Shown here in pieces: positions 1 through 64,000 of a stretch of 64,000 nt of DNA. The stretch comes from Coleophoma eucalyptorum (lineage: Eukaryota; Ascomycota; Leotiomycetes; Helotiales; Dermateaceae). The stretch's first letter is position 1. Each line of letters opens with the position of its first letter. Location: assembly GCA_026120035.1 (NCBI GenBank), contig JALRME010000017.1, forward strand, positions 620,001 through 684,000, read 5' to 3'. The notes beneath the pieces were generated by a model that was not told the origin of the DNA, did not search any database, and worked only from the letters and a program-made list of their open reading frames with translations. Both the position numbers and the translations under genes were made by a program.

Positions 1-878
1 TCAGAAGAATACCTACCTAACTACATCGAGAACAGCTTTGTTGTTGGAGATGCCAACTGGAACCGACTTATTGCTGGTATTAGAGCCACTGGGGTATATG
101 CTGCATTCGGCTTTGCGGAGCGAACGGATTTATATCTTTATATGGCCCAAGCTATTATTTCACCTTCTGGAGACCTTCTACTTCATCGTCATAAGCTGAG
201 ACCTTCCGGCGGAGAACGCGCTCTCTTTTCAGATGGAACGATCCAAGAGATTGTTGCGGTTACTACACCTCATGGCCGTGTCGGCATGCTTGAATGTGGA
301 GAGTAAGTGCATTAGCCCTAGGATCCGAGATTCATCCCTCTAAATCTCGTCAAATATCCCCAATCAGATGCTAATGATTTGCAAATAGACACTATTATCC
401 TAGCATGACATTCCCACTTCAAGCGCAGATGGAAAGCTTCCACCTCAGCACCTTCCCATACATGCTCGACCCTGGTAACACAGAAGCTGCCTGGTGGGAG
501 GATGCTATTGCCAATATGGGTACTATGAGCCACTATGGCGTTCTTGGTGGCTCATACACATTTACAACCGCAGTTGGAGCCGCGTTTGTTACAAGCCCAC
601 TGGGACAAATCGAGGCCTACATGAACGCCACAGCCGATTTCGATACATCTCCTATGCTGTACTATGACCTCGACACTAGCAGCTTCAACGTATCAGTTAC
701 CTATGATGCAAACAGCCAGGTCTCATGGGGTGTATTGCAGCAGATTCTTAATGGCTTCCCATCTTACATTCCTCGCGATCCTGGAACTTTTGTCGACTGG
801 CACTCAATCAACATCACTGAACAATTGAGTGGCACATATAATGCATCAGCACCTGGTGCCTCTGGTCCAGACAGTTAG
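1..878 (+). CDS. Nitrilase/cyanide hydratase family protein, 5' truncated by window edge
   Basis: Hydrolase of the carbon-nitrogen hydrolase (nitrilase) superfamily, which converts nitriles or cyanide to acids or amides. Visible exons are 1-302 and 389-878, with intron 303-388 (branch-like ctaatg at 371). Together they give 263 residues of the C-terminal three quarters; fungal members are usually about 330-360 aa, so the start lies left of the window. The catalytic Glu-Lys-Cys triad is readable: Glu40 of the visible part in GFAER, Lys65 in HKLRP, and Cys99 in LECGEH, rebuilt exactly across the intron. Nitrilases usually have Cys-Trp-Glu here; this one has Cys-Gly-Glu, so substrate preference may differ. 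Ser/Thr/Gly-rich tail at the C-terminus. Family is secure; nitrilase versus cyanide hydratase is not resolved. Confidence 0.88.
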
Positions 879-2217
879 ACAGATCATATGAATGGATAGA
901 ACTGAAAGGAAACTAAGGTCAAGAAACTGGAATATCATTTCCTATAATTAGTCCACCTCTTAATTCAAACCCCTAAATTAGAAATTATAGTCATGTTAAT
1001 AGTAAATTCACGGTGAATTAGCTTAGATAGAATAGCTTAGAACGAGTCAATTTTAAGAAAGTTACTAAATATTCATTTAGCTGAACCTGAGGTTGACTCA
1101 AACCTGAGTAGCCAGCCTTTATTTCGATATCGCCGAGCATGATTGCGCCTCGTAGCTGCGGTTTTATGTTCGGTAAATAGACTTATTATTACTAAGAGTG
1201 ATGTTACCTATAAAGTATTGAAGGAGTCCGTCAAAGTTTCGACGAGCGTAAAGCTCGCGACTGAGTAAATGGTTATAACCCTGCCAACGCGACTTCTAAC
1301 CACGATTGTTTTGGCTCAGTGAAATTGGGACCAGCCTCTCCTGTCGATTTTCCTGTGGCTATAACTTCCTGCAAAAGATGCTTTTCACATCCTTCGTAAG
1401 CCCACTGCAGCGGATGGTCAGCGCACGAGAGTGCCATCTTCGGCATGGAAATTCCGAGAAACTTCATATCGGTATGATTATGCGTTGCATTTGGTGTCCA
1501 ACATACTTTTCTAGTTTTTAAAATGAAATGGGACGGTTGGTGCTAATATTCAGCCTGGAAAACAGGGGCCAAGACATCGGTGGTAAAAAATGGGTCGTCG
1601 TGCCTATGCGCGCGCATAACCTCACGCCAATGATATTGTATGGGCAAAATGACGAGTTAAATTCAAAACGCGTTCTATGCCGGCGCAGCCTCGGAAGCCG
1701 TGGCTAGTCCAATCTTGTACCAGGCGGTTGTTCAAAGGCAGGCCCAGCAGTTGCATTACGACAATATTGTTGTTTTTCTTCCCTTGCCCGCCAACCAACC
1801 CATGGAAATATATTGCCAAGGCATGCTATGTGCTCAAAGAAGAGAGCATTATCAACACTGTCGAAGTTGGTTGCACGTTGGCCCGGTGTCATAGCCCTGG
1901 CGCAGTATGTTCAGGCTCACATTCGAGCCTGCGCCCAAGGCTGATAAGACATGTGGGGATACTACTTTGGTAAGTTCCAACATGTGGCATTGCCTCCCTC
2001 CCAAGGCTAAGCCTTCCTCGATGGAATAATCTAATGTCGTATTGGAGAATCTAAAACAATCAGAGCCCATTAAAGTGACTGAAGTGCTACTTTTGCGGCT
2101 TCAACTTATCCTCGCTTCATATCAGTCATTTCATTCTCCGGGAAATTTCTGGTAACGGGATAGAGCGATAAGGGATAGACTCACAGGTGACTGTCAGTCA
2201 GGTGGTCTAATTTAGCC
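879..2217. other. Intergenic, no gene recognised
   Basis: 3' flank of the nitrilase and 5' flank of the zinc-finger gene. It is AT-rich at 900-1100. Open frames of up to about 98 codons occur on both strands at 1.6-2.0 kb, but they overlap each other, lack any family motif and show no splice logic. No repeat or RNA gene seen. Confidence 0.5.
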
Positions 2218-3767
2218 ATGATTTCTCTAAGGATGTTTCAAGAGCAGTTCAGCAAGTTGCAAGATGTCGAGGGCAAGAAGGATAGGCTTATTGAGGTTCG
2301 TAATCTTGATTAATAGTTTTTTGTCTCAAACCAGACTGACATAATTTATCGCTATTAGAGTTTGATTTTTCGAGTGAAAGAGTTGGATCAGAAGTCGAAG
2401 GAGGAGCAGTTACACCTTCAACGTGAGCAGGTGGCCACTAAAGCGTTCCAGTCAGCTCTCAACGAATCTGCTATAAAGCTTAAAAACTGTGAGCAGGAGA
2501 TAGTACGACTTTCTACAATTTGACTCTTTATGATCTCCCTATTGACTAACTGTGAAGGACTCTAGCAGTTTTGTTTCGGTTTTAATTGATGGTGACTGCA
2601 TGAACGTAAGTAATCATCTGGCATGTTTCCATCTAGTTAAGCAGAACTTATATGTCCTGACATATTGGTATCCAATAGTTCATTGACCAACTTGTTGGAT
2701 CTACTCAACTGGGAGGTGTAGAGGCAGTGCGTCGCCTCAGAAGTGCTGTATACGAATATGTTACAAAACAACTAGGCCTGTCAAACCGCATCCAAGTCAG
2801 AATTCTCATATACGCGAACAAAAAAGGCTTGGCATCAACATACTGTAACAATAACATCCTGACTGGTGCGGTCGAGTTCGATGCGTTTGTTCGTGGCTTT
2901 AATATGGGATATCCCACATGTGATTTTGTGGATGCTGGGGACGGGAAAGAATGCGCGGATTCCAAATTAAAAGGTGATTTCAAATACCTCGGCACTGAAG
3001 GGTACCTGCTATGACTTTATGGATAATCTGACAATCAAATAGAATGGTTCAAACTCAACATGGCCAATATACAGTGCAAGGCAGTCCTGTTCGGCGGATC
3101 CGCTGATGATGGTTACGCACGACTTCTCCAACCATACGCTGGAGACAGGTTGAAGAGCAATCGGATCACTTTGATCGAAGGGCCACCATTTGCAAGGGAG
3201 CTTGCAATTCTGAAAGACCAGTTCTCTGTTGCATGTTTCCCAGATGTTTTCCGGGATACCAAGCTTCCGACTCAACGGGTATCATTCACTACCACTGGTC
3301 TCAACCCAATTCCAAAGAAGGCTAGCTATGCTGCCATCAGTGCGAGTTCTGTCGATACTGAACTACCCCAAAACAGCAGGCCTCCCCAACATTCTTCATT
3401 AAATACAGCTGTTCTCAGCCGCAGGGACAACACACTGCTACAAAATAGCAATGGCCAACGCCTTGATATCATTATCAACCCACGCCAGTCTCTTGTGAAC
3501 TTTCTGAGAGACAAAAGATTCTGCAACCCGTTCCACATCCTAGGAAAGTGTCCTTACAAGAATTGCAGCTTCGTGCATGGTACAAGGCTGGATGAGAAAG
3601 GTAGAGAAGCCCGGCGCTTGCTTGCACGCCAAGCACCATGTTCAGATGGGCTTCAGTGCAGGGACAAAGGGTGTTTGCTGGGACATGAGTGCCCTAACAA
3701 AACCTGTAACAAAATTGGAAATGGTTGTCGTTTTCTGAGGGAGATGCATAATGTTGACAGGACTTGA
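2218..3767 (+). CDS. DUF7923 / CCCH zinc-finger protein
   Basis: Fungal protein of unknown function combining a coiled coil, a NYN-like DUF7923 domain and Cys3His zinc fingers, an arrangement that suggests RNA binding or processing. Five exons: 2218-2295, 2359-2502, 2558-2605, 2679-2973, 3043-3767 (429 aa). Residues about 25-75 are a charged helical segment. The domain opens with FVSVLIDGDCMNF (about 79-91) and continues through WFKLNMANIQCKAVLFGG and DDGYARLL. Finger 1 is C349-x8-C-x4-C-x3-H367; finger 2 is C388-x5-C-x4-C-x3-H403; a further Cys/His-rich stretch ends the protein. Exon 3 is only 48 bp but restores the hallmark IDGD strand, which supports the splicing. Neighbours suggest no pathway. 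Family confident, biochemical role unknown. Confidence 0.82.
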
Positions 3768-4315
3768 AATTCGTAGTTGTTAGTTCGAGTATAGTTAAGT
3801 TCGCTGTGGAGTTGCAAGCCGGTAGGTGGTCTTTGAATCTATGTTATACAAAGTTTCTCGACCTAGCTGATATTATGTAAATTCACAATGATGTCTCAGA
3901 CTATACTATAGTCTAAAGGCTAGCTAACCATTAAGACCCTTCCAGATTTAAGGCGTTCTATGGCATACAAGCCAATCTACTTGTTGTAGTACAGTTCACG
4001 TGACATTTAAGGTACACCTAGGTGGTTCTACAGAACCTGGAATATCAGATGTATAACCCATTACATGAGAATCAAGGGTGTTTCTGATACCGAACCTTTG
4101 AGCAGTATGGGCAGATGGCAAAATTTACCGTCATATTATGTGCCCATGAAACGCACTCATGGAATTGCGGGGTGTCAACCTCTCGGTCACGTGTATATCA
4201 AATGTGCCCCCTGTCTTCTTAGAATTTGACCAAAATGCACTTTCTCTACCACGACTATTGCACTAGAACTCTACTTCAACAGGTTTTTGAAAGCAAAAAT
4301 AGCCATGCTTAAATC
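3768..4315. other. Intergenic, promoter side of HET gene
   Basis: 548 bp between the zinc-finger gene and the HET gene on the same strand. AT-rich, with no open frame of note. The last about 100 bp before the ATG presumably hold the HET promoter and leader; no recognisable element. Confidence 0.4.
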
Positions 4316-6142
4316 ATGGGGACATATCAAATTGATTACAAACCCCTCCAAGGAACCGAAATCAGAGTCGTCCACATCTCTGATGCAAACTGGAACGACG
4401 GGATTGAGTGTTACTTGGAGCATGCTGAATTTGAAGACAAGCCGAAGTATATAGCATTATCATACGCATGGGGTGATGCGGATAAGACACAAGAGATACA
4501 ACTTGACGGCCGACCCTACCAAATTCGAGACAATCTCTTCCAAGCTCTCCGTCGAATTCGCAATTTACTTCAGAATCCAGAAGATGACCCGTTTGTGCAA
4601 ATATCTCGCAACAGGAGCCAATTCAGACTCTGGATTGATGCACTCAGTATTAATCAGTTTGACAACGAAGAGAAATCCCGCCAGGTGAGGCGGATGGGTG
4701 CTATATACTCGTGCGCGGAGCGGGTATTCACCTGGCTCGGGGAGAACGGGGAACATAACTCGGCAATTGCAAGAATGCCGGCGTATGCACAAGCTGTTTT
4801 TGACTCAAGCTATCAAGAATCAAACACCAAATTTGCGCTGGATGAAGATTCTAAAGTGCTCATCACCTCTGCTTATAAGTCTATAATAATCCGACCCTGG
4901 TTCTCAAGGGTGTGGACCTTGCAGGAAGACTTGCTGGCGAATGACTGGCTAGGACCGGTGGCCATTTTGGGAAGCTCATCCTGCTCTATGTACACGCTGT
5001 TGCTTGCAATGCTGCGTCTGGTTCAAGAACCTTGGGCTCAGGCCACGGGCATAGATTGTGGCACGCTCGAGATGTTACTAATCCAGCGACAAAGAATGCG
5101 GCTTTATCTCCACCTTTACATAACATCAAGAGAAGCGACGGAGGCGGCACAGTCGCTGCCGGGAGATCTGGAGCGAAAATTTTGGAACTTCCGCCGACGG
5201 GTGATTGAACCTATGGAAACCAGCAATGCACATGATCAGATCTACGGATTCCTCGGAATGACAGGAGTTGACGAAATCCCGGATGTGTTGCGACCAGACT
5301 ATTCGAAACCTTTTGCCCAGGTGTATTGGGAGTATTCGCGAGCCATGCTAGCAGCAACAGAAGATCTAGCAATCGTTGAGCAGATCGGCCAGCGACTCCC
5401 CGGCGTGCCGACGTGGGTACCTGATTTTAGAGTGAGCAGACAAATACTTTGCAGTAATGAAAACTACCCCAGGTTCTCCCTATCAACAGTACAGTCTCAG
5501 CCAACCAAGTTTTCCATTGGTCAGGATGGGAGGAGGTTGAAAATTGTAGGAGTGAATCTTGGTGAGATCTGCCGAGTCATAAACTTCGAACACGCAAGTC
5601 GGGGTAGCAATGACGAGTTGTTCCACGCCCTAAAACGGTACATCCGTGAAATGTTCCAGTTCCTCGAGCCTTGGGCAGCATCCAACCAGCTCGGATCTCC
5701 AGAACAGGCCTTAGTGAAATGGCTTCAGCAGAGACTATCACCCATACCGGAGGAAGAAATCATGGACATAGTCACATCCCTCCTATCTTCTATTGAATTG
5801 AAGGACTGCGATCTTGATAGAACCTACAAGATTATACGGCAGGTCTTACCAAAGTTAAATGGTTTGCTCTCTGTACTTACAAAAGACATGAAAGTTGGAG
5901 GAATGTCTCGGTATCAGAAGAATGAACGAAAAGCACAGAACGGAGATCAAATCGTTCTCGTAAATGGAGCCATCTCCCCATATATCTTACGAAGATCAAC
6001 AACAGGCCAATCCTTTGACCTAGTTAGCATGTGCGATGGCCTTGTTGGTCACCAGAGCATCGAAGGCGGTATTGACAACAAGCTCGAAAACTACCAGCAA
6101 ATCGCTGAAGGATTGCCTCTGGAAACGTTCCTGATAGCATAA
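4316..6142 (+). CDS. Heterokaryon incompatibility (HET) domain protein, HET-6-like
   Basis: Single-exon 608-aa HET protein. HET domains trigger cell death after fusion of genetically different hyphae; they are related to TIR folds and many have no known partner. The domain starts with ALSYAWGD (47-54), followed by LWIDALSINQ (105-114), ERVFTWLGE (135-143) and RPWFSRVWTLQE (about 193-204), the usual block order. The C-terminal half carries the poorly conserved HET-6 type tail ending in GDQIVLVNGAISPYILR, a closing motif often seen in this class, where it is read as a regulatory region. No NACHT or repeat domain is attached. The first ATG of the frame is used; an in-frame upstream start was not evident. 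A second, different HET gene lies at 35.9 kb. Confidence 0.9.
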   Translation: MGTYQIDYKPLQGTEIRVVHISDANWNDGIECYLEHAEFEDKPKYIALSYAWGDADKTQEIQLDGRPYQIRDNLFQALRRIRNLLQNPEDDPFVQISRNRSQFRLWIDALSINQFDNEEKSRQVRRMGAIYSCAERVFTWLGENGEHNSAIARMPAYAQAVFDSSYQESNTKFALDEDSKVLITSAYKSIIIRPWFSRVWTLQEDLLANDWLGPVAILGSSSCSMYTLLLAMLRLVQEPWAQATGIDCGTLEMLLIQRQRMRLYLHLYITSREATEAAQSLPGDLERKFWNFRRRVIEPMETSNAHDQIYGFLGMTGVDEIPDVLRPDYSKPFAQVYWEYSRAMLAATEDLAIVEQIGQRLPGVPTWVPDFRVSRQILCSNENYPRFSLSTVQSQPTKFSIGQDGRRLKIVGVNLGEICRVINFEHASRGSNDELFHALKRYIREMFQFLEPWAASNQLGSPEQALVKWLQQRLSPIPEEEIMDIVTSLLSSIELKDCDLDRTYKIIRQVLPKLNGLLSVLTKDMKVGGMSRYQKNERKAQNGDQIVLVNGAISPYILRRSTTGQSFDLVSMCDGLVGHQSIEGGIDNKLENYQQIAEGLPLETFLIA

Positions 6143-6568
6143 TATAGGTCTCTTACGTTTTTCGCTATTGCGGGCACTTACTATCAAGAACCCGAATGCT
6201 AAGAAGCTATTCATCCATTGATCAGGTGCCTATGCCTCTAAATGGCGGTAACAGGACCTGATTCTTTTAAAAGATATTAGGAGTCAACAACCATTTAAAT
6301 GATCTCATGGGATTTTTGAAAAAAGAAGAATAACAAAATATATTTAGTCAATTAGTCACTTTAGCAGCTATAACCTGTTTAGATGTTAAATTATTAATAC
6401 CCGAGGTAGCTAAAGGAATAGTAACTATAATTTTCAAGACTTTATAAGTGATTTCGTAAAAGAGGCATTAAAAGTAGTCTTGGATATATATATAGTCACG
6501 TTTTTAGTCCCCTGTCCTTGTGCTAGATCGTAGACTTTAGTTTTACATTTAAGATGCATACACAACCC
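6143..6568. other. Convergent intergenic region
   Basis: 3' flanks of the HET gene (+) and the mannosyltransferase gene (-). Strongly AT-rich with polyA/T runs; no gene seen. Confidence 0.4.
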
Positions 6569-8122
6569 CTAGTGAGTTGCGCCAAATCCGAACCACTTCT
6601 TTTCGAAGTCTCTCAATTCGTCATACGAATTCCAATCCTCGATAACATACACAGACTCAGGGTATCCTTCGAAAGCAGTCATAGTTGTTGCCATCTTCGG
6701 TGTCGAAGATACATGTAATCTCACCCCGTCGCCGACTTTGTCGTTGGGTGGATCAATATTCCCATAGGTAGTCTCGGGCGCGAACTTGTCTTGCGCCACT
6801 CGCTGAATCCGAGACCAGAGTGGTCTTCCGAAGTGCGAATGTTTGATCAAGTTCGCATGTACAAACATCCATCTCCCCTCAGGATCCGCTTGGAGCATAG
6901 TGTGCCCTCCTCCCGGTCCATCTTCTACATTTCCAATACCGGCCGCAGCGTTTATTCTGCCTGGCCCAGCCCACTTCTTCCCGAGCAAGAGCGCAGCAGC
7001 TCTGAACGAGTCTCTGTCGCCACCCATGAACCCATAGTACTCCTCGTGATGCAGCGCGAAATACTCGACTAACCACATGATATCCTGGTGGAGGGTGCGC
7101 GAGATGAAAATCTGGCCGGACTCTCCTTCAAATTCATTGCGACACGGCTGTCCCAGGAGACGCCACAACGGATTGGTGGGATGGGATTTGGTGTAATCCG
7201 GCCATAGCAGAAGGCCTGTATCGTTCCAATGTTTTCCTTCAAAAATGTAATCCGGGTTCCGGAGAAGATAGGAGTCCGTGTCAAGGTACAGTATCTCGTC
7301 GAATGACGATTGCTGGATGGCTGCTCCCTTGATCTGGAACTGTTTCCATCCATGTCCTTTCTGGACGCCTTCGACCAACCGTAGAGTTACCTTCATCCCT
7401 TTGGGTTTCTCTTGCTCGAGTTGGCTCAGGTCTTCAAGCAACTTTTGATCCGTCTTCGACAGTTCATCAGCAAAATGAAAGATTTCAACCGGCAGCGTGC
7501 AGTTGTATGACTCTAAGAACCGGATGCTGGTTCGTGCTCGGATGGTAGCCGCAAGATCTCCTGCTGCCATCACGATACCCCTTCCGCCCTTCACATCATT
7601 TGACTTCACCTTCTCTAGCTCCTCCTTTTGCTTGAGACGCATGTGTGCCACAATGCTGTGGCGCCATTGCTCGATCTGGGTCGAATCAATATTTGGCCAG
7701 TTCTCTACATTACCATTGATGGCATTTCTATCATAATTGATGCCCTCCGTAGGACAGGTCTTGGAGTTGGCTTCCACGGACTCAGCGTAGGACAGAATTG
7801 GCAGCCCCAGAAACCTCTGGAAGAGATGATCTAACGCTGTTTTTGGTTGATCAACCGGAGCCGCCTCTGTCGGTTGCGGATTGTTTGGAGTCGATTCTCC
7901 AGTCACAGTTGGGGCTGCATTGGACGTTGTGGCCGGTTTCTGATCCGGCTGCTTTGCGGGCGACTGACCCGGTTGCTGTCCAGGATTTTCCCCCGGATGA
8001 AAATAATCGTGAGCCTCTTGCGGTAAGTAATCTGGGATCTCATGCCCTTTCAGTCGCAGCAAACTCAGAAAGATGACCGAGAATATGATGGCTGCAGTGA
8101 TCAGGCGGGTTTGGGACCGCAT
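6569..8122 (-). CDS. GT71 (MNN2-type) alpha-mannosyltransferase
   Basis: Golgi type II membrane glycosyltransferase of family GT71, which adds alpha-mannose from GDP-mannose to N-glycan outer chains or cell-wall mannan. Intronless, 517 aa. Short cytosolic N-terminus, one signal-anchor helix (about 8-23), then a Pro/Gln/Thr-rich stem (about 41-95). The catalytic region begins near GGRGIVMAAGD (179-189); the metal-binding DxD is DTDS at 281-284 in EILYLDTDSYLL. Further family blocks are GLLLWPDY, GQIFISR, EEYYGFMGGDRDSFR, and a conserved His near FVHANLIKH. Length is normal for fungal members. The start is the first ATG before the anchor helix. Linkage specificity (alpha-1,2 versus alpha-1,3) cannot be read from the sequence. 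Confidence 0.9.
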   Translation of the reverse strand: MRSQTRLITAAIIFSVIFLSLLRLKGHEIPDYLPQEAHDYFHPGENPGQQPGQSPAKQPDQKPATTSNAAPTVTGESTPNNPQPTEAAPVDQPKTALDHLFQRFLGLPILSYAESVEANSKTCPTEGINYDRNAINGNVENWPNIDSTQIEQWRHSIVAHMRLKQKEELEKVKSNDVKGGRGIVMAAGDLAATIRARTSIRFLESYNCTLPVEIFHFADELSKTDQKLLEDLSQLEQEKPKGMKVTLRLVEGVQKGHGWKQFQIKGAAIQQSSFDEILYLDTDSYLLRNPDYIFEGKHWNDTGLLLWPDYTKSHPTNPLWRLLGQPCRNEFEGESGQIFISRTLHQDIMWLVEYFALHHEEYYGFMGGDRDSFRAAALLLGKKWAGPGRINAAAGIGNVEDGPGGGHTMLQADPEGRWMFVHANLIKHSHFGRPLWSRIQRVAQDKFAPETTYGNIDPPNDKVGDGVRLHVSSTPKMATTMTAFEGYPESVYVIEDWNSYDELRDFEKKWFGFGATH

Positions 8123-9014
8123 CCTCGTCCCCTTGCTTTCCTCGCGTCCTCGTGCTCTAAAGGCGAGCGATAGCTAGAGCCTTGGCTCTGGATATCCAGG
8201 GTAAGCGAGAATTGATGCTGGTGAGATGCTCGCAACCCTCATGAGAAGGCCAGCAACTGGAATGAGAGTCGTCTGGTTGTAAGCGAAAGCTTTCCAATGG
8301 AGCGAACCTTCTGGTTATGAAGCATCAGAGACGCGGGATGGGAAAAATGCGGGACGAGTGCGTGGCCTCTCGAGGATGGAAGGATCAGATCAGAACCGCA
8401 CAGACATCGAAACCATCAGCCAGAGCGCAGTACTTGTTGAAGCAGATCGGCTTGCTGCATCGCCAATGGACAGATCAAGGGAAGAGACACGATATAGTAG
8501 GAGGATCATGGAAATCATGTGTGGCCAGAAATATATTTTGTACCCCAGAGATTCCCAGTCGGGATAAAGGATTGTCCGAAAACGATTACGCATGCTTCGT
8601 CTTTGCAATCTCAAACTGGCGACTCACGGGCGCTCTGCTGAAACATCCATCTGATTGAGCCCCTATCGCCTGCACGTGACTAGGAAACAACTGCCGCCGC
8701 TCCTTGCCCTGCCTTGTCATTGTCCGCGCGCTGTCCAGATGGCAGAATGCAGCAAGTAGAAAACAGGAATCAGGAAGCGGGAGACAAGCGATACCCGGGG
8801 CTTTCAGACAATGGAAAGGCAAAGGCCTAGTAAGGTCGCATTGTTGCTTTTTAAACGAAACCTTGACTGACACCAGTGGAGAGATACATACAACGAGAGC
8901 TAAAAGCTAAATTCGACCCCAGAGTATTATGTACAAAAGGTGTTGCCACACGAAATTTTATACACGAACAATATAAACATGCTTCTTCAACACCCGTGAC
9001 TCAAGGACCGTGAA
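8123..9014. other. Intergenic, promoter of GT71 gene and 3' flank of regulator
   Basis: 892 bp between two minus-strand genes. The part next to 8122 is the promoter/5' leader side of the mannosyltransferase and is GC-richer than other spacers. Small open frames on both strands (8.3-8.9 kb) have no family motifs. No conserved element recognised. Confidence 0.4.
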
Positions 9015-11934
9015 CTAGCCAGCTAGACCCCTCCCTTCTCGCGTCCAACTATATCGCTGAAATACATGCATTTGTTTGGCAACCGAGCTTTCCGTAATAT
9101 ACGCCGTGCGCCCTTGCATCTCATTCAACGCCAACCGCAACGCCGAGACAAACAAGATCTAAATTCCCCATTAGTATAAGAGGTTTCTGGAAGCAGAATA
9201 TCGTAAGCTTACTTGATATTCAGATGGCATCCGAATAATGTGGGCCTCGTGTACCCTGATCATGGTTTTGCATGCCTTGATTATAATATCCGCTGCGTCG
9301 GTTTTGAGCTGGTCTGCTGCTACGAATAACGGCAGACTGCCCTGCAGCAGATACACCCCCAAGTAGAACGGCATGAAGTGCGCGTCGGGATCAACGTCGA
9401 GCAGCATCTCCAGGCAGCTTGCCGCTTCAACGACGTGGCCGATCGCCGTCACAAAGGCCGATGAGGACGCCCAGCTGGATTTCTCCAGTAGTGTTAGTGC
9501 ATCCCAGTGCCCCGCGAGGAGGATGTGAAGAACGTGAATGATGTACTTTGCGTACGCATATATTACACGATTCTGAATTGGTACCACGGTCTCGTATTGC
9601 GAAGTGTCAGTCGCACCCGATGGAGAGTTCACTGGTGGGCGTTCAGCGCGGATACATTGCTGCCCACTCCGGATCTCCGTCTCGCCCAGTTGAAGTAATG
9701 ATTCAAGACTATCCTGATAAGCGTACAAGCGATCGGAAATCCCCTTCTCCCATTGCTTCCAGTCCAGAAGCGTGCTTTGTGAAATGCCAAAGCGCGGGTG
9801 GTTCTGCGCCTGAACAAAGTACTCAATCTCACCCAAAAGGGCAGCCAGGGGCATGAAAAAGCCGAAGAATGTCGGGGCACTGCATTCGTATGACGGCCCA
9901 TGTCCTACGCGGGAGATATGCAGGGGATCAATGTCTCTTTCGCTCAACCACAGTGCGTCATTGCAAGGTCGGTGCAGGTTTTGACATTCCGAGTCCAAAA
10001 GTGCAAAGGGCTTATTGTAACAAAGAGACAGGTGCCGATCCATGGTGTAGAGGAACCACCAGACCCGTCGCCGCTCCTCCTTTGTCTCCTCACTGACTTT
10101 GGACGACGGAAAGGCAGACGGCTCGCCAAAAGTATATTCTTGCGGGTAATTATGCGGTCTTTGCTTGGACGACTCGGGTGCTGTTGTGTGATGACCGGGC
10201 TCATTTGTGCTACCAGCCTGTGAATCAGGGAATTCTTGGTATAGCTTTGCCTCACGCGCCAAAGAGAAAGCGAGGTTCCACCAGCGCAAACTCGCACCTT
10301 TGAATTCGCTGGCCGATGTGACCATTGCGAGGTGGACATAGGCCATAATTTCATCCAGTGCATTTGCGCTACCACTTTCCTGCCTCGATCTTGCGGTTGA
10401 CTCGTCAGCTGTAGATGTTGCCAAAAATCCATTTTGGGATTGCAGAAAGTCGGTATCAACAGAAACCTCGTTGAGGGGCCTAAGCAGCTTGGTCGTCATT
10501 TCTAAGAGTTTCCGGCGCACATATTTGCGTCTCGCGATGCTGACATTGAGTACTGGAATATCTGCTGTCTGGGCAGACAGCCATAGCATGCTGACTAGCA
10601 GTACGCGGCTGCTATTTCGTGGTTCATCTTGTCTGAGGAAAGAGTGTTTGCGATACACTGTCGGAGGAGCACAGGGTGCTAGATATGCGTTGGTTGCAGG
10701 TGAGACCCGAAAATAGGCTTCAAGCAGGTCAAAGGAGAGAGAGTCGGGTATGAAGGGTCGAAGGAGATGGATTGTTTCTCGAAGCACAGGATACTGCAGG
10801 CCGTTCCTAATCGGCCGCTCAATTGTAGCTATTTGATGAGACAGTTTCCTTTGTCGTAGCTTGTCAGCGATTGATGTCGCTCGAGGCAAGGTTCCAGATC
10901 GGCTAATCTTGAACGCCAAAGGTGGTGACTGGGCTGTGCTATGGCTACTTTCGACCTGAGCACCGGCCGTATCTTTTGCGGATGAAAATGAATGTATACC
11001 ATACACCACTACAGGTTCACTATCACCAGCAGAGTCATGCGGTGATGGAGGTGTATTTTGCGACTCAGGGTATCCTGACGAATTGCGCATCTCTGCCATC
11101 ATGCTACGCTGTGCTTCGATTCCATACGTGGAGAAGGGTTGTGGCACTTCTATATCCTGGCCGAGACCGTTGTCGAAATCTTCAATCCGCCAACTCGGAT
11201 CTATATCAAACATGTGATAGTCATCTGTCATGAAGGCTAGCAAGAAAGTATAAGCTTTTGACGCCTACCTAGATATATCCAGACATACCTGTAAAACCAG
11301 GACTGACGGACTCTGCATGATCGGTCAATGGTGCAGCTATGGGAGAGTTTGACTGTCCCTGGCTAGTAGTTGCTACGGGCGAGGTCTGCTCAGTTAGAGG
11401 TTGTGGATCATCTTGCGATAGCTGTCTTTGCCTCTTAGACGTAGTTCCTGGAGGTTTTCCACGTTTCTTGACTCGGCGTTTGTAATCACAAGCACTTTTC
11501 GTCCCTGGTTGAAAGTGTCAGAGGTACTCTGGCCGTGCACCATGACCAGAACTCATCGCGCCATTAAGCAGATAACTTTTATTGCAGGTTGATATCAACT
11601 AGACAAGCGAGCTTCTCGATCTACAAAATGTATCTTCGGACCCAACATGTCTAACATATCCGTGAACAGGAAGAAACTGAGTCTACTTACGCACACAGTA
11701 CGCGCAGGGTTGGTGGCCATCGCATTTCCTCCTCGCAGTATTGCAATGGTCACAGGCCCGGCTGGTCCGCTGCTTGGTCCGTAGATCAACCTGGCGACGT
11801 TCAGCAGAGAGTGAATCGGTTTGGATGCAATCCCCCGAGGTGCCATCGCCAGCATACATAGAGCTGGCGCCACCGCCATGAGCGCCAGGGTCAGCATCGG
11901 CACCATTGCTCCATGGCATGCTGTCTATATTCAT
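9015..11934 (-). CDS. Zn2Cys6 transcription factor, XlnR/AraR-type
   Basis: Nuclear binuclear-zinc-cluster activator with a fungal_trans domain. Exons in reading order: 11934-11691, 11504-11289, 11236-9213, 9158-9015 (875 aa). The DNA-binding domain is rebuilt across intron 1 as C61-x2-C-x6-C-x5-C-x2-C-x6-C87, followed by a basic linker YKRRVKKRGKPPG as in XlnR/AraR. The middle has ERRRVWWFLYTMDRHLSLCYN, and the end, after a 54-bp intron with ctaat branch, reads RYSWTREGRGLAG, very like the XlnR C-terminus. Without that last intron the protein would end early. XlnR and AraR control xylan, arabinan and pentose use, but this gene sits directly beside URC genes, so a local role is possible. The orthologue (XlnR, AraR or a sister group) is not resolved. 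Confidence 0.85.
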
Positions 11935-12332
11935 CCGTTCGTCGGGGGTTTACAGCTTCGATGCGGGCAAAGAGGTAAGTCGGTCTGGCAAGTGCAGCCT
12001 TGGAAACAAGGCACAGTGCTCAGCGAAATGCGCGCCGACGTTGTCGGCGGGAATGACTCGCGGATGCATTGCGGGATAATGCGGTTGATATAAACAGTGG
12101 CATCGGTGGTAAGCTATCTCCGAAAGATAAGGATAAGGATAAGGTAATGAGAACCGTCCCTATCGGCTAGAGTGGGGGAGGGGGAGGGGCATGGAATGCG
12201 TGTGCGTATACTTCACTGTCCAAAACGTGACTTCTATAACACTATAATAGCTTAATAGAATAGTTATGTATCCATGTACTATCATGATTTGGCCTTATTG
12301 CTAATTCTTAGACTCGTGTCTTGCAGCTTGAC
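11935..12332. other. Promoter region of the XlnR/AraR-type regulator
   Basis: 398 bp between the regulator start (11934) and the URC4 stop (12333), both minus strand. Contains a purine-rich stretch (agataaggataaggataagg at about 12126-12145) with GATA motifs, which are potential AreA-type nitrogen sites; this is only motif reading. Confidence 0.4.
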
Positions 12333-13786
12333 TTAGAAGAGTGTTCCGTCGCTTCGCAATTCGATGGGACTGCCCTTGGTTTCCGGTCGGTACCGTGCTG
12401 CCAATTGTCGTCCCGCCTTCCATGTTCCTGCCTCTAGTAGTTGTGCCAAAGTCAACGGAGTAGCGGCCCCTTTGGTAGAAGTCGCCATCTTCTCGTTGAC
12501 CATTTTCAGGGTGAGATCGAGTAAAGCCACCGTGAGCGCCCGCCACTCAACAATCACATTGTCGCTAGGATCAAAAATCGGCAGAGCACTCTCCGACGCT
12601 GCAATTCCTTGCTGCAGGACATCCGGCTTCAGCGTCAATACCCCCATATCCACATACAAGCCACCATTGCGGTATTCCGGGAGGCCGGTGAGGTGCTCGG
12701 TCCCAGTCCATTCGATTTTAAGGAGACGCACAAAAGTCACCATCAGTGAGTAAGTCAGCCATTGTGTCAGCTTGTGAAATGGCTGTATGCCAACGCCAGA
12801 GGGGTCCTCTTGTTCTTGTAATAAACGAAGCGGCCAAGCGTCACCTAGTGGTTTGCCATTGTATTGGGTTCTTCCCGATGGCCATGTGGGAATAAGTAGC
12901 TGTTGAAGCGCATCCCAAAGCGTCTTCAAGTCAACTTTATTTGATGCGTCTTTCGTTTTCAGTACGTGATCTACGCATGATGTCAGAATGGTTATGAGAA
13001 TGGTAGAAGGCAGTTGAACACCCACCAACAATGTTTCCTGGTCTTCCGGTCTCACCAAAAAACTGAGGTAATCGTAGCAAAGAATCTCCAAGACTTTGAA
13101 GCAGTTCTGCTCTACCCTCTAGTCCAAGCAGAGGGTTATCTGCTGATGACTGCATTGCCGTGCCGAGCTTCTCTACGGTGACATTTTTGAGCCCCAGCGC
13201 TGTGCACAGGTAAGCATTAAGTATGTCACCACGGGGTTGCGAGAATTCACCATCCACTCCAACAATGGCTGTTGAAAACAGTCCACCCTTGAAGGCATAT
13301 AAACTAGCTACAGCCAAACCCTCGCTCCGCTCAATGGAAAGCCCGGTGCTTGCCTCTTGGAACTTCCAAGTATCGCCGGCACCCGCATCAAGCAAGACAG
13401 AGACCAAGAACAGATCTACCAGTCTCCGGCAACACTCTAAGTCTTCAACGCCGCTGGCTTTCCAATCTTGCAGCAGGTTTTGAAGCCGTGGGACGCCTTT
13501 TGTCTCGAAATGCTGCCACCTACCATGAGGTGGGATTTGAGAAAATTGATCAACAGGGAAGTCGTTCTAATGGGCATCAGTGAAAGCTGAGTATCATCAT
13601 TCGCCGTCTTACCAAGATGACTGAGCACACGAAATCGGCCATGGCCTCCATCCTGTCCGGGTGAAAATCAAACGCAGCCAGTTTGTTGTCCTGTGCCGCC
13701 CTGTAGGCGCTTTGAGCACCATTGCGTATGCTGGGTAGCGAAAGGAGATATGCGTATCGGCTTTCTGCATCCATTGTGTTTGACAT
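12333..13786 (-). CDS. URC4: Uracil catabolism protein 4 (DUF1688)
   Basis: URC4/urg3-type protein required for the URC route of uracil breakdown, in which uracil is first turned into a ribosylated intermediate rather than reduced. Exons: 13786-13613, 13566-13026, 12970-12333 (450 aa, normal length). Signature blocks are DFPVDQFSQIPPHGRWQHF after the first intron, GAGDTWKFQE, FGETGRPGNIVDHV across the second intron, and the hallmark end RPETKGSPIELRSDGTLF. The molecular reaction is not settled for the family. Divergently placed 485 bp from the uracil phosphoribosyltransferase gene and in the same locus as URC1, matching clusters in other fungi and in yeasts that retain the pathway. Confidence 0.95.
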
Positions 13787-14271
13787 TTTGCTATTGTTTA
13801 CGCTGCTGGTATCTCCTGTTCGAGATTTACAAAGGGTTGGAGGATGCTGCAATTATGACAGCTAATAATCCTTCTTAACAAGACACGTTTTCGTGATGGT
13901 TCGCGAAGAAACGTTCTCGTTGGGCTTTTCCCGAGCCTGGTGCGGTTGCGGCTATTCAGTCGAGCTTCCCCTAGCGGGCCACATCCGGCCGTTTGACTTT
14001 CGTGATCCTGGATATTGTTCCTACCCCACGGTGTTGATTATTCGGCTTGGAAGAATGGGAACATGCACTGCGGAAGAATGCCTCATGGAACTTCTGGTTC
14101 GAATTAATTCCAGAAGAACCGCGCGAAATGCCGCAATGACTTTTCAGATGGATTAAGTACAGCGGCGTTAGCCCTCGCGCATTGGGTAGAACTTCTTAGA
14201 ACACTTCAAGTTTTTACACAATCTCCCAAAACCTTCTTCATTACACCATATTTTTATCATTATCATCTAAA
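13787..14271. promoter_or_regulatory. Shared divergent promoter of URC4 and URC6
   Basis: 485-bp spacer between two divergent start codons, so it holds both promoters. Visible dyads: TTCGCGAA near 13900 and TTCTGG-N12-CCAGAA at 14092-14115, overlapped by GGTTC/GAACC arms (14096-14120). The side next to 14272 is AT/pyrimidine-rich just before the ATG, as in fungal leaders. Uracil-responsive control is expected from the pathway, but no known operator can be named. Confidence 0.55.
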
Positions 14272-14917
14272 ATGTCTCTCAACGTCACCGTCGTCTCTCA
14301 CCCTTTTCTTGCGGCGAAGATCGCCCGCATGGAGGATCGAAGTACCGATGCAGCAAGTATGCGACGGCTGGTGCGACAAGCGACCCAAATCCTCACTGTC
14401 TCCGCAACAACTTCAGTACAACCGGAAAAGACCTGCGCTTTAGTACCTCTCATGCGAAGTGGTCTGGCCATGGTAGATCCCGTTCTCGATATTATGGTTC
14501 CTGGAAACAAGGTCGTTGTTCATCACCTCGGCTTGTTCCGAGACCGGGAAACGCTCGAGGCTGTCGAATATTATAACAACATCCCCACGACAAACCCCCC
14601 AGTAGATCACGCTTTTATCGTTGACCCTCTGCTCGCTACTGGTACCACCGCAGTTGCGGCCATTGACACTTTGAAGTAATTCCCTCCCGTGTTTGAATTG
14701 CCGAGGATTGAACTAATTGCTATGGTATAGAGAATGGGGCGTTGGAGAAATCACCATGATCGCGTTGATTGCAACGCAAAAGGGTTTGGAGCGAGCAGCA
14801 AAGGCATGGCCTGGAAAGGTCAAGTTCTATGTTGGAGCAATCGAGGAGCTTGATGATACTGCACATATCACGCCGGGAGTCGGAGATATTGGTGATCGGT
14901 TGTTTCTTAATTGGTAA
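14272..14917 (+). CDS. URC6: Uracil phosphoribosyltransferase (URC6-type)
   Basis: Uracil phosphoribosyltransferase, which makes UMP from uracil and PRPP; in the URC pathway this activity feeds uracil into the degradative route. Exons 14272-14675 and 14731-14917, intron 14676-14730 (196 aa). The PRPP-binding loop is FIVDPLLATGTTA, close to the canonical DPMLATGGS loop, with the C-terminal uracil-binding part GVGDIGDRLF. It has the short length of single-domain UPRTs. It could alternatively be the salvage FUR1 enzyme, but its position between URC4 and URC1 favours the catabolic paralogue. Confidence 0.9.
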
Positions 14918-15568
14918 TCTCGTGTCTTTTTGGTAGTTTAAAATTTGCTTGTTATAGCGTTGATATCATGAGCGCATCAAATATTATATCATTTTGTTTT
15001 CTTGACATGAAGTCTATCAACATTACAAGCGTGATCAAGTCACTAGTGATACCCGACAGGCTGAAAACGGACGTTGAGATTTAGACTTGATTTAGATTTA
15101 TGAGTTGTTATTCAACAACATTAAGTCAAGATTATCAAATTGTGAATGGTATGGAAATGGTATGGAGGAATATCTGTACGGCTTCACCAGTTCACGCGTC
15201 CGACTACAGACAGCTCGCTTACCTTGCGCTCGCAATATTACCCGCAACACAGTATTGCGGGTAAATAGCGCGAGAGGGTAATTAGTTTTGGCAGGATGTC
15301 GAACATCCCCTCCTTCAGATGAAGCCACCTCTCCGTGTTATGTAGCTGGTACCTGCTCCACAAGTCATGATCAGCGGCAATAACCTCGAATGAAGCCACG
15401 GGTTTTAGAACGATGATGATAACCCGCAATAGAAGATGCGGTCACTGTGCTCGCTCTCTTGCTATATGAGAGCCAGCTTTCCCACCTAGTGAACTGTATC
15501 ACGGCAGTCTGTATATCCTTTCCATTGATATTATCCAGATCCGTACAAGTATCGTCAAGTCTTTAAAT
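14918..15568. other. URC6-URC1 intergenic region
   Basis: 651 bp between two plus-strand genes, holding the URC1 promoter. A short near-repeat with an inverted element occurs at about 15227-15262 (gcaatattacccgcaacaca / tattgcgggtaa). No gene seen. Confidence 0.4.
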
Positions 15569-17022
15569 ATGACTCAATTAGAAGTCGAAGAGCTCAGTCA
15601 TCCTTATGGTAGCAAAGTTGTTGTGCGTAGATCCCGTTCTTTGCAGTTTGAGGAGGCCTAACTATCCCGACAGTTGACAACCTATCCAAATTCAAGTGGT
15701 GTCAATCCCGTCACATTACAATGGGGTGCCAGCGAACCCCAAAGACGTGGTCCAGTAATTGTAGCACGCACTGGTAAAGGCGTCAAGACACGGAATGCCA
15801 TCGGTGCTCATGGCGGATCCTACTCAGTATACAATGCCCTCGCCATCGCGGGAGGCGACTTACCACCCGACTTCCGCCCAGATTTCACCAACACCGAACC
15901 GACATTCGATTTTAAACCACAGCCAGCATGGGCAAACGCCGAGAAGATCGTTGCCATGGATCCTTTTGGCCATATCGTATCGTCTGCATTTCAAAATCAG
16001 CTCCAGCAAGGCCATGATGTCCGACCGACAATTGCCATCACACGAGCAACCATGAGAGTCGCTGAGATTGCTGAGGCCGTGAAGGAGAAGAGACTACCAG
16101 TCGATGGTGAAATTGTTATTAGTGAACTGGGCGATGTCAGAGTCACCAAAGTCGCGGTTGAGCCAGTCTGGTATCTACCGGGAGTTGCCAAACGCTTTAA
16201 TATCAAGGAGAGCCATTTACGTCGCGCACTTTTTGAACACATGGGCGGAAGTTACCCAGAATTAATAACACGACCAGATCTCAAAGTGTTTCTTCCACCT
16301 ATTGGAGGCCTCACGGTTTATATCTTCGGGCCTCCCGATCGCGTGTCAGATCCAAGTTGCAAGCTCGCTCTGCGAGTACACGATGAGTGTAACGGAAGTG
16401 ATGTCTTCCAGTCCGATATTTGCACTTGCAGGCCGTACCTTGCCTTCGGCATCCAGGAAGCGATCCGTGAAGCACAGCAAGGAGGCAGTGGTCTATGCAT
16501 CTACTTCCGAAAGGAAGGTCGCGCGCTGGGCGAGGTTGTCAAGTACCTGGTGTACAACGCTAGAAAGCGCGGTGGTGATACTGCCGACAAGTACTTCCAG
16601 CGAACAGAGAACGTGGCGGGTGTCCGAGACATGAGATTCCAAGCACTCATGCCTGACATTCTCCACTGGTTGGGAATTGTCAAGATCGACAAGATGCTAT
16701 CGATGTCTAACATGAAGTATGATGCGATCGTCGAGTCCGGCATTCCAATCATCGAGCGAATTCCTATCCCTGATGGTAAGCGAACCTACACGACATCTCA
16801 CGTATTTGGTTAACGTCATTAGAAATGATTCCAGTCGACTCGAGAGTAGAGATTGATGCAAAAATCAATGCAGGATACTTTACCACTGGAACGGTACGAA
16901 CTACCGAGGAATTGGCCGAAGTGGCAGGCCGTGGCTGGGAGCAATGGGAAGACGTGGCTGTAAGTGCATTGAAGGGTGAGAAACCGTTTTGGGAGTTAGC
17001 TAACATTATTTCACAGCATTAA
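15569..17022 (+). CDS. URC1: GTP cyclohydrolase II-like uracil catabolism protein 1
   Basis: URC1/urg1, a RibA-like protein of the uracil-catabolism pathway rather than riboflavin synthesis. Exons 15569-15622, 15674-16775, 16823-17022 (451 aa). It has the long N-terminal extension of URC1 proteins (PNSSGVNPVTLQWGA, IVARTGKGVKTRNAIGAHGGSYSVY). The GTP-cyclohydrolase core keeps the zinc cysteines C257, C268 and C270 in ECNGSDVFQSDICTC and the EGRALGE loop (about 299). Classical GTPCH II has a CDCG-like end to the zinc motif; here it reads CTCR, as expected for a diverged paralogue. The ATG at 15569 gives a first exon of 18 codons matching the family's N-terminus. The third gene of the locus, supporting a complete URC set. 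Confidence 0.93.
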
Positions 17023-17446
17023 TATCGCATGTTTTTATTAGCGTCTGTTGTCTGAAAGCGGTTATGAGTTGCATTCACAGTGTGTTGCTGGTCGATAATT
17101 ACCGCTGTCTTCATTTCCTTTGTTTATTGGATTCTGAGATTCCCCAGCGAGCGAACCATATGGAGAACTACAAGAAACCGAGGCGTTTGGTCATTTGAAT
17201 TAAACTCTAGCCCGAAGAGTCAGATGTCTTTGTTTGGCTTATCATGGACTTACCATGAAACCTACAACCCCGGAGTCACTTGTGGACGAGATAAAACCGT
17301 CGGATCAAAGTAGAGAGCTGGAACCGAAACTGGCAACGAAATAATAATTTATTGATGTATGAACGCTGATTAGATCTCAGCTGATTATCTCATTCGGTGC
17401 CTCCCAACTACATGGCCATCATCTGACCCATCGTGAGCTCCCCACT
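17023..17446. other. Convergent intergenic region
   Basis: 3' flanks of URC1 (+) and the DUF2235 gene (-). No coding motif or repeat seen. Confidence 0.4.
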
Positions 17447-19472
17447 CTACTTCTTGTGATCAACCTTGAACCCAACTGCTTGCTTGTCGTGATGTCCATT
17501 GGCCCTGGCCGCGTCGAGCTTCGTTTGGGATACTTCCACGTGATGGTGACCATTCATGCCCTTGTGGTGTTTTTCTTCGAACGGTCCATCGGTGTCGAAT
17601 TTATGGAATTTGTGACAGTCTTTCTTGAATTTAAACACTTCTTGAGCTGTGCAAATTGCATATTAATATCAATTTTTAAGAAACCCGGGGTAGAAACTTG
17701 TACTTACCATACATAGGGTTGGCACTGCGGATGTTGTTCTTGCAACGATTTTCAACGTGCAATAGTGGTTCCTCTTCCAGAGTGAAGACCTCACCAGCAA
17801 CCAATTTTCTCCACGTCTTGTCCATATTCTTTTCAGACTTCTCCTTTTTATCAGCCTTCTTTTGCACCTTGTTCAATTTGTCCACCTTCTCCTTGTCCTC
17901 GTCTTTCCAGTCACGAAGTGCCTTGCAGGCCCATCGAGGCTCACTAAATCTCTTCCAGAGACCAAATGGCCCGTAGAACTTTCTATCCAAGTTCGTGCGA
18001 TGCAACTTACGATCCCTAACAGACTTATGGATAGTTTCGTTGGTGTGAAAGCCTTCTTTGTGGTACATGCCAGGCGTTCTCAACCCCAAGCATTGCTGGA
18101 AACCGAAGAACTGCGCAGTGTCGATGAGAAGTCCAACCCAGAAGAAGACAAAGGCGAGGAAGAGACGCTCGATCTCGTTTTGTCCCTCCCACCACTTGCC
18201 ACCTTCACCCTCCACAGTCGCCCATCGCCTGTGAGCGGATACCTTGTGATCAGTGTTATCCGCCTCGAGCAAGTAGTCTGCATCAAGCTCGAGAAGACTG
18301 TACTCCACTAGCTGTGCGACCATCCAACCGAGAGAAATATTTGATAGCCGGGGATCTTGCTTGCCACCACCCACATCACTATGCTCACCGCTAAACCAAC
18401 ACTGCTTCATTGTGGTTTTGAAGTCGGGGTCATCCTCATATTTGATTTCCTGATCAGGTTGATACCACAGTGTTGGCTTGAAGGCAAACCGATTTTCATC
18501 AAGCGAGAGGGCGTGGAACGCGTATCGGACGCCAGTTGGAAGAGTAGTGTTGTTCAACTCGAACTGTTCCCCGAAAAAGTTGTTGAGCCATGGAATATAG
18601 CCAGTAACAGGGCGGTGAAATCTATATCCTTAGCAAATGAAAGCACTGCGACGAGCGAAAACATACCCGACAGTATCAAAAACTCCGATTGCCTCAATGG
18701 CCCCAATCTTTGGTCTGTCGAGGTTATACTTGTCTCTGGCATCTTGGTATCTAGCCTCTTCCTCATCAAGGGAGAGGTTTTTTGGCATGCTGTAGTATTC
18801 TTTATACACCAGAGGAAAATTGTCCATGCCTAGAGTAGTCAGTAGTGCCGAATCTGCTGAGATCATAACACATACCTCTCTTGTCCAACAACCCCATCTT
18901 GGTGACCAGTCCAGCAATGGCTCTCGCGGTGAATGCACCTCGTGAGAAACCAAAAATGTAGATCTTATCGCCTGGCAGATAGTTGTTGGCGAGGAAAGCA
19001 TAAGCACTTCTGACTTTCTCAGAGAGTCCAACTCCGATCGCACCACCAATGAGGCTGTCGAGTGTTCCGGTCCCAACACCAGACTGATAAAAGACTATTT
19101 GATCAATTGTCTTTTTTCTCATGTCTTCATCGTCCCAGACGGTTGCCTCCGGCTTGATAGCTCGTGCAAGACGGATTACATTAGTCGGAGGTTTGCGTTT
19201 TTCGGGAGTGCTCTCAGCATCCTGCCAAGTTCCTGTTGAGGTTAAGATTGAAATTTGCACATAAAATGGTGGTGTAAATATATACCATCACAGAGTATGA
19301 CGATGCGTTTCCAATTCCGCTCCTTGAGGTCCATATTTTCTGAGTGTCTATGATTGTCTGAATGTCTATGATTGTCTGTGTTATCTGCCGAGGGTGCCAT
19401 GATGGCTGATTCAGTGGTTGGAGAAATATAAGAGTAATAATGGCCTTCTAAATGAGCACGAAACTGATCCAT
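17447..19472 (-). CDS. DUF2235 alpha/beta-hydrolase (Tle1-like fold) protein
   Basis: Protein with the DUF2235 domain, an alpha/beta-hydrolase fold shared with bacterial T6SS phospholipase effectors of the Tle1 type; fungal copies have no settled role. Exons: 19472-19286, 19232-18876, 18829-18667, 18621-17708, 17646-17447 (606 aa). The domain starts RIVILCDGTWQD, with CDGTW rebuilt across intron 1. The nucleophile elbow is GFSRGAF (GxSxG), then IGVFDTVGFH across intron 3, and CWFSGEHSDVGGG supplies the Asp/His region. A Lys-rich helix (KVDKLNKVQKKADKKEKSEK) and a His-rich tail follow. Near the N-terminus a 15-bp unit is duplicated (NHRHSDNHRHSEN). An internal Met before APSADN is an alternative start. 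No signal peptide seen, so a cytosolic location is inferred. Confidence 0.88.
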
Positions 19473-21312
19473 AGGCGAATTTGAGAATAGGTGTTGATTT
19501 TATAATGTTGGTTGTTTATCTGATTCTTCATGTGATAAGGCATTGCATTTTCTGCTCTGTCAAGGCGTCTTGAGGGAATTTCTGACCTCCAAGAAGCATG
19601 TGCCAGAGGCTAAACAGGACGCTTCAGTGGACTTAAATGATGGTTTAAGGAATATTGTTTGCAGAATATATCCTCATCCGCTTGCCAGCACATGCCTCTA
19701 ACATCCAAACGAAAGTATCGCGTGGACACACATGGTAAAGGTTAAATTCCTCATCGCAAGTTGCGCACTCTATTGGCTTAGATAACAGACATCCCCGCAT
19801 ACCTTGTCGCTAAACTTCCGCGAACGATGAGGACTAAAGTCTATTCTCGTTGCGGGGGGAAGAGCCCAGAGAAATGCATGCAAGCTTTCCTAAAGAGGGG
19901 TGATCTCCAAATATTTACAACAAAGGTAAGAAAGTCACGTCAACTGAGTCTCGGATTGGTGGATTGGATAAATATGGCTGCGCGTACACACAGAGAAACA
20001 GTTTGCATAAAGTTTTCTGACTGAAACCGAAAATCCAGAGCGGAGATCTCTAGGTATACTTCCCCATAGTGATATGAGCCTTTTTCTTGTAACTGCCATA
20101 TACCTGCATTTGGAGTAACCACCATGATTTTGTAAAAGCCTCAAAACAAAGACTGAGTACCAATAACTTACTTCAAGCCACCCAAAAAAAGAGACTTTCG
20201 CTCTTATAAACAGCATACCGGCATATCACAACCTCAACTATGAAAGATGCAACTCTCAAAGGCTTTGAAAATCGCACAGATGAAAATCGCATAGAAGAAA
20301 ATTGGAGTCTGAAAAAAGGAATATGCAATAGTTCAAGGGTTTGGTTTTCACAGAATCAGCACCATAAGCTTTCAAGTTTGAAGACCCTAGCATATCGAGC
20401 AATCAGTGCTGGGTAGATTCGGATAAGTACGGACATGGGAATTATCCGGAATGTCAGGACTGAGAAGATGTTATCTTGACTTGCATTTTCACGATCTGTT
20501 TTCTTTGTGCTCGACTACTAAAGGCTTGAGTTAAGACGAACACCCACCGGCACCTTGGACGGCTCGGCCTGGTGTGCGAGATCTGAGAATACCAAAGTTA
20601 GTTATCCACCAAGCGCCTTTCGAGAGAACTGTGTGCAACTAGTGTTAGTCGTGATACGAATATTGCGGGCTTAAAAACCCCCCACTTTGCTTGCTCATCC
20701 CCATTCTCCCCTGGAAAGCAGGACTTTTGTCCACAACGGACGCAGAATATAGGAATACTAAGCAAATGGTTTTGACACAACAAAGTTAGTGCTTCAAGAA
20801 GAGGGGGGGGGGGGGTGTCTATGCTTGTAATGTCGCTTGGTTATGAGAATCTTGCCGCATAAGATTGATCGAGTATCAGGACAAGTCTCCCTTAAGATAC
20901 AGAGGCCACTTCTCTAAGATAGATATTGGCATTGGCGACTAAACACGCTTCAATTACACGAAATGGATTGTCTTCTGTTCCGGCATTCTATTGTTATGTG
21001 TAATCTTTGTTCCATTTTGTTTTACCGTGGGTTGATGCAATTTTCTCATTGTTTCGACACGCCCTGGTACAAATCTAAACCAACATGTAAGCGCATAGAA
21101 TACTAAAATCTCATAGTTGCGAAGTTAATCGCTTGTATAATGGGACGGAACAGTAATTATCTGGGAACTCTAGTTTCGTAGGTCAGATTATCACCTCAGT
21201 ATCGGGTACCAAAATACTGGAGCTGTGACATAAGCTTATGGATTGCGCTGTGTACTTAAGTTGCATTCTGCAAATACATCTAGAGCAGTAACAACCCAAT
21301 TGGCAAATAAAG
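19473..21312. other. Gene-free spacer
   Basis: 1.84 kb with no supportable gene. Contains a homopolymer G tract (listed separately) and a short duplicated unit (gaaaatcgca repeated) near 20267-20290. The first 100-200 bp form the promoter side of the DUF2235 gene. Confidence 0.45.
20803..20815. repeat. Poly-G tract (13 G)
   Basis: An uninterrupted run of 13 G on the plus strand in a non-coding spacer. Unusual beside the local AT-rich composition. Could be a real unstable homopolymer or G-quadruplex-prone site, or an assembly/consensus uncertainty. Confidence 0.9.
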
Positions 21313-22313
21313 ATGGAAAAGGAAAGCAGATATGTATTCGACGACGATATTCCCAGATCGTCATATGTCTTTCACCATGAATTTGCTTTCGAAAACATTA
21401 GAACAACTCAGCCAACAATAACCGGGATCCACTCTGAGCTCATAGAGACAGACATCATAGATCAGACCATGAGCAAATTGGTTGTCTACTTGGAAAAGAC
21501 CATCAGACAATTCAGATCATATGATGCAGCAAATGAGAAACTGGTTCTTCAATATGAGACTAGGCTCGAAACAACGGTGCAAACTATTAAGCAGATCAAG
21601 CAGAAGGCAGAAGCTGTGTCTATCTTCCCGTGGGTTGCCTCCAAGTCCAATCCACTCATTGACGAGCGAATCACTCAACAATATCGAGATTTCCACAATA
21701 CCCACGAGAGCGCCAAGGCTCTTTTTAGTACAGCAAATAAAATCGAGGAAAGCTTAAGTCGCATTTCTAGGGAGCATCACCGCGCCAAAGCCAATATGCT
21801 CTCGAGCGCACATAGAGTTGAAGCGGCACAGAGGAATTTAGCAGCATCGACAAAGCGAGGTTTGCTAGGCACAGGCTGGAGTTTTGGGCCATTTGGAAAG
21901 CCAACATCTGAAAAAAAATAGAAGAAGTATCCCTGCAATATCTAGGAGAAAGGCTTTGCCCAATGTTTCGGAGTCTCGCTGAGCTTGAGGCGGCACACCA
22001 GCTTGCAACAGGTAATCTAAAGTTAGCAAAGACCATACTCGAATAGACATCGACGCGAGTGGAGGAAATTACAAATTTTGCTGCTGATTCGCGCCCGCAG
22101 ATTAGCAAGGACAAGCTTAGTGGTGGGATAGAGTACCTCATTCAGTTGATTCCCGAGACGAAGAGAGCGGTACGTACCCGCATCGATAGTAGGAGAGACA
22201 ACAAGGAGTTGTGGACCAAACGACACCAAAAATGTCAGCATTTAAATGGCGAGTATTATGAATTCTGCTTTTACTTGACAGAACGGAGAATCAAGTCGGA
22301 CGAACTGAAATAG
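21313..22313 (+). pseudogene. Coiled-coil protein gene, apparently broken
   Basis: The first reading frame (21313-21921) encodes 202 aa, mostly long charged helices (VVYLEKTIRQFRSYDAANEKLVLQYE, AAQRNLAASTKRG), with no family recognised. It ends just after a run of eight A (21911-21918). In the frame one base back, directly from that run, another helical stretch stays open to a TAG at 22044 (about 21912-22046). After that TAG the same frame is open again to 22313, with similar Glu/Lys/Arg-rich content. The three pieces therefore look like one about 330-aa coiled-coil protein interrupted by a frameshift in A8 and one nonsense codon. A GT..AG intron that removes both is not evident; the only candidate there is 35 bp. 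The alternative is a real 202-aa protein with chance downstream frames. Confidence 0.55.
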
Positions 22314-24112
22314 CTTCCGCGAGCGTTGATAGCGGAGAGTTTAATGGCGGGAGGTTAGAAGAGAGTGGGTGGGCTGCTGCACGCGCGTCTGTATCTGTCA
22401 CAAAGTATATTATTTTGGTCTTCCTGTAGGAGAGCCCGTGGTTAGTTAATCAAATGCAGTACTGTGCAGAAAAATGAGACAGTATCTTGCTCACGAAGGA
22501 AGGCTTTTAAGCAGCATTAGCGTTTCTTCAATAGCCCGACACTCGTGGGCCACCTAACCCCTAAAGGGTGCAGGACTCCATAATCACTGGATGATCGCTA
22601 TATGGTTGATATATGATCGCAAAGTCCCTAAATTACCTGCTGACGGGAACCCGCTGTTTACAGTTGAATTGACCTATCTGCGTCGCCTCCAAGGTGCCAA
22701 GTGGTCTCCGAAGTTTTACAGTCACACAGACTTCGACCGTTGCCCCATTTGAGAAACAAAGTTTCTTCTCCTAGGGCTCTGGTAGCTTGCCGCTGTCTCA
22801 TTTGGGGCCGTGAGCATTCGCAAGGAAACGTGGTTGAGCATAAGGCGTGGATCACGAGCTTTGCTCTATCTAATGCACCAATTACGTTGTTTTCGCAGTT
22901 TCTCATGTTAATAATTCGTCGAATCTTACCAGGTGAAAGGAATTTCTAGTCTTATTATTTTGTGCTGTTTCTTACTCTTGTGTCTGCTAAATAGTGTTAA
23001 ATCGACCATCGAGATCCAAGAAAGAGGCCGTCGCTTAGATCCGCATTCTCTCCATTATTTCAAGCCTTCATATGGCCCAGACCTCTTTCTGGACTTAAAG
23101 CTGCGATTTAGATTTAGTAAGATGGGGCAAAAATGAAATTTGACAATGCATTACTCCTGGCTGGTCTGCATTGTGATTTTGAAAACTGTAGCTCGAGGCG
23201 CGTAAGCTGCGTCAAGAGAGCATGGCACAGGCTTGGTAAGTAGGACGTTATAGGTATAAATATATCCTTTGTTTTTGTATGGTGTAAGGGATATGAACTG
23301 GCAAATAAACATACGCCTTGGCCCCTTTATTGAACCTGCGTATGCTTACTCGATGCTATTAGTTGGGTGATGGCTACTATATCGCCGGCCCCTTTGGTTT
23401 GCTGCTAGAATGTTGTACATTTATCCCCTAATAATTGGACCTCTGCTTTTGCCATAAGATATGCAGAGAATCAAGTTTCTGGTAAAAAGAAAAAGAAAAG
23501 AAAATTGTGAGTTGTAAGTGGATATCAATTCCATAAACCTAGTCTGCTAAATCCCTAAGCGAACACCGTTATTTTTACCTTCAAAGATCAGCAATCGGAG
23601 CCGGGTATTTTATCATCAGAGGTAAGATGTGCATCATCGATATCTTTTCTTCTACCGGCCGTCTTGCTGGCATATATTTACATAGGCGGGCGATCACCTG
23701 GACGTCGCTTAACTAGTCAATATGAAACAACGCAGATGGTCAGCACCAGCCAAGATCTGTCGAGTTAATTTCTGTCAGAATCTTACATCCTACATGTCAT
23801 ATGCATGGGAGTCATTATGGGCCCGGCATGATCGTACTGTAATCCACAGTTTTAACTTTTAAGCCAGAACAATCTCGCTGTTGCAAAAGGCCGATATCCA
23901 ATCTAAGCCCGCTGCATCCGTCTGATCGTACTACCGGATATATTATTTGTGCATACGGCAACGGTGCGTGTCTTGATCGGGAAAGTATACCACTACATCT
24001 GCATCTCAGCTAGTGCACTATTCAACGGTTCTTGACGGGCTGTTATACTTAAAGGATTACCTCACCGTTGAGCTTTCTTAATCGGCGTCGTGTGAGTTCT
24101 CATCTCCCAACA
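22314..24112. other. Gene-free spacer
   Basis: 1.8 kb with no coding motif. Has an A/G-rich tract (aaaaagaaaaagaaaagaaaa near 23484-23504). The end nearest 24113 is the methyltransferase promoter side. No transposon remnant recognised. Confidence 0.45.
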
Positions 24113-25219
24113 ATGGCTCATGATGCAGAACATACCGCTCAGGGCTCAGCTGACAATGGAGGCAGAGACGATCATCATCCTAATAGCGACCCAGCGGTAG
24201 GCATGGACGACAGACAAAGTACGACCTCCACAACGTCCAGTGTCTTAAATTACCAGTATGAAAACGGTCGCCGATACCACGCGTACCATGCGGGTGCATA
24301 CTTCATGCCCAACGATGAAAGGGAGCAAGAATCCATGGATCTATGGCACCACATCGATATGATGGTTCTAGAAGGTCGGTTGTTTCTCTCCCCGGTCCAA
24401 AACCCACAACGTATTCTCGATATTGGCACTGGGACGGGAATATGGGCAATGGATGCAGCTGACGAGTTTCCTTCCGCACATGTCATTGCGACAGACTTGA
24501 GTCCGATACAGCCTGAATGGGTACCTCCGAATCTAGATTTCGAGATCAGTGACTGTGAATCGGACTGGGATTACAACGTAAAGTTCGACCTTATTCATAT
24601 GCAGAACCTTAACGGCGCGATTGAGGACTGGCCAAGACTTCTGGGACAGGCGTACGATTCTCTAAAGCCGGGTGGCTGGCTGGAGGTCTCAAATATGGAT
24701 GGCCCTTATTGCAATGATGGCGATCTCCCAGCGGAAAGCAGCTGTGCTGAATGGTCTAGGCATCTGTACGAAGCTGCGGTTTTGATGAAGCGCGAAATTG
24801 CTCGAGGGGAGAGGATTTTGGAGCTAGTCAAAGAAACTGACTTGTTAGAGATTCACCATCGCGTGGTCAAGGTTAGTGGCGAGAATGAGCTTTTGGTATC
24901 AATAGCTTACACTAGCACAGCTTCCACATTCGCCGTGGTTACCTGGCCGCAAGAACAAAGAACTGGCAATGTACTTTGGGGTCTTAGCTTGTGATGAGTT
25001 AGAGGGACTCAGTCTTGCTCTCTTTACAAGGCTCTTGGGCTGGACAACAGATAGAGTGACCGTACTCTTGGCTGGTGTACGGAACGAGTTTCGAAACAAG
25101 GATTATCAGCTACATGTAAACATGTACAAGTTTTTCCCTGACCTTTCTATACTTATATACTAATGTTCGCCAGGCACTACATCTACGGGAGAAAGAAAAC
25201 AACCTCACAATCACCCTGA
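24113..25219 (+). CDS. LaeA-like SAM-dependent methyltransferase
   Basis: Class I methyltransferase of the large fungal LaeA-like family (Methyltransf_23); LaeA itself is a nuclear regulator of secondary metabolism, but most paralogues have unknown substrates. Exons 24113-24871, 24921-25129, 25174-25219 (337 aa). Order: acidic/Ser-Thr-rich N-terminus, family motif YQYENGRRYHAYHAGAYFMPNDE, SAM motif I ILDIGTGTGIWA, motif II VIATDLSPIQPEWVPPN, then FDLIHMQNL and LKPGGWLEV. The last exon is 46 bp and restores the usual closing block as HVNMYKHYIYGRKK (YxxYGRK). The ATG at 24113 was chosen because it is the first in frame; upstream codons lack an ATG. A second family member lies at 62.6-63.9 kb. 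Confidence 0.9.
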
Positions 25220-25428
25220 CCATCGATAAGAGTGGATCTAAAGAGCACTAGCAGTACAATTAGAATCAGAAGGGTTTGTACTAATTTTGCTATCTTTATT
25301 GAATTGTTTAGATATGTAATAGTAACAGAACATAACTACCCTTGCGTGCTAAATATCTTCCAAGTTATTTACGGTACAAATCAACGGGCAAACTCTACCA
25401 AGATCTTGCTAGTTTGATGATTTCCTAG

Positions 25429-27356
25429 TTACTCGTGCCTAACAGTGGTAACAGGGCCAAAGTAAACCTTTCTCCCTCGAAGCACATATTGAACCATGCA
25501 AAGAGCAAAGACGCCAACAAAAAGCACAACACTCCAGTTGAAACTTTCCGCATCGACTGGGGTTGTGTTGGGCCAAAATGACCAGAAGAATGAAAATGTA
25601 ACGTACGCAACGCCGATACTGTTCACCAGGACACCCCATTTCCCCAGCGACCAGCGAGCATATGGGAGGAGTTCGGGGTGTACTATTCGACGGTATAGAA
25701 CACAAGAGATGGAACAGCAGTATGTCATCATGAGAGCTACAATCTGGAGTGAGATGATAGCATTGAATGCCACAGAAGAGCCGATATTAATCAACGACAG
25801 TAGAATTGTGATAATGCACGTGAGAATGATAGCATTGACTGGAACTTCTTTATTCTTGTCGATATGAGCAATCCAATCTGAGAATGGAAGACCTTTATCT
25901 CGCGCAAAAGCGAAGGTTTGGCGGGCTGTAGATGCGTTGAAGGAGATGTTCGCAGCGATAACTAGAATTAAAACCAGGATTGTAAGGGCGTTGACCCCAG
26001 ATGTTGGCATTGCGGTTTGAAAGACATAGATGAATGGGTACCCAGATGGATCGTCCAGTGCGGCTTCCAGGTCATTGATTGAGAAGAGATAGGTTATTAA
26101 GAATATGATGGCAAGGATACCATTGCCGACGTAAGACCAGAATATGGAGATGGGAACATAGCGGCCTGCATCGCGGACTTCTTCCGCCATATGCGCGGTA
26201 GCATCGGAACCTAATAGTTGTCATTAGATTCCATCCAGTGTACTGAATTAGAAGGAGGCGGGGAGAATGTACGGGTTGTGATGAACAAAATAACTCACCA
26301 ACCAACGAATAAATTCCAGTAATCTGTCCGACCATCAAACTCAGACCTAAAGAGGACCAGCCGCCTGTATTTGAGAACCCAGTAAAGACAGATTTGGCAG
26401 ACTGATGTGGTGCCATGACCCAGAGGACGATAATAACGACCAAAAAGCCGATACAGTGAAGCACCATCAACGGATTCTGAAGCTTTGGCCATAGGCGCGC
26501 ACCATACACATTGAAAATGAAGAGAACTAATACCATGGCGAACATGAAGAGCGTCCCTTGCCATTGGTATTGAAAGTCCGTGGGCTGGTAACTGCTATCG
26601 TTAATGGCAAGCAAGGCTTGAATGATGGTGCCGGTGAGATAGGAGCCGCTAGCATTTCCTGCTTGCCATGAGCAGACCGACATCCAACCTTCGATACGTC
26701 AGCTCGTCCTTAGACGTTTAATTATGTAATGCCTGACCTGTGACATAGCTCAAGAATTTCTGAAACCTTGGAGGTGCGAATTCAGAAACCCAATGATATT
26801 GTCCTCCAGAGGTGGGGGCCCTGATTTGCGATGAGAATTTTCCGATCCATTAATCGTGGGGTTCCACTTACATCGAGGCCATTTCTGCCAGAGACAAAAT
26901 CACGAAGCCAAATCCAAGGAAGGTCCAAATATATGACCAAAAAACTCCAGCAAGTCCTCCATCAATGAGACCTTGCGTATTTGCCCTACTCCCGTTAGAT
27001 TGTGGCATCCCCAGAGAGAATTCCTAGCGCACATCATGAGATATTCCCATACTGCTGTGAGCACGACAGCGAAGCTCAATGTCGATAACGGTGGATAGCT
27101 TCTCTGAAGTACGGTGAGCAAGCTAAATTGGTAGTGGGGACAAATCACATACATGTAGCTCTTGAATTTTGCCCATGCGGTACATGTCCTGCTGATCATT
27201 TTCGGTGGAACTCTCTATGCCATGTGCGTTCCCAATGATATCTGGAAGGTCGTGCAGACCATCGATGCCGTCGAGATTTTTCATTGGCATCGCGGTCGAA
27301 TGCGATTCCAGCTTTCCAGACCTCGGCTCGCGCTCATGTGCCTGGCTATCTGTCAT
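25429..27356 (-). CDS. APC-family amino acid/GABA permease
   Basis: Plasma-membrane amino-acid permease of the APC superfamily, closest in pattern to fungal GABA/choline-type (Uga4/Bat1-like) carriers. Exons: 27356-27153, 27103-27033, 26985-26872, 26820-26738, 26688-26299, 26210-25429 (479 aa). Cytosolic N-terminus about 65 residues, then multiple hydrophobic helices. Motifs: YPPLSTLSFAVVLTAVWEYLM, GLAGVFWSYIWTF, LAEMASMAPTSGGQYHWVSEFAPP (the Gly-Gly-Gln-Tyr substrate-site loop of this clade, restored across intron 3), GWMSVCSWQAGNASGSYL, and HMAEEVRDAGRYVP across intron 5. The start at 27356 is preferred over an upstream in-frame ATG (27455) because the family N-terminus is short and hydrophilic. 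Substrate not determinable. Confidence 0.92.
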
Positions 27357-28763
27357 ATTTGAGATTACGATAGATTTCGAAGATATAAAACGCAGTGTGC
27401 GGTCGATTTGAGAGCAGGGCGAGGGAGAAGAGGAAGGGCCAATTGGGGAAAGCATAAATCACGAGATTCCAATGCGGGGAGTCCTGCACTCAAGCATCTA
27501 TACCTATCTCCGTAGCCAGCTGGGATGGACAAATAGTTGCAGCACAGGGCAATTCCAGACAAGGTTTTCGCGTGTGCGCATCCCATATTACCTTGCAGCC
27601 AGCTAACCAAGACAACCACTCTCGGCCGCAGAGGCAACAACAAGCATTGGAATCCACGAGCCGTCCCCTGCAGTCCGTTCGATGCCATCCTGGTTGAGGT
27701 TCCAAATGAGGAAGCTGCATGAGAACATCTTGATGCCTTATCTGTGAAGTGCTGCGTATCCTTTTTCCTGGACGAGATTCAGCATCAGATAGGCGAAGCT
27801 TCAACTGATCGCCGTCGCCCCATCTCTCGCAACGGCCCAGTTCCCTGCGACCTCACCACTTTAAAGGAAGACTTTAATTGGCGACAAGGGTTGAGCGATG
27901 AGATCGCACATTATTATTTTGATGACTCCTGTGACGAACTGAACCAGCGTTCTAGCCCACTAGAGACTTAATCCCAGTAATTTATACAGCTGGCCTTATT
28001 GAATATAAAGGACCATAAGTACGTGAGGAGAGGCATAGCCTCGCGAGAAGTTCATGGATATCTGTAAGTAGTTAAGAAGCTGGATACTAGAGCGATTTCC
28101 TGCTTTGCTATTCACGCGCTGATTTGGCCATGGAGTTGAGACAAGACGGCTGTTTCGTAGAGATATTGCTGCCCAAAAGCAAGGTTAAGATTTTAGCATC
28201 AAAACAGACCAAAAGAGTCTTATTGGAGCTTGTTATTTACAAGCACAAGGGACTTTGTGCTGCTTCTATAGCCACTGGTTGCTTCGGGTCTTTGCAAGAT
28301 AGTACATTAAATAATCATTTACTATTGCGACTATTCTTTGACACCATAGACCTCGACGGGCACGCTCACTACCTTAATCCGTTACTCGGTAATAAAAAGC
28401 GGTGGTCTAATAAATTGCTGTTACACAAATATGATCATGTAAACGACCAATTCACTCCATGCTAGGCAATGGACGAACTTTCGTTTTACACCTCTTCGCA
28501 ATAGAAATATTTCAGAGGCTGCTGTGTTTACCATTACAATAAGAATACATTGATGCTCAGCCATGTCCAACGCTGGCGCGATGCGGATAAACCTCGGGCC
28601 AATCTTGGATTACATAACAGCCTCACTTTTGCTAAATCATGCGATTGCTTTGACACATTTTCCCTAGCGATGTCGACAACAATATATTATAGATATACCT
28701 CAAGCCATACTTCTCTACTCTCAAAAGAAGAGCTATGTAGTTGCTGAGAAACAATCTGACAAG
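27357..28763. other. Divergent intergenic region, no gene recognised
   Basis: 1.4 kb between the divergent permease and AlkB-like genes, carrying both promoters. Open frames at 27.5-28.5 kb (up to 113 codons) overlap on both strands, lack recognisable domains and are treated as chance. Confidence 0.45.
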
Positions 28764-29603
28764 ATGGCCACAAACAAAGTCAAAAAAGCACCCGAACCAA
28801 CCATCGATCCCTCAGACCCTAGGATCCACCGGTGGGACAACGGGCTAGTCCTCTACAATGAATTCATCACAGAAGATGAAGAAGCCGCAATGATAAAAGA
28901 AATACTGGTCGATGACCGGTGGACGGGTGCTGGGAAAAGACTGTCGCTTCATTTTGGCCCGCGTTTCGACTACACCACTAACATGGCTCTTGACCCCGTC
29001 GATGATTCACCTCTGCCGACTTATATCACCAATATCCTGCCCCGCCTACCAGTTCAAGAATATCTTCCAGACTCATTCACCGTTCAGTATTATCCTCCTG
29101 GGGCTGGCATTCCACCGCACGTGGATACTCACTCTGCATTTCGAGAAGCGCTGTACAGTCTCTCGTTTGGAAGTGCGGTGCCCATGGGGTTCAAGCGATG
29201 TGGTAGCAAAGAAGCCAGGAAAGCAAGGGTACCAAATAGGACTCTGGTTGTAGAGAATGTAAATGGGGCCAAAAGCAAAAGCACTAGTACAACACCCGAG
29301 CCCAAGCCCTCGCCCGCCGAGGAAAACGACGAGGAAGATTCCTGGGAATTATTCCTGCCTCCGCGCTCTCTGCTGCTTATGTTAGGGCCTTCGAGATACG
29401 GATTCACTCATAAAATCCGGGGGAGAAAATTTGATCAGACGGATGACGGCGAGGTTGTGCCGAGGAAGGGAAGATATTCTATTACTATGCGCAAGGTCAA
29501 CCGAGGGGATGAGATAGCTTGTTCGTGTGACTTTCCGGATGTTTGTGATGCTAGAATCCGGGAGGAGATGCAGAAGGCTAATGCAGAAGATGAAACTGCG
29601 TAG
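28764..29603 (+). CDS. AlkB-like Fe(II)/2-oxoglutarate dioxygenase
   Basis: Intronless 279-aa member of the AlkB family, which oxidatively demethylates nucleic acids using Fe(II) and 2-oxoglutarate; the pattern resembles the ALKBH8-type/fungal 2OG-FeII_Oxy_2 group. Iron ligands are H119-x-D121 (PPHVDTH) and H216 (FTHKIRGRK), with 2OG-binding Arg in RYSITMRK (R237/R243). The substrate strand is FTVQYYPPGAGIPPHVD. A low-complexity acidic/Ser-Pro insert (about 168-193) separates the two halves of the core, and the C-terminus has a Cys cluster (ACSCDFPDVC, about 252-261) that could bind a metal. Whether it acts on tRNA, mRNA or DNA is unknown. Confidence 0.88.
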   Translation: MATNKVKKAPEPTIDPSDPRIHRWDNGLVLYNEFITEDEEAAMIKEILVDDRWTGAGKRLSLHFGPRFDYTTNMALDPVDDSPLPTYITNILPRLPVQEYLPDSFTVQYYPPGAGIPPHVDTHSAFREALYSLSFGSAVPMGFKRCGSKEARKARVPNRTLVVENVNGAKSKSTSTTPEPKPSPAEENDEEDSWELFLPPRSLLLMLGPSRYGFTHKIRGRKFDQTDDGEVVPRKGRYSITMRKVNRGDEIACSCDFPDVCDARIREEMQKANAEDETA

Positions 29604-30086
29604 CGGTTTCAATAATAGCATGTGTTTTCTGTTGTTGAATGCCCAAGGCACTCATACAATATCAGCATAGGTTGTAGATCACAGCATACAAGGATTCAAG
29701 CCCTCGCTGCCACCATATCACTGAGAAACTTCAGATGGTTAGGCATAGGGCTACTTGATATTATAGACGAAAGGATATGGAAAGAGACCTTATCCTATAT
29801 TAGAGACGAAATTTACCCATCCAGCATAAAACTAAATACTTCATAGAAGATATGACTAGAGCTACGCAAATCAAAAGTCATTAGCACTACTTCATACCCT
29901 GACTATTCAAGCAAGCGAGCGAGCAAGCAAAACAACAGTTACAAAAGGAAATGGTTTCTGCTTTAATTCATTTCTCAGAAACTGTGATACGTGACATTAA
30001 GCGTAAAAAAGCTTCTTAGCTAACTACAAGATATCCCTTCACGAAATTTCTCATAGCGCCTCGTTACGCTAAATTCTGCCCCGATC
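29604..30086. other. Convergent intergenic region
   Basis: 3' flanks of the AlkB-like gene (+) and the sugar transporter (-). A small run of agcgagcgagc near 29914 is low complexity. No gene seen. Confidence 0.4.
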
Positions 30087-31741
30087 CTACTCGTTCTCCT
30101 CATGGACAGCCATAGCCATCTGCTTCTCCTCGACTCTTCTTTCTAAATCGTAGGTTCTGAAATCATCCTTATTCATTGTAGGCACAAACCAAGAGGAGCC
30201 GCTGAAAAGAGCGTTCATCTCCTCAAGCGGCCGCTTTGCTGTCTCAGGCATGAAGGCCCAAAAGAAGATCGCGTTGGTGAAGTTGCACACCACAAACACT
30301 AGGAAGTAGCGCCAGCTAATATTCTGGATGGCGATCGAGGTGACTTGTCCAATCATGGTGTTGAATGCGAAAGAGACCATGACTCCGATAGAAATACCCT
30401 TGGATCTCGTCTTAGTGTCAAAGATCTCGGCGGGAATAACCCAGGAGAGCGAGCCGCAAGTGAAGGAAAACGAGATGCCGTATATCCAATTCGTAACGAT
30501 GAAAAGCCAGCCAAGGCTGTGCTGAGTGGATGCGCCGACGTGTTGGAATCTCGCTTGCACTGCAGTAACAATAATGAAGCAGACACAGTTGACAAGGTTA
30601 CCAATGATCAACGGCCAGCGACGACCAGTTTTATCGATGAACAGAATAGTGCAAAGTTGAGCCAGGATTGACAGAATGTTGCTTACGCCCTGATACTTGA
30701 GAGAATCGGTGGTGGAAACGTTGATACCTTTGTAGATCTCGGGCGTGAAATACTGGATTGCGGAGACTCCAGTCATTTGCACGGAAGCTTGCAGTGCAGC
30801 CGTGAGGAAGAGACGGCGAAAGCTGGACGGGTCTGTAAAGAGCTCTATATACCCTGACGCAGCATTGTCGTGTTCGATCGTCAAAGCTGTCTGAATCTGC
30901 TCGTACTCAGCCATGACCCAAGGATCGTGCTCGTTGCCATTTGCGTGTAGCTTGGCCAGCATCTTTAAGCCCTTCTCCGTGTACCCATGATCTATCAACC
31001 ATCTTGGCGACTCGGGGAAGAGGAGGATGAGGAGGGCTAGAATACCAGCTGGGACGATCTGGATGCCGAGAGGAATACGCCACTGGTTGGCATCTGAAAG
31101 ATGGAGATTGGTGCCATAAACAGTCCAAGCTAGAATAAAATTAGCAAGACTGGGTGAGAACTTGCTTTGGATGCATCCTTACAAGCGACAGCTGCGCCAA
31201 CACCTAACATGAACTGCTGTAGACCGGTGAGACGGCCACGGATCAAAGGGTGCGCAATCTCTGCTTGGTACAACGGGATAACCATAACCAAAAAGCCCAC
31301 TCCCAATCCACTGACGGCCCGACCTGCGTAAAAGTAATTCAGACCTTGAGCACCAGCTTGAAGACCGCCACCGACGCAGAAGATGATGGCTCCGATCAGG
31401 ATGGTGAGTCTTCGACCAAGCCAGTCACCAGTGGGACCAGCAAACATTGCACCAAAGAAGGCCCCGCCGGTGAAAACTGAGACAACAGCCCCGCTACAGG
31501 TGGTCAGATGAAGAGATTTCATGTAGTAAAGATTACTTACACTTCATTTGCATTTGCATTGTAGGACTCGACGAACGATGTGGAGGCTACCACGCCCCCA
31601 ATGACACCAAGATCATAACCAAAAAGAAATGATCCTAAAGATGCAAACACACCGACAAGGAACTAGCAATGCGGGTCAGTTAGAATTATTGGGAACCTTG
31701 TGAAGGACTCAAACCTGGTAGACTCGTGGATTGATCGCCAT
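30087..31741 (-). CDS. MFS sugar transporter
   Basis: Major facilitator superfamily hexose/pentose transporter, 12 predicted helices, plasma membrane. Exons: 31741-31715, 31662-31541, 31493-31183, 31129-30087 (500 aa, normal length). Motifs: GSFLFGYDLGVIGG in helix 1, GDWLGRRLTILIGA, YFYAGRAVSGLGVGFLVMVIPLYQAEIAHPLIRGRL, PESPRWLIDHG before the central loop, DKTGRR, and PETAKRPLEEM after helix 12 (the sugar-porter PETKG-type signature, modified here). The first exon is nine codons (MAINPRVYQ), which is common in this family. Its upstream region has a palindromic CreA-type site array, consistent with glucose repression. Substrate cannot be assigned. Confidence 0.93.
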
Positions 31742-32689
31742 ATTGTCGCAGCGTTATCTAGGGATTTGCTGCTGGTTGAAGAAGATGATCAATCACGACA
31801 GCAGAACCGTCGATCTCCGTACTTCTACCTACCTTATATAATGAACTACATCGCAACGGTTCCGTCTGGGGCCCCAGATTGCGCGGGGTATAGCATAGCG
31901 CGCCTGAAATCTGGGGAAAGTAGAGCTCCAAACTATAGAAGCCATCTCCTGTTCCTGAGGAGGTGCATGAATCGTGCAAAGTTTAGACCCAAGCCTGCAA
32001 GTACTTTGCCCATATTCTAACTTGGCGGATAGAGCTGATTCGTGCGACTAGAAATCTCGGGATGAAGGCGCACCGAGTTCGACGAAATTTTATAGCCGCA
32101 TCTTACACAACGTTTTGTTGGTCCTTGGCAAGGGCTTGTCCAGCAACTTGGCTTGAACTATCGTGGTTGCACACCAGAAGCGATCACGAGGTTGTGTGGT
32201 GGCTGATGGGCTTGGATGGCTCTGGCGTTTCGCTGCATCTCCATGCGCGAAGTACCTCGGACACTACTAAATCTAATACTACTTAATCTAAGGTAAGCTT
32301 AACAACAAAATGGTCTAGCATTGGACAGAATTAGCTGTATGTGATTCCTCTCTTCTCTCCACCATTGCATTGTTGTCTTAGGATAACTTGGCTAATTCAC
32401 CAGAACCTAGAAAGCCTCATTCTGGCAGGGGTTTGGACAACGGCCGCGAAGCGTAAGCGAAACTCCAAGCATGCAGGTAGAAACCGGGAAAATGTGAAGA
32501 GAAGTTACCTTGGAGTAGACTTATAATGCTATTTGTGTTTCATCTGTTGATTATATGCCCCAAACTAGAAGATTTTGGACAGGGTTAGAGCAGAATAGAT
32601 ATTAGAACAGCTAAGGCCATTGACTATGCACTAGTACTATATATATTACACCTAGGTCTCACACTTATCTGATGAACAGTACTTTATGC
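31742..32689. other. Transporter promoter and 3' flank of monooxygenase
   Basis: 948 bp between two minus-strand genes. Its left part is the transporter promoter, with the CreA-type array at 31865-31926. No coding evidence in the remainder. Confidence 0.5.
31865..31926. promoter_or_regulatory. Palindromic CreA-type site array upstream of sugar transporter
   Basis: A perfect 14-bp palindrome, TCTGGGGCCCCAGA (31865-31878), places two CTGGGG sites back to back. A third CTGGGG is at 31921-31926, within AATCTGGGG, which pairs with CCCCAGATT at 31872-31880; GCGCG/CGCGC arms lie between. CTGGGG fits the CreA consensus SYGGRG (established). The array is 124-185 bp upstream of the transporter ATG. 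Paired close sites are the arrangement known to work in CreA repression; function here is inferred. Confidence 0.65.
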
Positions 32690-34453
32690 TTAAGCCCGAT
32701 TTTTCCACTCCCTGACCAAGCCTTTGTAATCTTCCGGGCCATATGGATGGAAGATTTCTGCCAACACACCAGTTTTCCGGTGAATTTTCAATCCGAGATC
32801 CGCCATTAACATGTCAACGTATGGCATCGCATCGAAAACAAAATCCGGAAGCATGGCTCCATGACCGCTGGGATATCTCCACTTTCCGAATCGACTGTGC
32901 AATGTCGTCTCCCATTCCAGTTCTTCTTTCGAATCGGACAGGCGGTTCAACTTCCCGTCAAAGTATGCCGAGATCCAAAGACCCTGGAGCTGTGCGCACA
33001 TCGATGTGGTGATGGTTGTGATCATGCCTGCGAATGCAAGGGTTCTGTCGTCAATCATTGAAGGAGGAGCCATGAAGCGGTATAATCTGAATGGCTGATT
33101 TGGAGCATTTGGATTTGCTGTGGATACGTTCATAGCAGGCTGGTCTTGAAGTCGGGGAAATTGCTTGAAAATCTCCTGATCGGCCCTCGATGTAAGTTCG
33201 CTGGTGTTCTCAGAGTAATACGGGATACCGAGTTCTTCATTTGATCCTGCTCCAACGAACTTGATGGGCGGTCCGCCCTTCCACCCAGTAGCGCAGAGAA
33301 GAACGTCAGTGTTTAAAGCTTCACCATTTGACAGATGTACAGTTCCCTCAGACAGATGTGTGATATCGGCTACGTGGACTCGAATCTTCCCGTCTCGTAC
33401 CAGTTGAAAAAAGTCGGTTGGGTAGTTCAGAATGCTTAGTCCACTACCAATCCAAAGTGCATCATGCCAGGGCTTCAACTTCTGTACCTCAGGGTGTTTA
33501 TCGAAACCGTTGAGTGTGATGACGTCGTTCCCAAGGATCTTCCAGAACGTATTGACTATTTTGCGACCAAGAAAATTCCCATGGAGAAATCTCCGTATGC
33601 CGGCATACCCATCCGCAGCACCCCAGATACAAGGGCTGAACCACGTGAGGAATCGGGTGTGTACCAGTTTCTCCAACCACTTCTTCAGAGGAGTGACATA
33701 TGGAGGCGACATCCAAACCGGGCCACGGCCTGATTTGCGAATGATCATGTCGACAGGCACTCCAGCTGAAGCATATGCGTATGCTGCATCCCAGGCAGAT
33801 TTGGCTCCCCCCAGCACGGTTGCGCTCTTTGCACTGTTTATGGTGTATTCATAGTCTAGAAAGTCACGAGAATGGAACAGCGGGCGTCCGAAAGACTCAC
33901 TTCCACGGATAGTGGGCAGTCTCGCCTCTGAAGTCAGGCCCGTCGCGACAATTAGTTTCGCGGTCAGTATGGACTGTGTAACACCGCCCTCATGGGTATT
34001 CTTGTTCTCCATGGAGGTGACTTTGAGTTTCCAACCTTTCTCATTCTTCTCTGCTGTCTGGACTTTGGTGTTGAAACGTATCTTGTCGAAAAAGCCGAAA
34101 TGCTGAGCATATTCGGTGAGGTAGCGATGCGTCACGGCACCGGGAATGTGCTGGCCAGGACTTACGCCAAATCGAGCTCCATCCATTGGGAAGTCGCTGT
34201 ATTCATACGTGCCTTTCATGTTGTTGGATTTCAGCCCCGGGTACAGTCGGTGTTCGGCCCATACTCCTCCAACTGTAGCAGCGGCTTCAATAATAATCAC
34301 ACTCTCATCAGGATGTAGCTCAATGTACGTTTTAGCTGCTGCAAGACCATACCATCCTGCAGACGATTCTTAGTGGCATTCTTGCTAGACCGTCTGATGC
34401 TTTACGTTACCTGCACCTACAACGACCAGATCTACAGCTTCCATGGCTCCCAT
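32690..34453 (-). CDS. FAD-dependent monooxygenase (FMO-like)
   Basis: Flavin-containing monooxygenase-like enzyme using FAD and NADPH to oxygenate small molecules. Exons 34453-34411 and 34356-32690 (569 aa). The FAD-binding GxGxxG is VVGAGWYG, restored across the 54-bp intron. The second nucleotide fold is TVLGGAKSAWDAAYAYA, and the FMO-type linker is FGRPLFHSRDFL, between the FMO (FxGxxxHxxxY) and Baeyer-Villiger signatures. An ATG-containing motif follows as DVLLCATGWKGG. A hydrophobic segment near 235-260 may contact membrane. Two in-frame ATGs start the first exon (34453 and 34444). Substrate unknown; such enzymes occur in both detoxification and secondary metabolism. Confidence 0.88.
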
Positions 34454-35911
34454 ATGAGTACGCCCTACTACCATGAACAATCGAGATATTGATGGAAATT
34501 AAGGATTTGCAACACTCTAGCAACCAATTAAATACGGCATTCAACAATTTGAGAATGAATGAGGCGCATAAATTGGCAGTGCGGGAAACGAGAAGGACAC
34601 GCGGGATAATATATAGTAGTGAATGGAGTTCGACAATCGCCAGGAAAGATTTTAGGTACAATATCCACGCGACTGTCTAACGAGGTTGTAAGCAGAGAAG
34701 AGAGTGGGCTTGGGAGCTTCTAATATAGAAGTCTATGTGTCCGAAAATCTACCGCTGTACGGCGACCCCAGCATGCCACAGCAAGTCCTTGTGGCACTCC
34801 GTGCTCAGTGCCATGCCTGCTCTTGCCATTAAAGGTGGGTCAGTGAGGCTTACGATAAATTCTTCAGTCATCCCCCCAGAAAGAATCGCTCTATTCCTCA
34901 GAGAAAGCCGGCAAAGAACGTCCATGCTATTGTTGGACCTAGAAGTGCTATTCCTGGGTGTCCACGGCGAAATATCAGATGAATGGTGGAATGAGGAAGA
35001 AACGCTGCAACGACTTGTCCCGAGCATTCACACCTTATTCTTTTCTTCATATCTCGCCTGAGTTTCTCGCTCGTCTTCAAATATCATTTTGGGACAACTT
35101 GTATACCTTCAGTCAAGGATCTTTGAGGAGAGAGAAAGTCAAGTGACAAGCATTTGATTAGTCGCAACCTGGGAACGCCATTTCGTGATTCGAGAGTGGC
35201 ATTTCAGGCACGCCGGAAGCGGGATTCAATTTGAACTGTACAAATGTTCGAACAAATGCATCTTTCTGAGTATCCATGCTGTCTATTCGTTCGTAATATA
35301 GAGTCTGTTGAGTCTTAACTAGGATTATTCTGGAGACGATTCAACACGCAAATCTCATAAATCCGAGCCGTGACGGCCTTATAGTTATGGCAGGGCTGTT
35401 TAGGTCTATCTGCCACTCTAAGTATTTTTCTTCATAGACGGAACACTAAGTCGACCTAAGTCTTCTTGACTTAGCTTTGAATTGGGGTAATAATGCTTTG
35501 ATCGTGCCGTCAATCCATTAGTCTACTAACCGTAACAATATAGGGAACTTTACGAGAATGGAAATTACCTAATGCACCAACTTACAAATATACTAAAGAA
35601 AAAGTAGCTTTGTATGTTCTTGGCTTTAGGAGACTCAATTCATTGTCCTTACTCTATGGTGGGTTGGATCACATGATTATATGCAAAACAGGTACTGGCC
35701 AAGGTATCTCAAGATAATGAATCACGTAAGGTCATCAGCCTAATTCGCTCTTTCGAACCAATCATAAATCCTTTTCAGACAAGCGCCTTATCAACCCCGT
35801 AGCTTAATCTCACCTTGTATAAGAAACATTATCTTTCATTACAGTTCTTAGTGTGTTGGCTCCCTGCCATACTATTTCAATCCAATAACTTACGCTCACT
35901 ATTGCCTCAAA
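34454..35911. other. Divergent intergenic region, no gene recognised
   Basis: 1.46 kb between the monooxygenase and the HET gene. AT-rich from 35.2 kb on. A 108-codon open frame at 34735-35061 shows no motif and is overlapped by open frames on the other strand, so it is not called. Confidence 0.45.
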
Positions 35912-37564
35912 ATGCGCTTATTAAATATCAAAAGCATGAGGCTGGAAGAGTTTTTCGGCCACGATATTCCAAAATATGGCATCCTCTCGCACTGCTGGGG
36001 AAGGGAAGAGGTTACCTTCAACGATCTCAGTCAGCAATCATGGCGTGACAAATCTGGGGCAAGGAAGATAACCTATGCGGTGAATCAAGGTCTGTCTGAT
36101 GGTATTGAGTATGTCTGGGTGGACACCTGCTGCATCGACAAGAGTAGCAGCGCCGAGCTCTCTGAAGCGATCAATTCTATGTACAGTTGGTATCAGAACT
36201 CTGAGACTTGTTACGCGTTCATCGAGGACTTCACAATGGTCGACACCTTCCTCAGAGATCAAAAGGCCATCAAAAAATTCCGAAATAGCAGATGGTTTAC
36301 TAGAGGATGGACACTACAAGAGCTGATTGCCCCTAATCTGGTTCTGTTTCTCGACAAGAATTGGCATACAATTGGAACCAAGCATACACTGGCACCTATA
36401 ATCTCTAGCATCACCTCCATCCCAGAAGATGTCTTAATTGATTCTTCTAGGCGTAAGTTTGCATGTGTAGCTAAAAAGATGACGTGGGCTTCTGGTAGGA
36501 GAACAACTCGGACAGAAGATATTGCATATTCTCTCCTCGGTATATTTGACGTAAATATGCCATTAATCTATGGAGAGGGCAAAAAGGCATTCACTCGTCT
36601 CCAGGAGGAAATCTTGAAGGAAACAGATGACCAGTCCCTCTTCGCCTGGGGTCTTGATTCCCTGGTCGATTTTGATTTTGACCGATTTCCCTCACGCATG
36701 TTCTCATCCCCACGAGGAGTCCTCGCAGAAAGTCCAGATGATTTCTCAGGATCTGCGAATGTTGTTCCCATCCCGAGTAAGTCGAAGCAACCATACTCGA
36801 TGACCAATAAAGGCCTCCGTATTGAGCTTCTGCGGTGGTTTCATCCGTTGAACCCAAACCACTACATGATCGCCATGCTCGATTGCCGCTTTGAAAATGA
36901 TTCTTCGCGATCCCTTGGAATTGCTCTAAGGCAAACAGACGATCAGTCTGCGTTCATGAGCTACGGGGTAGGAAAAATATCAGCCACCCAAGGCGAGGGA
37001 GCCGAAATCGATACGCTTTACATTTGTAAGATTCCGCCTCAGGAAATACAAGCAGATAAAAGAACCTGCCTACTTCGTGCAGATTCAGTTCAGTTGCATG
37101 GATTCAGTATTGCCAAAGTTTCACCTGATAGTTTTCTTTGGAACCAGAAGAACGAGGTACTACATATGAGATTTCGCCGCATGAAAGACAGCGGGAAATG
37201 GGAGCGAAGCCTGGCCACTTTTACATTCTGCAATTATGAATTAAATCTTGGCTTTAGCTGCATGCTTCTGCTTCTAAGGAGATCCCGTCTCAATGACCAG
37301 ACGCCTGCACGTTTTATTTGTACTGTGAAAATCCTAGTCAAGGAACAGGGTGAGATATTACAACCCTGGCTTGAGAAACCGTACAAAGAAACTGAATCAA
37401 TGTCTGGCTTTTCTCCTTCTCAGACTGTGCAGGTTAATAATGACACGGTCAGCGGTACTCGACTAGATTTGCATGCGAAGGTAGCAGAGGAAAAATTAAT
37501 GAACCAACAGATGTTGGTGTTAGATATTAGTATGGAAGCTGTTGTTGAAGTCGACAGAAGGTAA
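35912..37564 (+). CDS. HET domain protein, HET-D/E-type N-terminus
   Basis: Single-exon 550-aa HET protein of the class related to Podospora HET-D/HET-E. It opens with MRLLNIKSMRLEEFFG and has KYGILSHCWGREEVTF (about 22-37), YVWVDTCCIDKSSSAELSEAINSMYSWYQNSETCYAFIED, and RNSRWFTRGWTLQELIAP. The following region RTEDIAYSLLGIFDVNMPLIYGEGKKAFTRLQEEI is the usual segment after the HET domain in these proteins. No NACHT or WD-repeat part follows, so this is the short form, likely an effector or an orphan HET gene. Clearly a different subfamily from the HET gene at 4.3 kb. Function in non-self recognition is inferred. Confidence 0.92.
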   Translation: MRLLNIKSMRLEEFFGHDIPKYGILSHCWGREEVTFNDLSQQSWRDKSGARKITYAVNQGLSDGIEYVWVDTCCIDKSSSAELSEAINSMYSWYQNSETCYAFIEDFTMVDTFLRDQKAIKKFRNSRWFTRGWTLQELIAPNLVLFLDKNWHTIGTKHTLAPIISSITSIPEDVLIDSSRRKFACVAKKMTWASGRRTTRTEDIAYSLLGIFDVNMPLIYGEGKKAFTRLQEEILKETDDQSLFAWGLDSLVDFDFDRFPSRMFSSPRGVLAESPDDFSGSANVVPIPSKSKQPYSMTNKGLRIELLRWFHPLNPNHYMIAMLDCRFENDSSRSLGIALRQTDDQSAFMSYGVGKISATQGEGAEIDTLYICKIPPQEIQADKRTCLLRADSVQLHGFSIAKVSPDSFLWNQKNEVLHMRFRRMKDSGKWERSLATFTFCNYELNLGFSCMLLLLRRSRLNDQTPARFICTVKILVKEQGEILQPWLEKPYKETESMSGFSPSQTVQVNNDTVSGTRLDLHAKVAEEKLMNQQMLVLDISMEAVVEVDRR

Positions 37565-37966
37565 AAGACAAATTTGAAGACGATTTGAGGCTTCCGCTGA
37601 ATCAACATAGTATATAATGGCCGTGGCCGTGGCAAGCTACGGCTCGTAGTATAGGTGACTGACCGAGGAGCGTCTGTGTTACGTGTGTGATTGATTTTTC
37701 TAGTAGAATGGGGAACTTTTCAATAATATGATCTAGAGAGCTTATGATAGGGCAGGAAGTAGACCACAATCTATTTCAGGTATATGAATATTGTCTGTTG
37801 AAAGTACATCCGGAAAGTTATAATGCACGCCATAATTCAAACTGGCTGCTTGGTACAGTACTACCCTATAGTTCCATTCGTAGCATCCAATTTGACAACT
37901 ACTTTCAGCCCTATTCGAATGAAGTTAGATTATTGGCATAGTTCTTTTAATGCCCGCCACCATAGC
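37565..37966. other. Convergent intergenic region
   Basis: 3' flanks of the HET gene and the beta-lactamase-fold gene; AT-rich, no gene seen. Confidence 0.4.
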
Positions 37967-39887
37967 TTAGTAGCCGAGAATAGCTTGGTCCCCGCCCCTA
38001 ACACTGCCCATCTGTAGCCGGTCTGCCACTTTCCCATCTGCTTCGTTGCTAATATTCTTTCCATATTTTCTGTCCAATTGTACCCTGAAGGCGGAAACTT
38101 CCACATGATCCATAACTTCGCTTTCCCGCTGTCCTTCCCAGAAAACCACTTCAAAAAGTGGTTTCCTGGCGTAGTAGTTTGAATCCTCATCTGTCAAGCA
38201 GAACTCATCCCACACGAGTCCATCATTCCTGCTTTGTGGGACAATCAGACCTCTCCATATTTCTCCTAGCTGATTCTGTTCATCACGGTACAGGAGCGTG
38301 GGGACCAACTGGACCCGGAAACCATCCTCTAAACCGTTCAGGCTTTGCCATGCGGCAATCACGTCCGTCGAGTTGGACACAAATGAGTCTATGTATAGTG
38401 AATTTGTATCACTATGTGCTAGGATTAAGCTTGAATTAAGATCCTTAGAGGAAGAAACGTATTCGCCTGTGTAGCGACGTTTGAGGTCGGACTGCACAAC
38501 CTCCTCAGCAGCCTGTACCAAAGAAACGGTTACTGCCTCGATGATTTTCGCTTTCAGGCCCCGAGAACCAGCGGTCAGTATTGTAATGCCAAGATCGTAT
38601 TCAGGAAGCATGATCACACTGCTATAATAACCCGGATGTGAGCCGCCTTTCGTTATGAAGGTGATTGGCCGCGATGTGGTAGAGAGAATACGATCTGTGC
38701 GGAAAATTTCCCAAGGCATGCCGTAAAACGAAGATAGGGTCGTTGAGTAAGACCCTGGGTTGAACCAATTCAATTGTGGGGTAAGACCATTGTAGTTCTT
38801 GAGAACATATTGTAGAAACTTTGACATGTCCGAAGTGCAGCTATAAAGCCCTCCAGTACTATATCTATTAGCAGTGGTTATCATGGTTGGTTCAATTCCT
38901 TACGGGCGCTGAATCCCTTTGTCAACATCCCAATAAGTCCCTCCCTTGGGCAATACCGCAGTGCTATCGCTAGGCTTTACGAAGGCACTTGATGTCATAT
39001 TCAGAGGCTGTAAGATCCGCGAGTTCACATATTCAGTATAGCTCATCCCCGAGACTTTTTCAATTACTAAACCTAGTAGGTCAAAGTTGTAATTTGAGTA
39101 AGTTGACTTCTGCTTTGGGGGCCATATGGGTTTCTTGGTTGCAAGATCCTGGAACAAATCTGTGACGAGATTTAGATTTGACTGAAACTTGTAGTGATGC
39201 TATATAATTACCGTCTTCGTCGCATGGTCTGTCATATGCGTAGTATACGTCGCACTGCGGTACACCTTCTGCCTTTTCATCAACTGGAGGCAGCCCCAAT
39301 TCTAAGGGATTAGGGAATTCATTGATAACGTCGGCCTGAGTGACTGCCGACTGAGTTAGTAACCACAATTTATCGACTATCTCTCACTTACATTCTCTTG
39401 GGATTCCACTTAATTGACTCGCGACGGTTCGGAGAGTTATATCTTTCCATGGAATGTCACCATCTAGCCTTGGAAGATACTGATCAATTGTGTCGTCTAG
39501 ACTGAGATTCCCGGCGATATGCTGCTGTATGATAGCTAGTGTAGTAAAGGCTTTCGTGACACTAGCCATACGAAATACGCTATTACCATCCACGGTCGCG
39601 GCTCCCGGTCGGCTGGTGTTCTTGTCTCTTGCAGTATGGTGGGCCTCCCAAAGAGTGCCTTGTGATGTTGTGATTTCTACTGAGAACGAAGATGTGTCAT
39701 ACTCTGCTGGAAGTGTCAATTCTTCCAGACTCCCCCTAAGGCTAGTGAGTACATCCTCAAACTTCGAATCTTGACGGTAGGCGTCAAGCTTGGGCAGCAG
39801 GAATGCGGGCGAAGGGTCGTAGCACCGAGCTGATATTCTTCCAGCTAGCAGCAGGAATACCAAACTTCGAGTAGTGGTACCCATCAT
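37967..39887 (-). CDS. Secreted serine beta-lactamase-fold (class C-like) hydrolase
   Basis: Penicillin-binding-protein/class C beta-lactamase fold enzyme, a family that in fungi includes esterases, transesterases and peptidases rather than antibiotic resistance proteins. Exons: 39887-39392, 39343-39212, 39159-38904, 38858-37967 (591 aa). The start at the paired ATG (39887) gives a signal peptide (about 1-20, SLVFLLLAGRISA) followed by Cys; an in-frame ATG 54 bp upstream would bury it. The active-site SxxK is S109-V-T-K112, the Tyr motif is YSNYNF after the third intron, and KGGSHPGYYSS supplies the KTG-like block. The C-terminal about 180 residues form a separate domain of unknown role. Lies just downstream of a metallo-beta-lactamase gene on the same strand. 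Confidence 0.88.
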
Positions 39888-40202
39888 TCTGATTGGGCTT
39901 GCAGCAACGTGGAACACAGCCCAGTATGTGAAAAGTCTCATCCCACCTTACTGCGGGCTGGAGCTCAAGTTGTCAAGAACACGTGATTAATCCATACCTC
40001 CGATGTTATTCCAATGGCCCTCAAGCAAGAACTTTTATAAGCTAACTCATTTTGACTCACAATATTATCATATTGAAATTACCATACAGTATAGTTCGGA
40101 TAATTTATTGGAAATTTAGCAACAGCAGAGCCTTACTCCACGAGGGCAGCTCGAAATAGACCCCATGTATTCTCTCCACATACATAGTGTAATGAGTACA
40201 TT
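39888..40202. other. Short spacer between two hydrolase genes
   Basis: 315 bp between the start of the serine hydrolase gene and the end of the metallo-hydrolase gene, same strand. No element recognised. Confidence 0.4.
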
Positions 40203-41609
40203 CTATGTAGAGCTGGTTGGAGCCTCAATTGCATGGGCAAAGTCACGCAGGAACAACCATTTGCTCTGAGAACCCCATCCCTTCTCCTTCCATGAGTTTG
40301 CGCTTTCTGGGAAAAAGTCGACCACATCCAAAAGAGTTGTATCATGTGCCATTACCACCAATATATCCTCATTAGCGTCGAATTCCTCTAGCTTCCGGAC
40401 CGTCGCAATTGTCGCGTCGAGATTATGATCGGGCGTCGGCATTGCTACTGGCTGGTAGAAGGGTTGAGTAGGGGACTTAGAAGGTTGAAGTTCTTGAAAG
40501 AGCGCTCCTGGGCACATGTGTTTATGATGGTGTGCATGCGGGTGATCTGGTGGAAGTAGAGAAGACGGAAGATCGGATGGGAGGGGAAGATATTCGGTAG
40601 GACGGAACTCGCCACCGTGGTGGCAGGCGTCTCCTGCCATAAAGATGAATGATGTAGGTGTGGTACGGGCTAGAGCACAGAGATGGCCAACAGCATGCTG
40701 GTTATTAAGTTAGCAGAGTACGTTATCCGCCAGAAAATGCTCTATAAAGATAATATATGACAATATGTTTGTGAAGAGAATAAGAATAGTAGCAGGATGA
40801 GAAACTTACACCAGGTGAATCAAGGATATAGAAACTTCCATCCCCAAAGAAGTCAATGGCATCAAAGCGGCCAAGCTGTAGTGCATTTTTATGGCTTGTG
40901 AAATTAAGCTCATTCAAGGTTCGCCCCCTTTCAAAATGAGCCAAGTTAGAGCCTGTATTTACGAAACTAGATGGAAGAGCTTCCATTTGAATAATATGGA
41001 AGGAAAATTACTTGTAATCTGATTCAAGGATTGGGGCGTGAGGATTTGCAGGATACCCTGGAAGGAATATACTAGAAAATCCGGGGCCAACTATAAGTTC
41101 CGTTGAAGATGGGAAACACGATGGATCACCAGTATGATCGTAGTGCCAATGGCTAAAATAGTACCCATGCGTTAGTTTGAAGTTCTTGTGATAGCATCAT
41201 GATGCCAGTATCTCGCGAATAGAGGGGCTAATGAAGAAATATACCTCCAAATGATTGAACTGATCTCTTCCGTGGCAATACCACCCTTCTCAGCTAATAT
41301 ATCTGGGACAGTATTATCAACCTCGATATTTATACCTCCCTTTTTGATCGTCTCTACTACGAGCGATGCCAAATTCTCCCAATCTTTGCGCATTCCAAGG
41401 TCGAAAAGGACCTTCTTGCCAGACTCGTGCTCGATGAGGAATGAAAACGCTGGACATTCTAGGTGGGTGTGTCCTTGGATTGATGGTCCCATGAACACCG
41501 ACACGGGAATCTCGACCTTGGTTCCACTGTCAACGATACGAACAGCGACAATTGACGAGGATTCGGGAATGTTGAGAGGAACAGGAACGCGGTCTGATAT
41601 AGAGGACAT
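40203..41609 (-). CDS. Metallo-beta-lactamase-fold hydrolase
   Basis: Zinc hydrolase of the metallo-beta-lactamase superfamily, in the subgroup that includes lactonases and fungal lactamases. Exons: 41609-41245, 41152-41012, 40966-40810, 40697-40203 (385 aa). The zinc motif HxHxDH is H123-W-H-Y-D-H128, rebuilt exactly across the first intron (92 bp). Later ligands are the His in [13 protein letters not shown] (across the third intron) and the Asp in [13 protein letters not shown]. The domain starts near [31 protein letters not shown] His/Pro-rich loop ([15 protein letters not shown]) follows the third ligand and could bind extra metal. No signal peptide, so intracellular. Substrate likely a lactone, lactam or ester; not assignable. 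Confidence 0.87.
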
Positions 41610-43137
41610 TTTTATTGGTGGCCAGCAACCCCGTGCTTCAAGTATTTTCTGTTAATGATAGGGCGACGGTCACACTGGGAAATCTGTAAGTTTGGATTGC
41701 AGATTTATCAGGTTTATAACAGGTTTCCATGATGGCTATAGCATGAACCAGAGTCAAGCTCGGCTCAACTGGTCACCGATTCAACTTGACGTGGTTCGGC
41801 GGCAACCCTGGATAAGGCCCGTCCATAGCGATGTCTGAAGCTGGAAGAACCCCGCCAATACCTAATTTCTTGTATACAAAAACCTCCATATTTGAGGCCA
41901 GCCCAACGTCGAGCCGGCGGGAGTTACCAATCCCTTGTGCGTGGCCACTTTTTACTGAATAATGGAATCCACTATGGGATAATTGACTTTGACTTAAGTG
42001 GATGCAAGCTCTAACGTCGGCACCGTGCTCTGTAGAATCTTAATAGACTCGGGTAGTCTGCTTTCTCCGTGCCCGCCTCTAAATTCCACTTGGCAGCCTC
42101 GGGCTGGCACTTTGCACTCCGCGTTCGGCACTTGGTGCTCGGCAGATGCGATGAATGCTATGAATGTTACGATGGTATGAGCTTTATGAGTTTTATGAAT
42201 GGTATGAATGCATTAATGCTATGAATGTTATGACCGTCATTCGGAAAGCATACTGCTAAGTTGCATAAAAGCCTTCTTGAAATGAACGATAAACAAAATC
42301 ACGAGCAGCACCCTTGGCAGGTCGGCTGGGGATCGCCACTAAGGCCGGCAAAGGCTAGTACTTTACGGGAATTGAAAATATACTTATCGCGGCCGAATGT
42401 CGTTGGTTTTCTGATTTACGCTCTCGCAAATGACTACCAAAGGTCCTTACCGATTGCTAACATGCAACCTGAGCCAAGATTGGGAAGCTCGGCAGAAAGG
42501 ACCCTGGTAACTGAGAGCTGCGAGCCGACCAAGGAAGTGGTGTGGTCAATGCCATGCTTACGAATCCTGAATACTGTGTTCATGGTGTGTGTCACGAGAA
42601 ACCCATATAGTGACAAGTCGTAGACACTTGCTGCCAAAAGTATTGAGTTTGCTGCCAGAATCCCTACTCTGCAGCGCTATTATCTCGAGCACTTTACCTA
42701 AGCCAGTGCCATAGCCCAGGGCGAAACTGTAGTCCCACTCACTGATTTGAAGACGTAAGTACGCCGGCGAAGATATTCATTAGCTTAACAAAAATCCGCG
42801 GATTTTTGCAGAAACACAATCCTTGAGTTTTAGAACTGTGACAAGCATCTTTGCTTTGTTTTAGATACCTCTGATTCGATCTTTATCCTTTTTTCTTTTT
42901 TTCTTTTGTCATTGCCTGTAAAGCTCGCAGAACTCTTGTGTCATAAAGGCTGCAAACATATAGAATTGAGGTCGAAATATGTTACTATAATTACAATGAC
43001 AGTAAAACGTTTTTTGGAAATCTTCAATCCACACATATTTTAATCCAATTCACATATCAAGATAGCTGCTCCAACCATGTCCTACATATGTAGACTGATC
43101 CCCTCAGACCGCGACAAGCACAGGCAGTGCTGGGAGA
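41610..43137. other. Gene-free spacer
   Basis: 1.5 kb between two minus-strand genes. Contains a 9-bp-period minisatellite (separate entry). A 120-codon open frame (42261-42623) has no motif and begins right after the repeat; not called. Confidence 0.45.
42151..42233. repeat. 9-bp-period minisatellite
   Basis: About nine imperfect copies of a unit like atgaatgyt, with variants atgagcttt, atgagtttt, atgaatggt and atgaatgca; some copies are 8 bp. Non-coding context. Confidence 0.8.
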
Positions 43138-43635
43138 TCATAGATGTAGACTAGTGAGGACGGCGGCCAAGAGACTTGCCCAGCAGGATAGGTCTGCGGT
43201 AAGTGAGCGAATGAGATTAATATCGATCCATTTCTTGAGGTCTTTAGTGCTTTCGCCCTTCGAACGATCCTCCATGATATCGCGAACATGGTATGCGATT
43301 ATCGGAACGAACAGATAGTGGGCGAGCCCAAAAGTGAGACCAGCTTTATAAAATTGGCGTCCAGTCGATGGTAGAGATTCAGATTTAAGGACGAGATTGG
43401 CGATGGAAGCGCCGGTTGTAAGAGTGTTGAGACCGATCACGATCAGAACACCGCTATTGAACATACGGGTGAACCAACTAGGCAAGATAGCATTGCTTTT
43501 CTCGCGGTCTTCAGGGGCAAGGAACTTGGACAAGAAGAAATGCTGGTCAGCGGCAAACATCAGTGAAGCTGTGCTGGTAACCAGTGGTGCTACTCTAAGC
43601 AGCAGCAGCGGGTCGAAGAACAGCTTGGAAGCCAT
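43138..43635 (-). CDS. Small integral membrane protein (DUF1772-like)
   Basis: Intronless protein of 165 aa from the Met before ASKLFFDP; an in-frame ATG at 43683 would add 16 residues. About four hydrophobic segments: LLLLRVAPLVTSTASLMFA, NSGVLIVIGLNTLTTGASIANLVL, FGLAHYLFVPIIAYHV and the last LTADLSCWASLLAAVLTSL. The arrangement of four helices in about 165 residues matches DUF1772-type fungal membrane proteins, a group that includes anthrone oxygenases in polyketide clusters, but no polyketide synthase is present here. Between helix pairs it has a charged loop (EDRSKGESTKDLKKW). Function unknown. Confidence 0.72.
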   Translation of the reverse strand: MASKLFFDPLLLLRVAPLVTSTASLMFAADQHFFLSKFLAPEDREKSNAILPSWFTRMFNSGVLIVIGLNTLTTGASIANLVLKSESLPSTGRQFYKAGLTFGLAHYLFVPIIAYHVRDIMEDRSKGESTKDLKKWIDINLIRSLTADLSCWASLLAAVLTSLHL

Positions 43636-44016
43636 GGCAAGGTATATTGGTTTGGCGATAATAAGACTGCGCGCAAAATGCACAGAACCGATGACAAAGC
43701 GGTGATAAAATGAATAGAATTGTAAGAATACAGGCGAAGCAGGAATATATACCTCGTATGATAGCTGATGTTAAGGTTCTCGCGTCGGCGTTAAATTATC
43801 CCGACCTCGGATGATCACCAACCTCACCGGGTCGGATCGTCCTACTTGGAGCGTTGTGGCTATGCCCCTTCGTGCTGAGGCTTAGTTCTCCACTCACCAC
43901 CGTCTACAAAGGATGTTGTGATCTGCGATTTTCGTAAAACATCACGTATTGTGCGCCTGGATGAATTGTTCGTAGCAACCAGTTCTGTACATCCGTTCTG
44001 TACATACGGACTCACC
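43636..44016. other. Divergent promoter region
   Basis: 381 bp between the membrane protein start and the HeLo-like gene start, holding both promoters. Short direct repeat of cagttctgtacat / ccgttctgtacat just before 44011. Confidence 0.4.
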
Positions 44017-45397
44017 ATGGATCCCCTCTCCATCACAACGTCTGTTCTGGGGATTGTAGGCCGAGGCATAACAGCGGTACAAACATACCAGACCTATGCA
44101 ACAAAATATCACTTTGCAGACATTTCTATTGCCTCTTTACGTACCCAATGCTCCACGATCAAGGTCGCATTACTGCAGATACAGTCTATTACCAAAGATC
44201 CTGCGCGCAATGCGAGAGATCGGTATGAGGAGTATGTACTTGAGGAGTATGAGGCTGTCGCTGGGGCCTGCGCTCAATCATTTGCTATCCTTTTTGAGCG
44301 CTTGGATAGCTTGCATCTGGATGGATTGAATAAACGGAATGAGAGCGACTTTGCGTCCAAGGTCAAATATATGTGGAAAGAGTCAGAGATGGAGCAGCTC
44401 CGGCAATGCATAAGAGACCAAGTTCAAGCCATCACCCTTCTTCTAGTGGCATTTCAAAGGTCTATTCTTCCATTATTCTGGTTTTTGGGTTGTTGGCGTA
44501 CTAAACAGAGTTAGTGAAACCGCAGCAGAGACGGTCCTGCAGACTCCAGAGGCAAAGACCATCCTTAAAGGTGTATCCAGTGACGCACAGTCACTTAGGA
44601 TCTCTTGGAAGAGGAGGAACTCTGCCACCGACAATGCCTCTATTTATGATTCCGTTCTAGGTGAAGAAGAATTTGGGTTTGATGATGTTATCATCAACTC
44701 GAAGGCGTACAGACGTGCTTTCATGGCACGACAGCAGAGACTAGGGAAGGACGATTTATTGGAATCTACGAACGAAGAGGATGAAGACGGAATTTCTCAT
44801 CCAAATATTCTTGTCGATTGGGATACCCTTCCAAAAAACCCAACGGGTCTAATTGTAGAACGGAGCTCCGACTTGAATGATGCTACGCATCAAGACGTGT
44901 TCGAACACCCCGTATCTGCGCCTAACTTAGCCCCCGACAGTCCTCGCGGCCTATCCGAAAACCAACCAGTGGGACAGCGCAGACAGTTCAGCTTTCAGAA
45001 TGTCTTTCGACGACAGAGGCTTGCTGATATCGAGCCAATAAAGCCTAAGTATGTGCCCCACATATATGGCACTGCGGCAATAGTACGGCGCATTTCAGAC
45101 GCCAGACGGAAAATGGAAGAGGCTGAGATTCTTCGCTTACAGCAAGAACATGAAGATGAGCAATTTTCATGGGATGGTCTACCACGAAGACCTGTACTTG
45201 CAATGGAAATGGATGGGTCGTATGAATGGGATGGTCTACGACGAAGAGGTACACGTCTAGTATCACCTATACCTACAGGGGACCGAAATGAATGGGATGG
45301 TCTACAACGTCGAACATCTCCTATACTTACAGAAGGCGAAAATTATTCATATGAATGGGATGGTATACGACGTCGAAGACCTCCTGCGTTCATATGA
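44017..45397 (+). CDS. HeLo-like N-terminal domain protein with C-terminal EWDGLxRR repeats
   Basis: Exons 44017-44459 and 44509-45397 (443 aa). The first about 145 residues (MDPLSITTSVLGIVGRGITAVQTYQTYATKY..) match the fungal N-terminal helical domain found on STAND/NLR and HET-s-like proteins (HeLo-like family), which in studied cases permeabilises membranes. The middle is a charged, disordered linker with EFGFDDVIINSKAYRRAFMARQ. The C-terminus has four copies of a short motif, SWDGLPRR, YEWDGLRRR, EWDGLQRR, YEWDGIRRR, spaced about 20 residues apart. The DNA repeat continues past the stop codon. No NACHT domain. By analogy with HET-s a short repeated C-terminal motif could mediate assembly; this is inference, and no known amyloid motif matches. 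Confidence 0.75.
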
Positions 45398-45549
45398 ACC
45401 GATAGTCTTCGACATCGATCATCTCCTGTACTTACCGGATCCAAGAACGTGTTCATATGAATGAGATGGTCTTCGACGTCGAACATCTCCCATACCTACA
45501 GGGCACGAAAATTGAATTATATGAATGGGATGGTCTACGGCTTCGAAAA
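45165..45549 (+). repeat. About 60-bp coding minisatellite running beyond the stop codon
   Basis: Seven copies built around gaatgggatggtctacga, cores near 45171, 45228, 45294, 45357, 45394, 45463 and 45527. Only the first four are in frame with the HeLo-like gene. Copy 5 is diverged and follows the in-frame TGA; copy 6 reads atgagatgg, giving a stop, and copy 7 is near-identical to the coding copies but out of frame. The pattern shows recent unit gain with later frame loss. Confidence 0.85.
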
Positions 45550-48084
45550 CCAAACTATCCGTGGCTGAGAACATGTTGTGAGGTGAGGGCCTCCGGCATA
45601 TATGATGCAAGTATTTAATATCTTTTCTTTCCTCTCCTCATCGAGAAATAACTAGCACTTTGCACGCAGTTAGCATCAATCAAATGCCTATTTTGCTATG
45701 AGTCCATCGTAGTCTCCTGTGTGACTACATGCCCTGATACGATGTCCTGCTTCCCAGATACCCATGATGAATCTGATGTGGCGACTACCGCGCTCAGCTA
45801 TTGAGAGGATGGTTGAATATTTCTTACTTTATAACGACGGGTCTGACCCGGAGGTTCAATTTTATCCACCCACTGCACGTCGGCAGTTTCCTGTTCAGAA
45901 TTTCCTCCAAAATTAGATCGTGTCGATGTTCATGACTGCAGTAATAACTTCGATAGAAGTTATGTACATGGGAATGTAGAGAAAGTAATGCGAGAGAATT
46001 TCTACTGGATACTTCCCATTGAGAGAATACCATCAAAAGGTGCATCTACCACTGGGTGATGTAAGATGGACGACTAGGTTGTAATTGGGAAAGCAAAATT
46101 ATATCATCTCCTAATTTACTTCAATTGAAACTGTGGGCATTGGGGCTCTGATGAATACGATAGTATGCTACTTACTTTCATTTTGAATTGAATCTCATTC
46201 TTTGGGTAGTGTGTTACATGCAAATGGATTTAAGAATATATTGTTTTATGATTAGCATCAGCCCGAGCTTGGAAGTTGCCGCAAGACTGCATCCACAAAT
46301 GAGATATCTGATAGAGCTATTTATGCTATTTGAAGACCGGAAATGGCTCCAGTTGTACGACGTAGGGCTGAGCAAAGTGGATGTCTTGTCGCGGTATTAT
46401 TATACGCCCGAGCTTTTCTCCGTGCTCGTTTCTTAGCGAATGCTTCCTCAAGTCTTCTCCTCCTTTTCTCAAACTTTCCACACGAGAGTTCGAAGCCATC
46501 TAATTCAGTTTCTGAAATAATAGTTATTCAGATATACGGAGCGCAAATGGCTCTTGTCAATACTTGCTATATTGTATTTACCAAGCCGGATATCATACTG
46601 GAGCTTGGCGGCGCAGATACTGTAGATAATACGCCAAGATCTCCAACACTCCACACTTTGCACCTAATCCAGCGATTCTTTAGTCATGGGACGGCTCAGC
46701 CCCACTTACCCATGTTATGGTGAGCAACTCGGTCTCAAAGTCTCGGTCACAAGGAAGCCTCCTCAAGCCGCAATTCTGTCGAAATGGAACTTGCAGAGAG
46801 CGACGCTGTCCCCGGACTGCGGATAACTTCCAAATGCTCATTATTCGGCTCTGAACAGTTTATCCGACGTGCCATGAATTGCATTTCTATCAAGGCGTAT
46901 CATTTCCTTACGAGTCAGTGAGAGTGGAGATCCTAGGAATGGCCTCTCGCTTACATCGTGGCCAAACCAAATACCTTACAGCTGGGACCACTTGGGAGAT
47001 GAGATATGTGGGACTGAGATTTCAGGTTTAAACTGAGTTGATTCAATTCAGTCTGGAGAATTAAATCGGAGGTCTCCAAGGTAGTATATAAATGATTCTG
47101 TAGCCTAAAGCATATTAAGTTTTTGATACCAGTTAAGAATATGAAATATAAATGGCGCCGTCATATGTAAGAACCTGTAACAGAGATACAGATATCTCAT
47201 GTTCAGTAGTACTAACTCTACAGAATACGCACGTGTTGTCCTTCGGGTTCCGCTGATGAAAATCAAACAATCCAGTCGTTAATTCAATCGTTTCTACAAT
47301 ATGGCAAGTATCCTTGGTCACCTCTTAATAGACATGGTTCCACTTTCAAATGCTGAATAACTTGCCTTACGAGCTCAGATACCTTTGTGAATTTGACTCC
47401 CACTCTTCTATCCTCATGCGGCGCATCGGCTTGCCTTTCAACCGTTCGAATGATAGCATCAACCCCAGGAACGCTGCATGAATGACGTAGGTTAGCTATT
47501 AACCTGGCCATTCAGTTCATACTAGCTCCCCTTTTCTATACTATTACTATTTTATTTATATTCTCCTCTAGCTATCATAAGGCTAGTCTATATGTTAATT
47601 CAGCAATATTTAGGAGCAGAGCATGCTGTACCTAGATTTGAACGTCTTTTAATGTTGCCGTACTAAATGCTCTCGACAGATAGTAGAAGGATTGATCAGT
47701 GGTGCTTAGGAAGGAAGAGTTGAAAGATAATGCTAGAAAGGCTAGTGCAGGAATGGACGGAGTGTAAAAGCCTGGAGTAAGAGGTTGGAGGACTGATTTC
47801 TGGAAATGTTGCAGGGTATGCATAGCGACCACTTAAAAAAGAAACGGATAGGCAGCGAAATCCCCGTACCTATCTACTATCTTCTATACCTTAACAACTT
47901 CTTTGCTGGGCTTAGTATACGGTCGGCCGGAACAACTTCAATCCTGCGGCACGGGTTTCACGGATCATTTGTTCCCATTTCAGTATATAACCTCCCACTT
48001 TAGCGAGATTTACACAGAACAACATCATCGACGATCGGATCAGTCGCCAAGATGCATGGCGCACCTACCCCCTAGTACGCCAAC
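45398..48084. other. Long gene-free spacer
   Basis: 2.7 kb. The first 150 bp are out-of-frame repeat copies. Two minus-strand open frames (47284-47511 and 47632-47832) and a plus-strand frame at 46343-46723 have no recognised motif and no convincing splice link, so no gene is called. The last about 200 bp are the promoter/leader of the regulator gene. Confidence 0.45.
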
Positions 48085-50605
48085 ATGTCGAACTCAACAT
48101 CCGGTGTTGAGGTGCAGACGAAGAGTAGAGTTGTTAATGCGTGTGTTCTCCTTCCTCAGGTGCTTGCTTGCTTGAACTGATACGACCAAGCTGCCGAAAA
48201 TGTAGGCGGCGGAAAGTGAAATGTTCAGGAACAGCTCCATGTCTGAACTGTGTGAATCGAGGCCAAACTTGCATATTTGATGAAGCAGATAGACGGATTG
48301 TAATTTCAGAAAGGTTGCTCACCATAAAACGTTATCAGTAGCACGTACAATTCGAGCTAACGACCACCGAAAGTCATTTGCGCGACCTTGAGCGTCGTGC
48401 GACGGCACCTCACAACGGATCCCCTCGCTCAAACAATCCAGGCCCATCCCTGGGGGCTATGAAGCACTCTGAAGAGCAGCGGGATCAATTCTTTCGGGAA
48501 CCGAGAGTTTCCGGTACACCCGTCCAGAACCAAACTCATATGGAATCTCATGGTCAATCACCCCCGCCAATGAATAATCCCAGAGAAATGAATAGATTTA
48601 AAGGTATAGTCGCTGGTCTTTGGGCATACAAGAAACTTTTACTGATATATGAAAGTTCAAAATCGGCACGTGTCCACTTGGGCTTTCAGTGAGGAAGTGC
48701 GCCAGGTTCTGGAACCAAGGTCCGGTAAGCAGTCCGACGACTCGAGATCAGGAGATAAAGTCTCTTACATTATATATCCGCGGGATGAAAGTTTATTCGA
48801 TACTTCGACATTAAGTCTCCCACCTAAAGACTATGTCATCCACCTTGCCCAGATCGCAGATTTTCATCTTAATACAAACTACCTCCTTTTTGACCATTCA
48901 GCTTTCTTAGTGCAGCTCAGTAGTACCTCATTACAATCTTTGAAAAAAGCTTCCGAGGTATGGCACGTGAAATTACTAATGGTTATTGCACTGGGCAGGC
49001 TCTTCTTGGGGCGGGGAGCAACGAGCTTTGGACCTCCAGGTATCCGGGAGTTTCTTCAAGGAGCTAACGCCCTTCCATCCAATATCATAATAAATCAAGA
49101 TCCATTCATGGCAATTGAGACACTGTGTCTCTTGGCTAAGTATGCCGAAGCAGCAGATATGCACCATACCGCGTATCTCTATGTAAGTATTTCTCTATCG
49201 CATTCACTGTATGTATACTGACATTCACTAGACAGGACAAGCATCCAGGATAGCTCGCTCCTATGGCTTGGACAAAAAGCGAGATCTATCTAGAAACCCC
49301 GAGCCTGCCCGATATTCCTACATGCAAAATTTATGGTGGGCTATTTGTGTGCTCGATCAAAAGCATTCAGCAACTATCGGTGCTAACATCGACTATCCGG
49401 TTCACGAGCCAGATGACGGCTTATTTTCTCCCGGCGAAGATCTTGGCAGCACGTCAAGTTTTGCGTTACGATTCAACCTTCTTGTAGCCAATCAATTGAC
49501 TAGAGTCATGACGAGTATGCCAAGCAACTTCCTTTTTAAATTTATCTAACATCATAAGCAGCTCTCTCCCAAAACACAAGTGGAGCTGTGATGAGTTCTG
49601 CATTTATGGATGAAATCATGATTGAACTTGGCGCCATGCAACGCCTGGGGCAAGAGGCTCGTAATATGCAACAGCTCTGTTACGATCGGTCTCTTCAGAC
49701 GATCTCAAGGCCCGTAGCAACGCTGCACCTCCTCTACTATCACGTAAATACAAACACTCTGTTTAAGACAACACACTTTCTAAATGTTTGCAGTGCATTA
49801 TCATAGCTACTAAGCCTATCCTCTTGCATCTCATGAAGTTATCTCTTGACCAGGATGACCATAATGCTTCAATGAATGCGTCTTTTGAGCCTGCATTTGC
49901 AATTATGAGAACATGCGTCAATGCCGCATGCCGCAGCCTCAATATAATTTCCGCACTTCGTGAACAAAACCTCCTTGGTTGGTCTCCACACATTTGATCA
50001 TGATATAGATCTGACCACATATAGAGATATTTTCATTCTGCGACCTTGAGATAACTTTCCTAGCTGCATTATCGTTGGTGATTGCCAATGGCATTATCCC
50101 AAATATCACGGAATCTTCCTTTGTCAATGTGGCCAAGGCTGTTCTACAAGATATGAGCCGGGGAGGAAATATTCCTGCTACATTGCTCAAAAGTGAGATA
50201 GATGATGTAGAGAAACTAACTTCCAATCTACCTCCACCTCATACGAGGGCCGGTCACTCAGCCACGGTACAAAGACCTGCTACCATGGTTGAGGATGGAC
50301 GAGTTCTCAACAACGCCATCCTCGATATTATAGAAATTCAACCCGTGGGGAAACAGTCCCACTATGACCCCAGTTTCCGGCAACAAACGACCCCAGGGAC
50401 CTCCATGGGAAATCAACAGCCAAGACATGACATCCGTGAAGCGACGACGCTAACCCACAATCCGTCTTGGAGGCCATCCCTGCCACAGGCAAATAACACC
50501 GTGCCACTACATCCGAACAACATATATATCAACAGCTTCGATGCAGCTGAGAGTGGATTCACGTTCGATATGGAGGGCTTGCAGTGGCTAGATAGCGTAC
50601 AATAG
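48085..50605 (+). CDS. Zn2Cys6 transcription factor 1 of the phosphonate-like locus
   Basis: Nuclear regulator with zinc cluster and fungal_trans domain. Exons: 48085-48140, 48191-48313, 48374-48603, 48656-49182, 49232-49514, 49559-49743, 49794-49977, 50025-50605 (722 aa). The zinc cluster C20-x2-C-x6-C-x5-C-x2-C-x6-C46 is restored across intron 1 (VVNACRKCRRRKVKCSG). The fungal_trans part has LFDTSTLSLPPKDYVIHLAQIADFHLNTNYLLFD, GQASRIARSYGLDKKRDLS and LWWAICVLDQKHSATIGANIDYP, the usual helices with Trp-Trp. It ends in a Gln/Asn/Pro-rich tail with an acidic/aromatic end (FDMEGLQWLDSVQ), a likely activation region. Lies 520 bp upstream of the aldolase on the same strand. It is a candidate for binding the shared CTCGG-N9-CCGAG dyads. 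Target and ligand unknown. Confidence 0.88.
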
Positions 50606-51124
50606 ATCGCGCTTCAGCTTCGGTTCTTTAGAATCGCTTTTATTTGGGACAAAATAAATAGAGTTAAATGTGGCGGGGACACAAATCAGGCTTTGATAGA
50701 ATGGAATAGAATAATTTATATCTATCTTTTTTCATACTAAGTAGGCAAAACGACATTGCCTCTGATCTCATACGAAGTATAGTGACCAGTTTTCAGCTTT
50801 AAGTCCCCGAGCGGAGCCAAGACAGCTTGCGATTCTCGGGGAAAGCCTCCGAGCGGAGAGCGGAGATGATTGGCATTTGACGGAAATAATCGTCAGCGGG
50901 GCGGAGATATCTCGCCTTCTCGGGCAACAGGACGGCGCGACGCACGTTCAACACTCTACGGGCGCACACACGTCTAAGAAAACACCTTCTCTGCCATACG
51001 CCGCTCCTAGGTGCAATGCACAACTCTCTTACTAATTGGCGCTACCAAACCTCTATTGCTTGTGGGCAACCCAGACCTCTTCTGCTCATTCCGATCGCTC
51101 TTCGTTGAGCTCTTAATAAGCGGG
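50606..51124. other. Promoter region of the HpcH/HpaI aldolase
   Basis: 519 bp rich in CGG/CCG triplets between 50805 and 50950, unlike flanking AT-rich spacers. It holds one CTCGG-N9-CCGAG dyad (separate entry) and two CCGAGCGG (CCG-N2-CGG) elements at 50807-50814 and 50849-50856, 42 bp apart. CGG triplets are the half-sites read by Zn2Cys6 proteins. Confidence 0.6.
50835..50853. promoter_or_regulatory. CTCGG-N9-CCGAG dyad upstream of aldolase
   Basis: Exact inverted repeat, CTCGG at 50835-50839 and CCGAG at 50849-50853, 272 bp before the aldolase ATG. Inverted CGG triplets with a fixed gap are the standard form of a Zn2Cys6 dimer site. The same dyad recurs upstream of the aminotransferase. 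Confidence 0.6.
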
Positions 51125-52033
51125 ATGCTTCAAAATAACCTCCTCCACAATGTGGCTCAAAATCGAATATGCACTGTAAAATCAAAGAAACCCAAATCTC
51201 CATAGCACCAGAACTTCATTAATACGGTCAGGCACTCGGCGTCAAGCTTTGCGCTAGCAGCGAGATCATCCCTCTAGCTAAAGCTGCGGGATATGATTCC
51301 GTCTTCATCGATCTGGAGCACTCAGTATTCTCAATCAAAGACGCAAGCAGATTATGTTCAGCGTCGCTCCTTGCGAAAATCACCCCCTTCGTACGTGTGC
51401 CGTATCAATGCGGTAATGGATATGTGCAAAGAGTTCTTGATGGCGGCGCTATGGGGATTGTGTTCCCTCATATTAGCACCGTTGGTAATGTCTTCTCATG
51501 CTGCATTTCTACTGAGAGTAGACAACTGACCGCAAATAGAGGAAGCAAAAGCTGCAGTAGCATCAACCAAGTTTCCGCCGAAGGGGAAACGCTCCCTTAC
51601 AGCGGCATTACCACAGTTCGATTTCCAGAGGATTGGGGCAAGGGATGTGATCCAGCAGCTTGATGGTGTTGGATCAACCGTGTTCATCATGGTTGAGACC
51701 TGCGAGTGTCTCGCGAATATCGATGCAATTGCAGCAGTAGAAGGAGTCGATGTCTTACTACTCGGAGCCAACGACCTTTCGTTAGAGCTTGGCATTCTAG
51801 GGGATTGGGAGCACGAAATATTTCAAGCTGCTCTAGTAACAATTGCTAACGCCGCCAAGAAGGCGGGTAAGATCTTTGGCATTTCGGGATTATACACGCG
51901 GCCGGACATCTGTACGCGCGGGGTGAGGGAGTACGGTGCAAGATACATCCTGGGGCACCTTGATATAGGTTTGCTCGCAATGGCCATGCACAAGAACATG
52001 GAAAATCTGAGAGCTATGGAGGCTATGCCTTGA
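51125..52033 (+). CDS. HpcH/HpaI-family aldolase
   Basis: Class II metal-dependent pyruvate aldolase of the HpcH/HpaI family, cleaving or forming 4-hydroxy-2-oxoacids with pyruvate as one product. Exons 51125-51175, 51232-51484, 51540-52033 (265 aa, normal length). Active-site features: D44 and H47 in FIDLEHSVFS, R72 in FVRVPY, the metal-binding Glu in FIMVETCECLANIDAI and Asp in LLLGANDLSLELG, and the loop PKGKRSLTAALPQF. The first exon of 17 codons is the least certain part; the second exon begins at GVKLCASSEI, where the family normally starts. Located between the regulator and the PEP-mutase-family gene (convergent to the latter). The physiological substrate is unknown; with a phosphonopyruvate enzyme next door, a C-P-containing or pyruvate-derived oxoacid is a reasonable guess. 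Confidence 0.88.
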
Positions 52034-52806
52034 ATGCGTTGTGGAGATATCTCAGTGCTCCATTCACTATGGCACGCTGATGTCCCGCTTCGCAACGCTT
52101 AAGATGGGGGCTTGTAGCCCCAAATCATGTCATCTTGTGAATTTGAAGTAAGATATTTCATGGTTCTCATCTATCCAGGCTTATAGTTATCTATCAGCAG
52201 TCCAAGTTAGTCTAGTCTTAAGATCTCAAGCAGCGGTGCATTTTGCAAGCTAGGACCTACTGTTGCAGTACTACATCCATGTAGTTGGAACGCCCTGCAG
52301 AAAGGTATTTCCACGCTACATTACCGGTATCACAGTTGAGGGCTCGCCAGGATGTAAGGTACATACCTTGCCCTGAGGAATTAGGAACTGTTATCATCAG
52401 TTCCCACAGATCGTGTTAGCATCATGTGATGGTGGGGTCTGGACATCCTTGCCAGCACAAAAGAGTACCGACGGAGGACGAGCCATTATCTGACCTTTCC
52501 GGTGATGACCCACTTCACACCAAAGATGTTCGAAATTCTCAACTCCGTACTTCGCATGCTCGCTCAGCAATTGTTAACGGTGAGCGCAGATAATAAATGT
52601 CCGCGGACTTGCCCTGCCGAGATACCCGGGCGTTCTGCTTAATTCTTAATATGAACTAACAACTCTACAGCGGAGTCGGCGTCGGAAATCCTCACATTAC
52701 CGATGACTCTATTTGAAATAATTCAAGTAGCATTAAGGTGCAATGGAGAGGTAGCAAGTTCATTGAGTGAATGGGCTACTTATACACGAGTTTAAAAAGA
52801 GCCGTC
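52034..52806. other. Convergent intergenic region
   Basis: 773 bp between the 3' ends of the aldolase and the phosphonopyruvate hydrolase-like gene. No gene or repeat seen. Confidence 0.45.
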
Positions 52807-53736
52807 TTAGCGCAAGTAAGCCTTCTCAAGGTCGCGCATAGCAGCATCACCCTGCAGTTCAAATATATCAGACACCGGTGTTATGTGCCTCTCGACTGTG
52901 GCAATACCACCGTCTTCTATAATCCGAACGAATGTATGCCGCATGGCCGCAACCGCTGCTCGGATAGCATGATTTCCGCATATGATAAGGCCGACCTTAT
53001 CAAGAGCCGCCACTTCTGCAAAAGAGAGCTGCGGGTAGCTCGTCGGTACGATTACCAACGGAACATGCCCGGGCCACGCACGGCAAAACGACAGGATCTG
53101 GTCGGGCGTCTTCTGCTTACTATGGATCAATACTGCATCGGCCCCTGCTTCTGCATAAGCAATACCACGCCGTAACGCTTCTTCTTCTCCTAAGTCGGCA
53201 ATCAAAGCTTCCGTTCTTGCTATCACCAACATTGAGCTACTTGCTTTGGCAGCTGCAATTTTGCCTTGGAACTCAGAAACTGTAATCAGTGCCTGGCGCC
53301 CGCCCGGCCGCAAGCTGCTGTCTTTGGGAAAGGTTTTGTCCTCAATGACAACTGCAGCGGCACCTGCTGCCTCAAATTGTGGTACGGCATAAGCAACATT
53401 GACTGCATTGCCGAACCCCGTGTCCATATCAACGATCAGAGGTAGGCCGTGTACCTCGCCCATGGCGCGTGTCATCCCGAGAATTGTGCTCATCGGCAAA
53501 ATGCTAGCATCGGGGACAGCGTAAGAGGCGGATAGTTCAAAGCCGCTAACCCATACTGCATCGAAACGTGCTTCAGCAACGAGCTTTGCAGCCATTGGAT
53601 TGTGGGCGGCCATGGCAATGGCCGGTTTGTGCACATTCAATGCAGCGCGCAGCGCATCTATCTTAGATTTTGGAGTTGTTTGGTGGAGAGCAATGTTCGA
53701 TGGGGACGTAATCTGGACTTCAGATGAAGTTGCCAT
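52807..53736 (-). CDS. Phosphonopyruvate hydrolase-like protein (PEP mutase/isocitrate lyase superfamily)
   Basis: Intronless, 309 aa. It belongs to the PEP mutase branch of the isocitrate lyase superfamily: it has the EDKxxxxx signature (E132-D-K134-TFPKD-S140-S141) instead of the KKCGH active-site loop of isocitrate lyase, dimethylmalate lyase or oxaloacetate hydrolase. In PEP mutase the signature ends Asn-Ser; in phosphonopyruvate hydrolase the Asn is Thr; here it is Ser140, closer to the hydrolase. The rest of the protein (EFQGKIAAA, ADAVLIHSKQKTPDQIL, GNHAIRAAV) also follows the hydrolase pattern. Metal and substrate residues present: D103 and D105 (VDMDTGFG), R174 (IARTEAL), H205. Predicted reaction: phosphonopyruvate to pyruvate plus phosphate. 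A mutase (PEP to phosphonopyruvate, a synthesis step) is not excluded. Upstream lies a near-copy of the locus dyad. Confidence 0.87.
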   Translation of the reverse strand: MATSSEVQITSPSNIALHQTTPKSKIDALRAALNVHKPAIAMAAHNPMAAKLVAEARFDAVWVSGFELSASYAVPDASILPMSTILGMTRAMGEVHGLPLIVDMDTGFGNAVNVAYAVPQFEAAGAAAVVIEDKTFPKDSSLRPGGRQALITVSEFQGKIAAAKASSSMLVIARTEALIADLGEEEALRRGIAYAEAGADAVLIHSKQKTPDQILSFCRAWPGHVPLVIVPTSYPQLSFAEVAALDKVGLIICGNHAIRAAVAAMRHTFVRIIEDGGIATVERHITPVSDIFELQGDAAMRDLEKAYLR

Positions 53737-54694
53737 TTTCGGTAAATTGTGAAGACACTAAAAGCACGAAATAAGTCGTAATAGCTAGGACATGTGCGGC
53801 TTGAATTAGAGAGTAAGGTGAAAGGCAGCTATTGAAGAATGCGAGAAATACCTTACTTGAAAAACGAAAGGCATATTATATACTATTAGAGTAATGCGCG
53901 GAAAAGAAGCCATATGGAAGGAGTGCCCCCAGCTTGTGAGCAAGACGTTTTATGATGTCAGAACATAATTATGGTAGCACCTATAATTTGATGTCCTATG
54001 CTGACAGCCAAGCATTCGGGTCGGATGCCTACATACGCGTCGATTATTCGGATCTCGTCCCCGTGCTCGGAGCAGGTCTGCGAGAGATGCCTGCGAGGCG
54101 TGAGCATGCATGGATTCTGAGTGGATAATCGAGCGTGGCAAAGTCTACCTCATCTGCAGTCGCAATTGTGTGCTGCTTATTGATTCTCGTCGAGGATTTA
54201 ACTTTTTAAAAGTATAGATCTTGTTGAAAGAAAGGGGTCATGTGGTCACGCGACAGGCACCTACATGTAAATAGACTCCCAGGCAGACCTTCACCTTCTT
54301 TCTACAATGTCAATGTCAATACCCTCAATTCTCACCCTCTCTATTGATCCCTTATATCGTTGCTTTCGATAGATCTTCACTATTAATGTTAAATTAATTT
54401 TTTTTTTTCTGGGAAAGTGGGCGGAAACAAAAATGGAAATTTTAAGAAAAGGATATTAACAAAGCTTCGCAGTTCAGCAGTTTGTTATTAGCGCAGCATT
54501 TCGTGTACTGACCCAGCATCTAAGTTTCAAGAGCAAGATTTTAACCTGACTTATATAATTTGGCTGAACTACTGAATCTCACGAGAACAGCCCATCAATA
54601 AGTTTCAATCCGTTCCCGCTTGTAGGCCAAAAATTCTTTCACTTGTCGAAGCTGGTCACCCCACTTACACTCGACTACTCCAAGCCATCCCAGC
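53737..54694. other. Promoter of phosphonopyruvate hydrolase-like gene and 3' flank of aminotransferase
   Basis: 958 bp between two minus-strand genes. Holds a near-match of the CTCGG-N9-CCGAG dyad at 54066-54084 and a T-rich run near 54400. No gene seen. Confidence 0.5.
54066..54084. promoter_or_regulatory. CTCGG-N9-GCGAG (one mismatch) upstream of phosphonopyruvate hydrolase-like gene
   Basis: CTCGG at 54066-54070, nine-base spacer, then GCGAG at 54080-54084: nine of ten positions match the dyad seen at the aldolase and aminotransferase. It is 330 bp upstream of the ATG at 53736. Confidence 0.45.
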
Positions 54695-56363
54695 TTACAA
54701 GTTGTCTCGTACAACAATGTCCAATGCCTTGGCCACTGTGTTTATATTGCTCGGATTCAACCCCGCGATATTGATCCTTCCATTAGTGGGGAGATGTACA
54801 TGGAACTCGTGTACAAGACGTTCGACTTGTGATGGAGTCAAGTCAAGAAAGCTATATATTGTCAGTGGTGCTCCGACTCTATATAAGTGCGCCATACCTG
54901 AACAGTCCGTTTTCCTGGACAATATGCTCCCATTTTTTTGGTGTCTGTGCTTATCAGCTGTTGACAACTACAATGCAATACTGAGGATCACCTACCTTAT
55001 ACTCCAGATTCAATAGCTTGTATAGATTTTCTCTGTTGTTCCGGAGTCGTTCTCTCATCTGCGAGACTTCCCGGATCCTAGATGCTGGTTAAAGGGGTCT
55101 GGATATGTTGATGGAAACACTTACCAATCAGCCTCTAACGCATCCGAGGTCAGGATATTTGTTACAAGTCGAGCTCCATAATGAGGCGAGGAGGAGAATT
55201 CCCATCTGATTATACTTCTCAGCCGATCGACTACCAGAGGAGTGACCGCTGCATCGTTGTTCACAACATGCAGTGCGCCCACTCGTTCTCCGTATAGTCC
55301 CATGTTCTTGGAGAAGGACTGGCAAACCTAGAGATCTAAGTGTGAGCCTTCTCTGTTATTTCCGGAGCAAGTCGATTGCAAGTACATACAATTATTTCAT
55401 GACCCTCCTGTACGAATAGTCGGACACCGAATGCGTCTTCTTCAATGCCGTTGCCAAAGCCTTGATAAGCGATATCTATCGACTCTTAGCAATGCATCAA
55501 AAATCTGCGGCGCAGAACTCACCCAGGAAAGGAAACTGATTGTGGCGTTTCATCTCGTTGGCCACTTCCGCCCACTGCGCCTTGGATAGATCCATGCCAC
55601 ATGGATTATGGCAGCAACCTTGTAAAACAAAAATGCTGTTCTTTGGAGCAGTTCTGATATTCTCGAGTATTGTGTCGATATCCACCTTCTTCTCCTTCTT
55701 ATCGTAGTAATTGTAAGATCGCGTCTCAAAGCCGACGTGCTCGAATAGCGGCTGATAATTGCCCCAGGCTGGAGTACCAATATACACTAAGCCGCTCGAG
55801 TTTGGGAGAAATTGTTTTAAAAAGGCTGCGCCAACATGATTGGCACCAGTGCCGGAAATAGTCTGAACAGAAGCTATCTACGTTCTGGTCAGATTTGGAT
55901 TGCTGCCGGTGCTCGATTTACTCACCCGATTCTTAACAAGTGCTTCACATTCACCACCAAAGAGTAGTCGTTGAGCAGCCGTGAGAAATGCTGGAGATCC
56001 GGTGGTAAGTTCATACTGGTACGAATTAATTCGAGATAATTGGCACAAGTCATGGGCTGCATACATCATGCCCTGGGTTTTGATCGTTCAGAATGGACTT
56101 GGCCTAAGAGGACTATCAGCTATTCAATTCACAGTTGCTTGCAGTATCTAAGAACGAAAAGGTTAGACGACTTATAACACTTGTATCTTACATACTTTTG
56201 ACAACGCCGGGAGCTCATAGTAGGCACCGCTCTCATCTCGATAAACTCCTGCACCTAGGTCGATCTTCTCCGGGTTAGAGTCGTTTCGGAGACGCAACGT
56301 TAAATCAAACATTGGGTCTTTAGGACCGGGGCCAATATTAGCAAAGAGTCCTAGCGTAGCCAT
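54695..56363 (-). CDS. Class I aminotransferase (aspartate/aromatic type)
   Basis: PLP-dependent aspartate aminotransferase family enzyme, 408 aa, nine exons: 56363-56196, 56103-56065, 56015-55926, 55877-55523, 55475-55390, 55327-55125, 55077-54996, 54944-54898, 54851-54695. All junctions keep frame and restore family blocks. Motifs: GVYRDESGAYYELPALSKA, TISGTGANHVGA, LQGCCHNPCGMD (Asn/Pro pocket), FLDIAYQGFGNG (PLP-ring Asp-x-Ala-Tyr), SFSKNMGLYGERVG with PLP lysine K253, and NGRINIAGLN with the carboxylate-binding Arg. The N-terminus is short with no obvious mitochondrial presequence, so cytosolic. Next to a phosphonopyruvate hydrolase-like gene on the same strand, with two exact CTCGG-N9-CCGAG dyads upstream. 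That context suggests transamination of phosphonoalanine/phosphonopyruvate, as in bacterial phosphonoalanine use; general aspartate or aromatic amino-acid transamination remains possible. Confidence 0.92.
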
Positions 56364-56529
56364 GATGCAAAATTCGAAAATAAAAAACAGGTACGTCCTA
56401 TGTACGATTTGAATTTTTAATAGAAAGGCTAACTACTCTTCAAGAAATATATATACACTTGCCCAACTATTAATCCCAGCAAATTCACAACCACGGAAGG
56501 AAACCTGCTATAAGATACCGAATCTTAGA

Positions 56530-56548
56530 CTCGGAGGGCTTACCCGAG
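56530..56548. promoter_or_regulatory. CTCGG-N9-CCGAG dyad, aminotransferase-proximal
   Basis: CTCGG at 56530-56534 and CCGAG at 56544-56548, 167 bp upstream of the aminotransferase ATG. Exact match, including spacing, to the aldolase dyad. Confidence 0.6.
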
Positions 56549-56663
56549 AGCAAGCTTCTATTAGAGTGTCTTATAGGTTGAAGGAATATAGCGTGCTCTA
56601 ACAGTTCTCGGAAGTGGAGAGATAGCCCCGTGAATTAGCCATGGGAAGGTCTCCCGAGTCTTC

Positions 56664-56682
56664 CTCGGCTACGGAATCCGAG
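56664..56682. promoter_or_regulatory. CTCGG-N9-CCGAG dyad, aminotransferase-distal
   Basis: CTCGG at 56664-56668 and CCGAG at 56678-56682, 301 bp upstream of the aminotransferase ATG; further single CCGAG boxes flank it (about 56654 and 56693). Confidence 0.6.
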
Positions 56683-56840
56683 AGACTATAGCCCGAGAGT
56701 GCCGGGGTTTTAATCTCAATTTCAAGTACTTACAGTCTGCAGCCTCTAAGGTGAGGCAATTGCTCCATTTATCTTTTTGGTAGTTAACAAATACACTAGA
56801 TTGCTTAAAGCTCTGCCCTCGCCCATCACTTTCTACATAG

Positions 56841-58612
56841 TTATGCGAACGTGGGCAGACTCTCACACGAGCTGATAATGACATTTAACCTGTCCCTATA
56901 GTCGATCTCCTCTCCAGCGAGGTCGTCTTGTACCCATATGGACTGAATCACGGACTTGACGAAGCCCAGATTTCGCATAGGACTAATCTCTCTCGTCTTA
57001 TTGATGAGATCCAAGAGCATGATCCTCCGATCATCAGTTCGAGCCTCAAGCCCAAAAATCAACAGCGGAAACGGGCGCTCATAAAGATCCAGTCGAGAAA
57101 TTATAGGAAACGCCTTCTCAATGAACTGGTGGGCGTTACCTTTGTTCTTGAGTAATGGACCGCTCATTCGCGCAAGATACACCAGCTCGGCTAGCCGGTA
57201 CAACTCCATATCGACAACCTCAGCAGCTTTTGTGTTTGGTTGCACTCGGAGTGGTTCGACCGGTAGATCTGGAACTTGGATACTCATGAGGTTGCGCTGA
57301 AGCGATCTCACATAACTTTTGTAGTCGTCAGAGTTGAATTGAGGATCGGAGGGCTCCAACAGGGCTTCGCATGGTTGCATGAACATGGTAAGGATTTCAT
57401 GAGAGAGTGGTACCAAACCCGGCATCTAGTGCGGATTAGATCTTAAGACGATCCAGGGTATCTGGTATATTAGCGTACCTTCGTTTTCATGCATTTCGAA
57501 GCTCTCTTCTTCGCAAGTTTCTCTCCAATTTCCTTAATATAAGCGTCTTCAATTGCAACATGGCGGCGCCAGTGCCGCATGCTAAACTGGGATAGGGCGT
57601 CATGGTAATATACCCACCCCAGCAACGCCAAAATATCGTTGTCCTGCGCCGATCGTTCCATGAGATCGGTTGCATTTATGATATCTTTAATGCCACAAAT
57701 GTACCATATCCACTGTCCAGAGGTTTCTGTGGCCTGTTGGATCTGTACACTAGCTTCAGTGGGATTCAACCTGACATAAGGTGCAAGGTTTACCTCAAAG
57801 ATGCATAAGACCATGCTGGCAGCAATATGCTGGGTAGACTCCCTGGTACTCATGCTACAGTCTAAAGATGCGGATAGAATTTGAATAGCAGAAATTTTGT
57901 ATTGGGTAGCCTGTTCCTGAGGTCCAAAGCGATGCATCGATGAAAGAGCAAGGAGTGACCGCATCACCGCCATGGCCGGCGCCGTATTATCCGAGAGAGC
58001 CATGCGCAGTAGGATTTTACGGACCTCGAGGGCACAATGGCCATATGTTGCTAGAGAATACGAAGCGACATTTTCAACTATGCTGCAACTCAGTCGTGGG
58101 GCCGGGGATGATACATTAATTTACTTAACATACAGTAGTGAAGTAAATCCTTCCCTTTAGTGTCCAACTTGAGAGGGCTCCAGGGGATAGATCGAGGCAT
58201 GACTGGAGGAACCAGATGCCTCCTGTCTGATGAGCACATCAGCCTGCGAATTACCGGCTGATGTCAATAGCCTACCTTTACAGCCAAGACTGGACATGTA
58301 GTGATGCACCTCAATGTCCCAAGTTGATGCACTAATTACCCAAGCAGTAGAGACCATAGAAGCGTCCCTACCATCTTTAGAGGTTGGCCCGAGAATATTG
58401 CGTCTGTGGGCCTTCACTTTGGGCCAGGAGAGACGAAGGCTATAGCCCTGACATGTCCGTCCCGACGTGATACATCGTTGGCAACTTGGAACGGTGCGAT
58501 CACAACGGACCTTCCGGTCTGTTACCATAATTAGCTTGATGACTTACGAAGGCTTAACTAACTGCCTAAAAGTCATGAGCAGACCTCTACATGTGCCGCA
58601 ACCCTTTTGCAT
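56841..58612 (-). CDS. Zn2Cys6 transcription factor 2 (fungal_trans_2 type)
   Basis: Zinc-cluster regulator, exons 58612-58585, 58518-58276, 58226-58134, 58077-57479, 57425-56841 (515 aa). The zinc cluster begins almost at the N-terminus: MQKGCGTCRDRKVRCDRTVPSCQRC, C5-x2-C-x6-C-x6-C-x2-C-x6-C32, rebuilt across the first intron. Two small introns in the middle were chosen because they give one continuous frame, DRRHLVPPVMPRSIPWSPLKLDTKGKDLLHYFENVASYSL, which fits the start of a fungal_trans_2 domain. That domain continues with MAVMRSLLALSSMHRFG and WVYYHDALSQFSMRHW. The last exon ends with RDRLNVIISS. Divergent from the SDR gene across a repeat-bearing promoter. A second candidate regulator of this locus. 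Confidence 0.85.
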
Positions 58613-59472
58613 GATGTTGCAACAAGGAACAGCGATCCGGAAGGCTTATGGGAGTTGAATCGTCGCTAATGATCCATATACAGCCCCTGCATTCACCGTG
58701 AAAGAGGGTACACGTTTTGTGGCTGGGTGCCAGCAATCTCGAAAAAAGTTGCCTTGTTAATAGTCACAATGCCCTGGTGAAGAAGTACTGGAAGCTGACG
58801 AGATAGCCATTCTACTAATACCATAGTGTAGCAAAAAGATGCTGACATTGGCTTGCATAATCGTCTACCCGACTCCACTCCTGGACTCTCCGTTAGAAGC
58901 GGTCCGACAATTATGCCGCCGCAGCTTCAAGTCGGCCGAGTCAGATTCCGTCGGTGGGTTGGAGCAGGTGATGACAAATGAACGGGTGGTGGCCCATATC
59001 GCTCAAAATCGGCCACTTTTTGCGAGCCTAGGATGAACTGGGGTATGGCTAGGTTGTGCTCATATCACGAAGAATCGTCAACTATTTGCGAGCCTACGGC
59101 AACTGGCTCGTGATCATATCGCCAAGAAATCTCAACCTGCTGCGGAGTTTATGCTTGTCTAGGTCGTGATCACAATGACAAAAATCAGCAGCTTTTTGCG
59201 AGCCTGTAGTGAATTAGGTTGCTGCGACCATATCACGATAAAATGTCAACTTTCTGCGAGCCTACAGTATGGATTGAGCTGCTACTCTCTACTAGCGAGA
59301 ATGGTTATGAATCTGAACACAGTCACCAAGACCATAACGTATATACGGATATAAATGCATATATATATTGCCCTTTCATCCATGATGCTTTCAACATCTC
59401 ATCAGCTTCTTTCACATATATTTATCAGACAGCATACTCAACTTTCCCAGACAGACAAACACCGAGGCAAAA
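58613..59472. other. Divergent promoter of regulator 2 and SDR
   Basis: 860 bp carrying both promoters and the five-copy repeat at 58995-59265. No coding evidence. Confidence 0.55.
58995..59265. repeat. Five-copy promoter repeat, CATATC and TGCGAG boxes 26 bp apart
   Basis: CATATC boxes begin at 58995, 59061, 59115, 59171 (diverged, cacaat) and 59229. TGCGAG(CCTA) boxes begin at 59021, 59087, 59141 (diverged, tgcgga), 59197 and 59255. In all five units the distance between box starts is exactly 26 bp, while unit-to-unit distance varies from 54 to 66 bp. The array ends about 208 bp before the SDR ATG. A constant inner unit with variable linkers suggests a conserved binding element rather than a simple satellite. 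Confidence 0.8.
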
Positions 59473-60520
59473 ATGGTCACATACTTGATTACAGGAGTGT
59501 CCCGTGGTATCGGCGTACGTAACCGACAATAATTTATAACAGTTTAGCAGACTGACGGTGTCTCCAGTTCGAATTTCTTCGACAGCTGTCCAGTGACCCG
59601 GCTAACAAAGTCGTTGGACTTGTGCGTAATAAGGATGCAACGGAGAAGAAGATCGCTGCCGAACTGGGCCAGCGTGAAAATGTAAACATTTTTCAGGCTG
59701 ATTTAACCGATTACAACTCGCTGAAGGTAAGTCGAATGCTGCTGATAGAAAAATATCGAGTGCACTGACATGGCTTCACAGGCATCCGTCGATGAAGTTG
59801 CTAAAGTCACTAACGGCAGCATTGATATCATCATTGCTAACGCGGCCGTCATTTCTAAATGGTCTTCATATAAACCCCTTGGTATTTTGTAAGTTTCTTT
59901 AATTCAACAATATTCTCCACACTTAAAAACCTATTCATAAACTAATGATCAACATAGGGGCAGCGAGCAGCCAGAGGAGCTGGAGAAGGACTTATTAAAC
60001 TCGTTCAAAAGCAATGTTGTTGGAAACATCCATCTTTTCAACTTGTACATGCCACTTGTGTTCAAAGGAAATGTCAAGAAAGTCATCACTATATCTTCTG
60101 GTATGTCGGATATAGAGGCTGTTGCTAAGTACGACATGGACCAAGGAGCTCCATATACAATCAGCAAAGCCGCCATGAACGCCGCAGTCGCTAAATTCAG
60201 TGCCCAATACAAGAAAGACGGTATACTTTTCATGGCGATCTGCCCCGGTTCAGTTAACACGGGACAGTTCGATACTCGTAAGAGGTTTCCATTTCTAGAT
60301 GCCTGCACAGAATGCTAACCAGTTGGCAGTAACGGCGGAGGAGCAGCAATATGCCGGAGTCGCGGCGGCCAAGTTTATGGAATATGCACCTCACTTCACT
60401 GGCCCAGTGGCCCCCGAGTCCGCGGTCAAGGATGTGCTTTCTGTTATCAATAGCTCCAGCATTGCTTCCGGCCATGCTGGTGCTTTTCTTTCTCATCTCG
60501 GAAACAAACAGTGGCTTTAG
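59473..60520 (+). CDS. Short-chain dehydrogenase/reductase (SDR)
   Basis: NAD(P)-dependent SDR, probably cytosolic. Exons 59473-59514, 59568-59726, 59782-59888, 59958-60277, 60330-60520 (272 aa). Cofactor motif TGxxxGIG is TGVSRGIG (8-15); the structural NNAG motif appears as IANAAV; the catalytic set is S149/S150 (ITISSG), Y169 and K173 (PYTISK). The following block ICPGSVNTGQFDT is the usual PGxVxT. The C-terminal exon GPVAPESAVKDVLSVINS completes the family fold. Divergently transcribed from regulator 2 and preceded by the five-copy repeat. Substrate unknown; membership in the phosphonate-like locus is by position only. Confidence 0.92.
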
Positions 60521-61378
60521 GTGGATCATGCTCTGCCATAGTTATAAGCGTTCTGACACGAGTGTCGCCTAAGAACTGCAAGGGTCAAACAGGATTGGGG
60601 GTTATATGCTGGTAGTTTGTATCAACTATTACTTGAAGAGAAAATTCCTCACTCTGAAATGTAACAATTCTCCTCCAAATCATCGCCCTTGAGAAATGGC
60701 TGTAGCAACTCCTTAATGATCGGTAAGGATATCGACCATGAGTGAATCATAAGCAGGTTTACAACGGTTTTAGTAGAATCTTGTTTATTGGAGAATTAGA
60801 AATATACGCAATGTTGTGATTCCAACCGGGATTTATAGACATTGAGGAGGGTCACATAGCCCAAAACTCGAAAGTGGGGGTTATCAGGTGACCACCCGTC
60901 TGGGCTCTTGGTTATTTTAGATGATGGGATAGCACTGATGACATCCATATTCACAAAGAATCTAATTATCGTAGTACTGTAATATTATAATACCATAGCA
61001 CGAAAGCCCTGTTAAGAGCGATATCATCAGCTTGGAGTTGCTTCAAGATCCGTGCACACGAATACGGCATCGAATAGGGTCAGTGCAGGAAGTTGACTAA
61101 TATTGTAAGATCCACAAGCAACCTCATGTGTGAGTCAAGCCGTTCAGAACGAACATTTGTTTTTCTATAAGAGCGAAGAACAAAGAGGGTACAGGAAAAA
61201 GGCAATTCAGTATCGCCAATCACTTCCTTAAGGTTTCGTTAGTGGTCATTCACTTGCAGTCGCAGTAAATGTTTTATTCCCCGTGATATCGTTCTCGCTC
61301 GCTAACATCAATACAGCCTTCGCAGGTTTAACAATCGTCAACACCATACCATCAGATTTGATCAAGACACGAAACAAA
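60521..61378. other. Intergenic, promoter of PhzF-family gene
   Basis: 858 bp between two plus-strand genes. The frame of the next gene is open for 32 codons upstream of the chosen ATG (from 61283), so a longer N-terminus is possible. No repeat or dyad of the locus type seen. Confidence 0.45.
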
Positions 61379-62266
61379 ATGAAGCTCTCATATATCACCC
61401 TTGATGTGTTCACAACTACACGGTATGCTGGCAATCCACTTGCCATAGTCCAGGTCCCAGCCGAAAGCAAAGCTTCTCTCTCGCAGGTGCAAAAACTAGC
61501 CATTGCCAAAGAGTTCAACCTGTCGGAGATTATCTTCCTCCATCTCCCCAGCCCATCTGATTCTTTCGCTTCAGTCAGCATTGACATCTTCACCTCTGAT
61601 GCCGAAGTGCCCTTCGCAGGCCACCCTACCATCGGCGCTGCCTACTTCGTCCTGCAGATTCTGGCGCAGCCTACCACCACGCTCATCACCAAAGCCGGGC
61701 CCATCCCCATCTCCAAAAACCCAGCAACCAACTATATTGAAGCTGTAATCCCTCAAAAATTCCACATCCATCAGGCCACACTTCCATGTGAGCTCACCTC
61801 TAGCCCTTGCCCTATAGTGTCCATCGTGAACGGCATGAGTTTCGTCTTTGCCGTCTTGCCCGACCTACCAACTCTCGCGCGTGCAGATAAAAACTTGAAT
61901 AGCGATACTTATGACCCGTCGTTGTTGGATGAAGGATGGCAGAATGGCCTGGTAGCCACTATGTATCTAGCATCGCAAGGCATTGACGAGTTCGGCCGCC
62001 GAGCGTACCGGACACGCTGTTTTGGGAACAGAGAGGATCCCGGGACTGGCAGTGCTAGTAGTGCTTTGGGCTGTTGGTTGGCCTTGCAGGAGAGCAAGGA
62101 GCTAGGCGCTGGTCCTTTCACGTATGCGTTTGCACAGGGTGTGGAGATGGGGAAGTGCAATGATATCGGTGTGGAGGTTACGCGGAATGCTGCGGGAGAT
62201 GGCATTGAGAAGGTCTTGCTGAGCGGGCCTGCTACAAAGGTGATGGAGGGAACTCTTGAAGTTTGA
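61379..62266 (+). CDS. PhzF-family isomerase-like protein
   Basis: Intronless 295-aa member of the PhzF/diaminopimelate-epimerase-fold family. Bacterial PhzF isomerises dihydro-hydroxyanthranilate in phenazine synthesis; fungal members have unknown substrates. Features: YITLDVFTTTRYAGNPLAIV at the start, the catalytic Glu in FNLSE (E50), DAEVPFAGHPTIGAAYFVL in the first half and RCFGNREDPGTGSASSALGCWLA in the second, giving the two pseudo-symmetric domains. The ATG at 61379 matches the family N-terminus; an upstream in-frame ATG (61283) would add 32 residues unlike the family. Lies between the SDR and a LaeA-like methyltransferase. Confidence 0.92.
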   Translation: MKLSYITLDVFTTTRYAGNPLAIVQVPAESKASLSQVQKLAIAKEFNLSEIIFLHLPSPSDSFASVSIDIFTSDAEVPFAGHPTIGAAYFVLQILAQPTTTLITKAGPIPISKNPATNYIEAVIPQKFHIHQATLPCELTSSPCPIVSIVNGMSFVFAVLPDLPTLARADKNLNSDTYDPSLLDEGWQNGLVATMYLASQGIDEFGRRAYRTRCFGNREDPGTGSASSALGCWLALQESKELGAGPFTYAFAQGVEMGKCNDIGVEVTRNAAGDGIEKVLLSGPATKVMEGTLEV

Positions 62267-62563
62267 GTTGTTGAATTTTGGGTTTGATTTTTAGCGTCGG
62301 TTTTAAAGGTCATTGGCATTTGATGTTCAACTCATCAAGCTGGATGCTTCAAGCTCAGCTCGTTGCCCTAGCTGATAGGTCAAAAGTTATTGTATTTCAA
62401 GTGCTGTTTCTATCAGAAACTTCTTTCTGACTTGCTTTTTAAGCGCGACATCTATGCATAAATAGTTCTATGATTAACCTATAAATATTTCTCTGGTAAA
62501 GTAATAGACTTCTATAGAGCTAGCGGTTTTGTATCAAGAAAAGGGAAAGGCTTTCTATGGACT

Positions 62564-63891
62564 TTATTCTGGCTTACGGCCATAGACAACATAACTGTAT
62601 GAGTATCAGTAAAAATCTTGGCCAGCTTTATACATTCGGGTGTCTTACACATCAACGTAAGAATGTATGCGACGATCTTTAACATCCTTCACAACGTCGA
62701 CCAAAAATGCATCAATCTCTTTGACGGTCCAGCCAAAAGCTCTGGAAAGAACAGCGGTGCTCATCCCACTGATCCCATCAATCAAATCTTTCTGAAACCA
62801 TACCGAAAGAAACTTTTCTTTATCGCCCTTCGGCCACGGATTGGCCGGCCAGTAGAAATGCTTTTCGACAATGTCCACAAATCCCGCTTCTTTCATATAC
62901 TTAGCGTAGTTCTTGGAGTTCAATACCGATCGACCCAGCTTCGCCGCTCCCTGGGGGATAATTGTCGCCCACTTTTGTAGCGCTGTACCCTCCATGGTGT
63001 CATCTACAGAGATAATAGGCATCTTGGGATCTTGCAGCTCGAGGAACCCGCCGGGTGCAAGTGATTCAAAGGCGCTGGCTACGACGTGCGAGGGATCGCG
63101 GAAGCAGCTGAGGAGAGCTCTTCCATGGATATAGTCGAATTTCTGGCTATACTCCCATTGTTCTTCCGCATCCGTGACCTCGAAGCTACAATTTTGTGGG
63201 GTGCTGAGGGGAATCAACCGGTGGTCTGCTGATGGTTCTTGCAACCTTGTATTCTCACTTACTACTTTGGCTGGATTGGATTAAGGTCTGAACCGATTAT
63301 TTTTGCAGATGGATATTGTTGTGCTGGTAGATAGTGGGTCAGTGAGAGAACTTGGACGCGAAGGACTTCAGAAGGCGGGGTTAAAAATCTTATGAGAGAG
63401 CTATTCCTACGTACCAAATTCGATGGCCCAGATCCCGGTCCCCGTTCCAATGTCTAGGACATTGTGAAAATTGCCTGATAGAGGAGCGAAATGAAGTTTT
63501 CCCTCAAACGTCAACTGAAATAGACGATGTTGAAGATCTAAGAGATTTAGTTACAGATCGACTCAAGCATATCTCTTGGATTGGATACCCAATCTATCCT
63601 GCTCGGCATCATCATTTGGTAAAATATACTCTGGTTCAATATTAGCATCCCTTCCATTCAAACTTATCTCTGTGAGACAAACTTCCCGGATTAAAGGAAT
63701 GGTAGGTCCGGCCATTCTCTTCCACGTACTGGGAAATACTCTCTCGGAGCGACGCGGTTGCTTTCCTGTTGCACCAAAGTCAGCGGCGTTTAGAGTGCCT
63801 TTAAATACACTTACCCAATGTCCGAAGCAAATTTCAAACTTGTGTCTTCATCATATGGCTGGGGGTGCGCATTAGAATTGTTTCTAAACAT
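62564..63891 (-). CDS. LaeA-like SAM-dependent methyltransferase, second copy
   Basis: Class I methyltransferase of the LaeA-like family with seven exons: 63891-63815, 63765-63683, 63630-63589, 63537-63415, 63323-63263, 63203-62649, 62594-62564 (323 aa). Each junction restores a family block: YVEENGRTYHSFNPGKYILPNDDAEQDRLDLQHRLF, SAM motif I VLDIGTGTGIWAIEFA, IIGSDLNPIQPKYTPQNCSFEV, FDYIHGRALLSCF, LAPGGFLELQD, and the closing HSYVDVYVVYGRKPE, whose last ten residues come from a 31-bp exon. The ATG at 63891 is the first in frame. It is far more intron-rich than the copy at 24.1 kb, so the two are not recent duplicates. Target unknown; such genes often sit in or beside metabolite gene clusters. 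Confidence 0.9.
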
Positions 63892-64000
63892 GCTCCTTTG
63901 TGCAAAAGAACCCAAGCGAATAGACTCACTGCTGGGTCGATTTCCATTCCTGAGTTACCACTCAGTGGAACAACTGAAGAAATACCATGGCTCGATGCTT

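What the first reader, a model, noticed from the sequence alone, without database searches (positions are those of the whole stretch)
51125..56363. Candidate fungal phosphonoalanine/phosphonopyruvate gene set
A phosphonopyruvate hydrolase-like enzyme and a class I aminotransferase are neighbours on the same strand. This is the pair used in bacteria to turn phosphonoalanine into phosphonopyruvate and then pyruvate plus phosphate. An HpcH/HpaI aldolase, which also releases pyruvate, sits on the other side, and two Zn2Cys6 regulators bracket the three genes. I know of no described fungal pathway with this composition. Seen: gene order, motifs, shared promoter dyad. Known: family reactions. Inferred: that they act together on a C-P compound, in breakdown or synthesis.
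Basis: partly seen in the sequence, partly recalled or inferred. Interest (0 to 1): 0.9.

Follow-up and report, generated by a model that had tools for sequence, protein, structure and literature searches.

The report
Fungal gene set with bacterial C-P hydrolase
A fungus carries a gene, probably acquired long ago from bacteria, that resembles an enzyme splitting carbon-phosphorus bonds, and shared DNA switches suggest it works together with a neighbouring aminotransferase and an aldolase, possibly to consume an unusual phosphorus-containing amino acid.

Summary
Between two Zn2Cys6 regulators lie three intact genes: HpcH/HpaI aldolase (51125-52033 +), an intronless phosphonopyruvate-hydrolase (PPH) homologue (52807-53733 -) and an aspartate-aminotransferase-family gene (54695-56363 -). 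The 'shared dyad' is real: CTCGG-N9-CCGAG is exact once upstream of the aldolase and twice upstream of the aminotransferase, with a one-mismatch copy upstream of PPH. The genome has 46 exact sites in 45.3 Mb; 0.002 were expected in these promoters. The genes probably form one regulon. The PPH protein passes NCBI's PPH cut-off (407.6 vs 374.4 bits), misses the PEP-mutase cut-off and lacks the mutase motif, so breakdown fits better than synthesis. Two limits emerged. Fungal and alphaproteobacterial homologues form a sister clade to the characterised PPH (Thr118 to Ser, Tyr234 to Cys), and none of its 36 bacterial loci fetched has a palB-like gene, so phosphonopyruvate as substrate is likely but unproven. 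The recurrent fungal pair is aminotransferase plus aldolase (8 species); in 120 listed PPH homologues only Coleophoma's shares a contig length with an aldolase. Best reading: a bacterial PPH-type gene recruited into a fungal aminotransferase-aldolase regulon, probably for phosphonoalanine or phosphonopyruvate use.

The parts
48190..50605 (+). left Zn2Cys6 transcription factor (C6 motif at 48192; 5' end and introns not modelled)
50835..50853 (.). exact dyad CTCGG-N9-CCGAG in the aldolase promoter
51125..52033 (+). HpcH/HpaI-type aldolase, 3 exons 51125-51175, 51232-51484, 51540-52033
52807..53733 (-). phosphonopyruvate-hydrolase-type enzyme, intronless, 308 aa
54066..54084 (.). one-mismatch dyad CTCGG-N9-GCGAG upstream of the PPH gene
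54695..56363 (-). aspartate-aminotransferase-family gene, 9 exons, 419 aa, in a fungal clade whose members are linked to HpcH aldolases elsewhere
56530..56548 (.). exact dyad in the aminotransferase promoter
56664..56682 (.). second exact dyad in the aminotransferase promoter
56841..58612 (-). right Zn2Cys6 transcription factor (C6 motif, Fungal_trans_2 domain)

Best explanation
It is a small inducible fungal catabolic regulon. A flanking Zn2Cys6 factor binds CTCGG-N9-CCGAG sites and switches on the aldolase and aminotransferase genes, and probably PPH through its weaker site. The aminotransferase turns an aspartate-like amino acid, most likely phosphonoalanine, into the 2-oxo acid. The PPH-type enzyme hydrolyses phosphonopyruvate to pyruvate and phosphate. 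The aldolase cleaves (or makes) a 4-hydroxy-2-oxo acid, again giving pyruvate. The PPH gene came from Alphaproteobacteria-like bacteria and was added to an older fungal aminotransferase-aldolase partnership. Shown here: gene structures, family membership, dyads, clade position, conserved catalytic residues. Inferred: binding by a flanking factor, substrates, direction of flow, one pathway for all three.
For: PPH: best PDB match is Variovorax PPH 2dua, 377.9 bits, against 250.1 for the best PEP mutase; TIGR02321 407.6 over cut-off 374.4, TIGR02320 256.1 under 319.55. The PEPM/PPH catalytic-site positions W, S, G, D, D, D, E, K, K, R, H (set recalled) are all kept in the window protein. The mutase motif EDKXXXXXNS, said to distinguish PEP mutase in PMC6697681 (passages), reads EDKTFPKDSS here. 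Own-genome paralogues L003-L005 carry EDQ..KRCGH instead. Co-regulation: dyads. Fungal group: a 45-tip clade holding the window and the 11 named fungal proteins, support 0.975, with 0 of 80 bacterial loci; gene intronless. The two Arg of AAT that bind a dicarboxylate (roles recalled) are kept in the alignment to 3hlm, which suits phosphonoalanine as an aspartate analogue. Bacterial pal loci pair a class I aminotransferase with PPH (PMC10574752 passages).
Against: Thr118, which I recall as the position that differs between PPH and PEP mutase, is Ser in 12 of 12 fungal and 35 of 36 clade-B bacterial loci, and Tyr234 is Cys in 48 of 48. One of the 11 named fungal proteins has Asn at the D87-equivalent metal-site position (P0057). 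0 of 36 clade-B loci has a PalB-like gene, though 32 of 43 clade-A loci lack one too. Clade-B neighbours are varied (prpD/prpC, a KCE-family enzyme, enoyl-CoA hydratase, amidohydrolase) and none that I annotated is a clear phosphonate gene. The bacterial pal pathway as described has no aldolase. PPH is not seen linked to the other two genes in most fungi. The dyad upstream of PPH has one mismatch; about 0.06 such sites would be expected there at the window's own rate.
Confidence: 0.48

Rival explanations
1. The regulon is real, but clade B is a new activity of the PEP mutase/isocitrate lyase superfamily that cleaves or hydrolyses a carbon compound (an oxaloacetate- or alkyl-isocitrate-like acid), working with the aminotransferase and aldolase on a hydroxylated dicarboxylic amino acid. 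No C-P bond is involved.
For: Clade B is separate from the clade of the characterised PPH (support 0.986) with T118S and Y234C. In 13 of its 36 bacterial loci a prpD-like or methylcitrate-synthase-like gene lies near (12 and 11 loci; one of each annotated). The recurrent fungal partnership is aminotransferase plus aldolase.
Against: PPH equivalog cut-off passed; EDK..PK loop and P-C-type catalytic residues kept, no Cys-Gly-His loop; canonical prpB over cut-off is present in 16 of 18 genomes searched, including the 8 searched that have the prp-like context, so the clade-B gene is not needed as methylisocitrate lyase there; Ser for Thr keeps the hydroxyl.
Confidence: 0.3
2. The three genes are ordinary neighbours with separate jobs; PPH acts alone with any housekeeping aspartate aminotransferase.
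For: PPH and the others seem to be on different contigs in Fusarium nematophilum and Exophiala viscosa (the listing gives only the longest contig of a cluster). Of 120 PPH rows, one shares a contig length with an aminotransferase row, a 1,366-base metagenome contig too short for both genes, so a coincidence. The closest relatives of the window's aldolase show no aminotransferase link.
Against: Three of the genome's 46 exact dyads lie in the promoters of two of these genes, with a near-copy at the third; aldolase-aminotransferase linkage recurs in 8 other fungi; Coleophoma's best PPH and best aldolase share a contig length.
Confidence: 0.16
3. A biosynthetic set: a PEP mutase makes phosphonopyruvate, which is aminated to phosphonoalanine or elongated by the aldolase into a phosphonate natural product.
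For: An aldolase plus aminotransferase could build a 4-hydroxy amino acid; fungi are known to make phosphonates such as fosfonochlorin (recalled).
Against: Mutase motif absent and mutase cut-off missed; no phosphonopyruvate decarboxylase over cut-off in the genome by a six-frame search; of the five other own-genome matches, three carry EDQ..KRCGH, one EDQTWPKRKHL, and for L006 I found no motif in the matched frame.
Confidence: 0.03

Closest known systems
Phosphonopyruvate hydrolase PalA of Variovorax sp. Pal2 (PDB 2dua, 2hjp, 2hrw)
   Same: Same NCBIfam equivalog, full-length alignment, same catalytic set except residue 118
   Different: Sister clade; Ser for Thr118, Cys for Tyr234; fungal gene
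Bacterial pal operon (palA-palB-palC/D/E-palR; PMC10574752, passages)
   Same: A class I aminotransferase next to a PPH, own regulators
   Different: Aminotransferase is of the eukaryotic aspartate-aminotransferase type (22% local identity to the PalB-like protein of L047); Zn2Cys6 instead of LysR; no transporter gene among the three enzyme genes between the regulators; extra aldolase
Fungal HpcH/HpaI aldolase-aminotransferase neighbours (Fusarium, Trichoderma, Colletotrichum, Aaosphaeria)
   Same: Same two families linked, aminotransferase in the same clade
   Different: No PPH row shares a contig with them; aldolase of another subfamily (48-52% identity for seven of them)
Sclerotinia sclerotiorum Sscle03g026100, 'putative phosphonopyruvate hydrolase' (PMC7749757, one passage read)
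   Same: Fungal PPH annotation already in print
   Different: Discussed there for alternative splicing; the passage reports no cluster and no activity
Foreign phosphonate genes in bdelloid rotifers (PMC3499245, one passage read)
   Same: Bacterial-type phosphonate enzymes gained by a eukaryote
   Different: Other enzymes: 2-aminoethylphosphonate transaminase, phosphonopyruvate decarboxylase, phosphonoacetaldehyde hydrolase

Membership tests
Phosphonopyruvate hydrolase | Score over NCBIfam TIGR02321 cut-off | tested here: met
   407.6 vs 374.4 bits
Phosphonopyruvate hydrolase | Catalytic residues shared with 2dua | tested here: met
   The positions checked agree except T118, which is Ser; list of positions recalled
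Phosphonopyruvate hydrolase | Groups with the characterised enzyme in a tree | tested here: inconclusive
   Sister clade, support 0.986; tree rooted on PEP mutases; C-C lyases were not in the tree
Phosphonopyruvate hydrolase | Hydrolyses phosphonopyruvate | not testable with these tools
   needs an enzyme assay
PEP mutase | EDKXXXXXNS motif and TIGR02320 cut-off | tested here: not met
   EDKTFPKDSS; 256.1 vs 319.55 bits
pal-type phosphonoalanine catabolic operon | PPH next to a class I aminotransferase | tested here: met
   genes adjacent, same strand
pal-type phosphonoalanine catabolic operon | Aminotransferase orthologous to PalB | tested here: not met
   22% local identity, E 0.003 to the PalB-like L047 protein; best PDB matches are eukaryotic AATs
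pal-type phosphonoalanine catabolic operon | Induced by phosphonoalanine or phosphonopyruvate | not testable with these tools
   needs expression data
HpcH/HpaI aldolase | PF03328 over gathering score | tested here: met
   54.4 and 33.6 bits for two exon pieces vs 25
Aspartate aminotransferase family | Full-length match to solved AATs with catalytic Lys | tested here: met
   306.8 bits to 3hlm over residues 9-413; Lys in SFSKN (role recalled)

The most novel reading that the evidence does not exclude
A eukaryotic regulon for breaking a carbon-phosphorus bond at phosphonopyruvate: an alphaproteobacterial-type PPH clade with Ser at position 118 was captured once by ascomycete fungi and, in this lineage, placed under a Zn2Cys6 dyad shared with a fungal aminotransferase and aldolase, giving a fungal counterpart of the bacterial pal operon.
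Probability: 0.42. Interest if true: 0.72.

Novelty: new variant of a known kind. Interest (0 to 1): 0.6.

Why it matters
Fungal phosphonate use is reported physiologically (Geomyces pannorum on 2-aminoethylphosphonate, PMC3905195, passages read), and at least one fungal C-P-cleaving oxygenase fusion is in print (a title seen in the reference list of PMC10574752; the paper is not held). A fungal PPH regulon would add a hydrolytic route to soil phosphorus cycling, show how a bacterial enzyme gene becomes wired to a fungal switch, and give one promoter element by which the pathway can be tested. If the enzyme is not a PPH, the annotation carried by clade B in fungi and Alphaproteobacteria is wrong.

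Tried and rejected
Shared words of 8 or more bases in all three promoters: none; inverted repeats with arms of 10 or more did not show the dyad, whose arms are 5 bases. A second place with two dyads 3.1 kb apart (C5:394045 and 397177) holds, by eye, unrelated ORFs: a folate-enzyme-like one, an MFS-like transporter, a PHD-finger protein. The other HpcH copy on contig C63 has no AAT or PPH match on that contig. Methylisocitrate lyase as the function of clade B was considered because of prpD/prpC neighbours and weakened by canonical prpB in the same genomes. First bacterial ORF calling by length gave antisense ORFs in GC-rich loci; it was replaced by a codon-position score, which still missed the PPH ORF in 18 of 80 loci. 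Phosphonopyruvate decarboxylase, phosphonatase and phosphonoacetate hydrolase: weak matches only, nothing over cut-off in the own genome (six-frame search, introns lower scores). No structure was predicted: I judged it would not separate PPH from near relatives.

Paper searches (number holding the terms): phosphonopyruvate hydrolase + fungi (6), phosphonopyruvate + fungal (23), hydrolase + mutase + active site (6), Thr118 + phosphonopyruvate (0), EDKXXXXXNS (1), phosphonate + fungi + phosphonoalanine (9), hydrolase + methylcitrate (1), HpcH + aminotransferase + gene cluster + fungal (1), hydrolase + horizontal gene transfer (5). Passages were read in six papers; the rest were seen as listings. 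Apart from the Sclerotinia annotation, nothing I saw describes a fungal PPH gene or cluster; subscription journals are mostly not held.
Full report
WHAT IS THERE. The window lies in a 45.26 Mb genome held in 101 contigs, at C10:620001-684000. Genes with introns and fungal Pfam domains show it is a fungus; the nearest named relatives of PPH and aldolase, from Coleophoma cylindrospora, suggest Leotiomycetes (inference, taxonomy recalled). Between a left Zn2Cys6 gene (+, ending 50605) and a right one (-, 58612-56841) lie three enzyme genes: an HpcH/HpaI aldolase (51125-52033 +, three exons), a PPH homologue (53733-52807 -, no intron) and an aspartate-aminotransferase-family gene (56363-54695 -, nine exons). 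Pfam and NCBIfam agree with these families on the exon pieces given, and whole-protein PDB searches agree. The aminotransferase model is uncertain near residues 57-80.

SHARED SWITCH. CTCGG-N9-CCGAG, which contains the CGG...CCG half-sites typical of Zn2Cys6 factors (recalled), is exact at 50835 (aldolase promoter), 56530 and 56664 (aminotransferase promoter); 54066 (PPH promoter) has one mismatch. No shuffle of 100 gave an exact match and none gave 7 one-mismatch matches (mean 1.10, largest 4). The genome holds 46 exact sites, against 32 for the pattern read backwards, so the motif is not much enriched genome-wide. Three of the 46 fall in these promoters, where 0.002 are expected (Poisson P 1.3e-9). 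Spacing 9 is the only one found in this orientation in the cluster. The PPH site alone is weak evidence: four non-exact matches in 64 kb mean about 0.06 in that 961-base promoter. That a flanking factor binds the dyad is inference.

WHICH ENZYME. The protein is closest in the PDB to Variovorax PPH (377.9 bits); next come PEP mutases 5unc (250.1), 1m1b (187.0) and 1s2u (183.4); all other superfamily members score 93.6 or less. It passes the PPH equivalog and misses the PEP mutase one. Of 120 listed homologues (3725 found, candidates capped at 8000), 11 are named fungal proteins. In a tree of 204 tips (the window, these 120, 80 bacterial loci, three PDB chains; rooted on the two PEP mutases) two clades appear. 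Clade A (44 tips, support 0.964): Variovorax 2dua and 43 loci, by record titles mostly Beta- and Gammaproteobacteria. Clade B (157 tips, support 0.986): the window, the 11 named fungi, 36 loci (by titles mostly Alphaproteobacteria) and 109 other listed proteins. One locus, L088, branches outside both. The 44 loci outside clade B have Thr at 118 and Tyr at 234, 44 of 44. In clade B residue 118 is Ser in 12 of 12 fungi, 35 of 36 loci and 106 of 109 others, and 234 is Cys in all of these 157. Other catalytic positions are unchanged in the window protein; one named fungal protein (P0057) has Asn at a metal-site Asp. That residue 118 is the PPH/PEP-mutase difference is recalled; a search for it in the held papers gave nothing. 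The C-C lyases were not in the tree; three own-genome paralogues differ from the window in the loop motif (EDQ..KRCGH).

ORIGIN. The window and all 11 named fungal proteins fall in one 45-tip clade (support 0.975) with 33 proteins whose organisms I could not learn, and with 0 of 80 bacterial genome loci. With the gene intronless and the nearest identified relatives outside that clade bacterial, one bacteria-to-fungus transfer is the simplest reading; bacterial members among the 33 would change it. The support of the next deeper node is 0.771, so the exact bacterial sister is not fixed. Coleophoma is the window's sister tip (support 0.936).

BACTERIAL CONTEXT. A PalB-like class I aminotransferase is found in 11 of 80 loci, all in clade A (11 of 43), 0 of 36 in clade B; some loci are cut short by contig ends. 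Loci L047, L055, L062, L064, L069 and L071 show the order LysR, binding protein, ABC ATPase, permease, aminotransferase, PPH (names given by eye except the aminotransferase of L047, which is under its family's cut-off), matching the described pal cluster (PMC10574752, passages). Clade-B loci show other things: a prpD-like gene in 12 and a methylcitrate-synthase-like gene in 11 of 36 (13 loci in all, Acetobacteraceae and relatives), the one prpD annotated scoring under its cut-off (846 vs 950) and the one synthase over it; a KCE-family gene over its cut-off and Opp-like permeases under theirs in Roseococcus; and enoyl-CoA hydratase, amidohydrolase, short-chain dehydrogenase, an NMT1/SsuA-like binding protein with a sub-threshold Phosphonate-bd match, gyrB and others. 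Neighbours were annotated for only part of the loci. The window's aminotransferase and aldolase have no match at E 1e-4 in the 80 loci. Canonical prpB over cut-off occurs in 16 of 18 genomes searched, including the 8 searched with prp-like context.

FUNGAL CONTEXT. Sharing a contig is weak evidence for megabase contigs and strong for the 61,554-base one. All 8 of these aminotransferases and the window's lie in one clade of 98 of 122 tips (support 0.988) without the five other own-genome aminotransferases (rooted on one of those). The window aldolase is of another subfamily (86% to Coleophoma, 48-52% to seven of the linked ones). PPH and aldolase of Coleophoma share the contig length 2,197,234; no other of 120 PPH rows (three without a contig) matches an aldolase row, and the single PPH-aminotransferase match, 1,366 bases, is too short for both genes. 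Fusarium nematophilum and Exophiala viscosa seem to have the genes on different contigs; F. albosuccineum is inconclusive because its contigs are short.

READING. I take the co-regulation as well supported (about 0.85), PPH-type chemistry as likely (about 0.6), and phosphonoalanine as the pathway's entry as the best single guess (about 0.5). The aldolase may serve a second substrate, or 4-hydroxy-2-oxo acids related to the same compound. Synthesis by PEP mutase is very unlikely. Nothing I saw in the searches named under Tried and rejected shows activity for any fungal member.

Noticed in passing
58980-59263: Five imperfect direct repeats of 50 bases (60-72% alike, start-to-start 54-66) lie upstream of a short-chain dehydrogenase gene that begins near 59474.
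   Followed up: partly
9171-16813: DUF1688 and GTP cyclohydrolase II genes with a fungal transcription-factor gene nearby; this resembles the fungal URC pyrimidine-breakdown cluster (recalled).
   Followed up: no
61232-63280: PhzF-like gene (+) and a methyltransferase-domain ORF (-) beside the short-chain dehydrogenase.
   Followed up: no
4313-6142 and 35852-37564: Two HET-domain (heterokaryon incompatibility) ORFs.
   Followed up: no
L030-L051 (Acetobacteraceae loci): Genes of the PPH family sit near prpD-like and methylcitrate-synthase-like genes although a canonical prpB exists elsewhere in the genomes searched; their true substrate is open.
   Followed up: partly
L105 (C63:6500-15500): A second HpcH/HpaI aldolase, 56-67% identical to the window's over two exons, without aminotransferase or PPH match on that contig.
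   Followed up: partly
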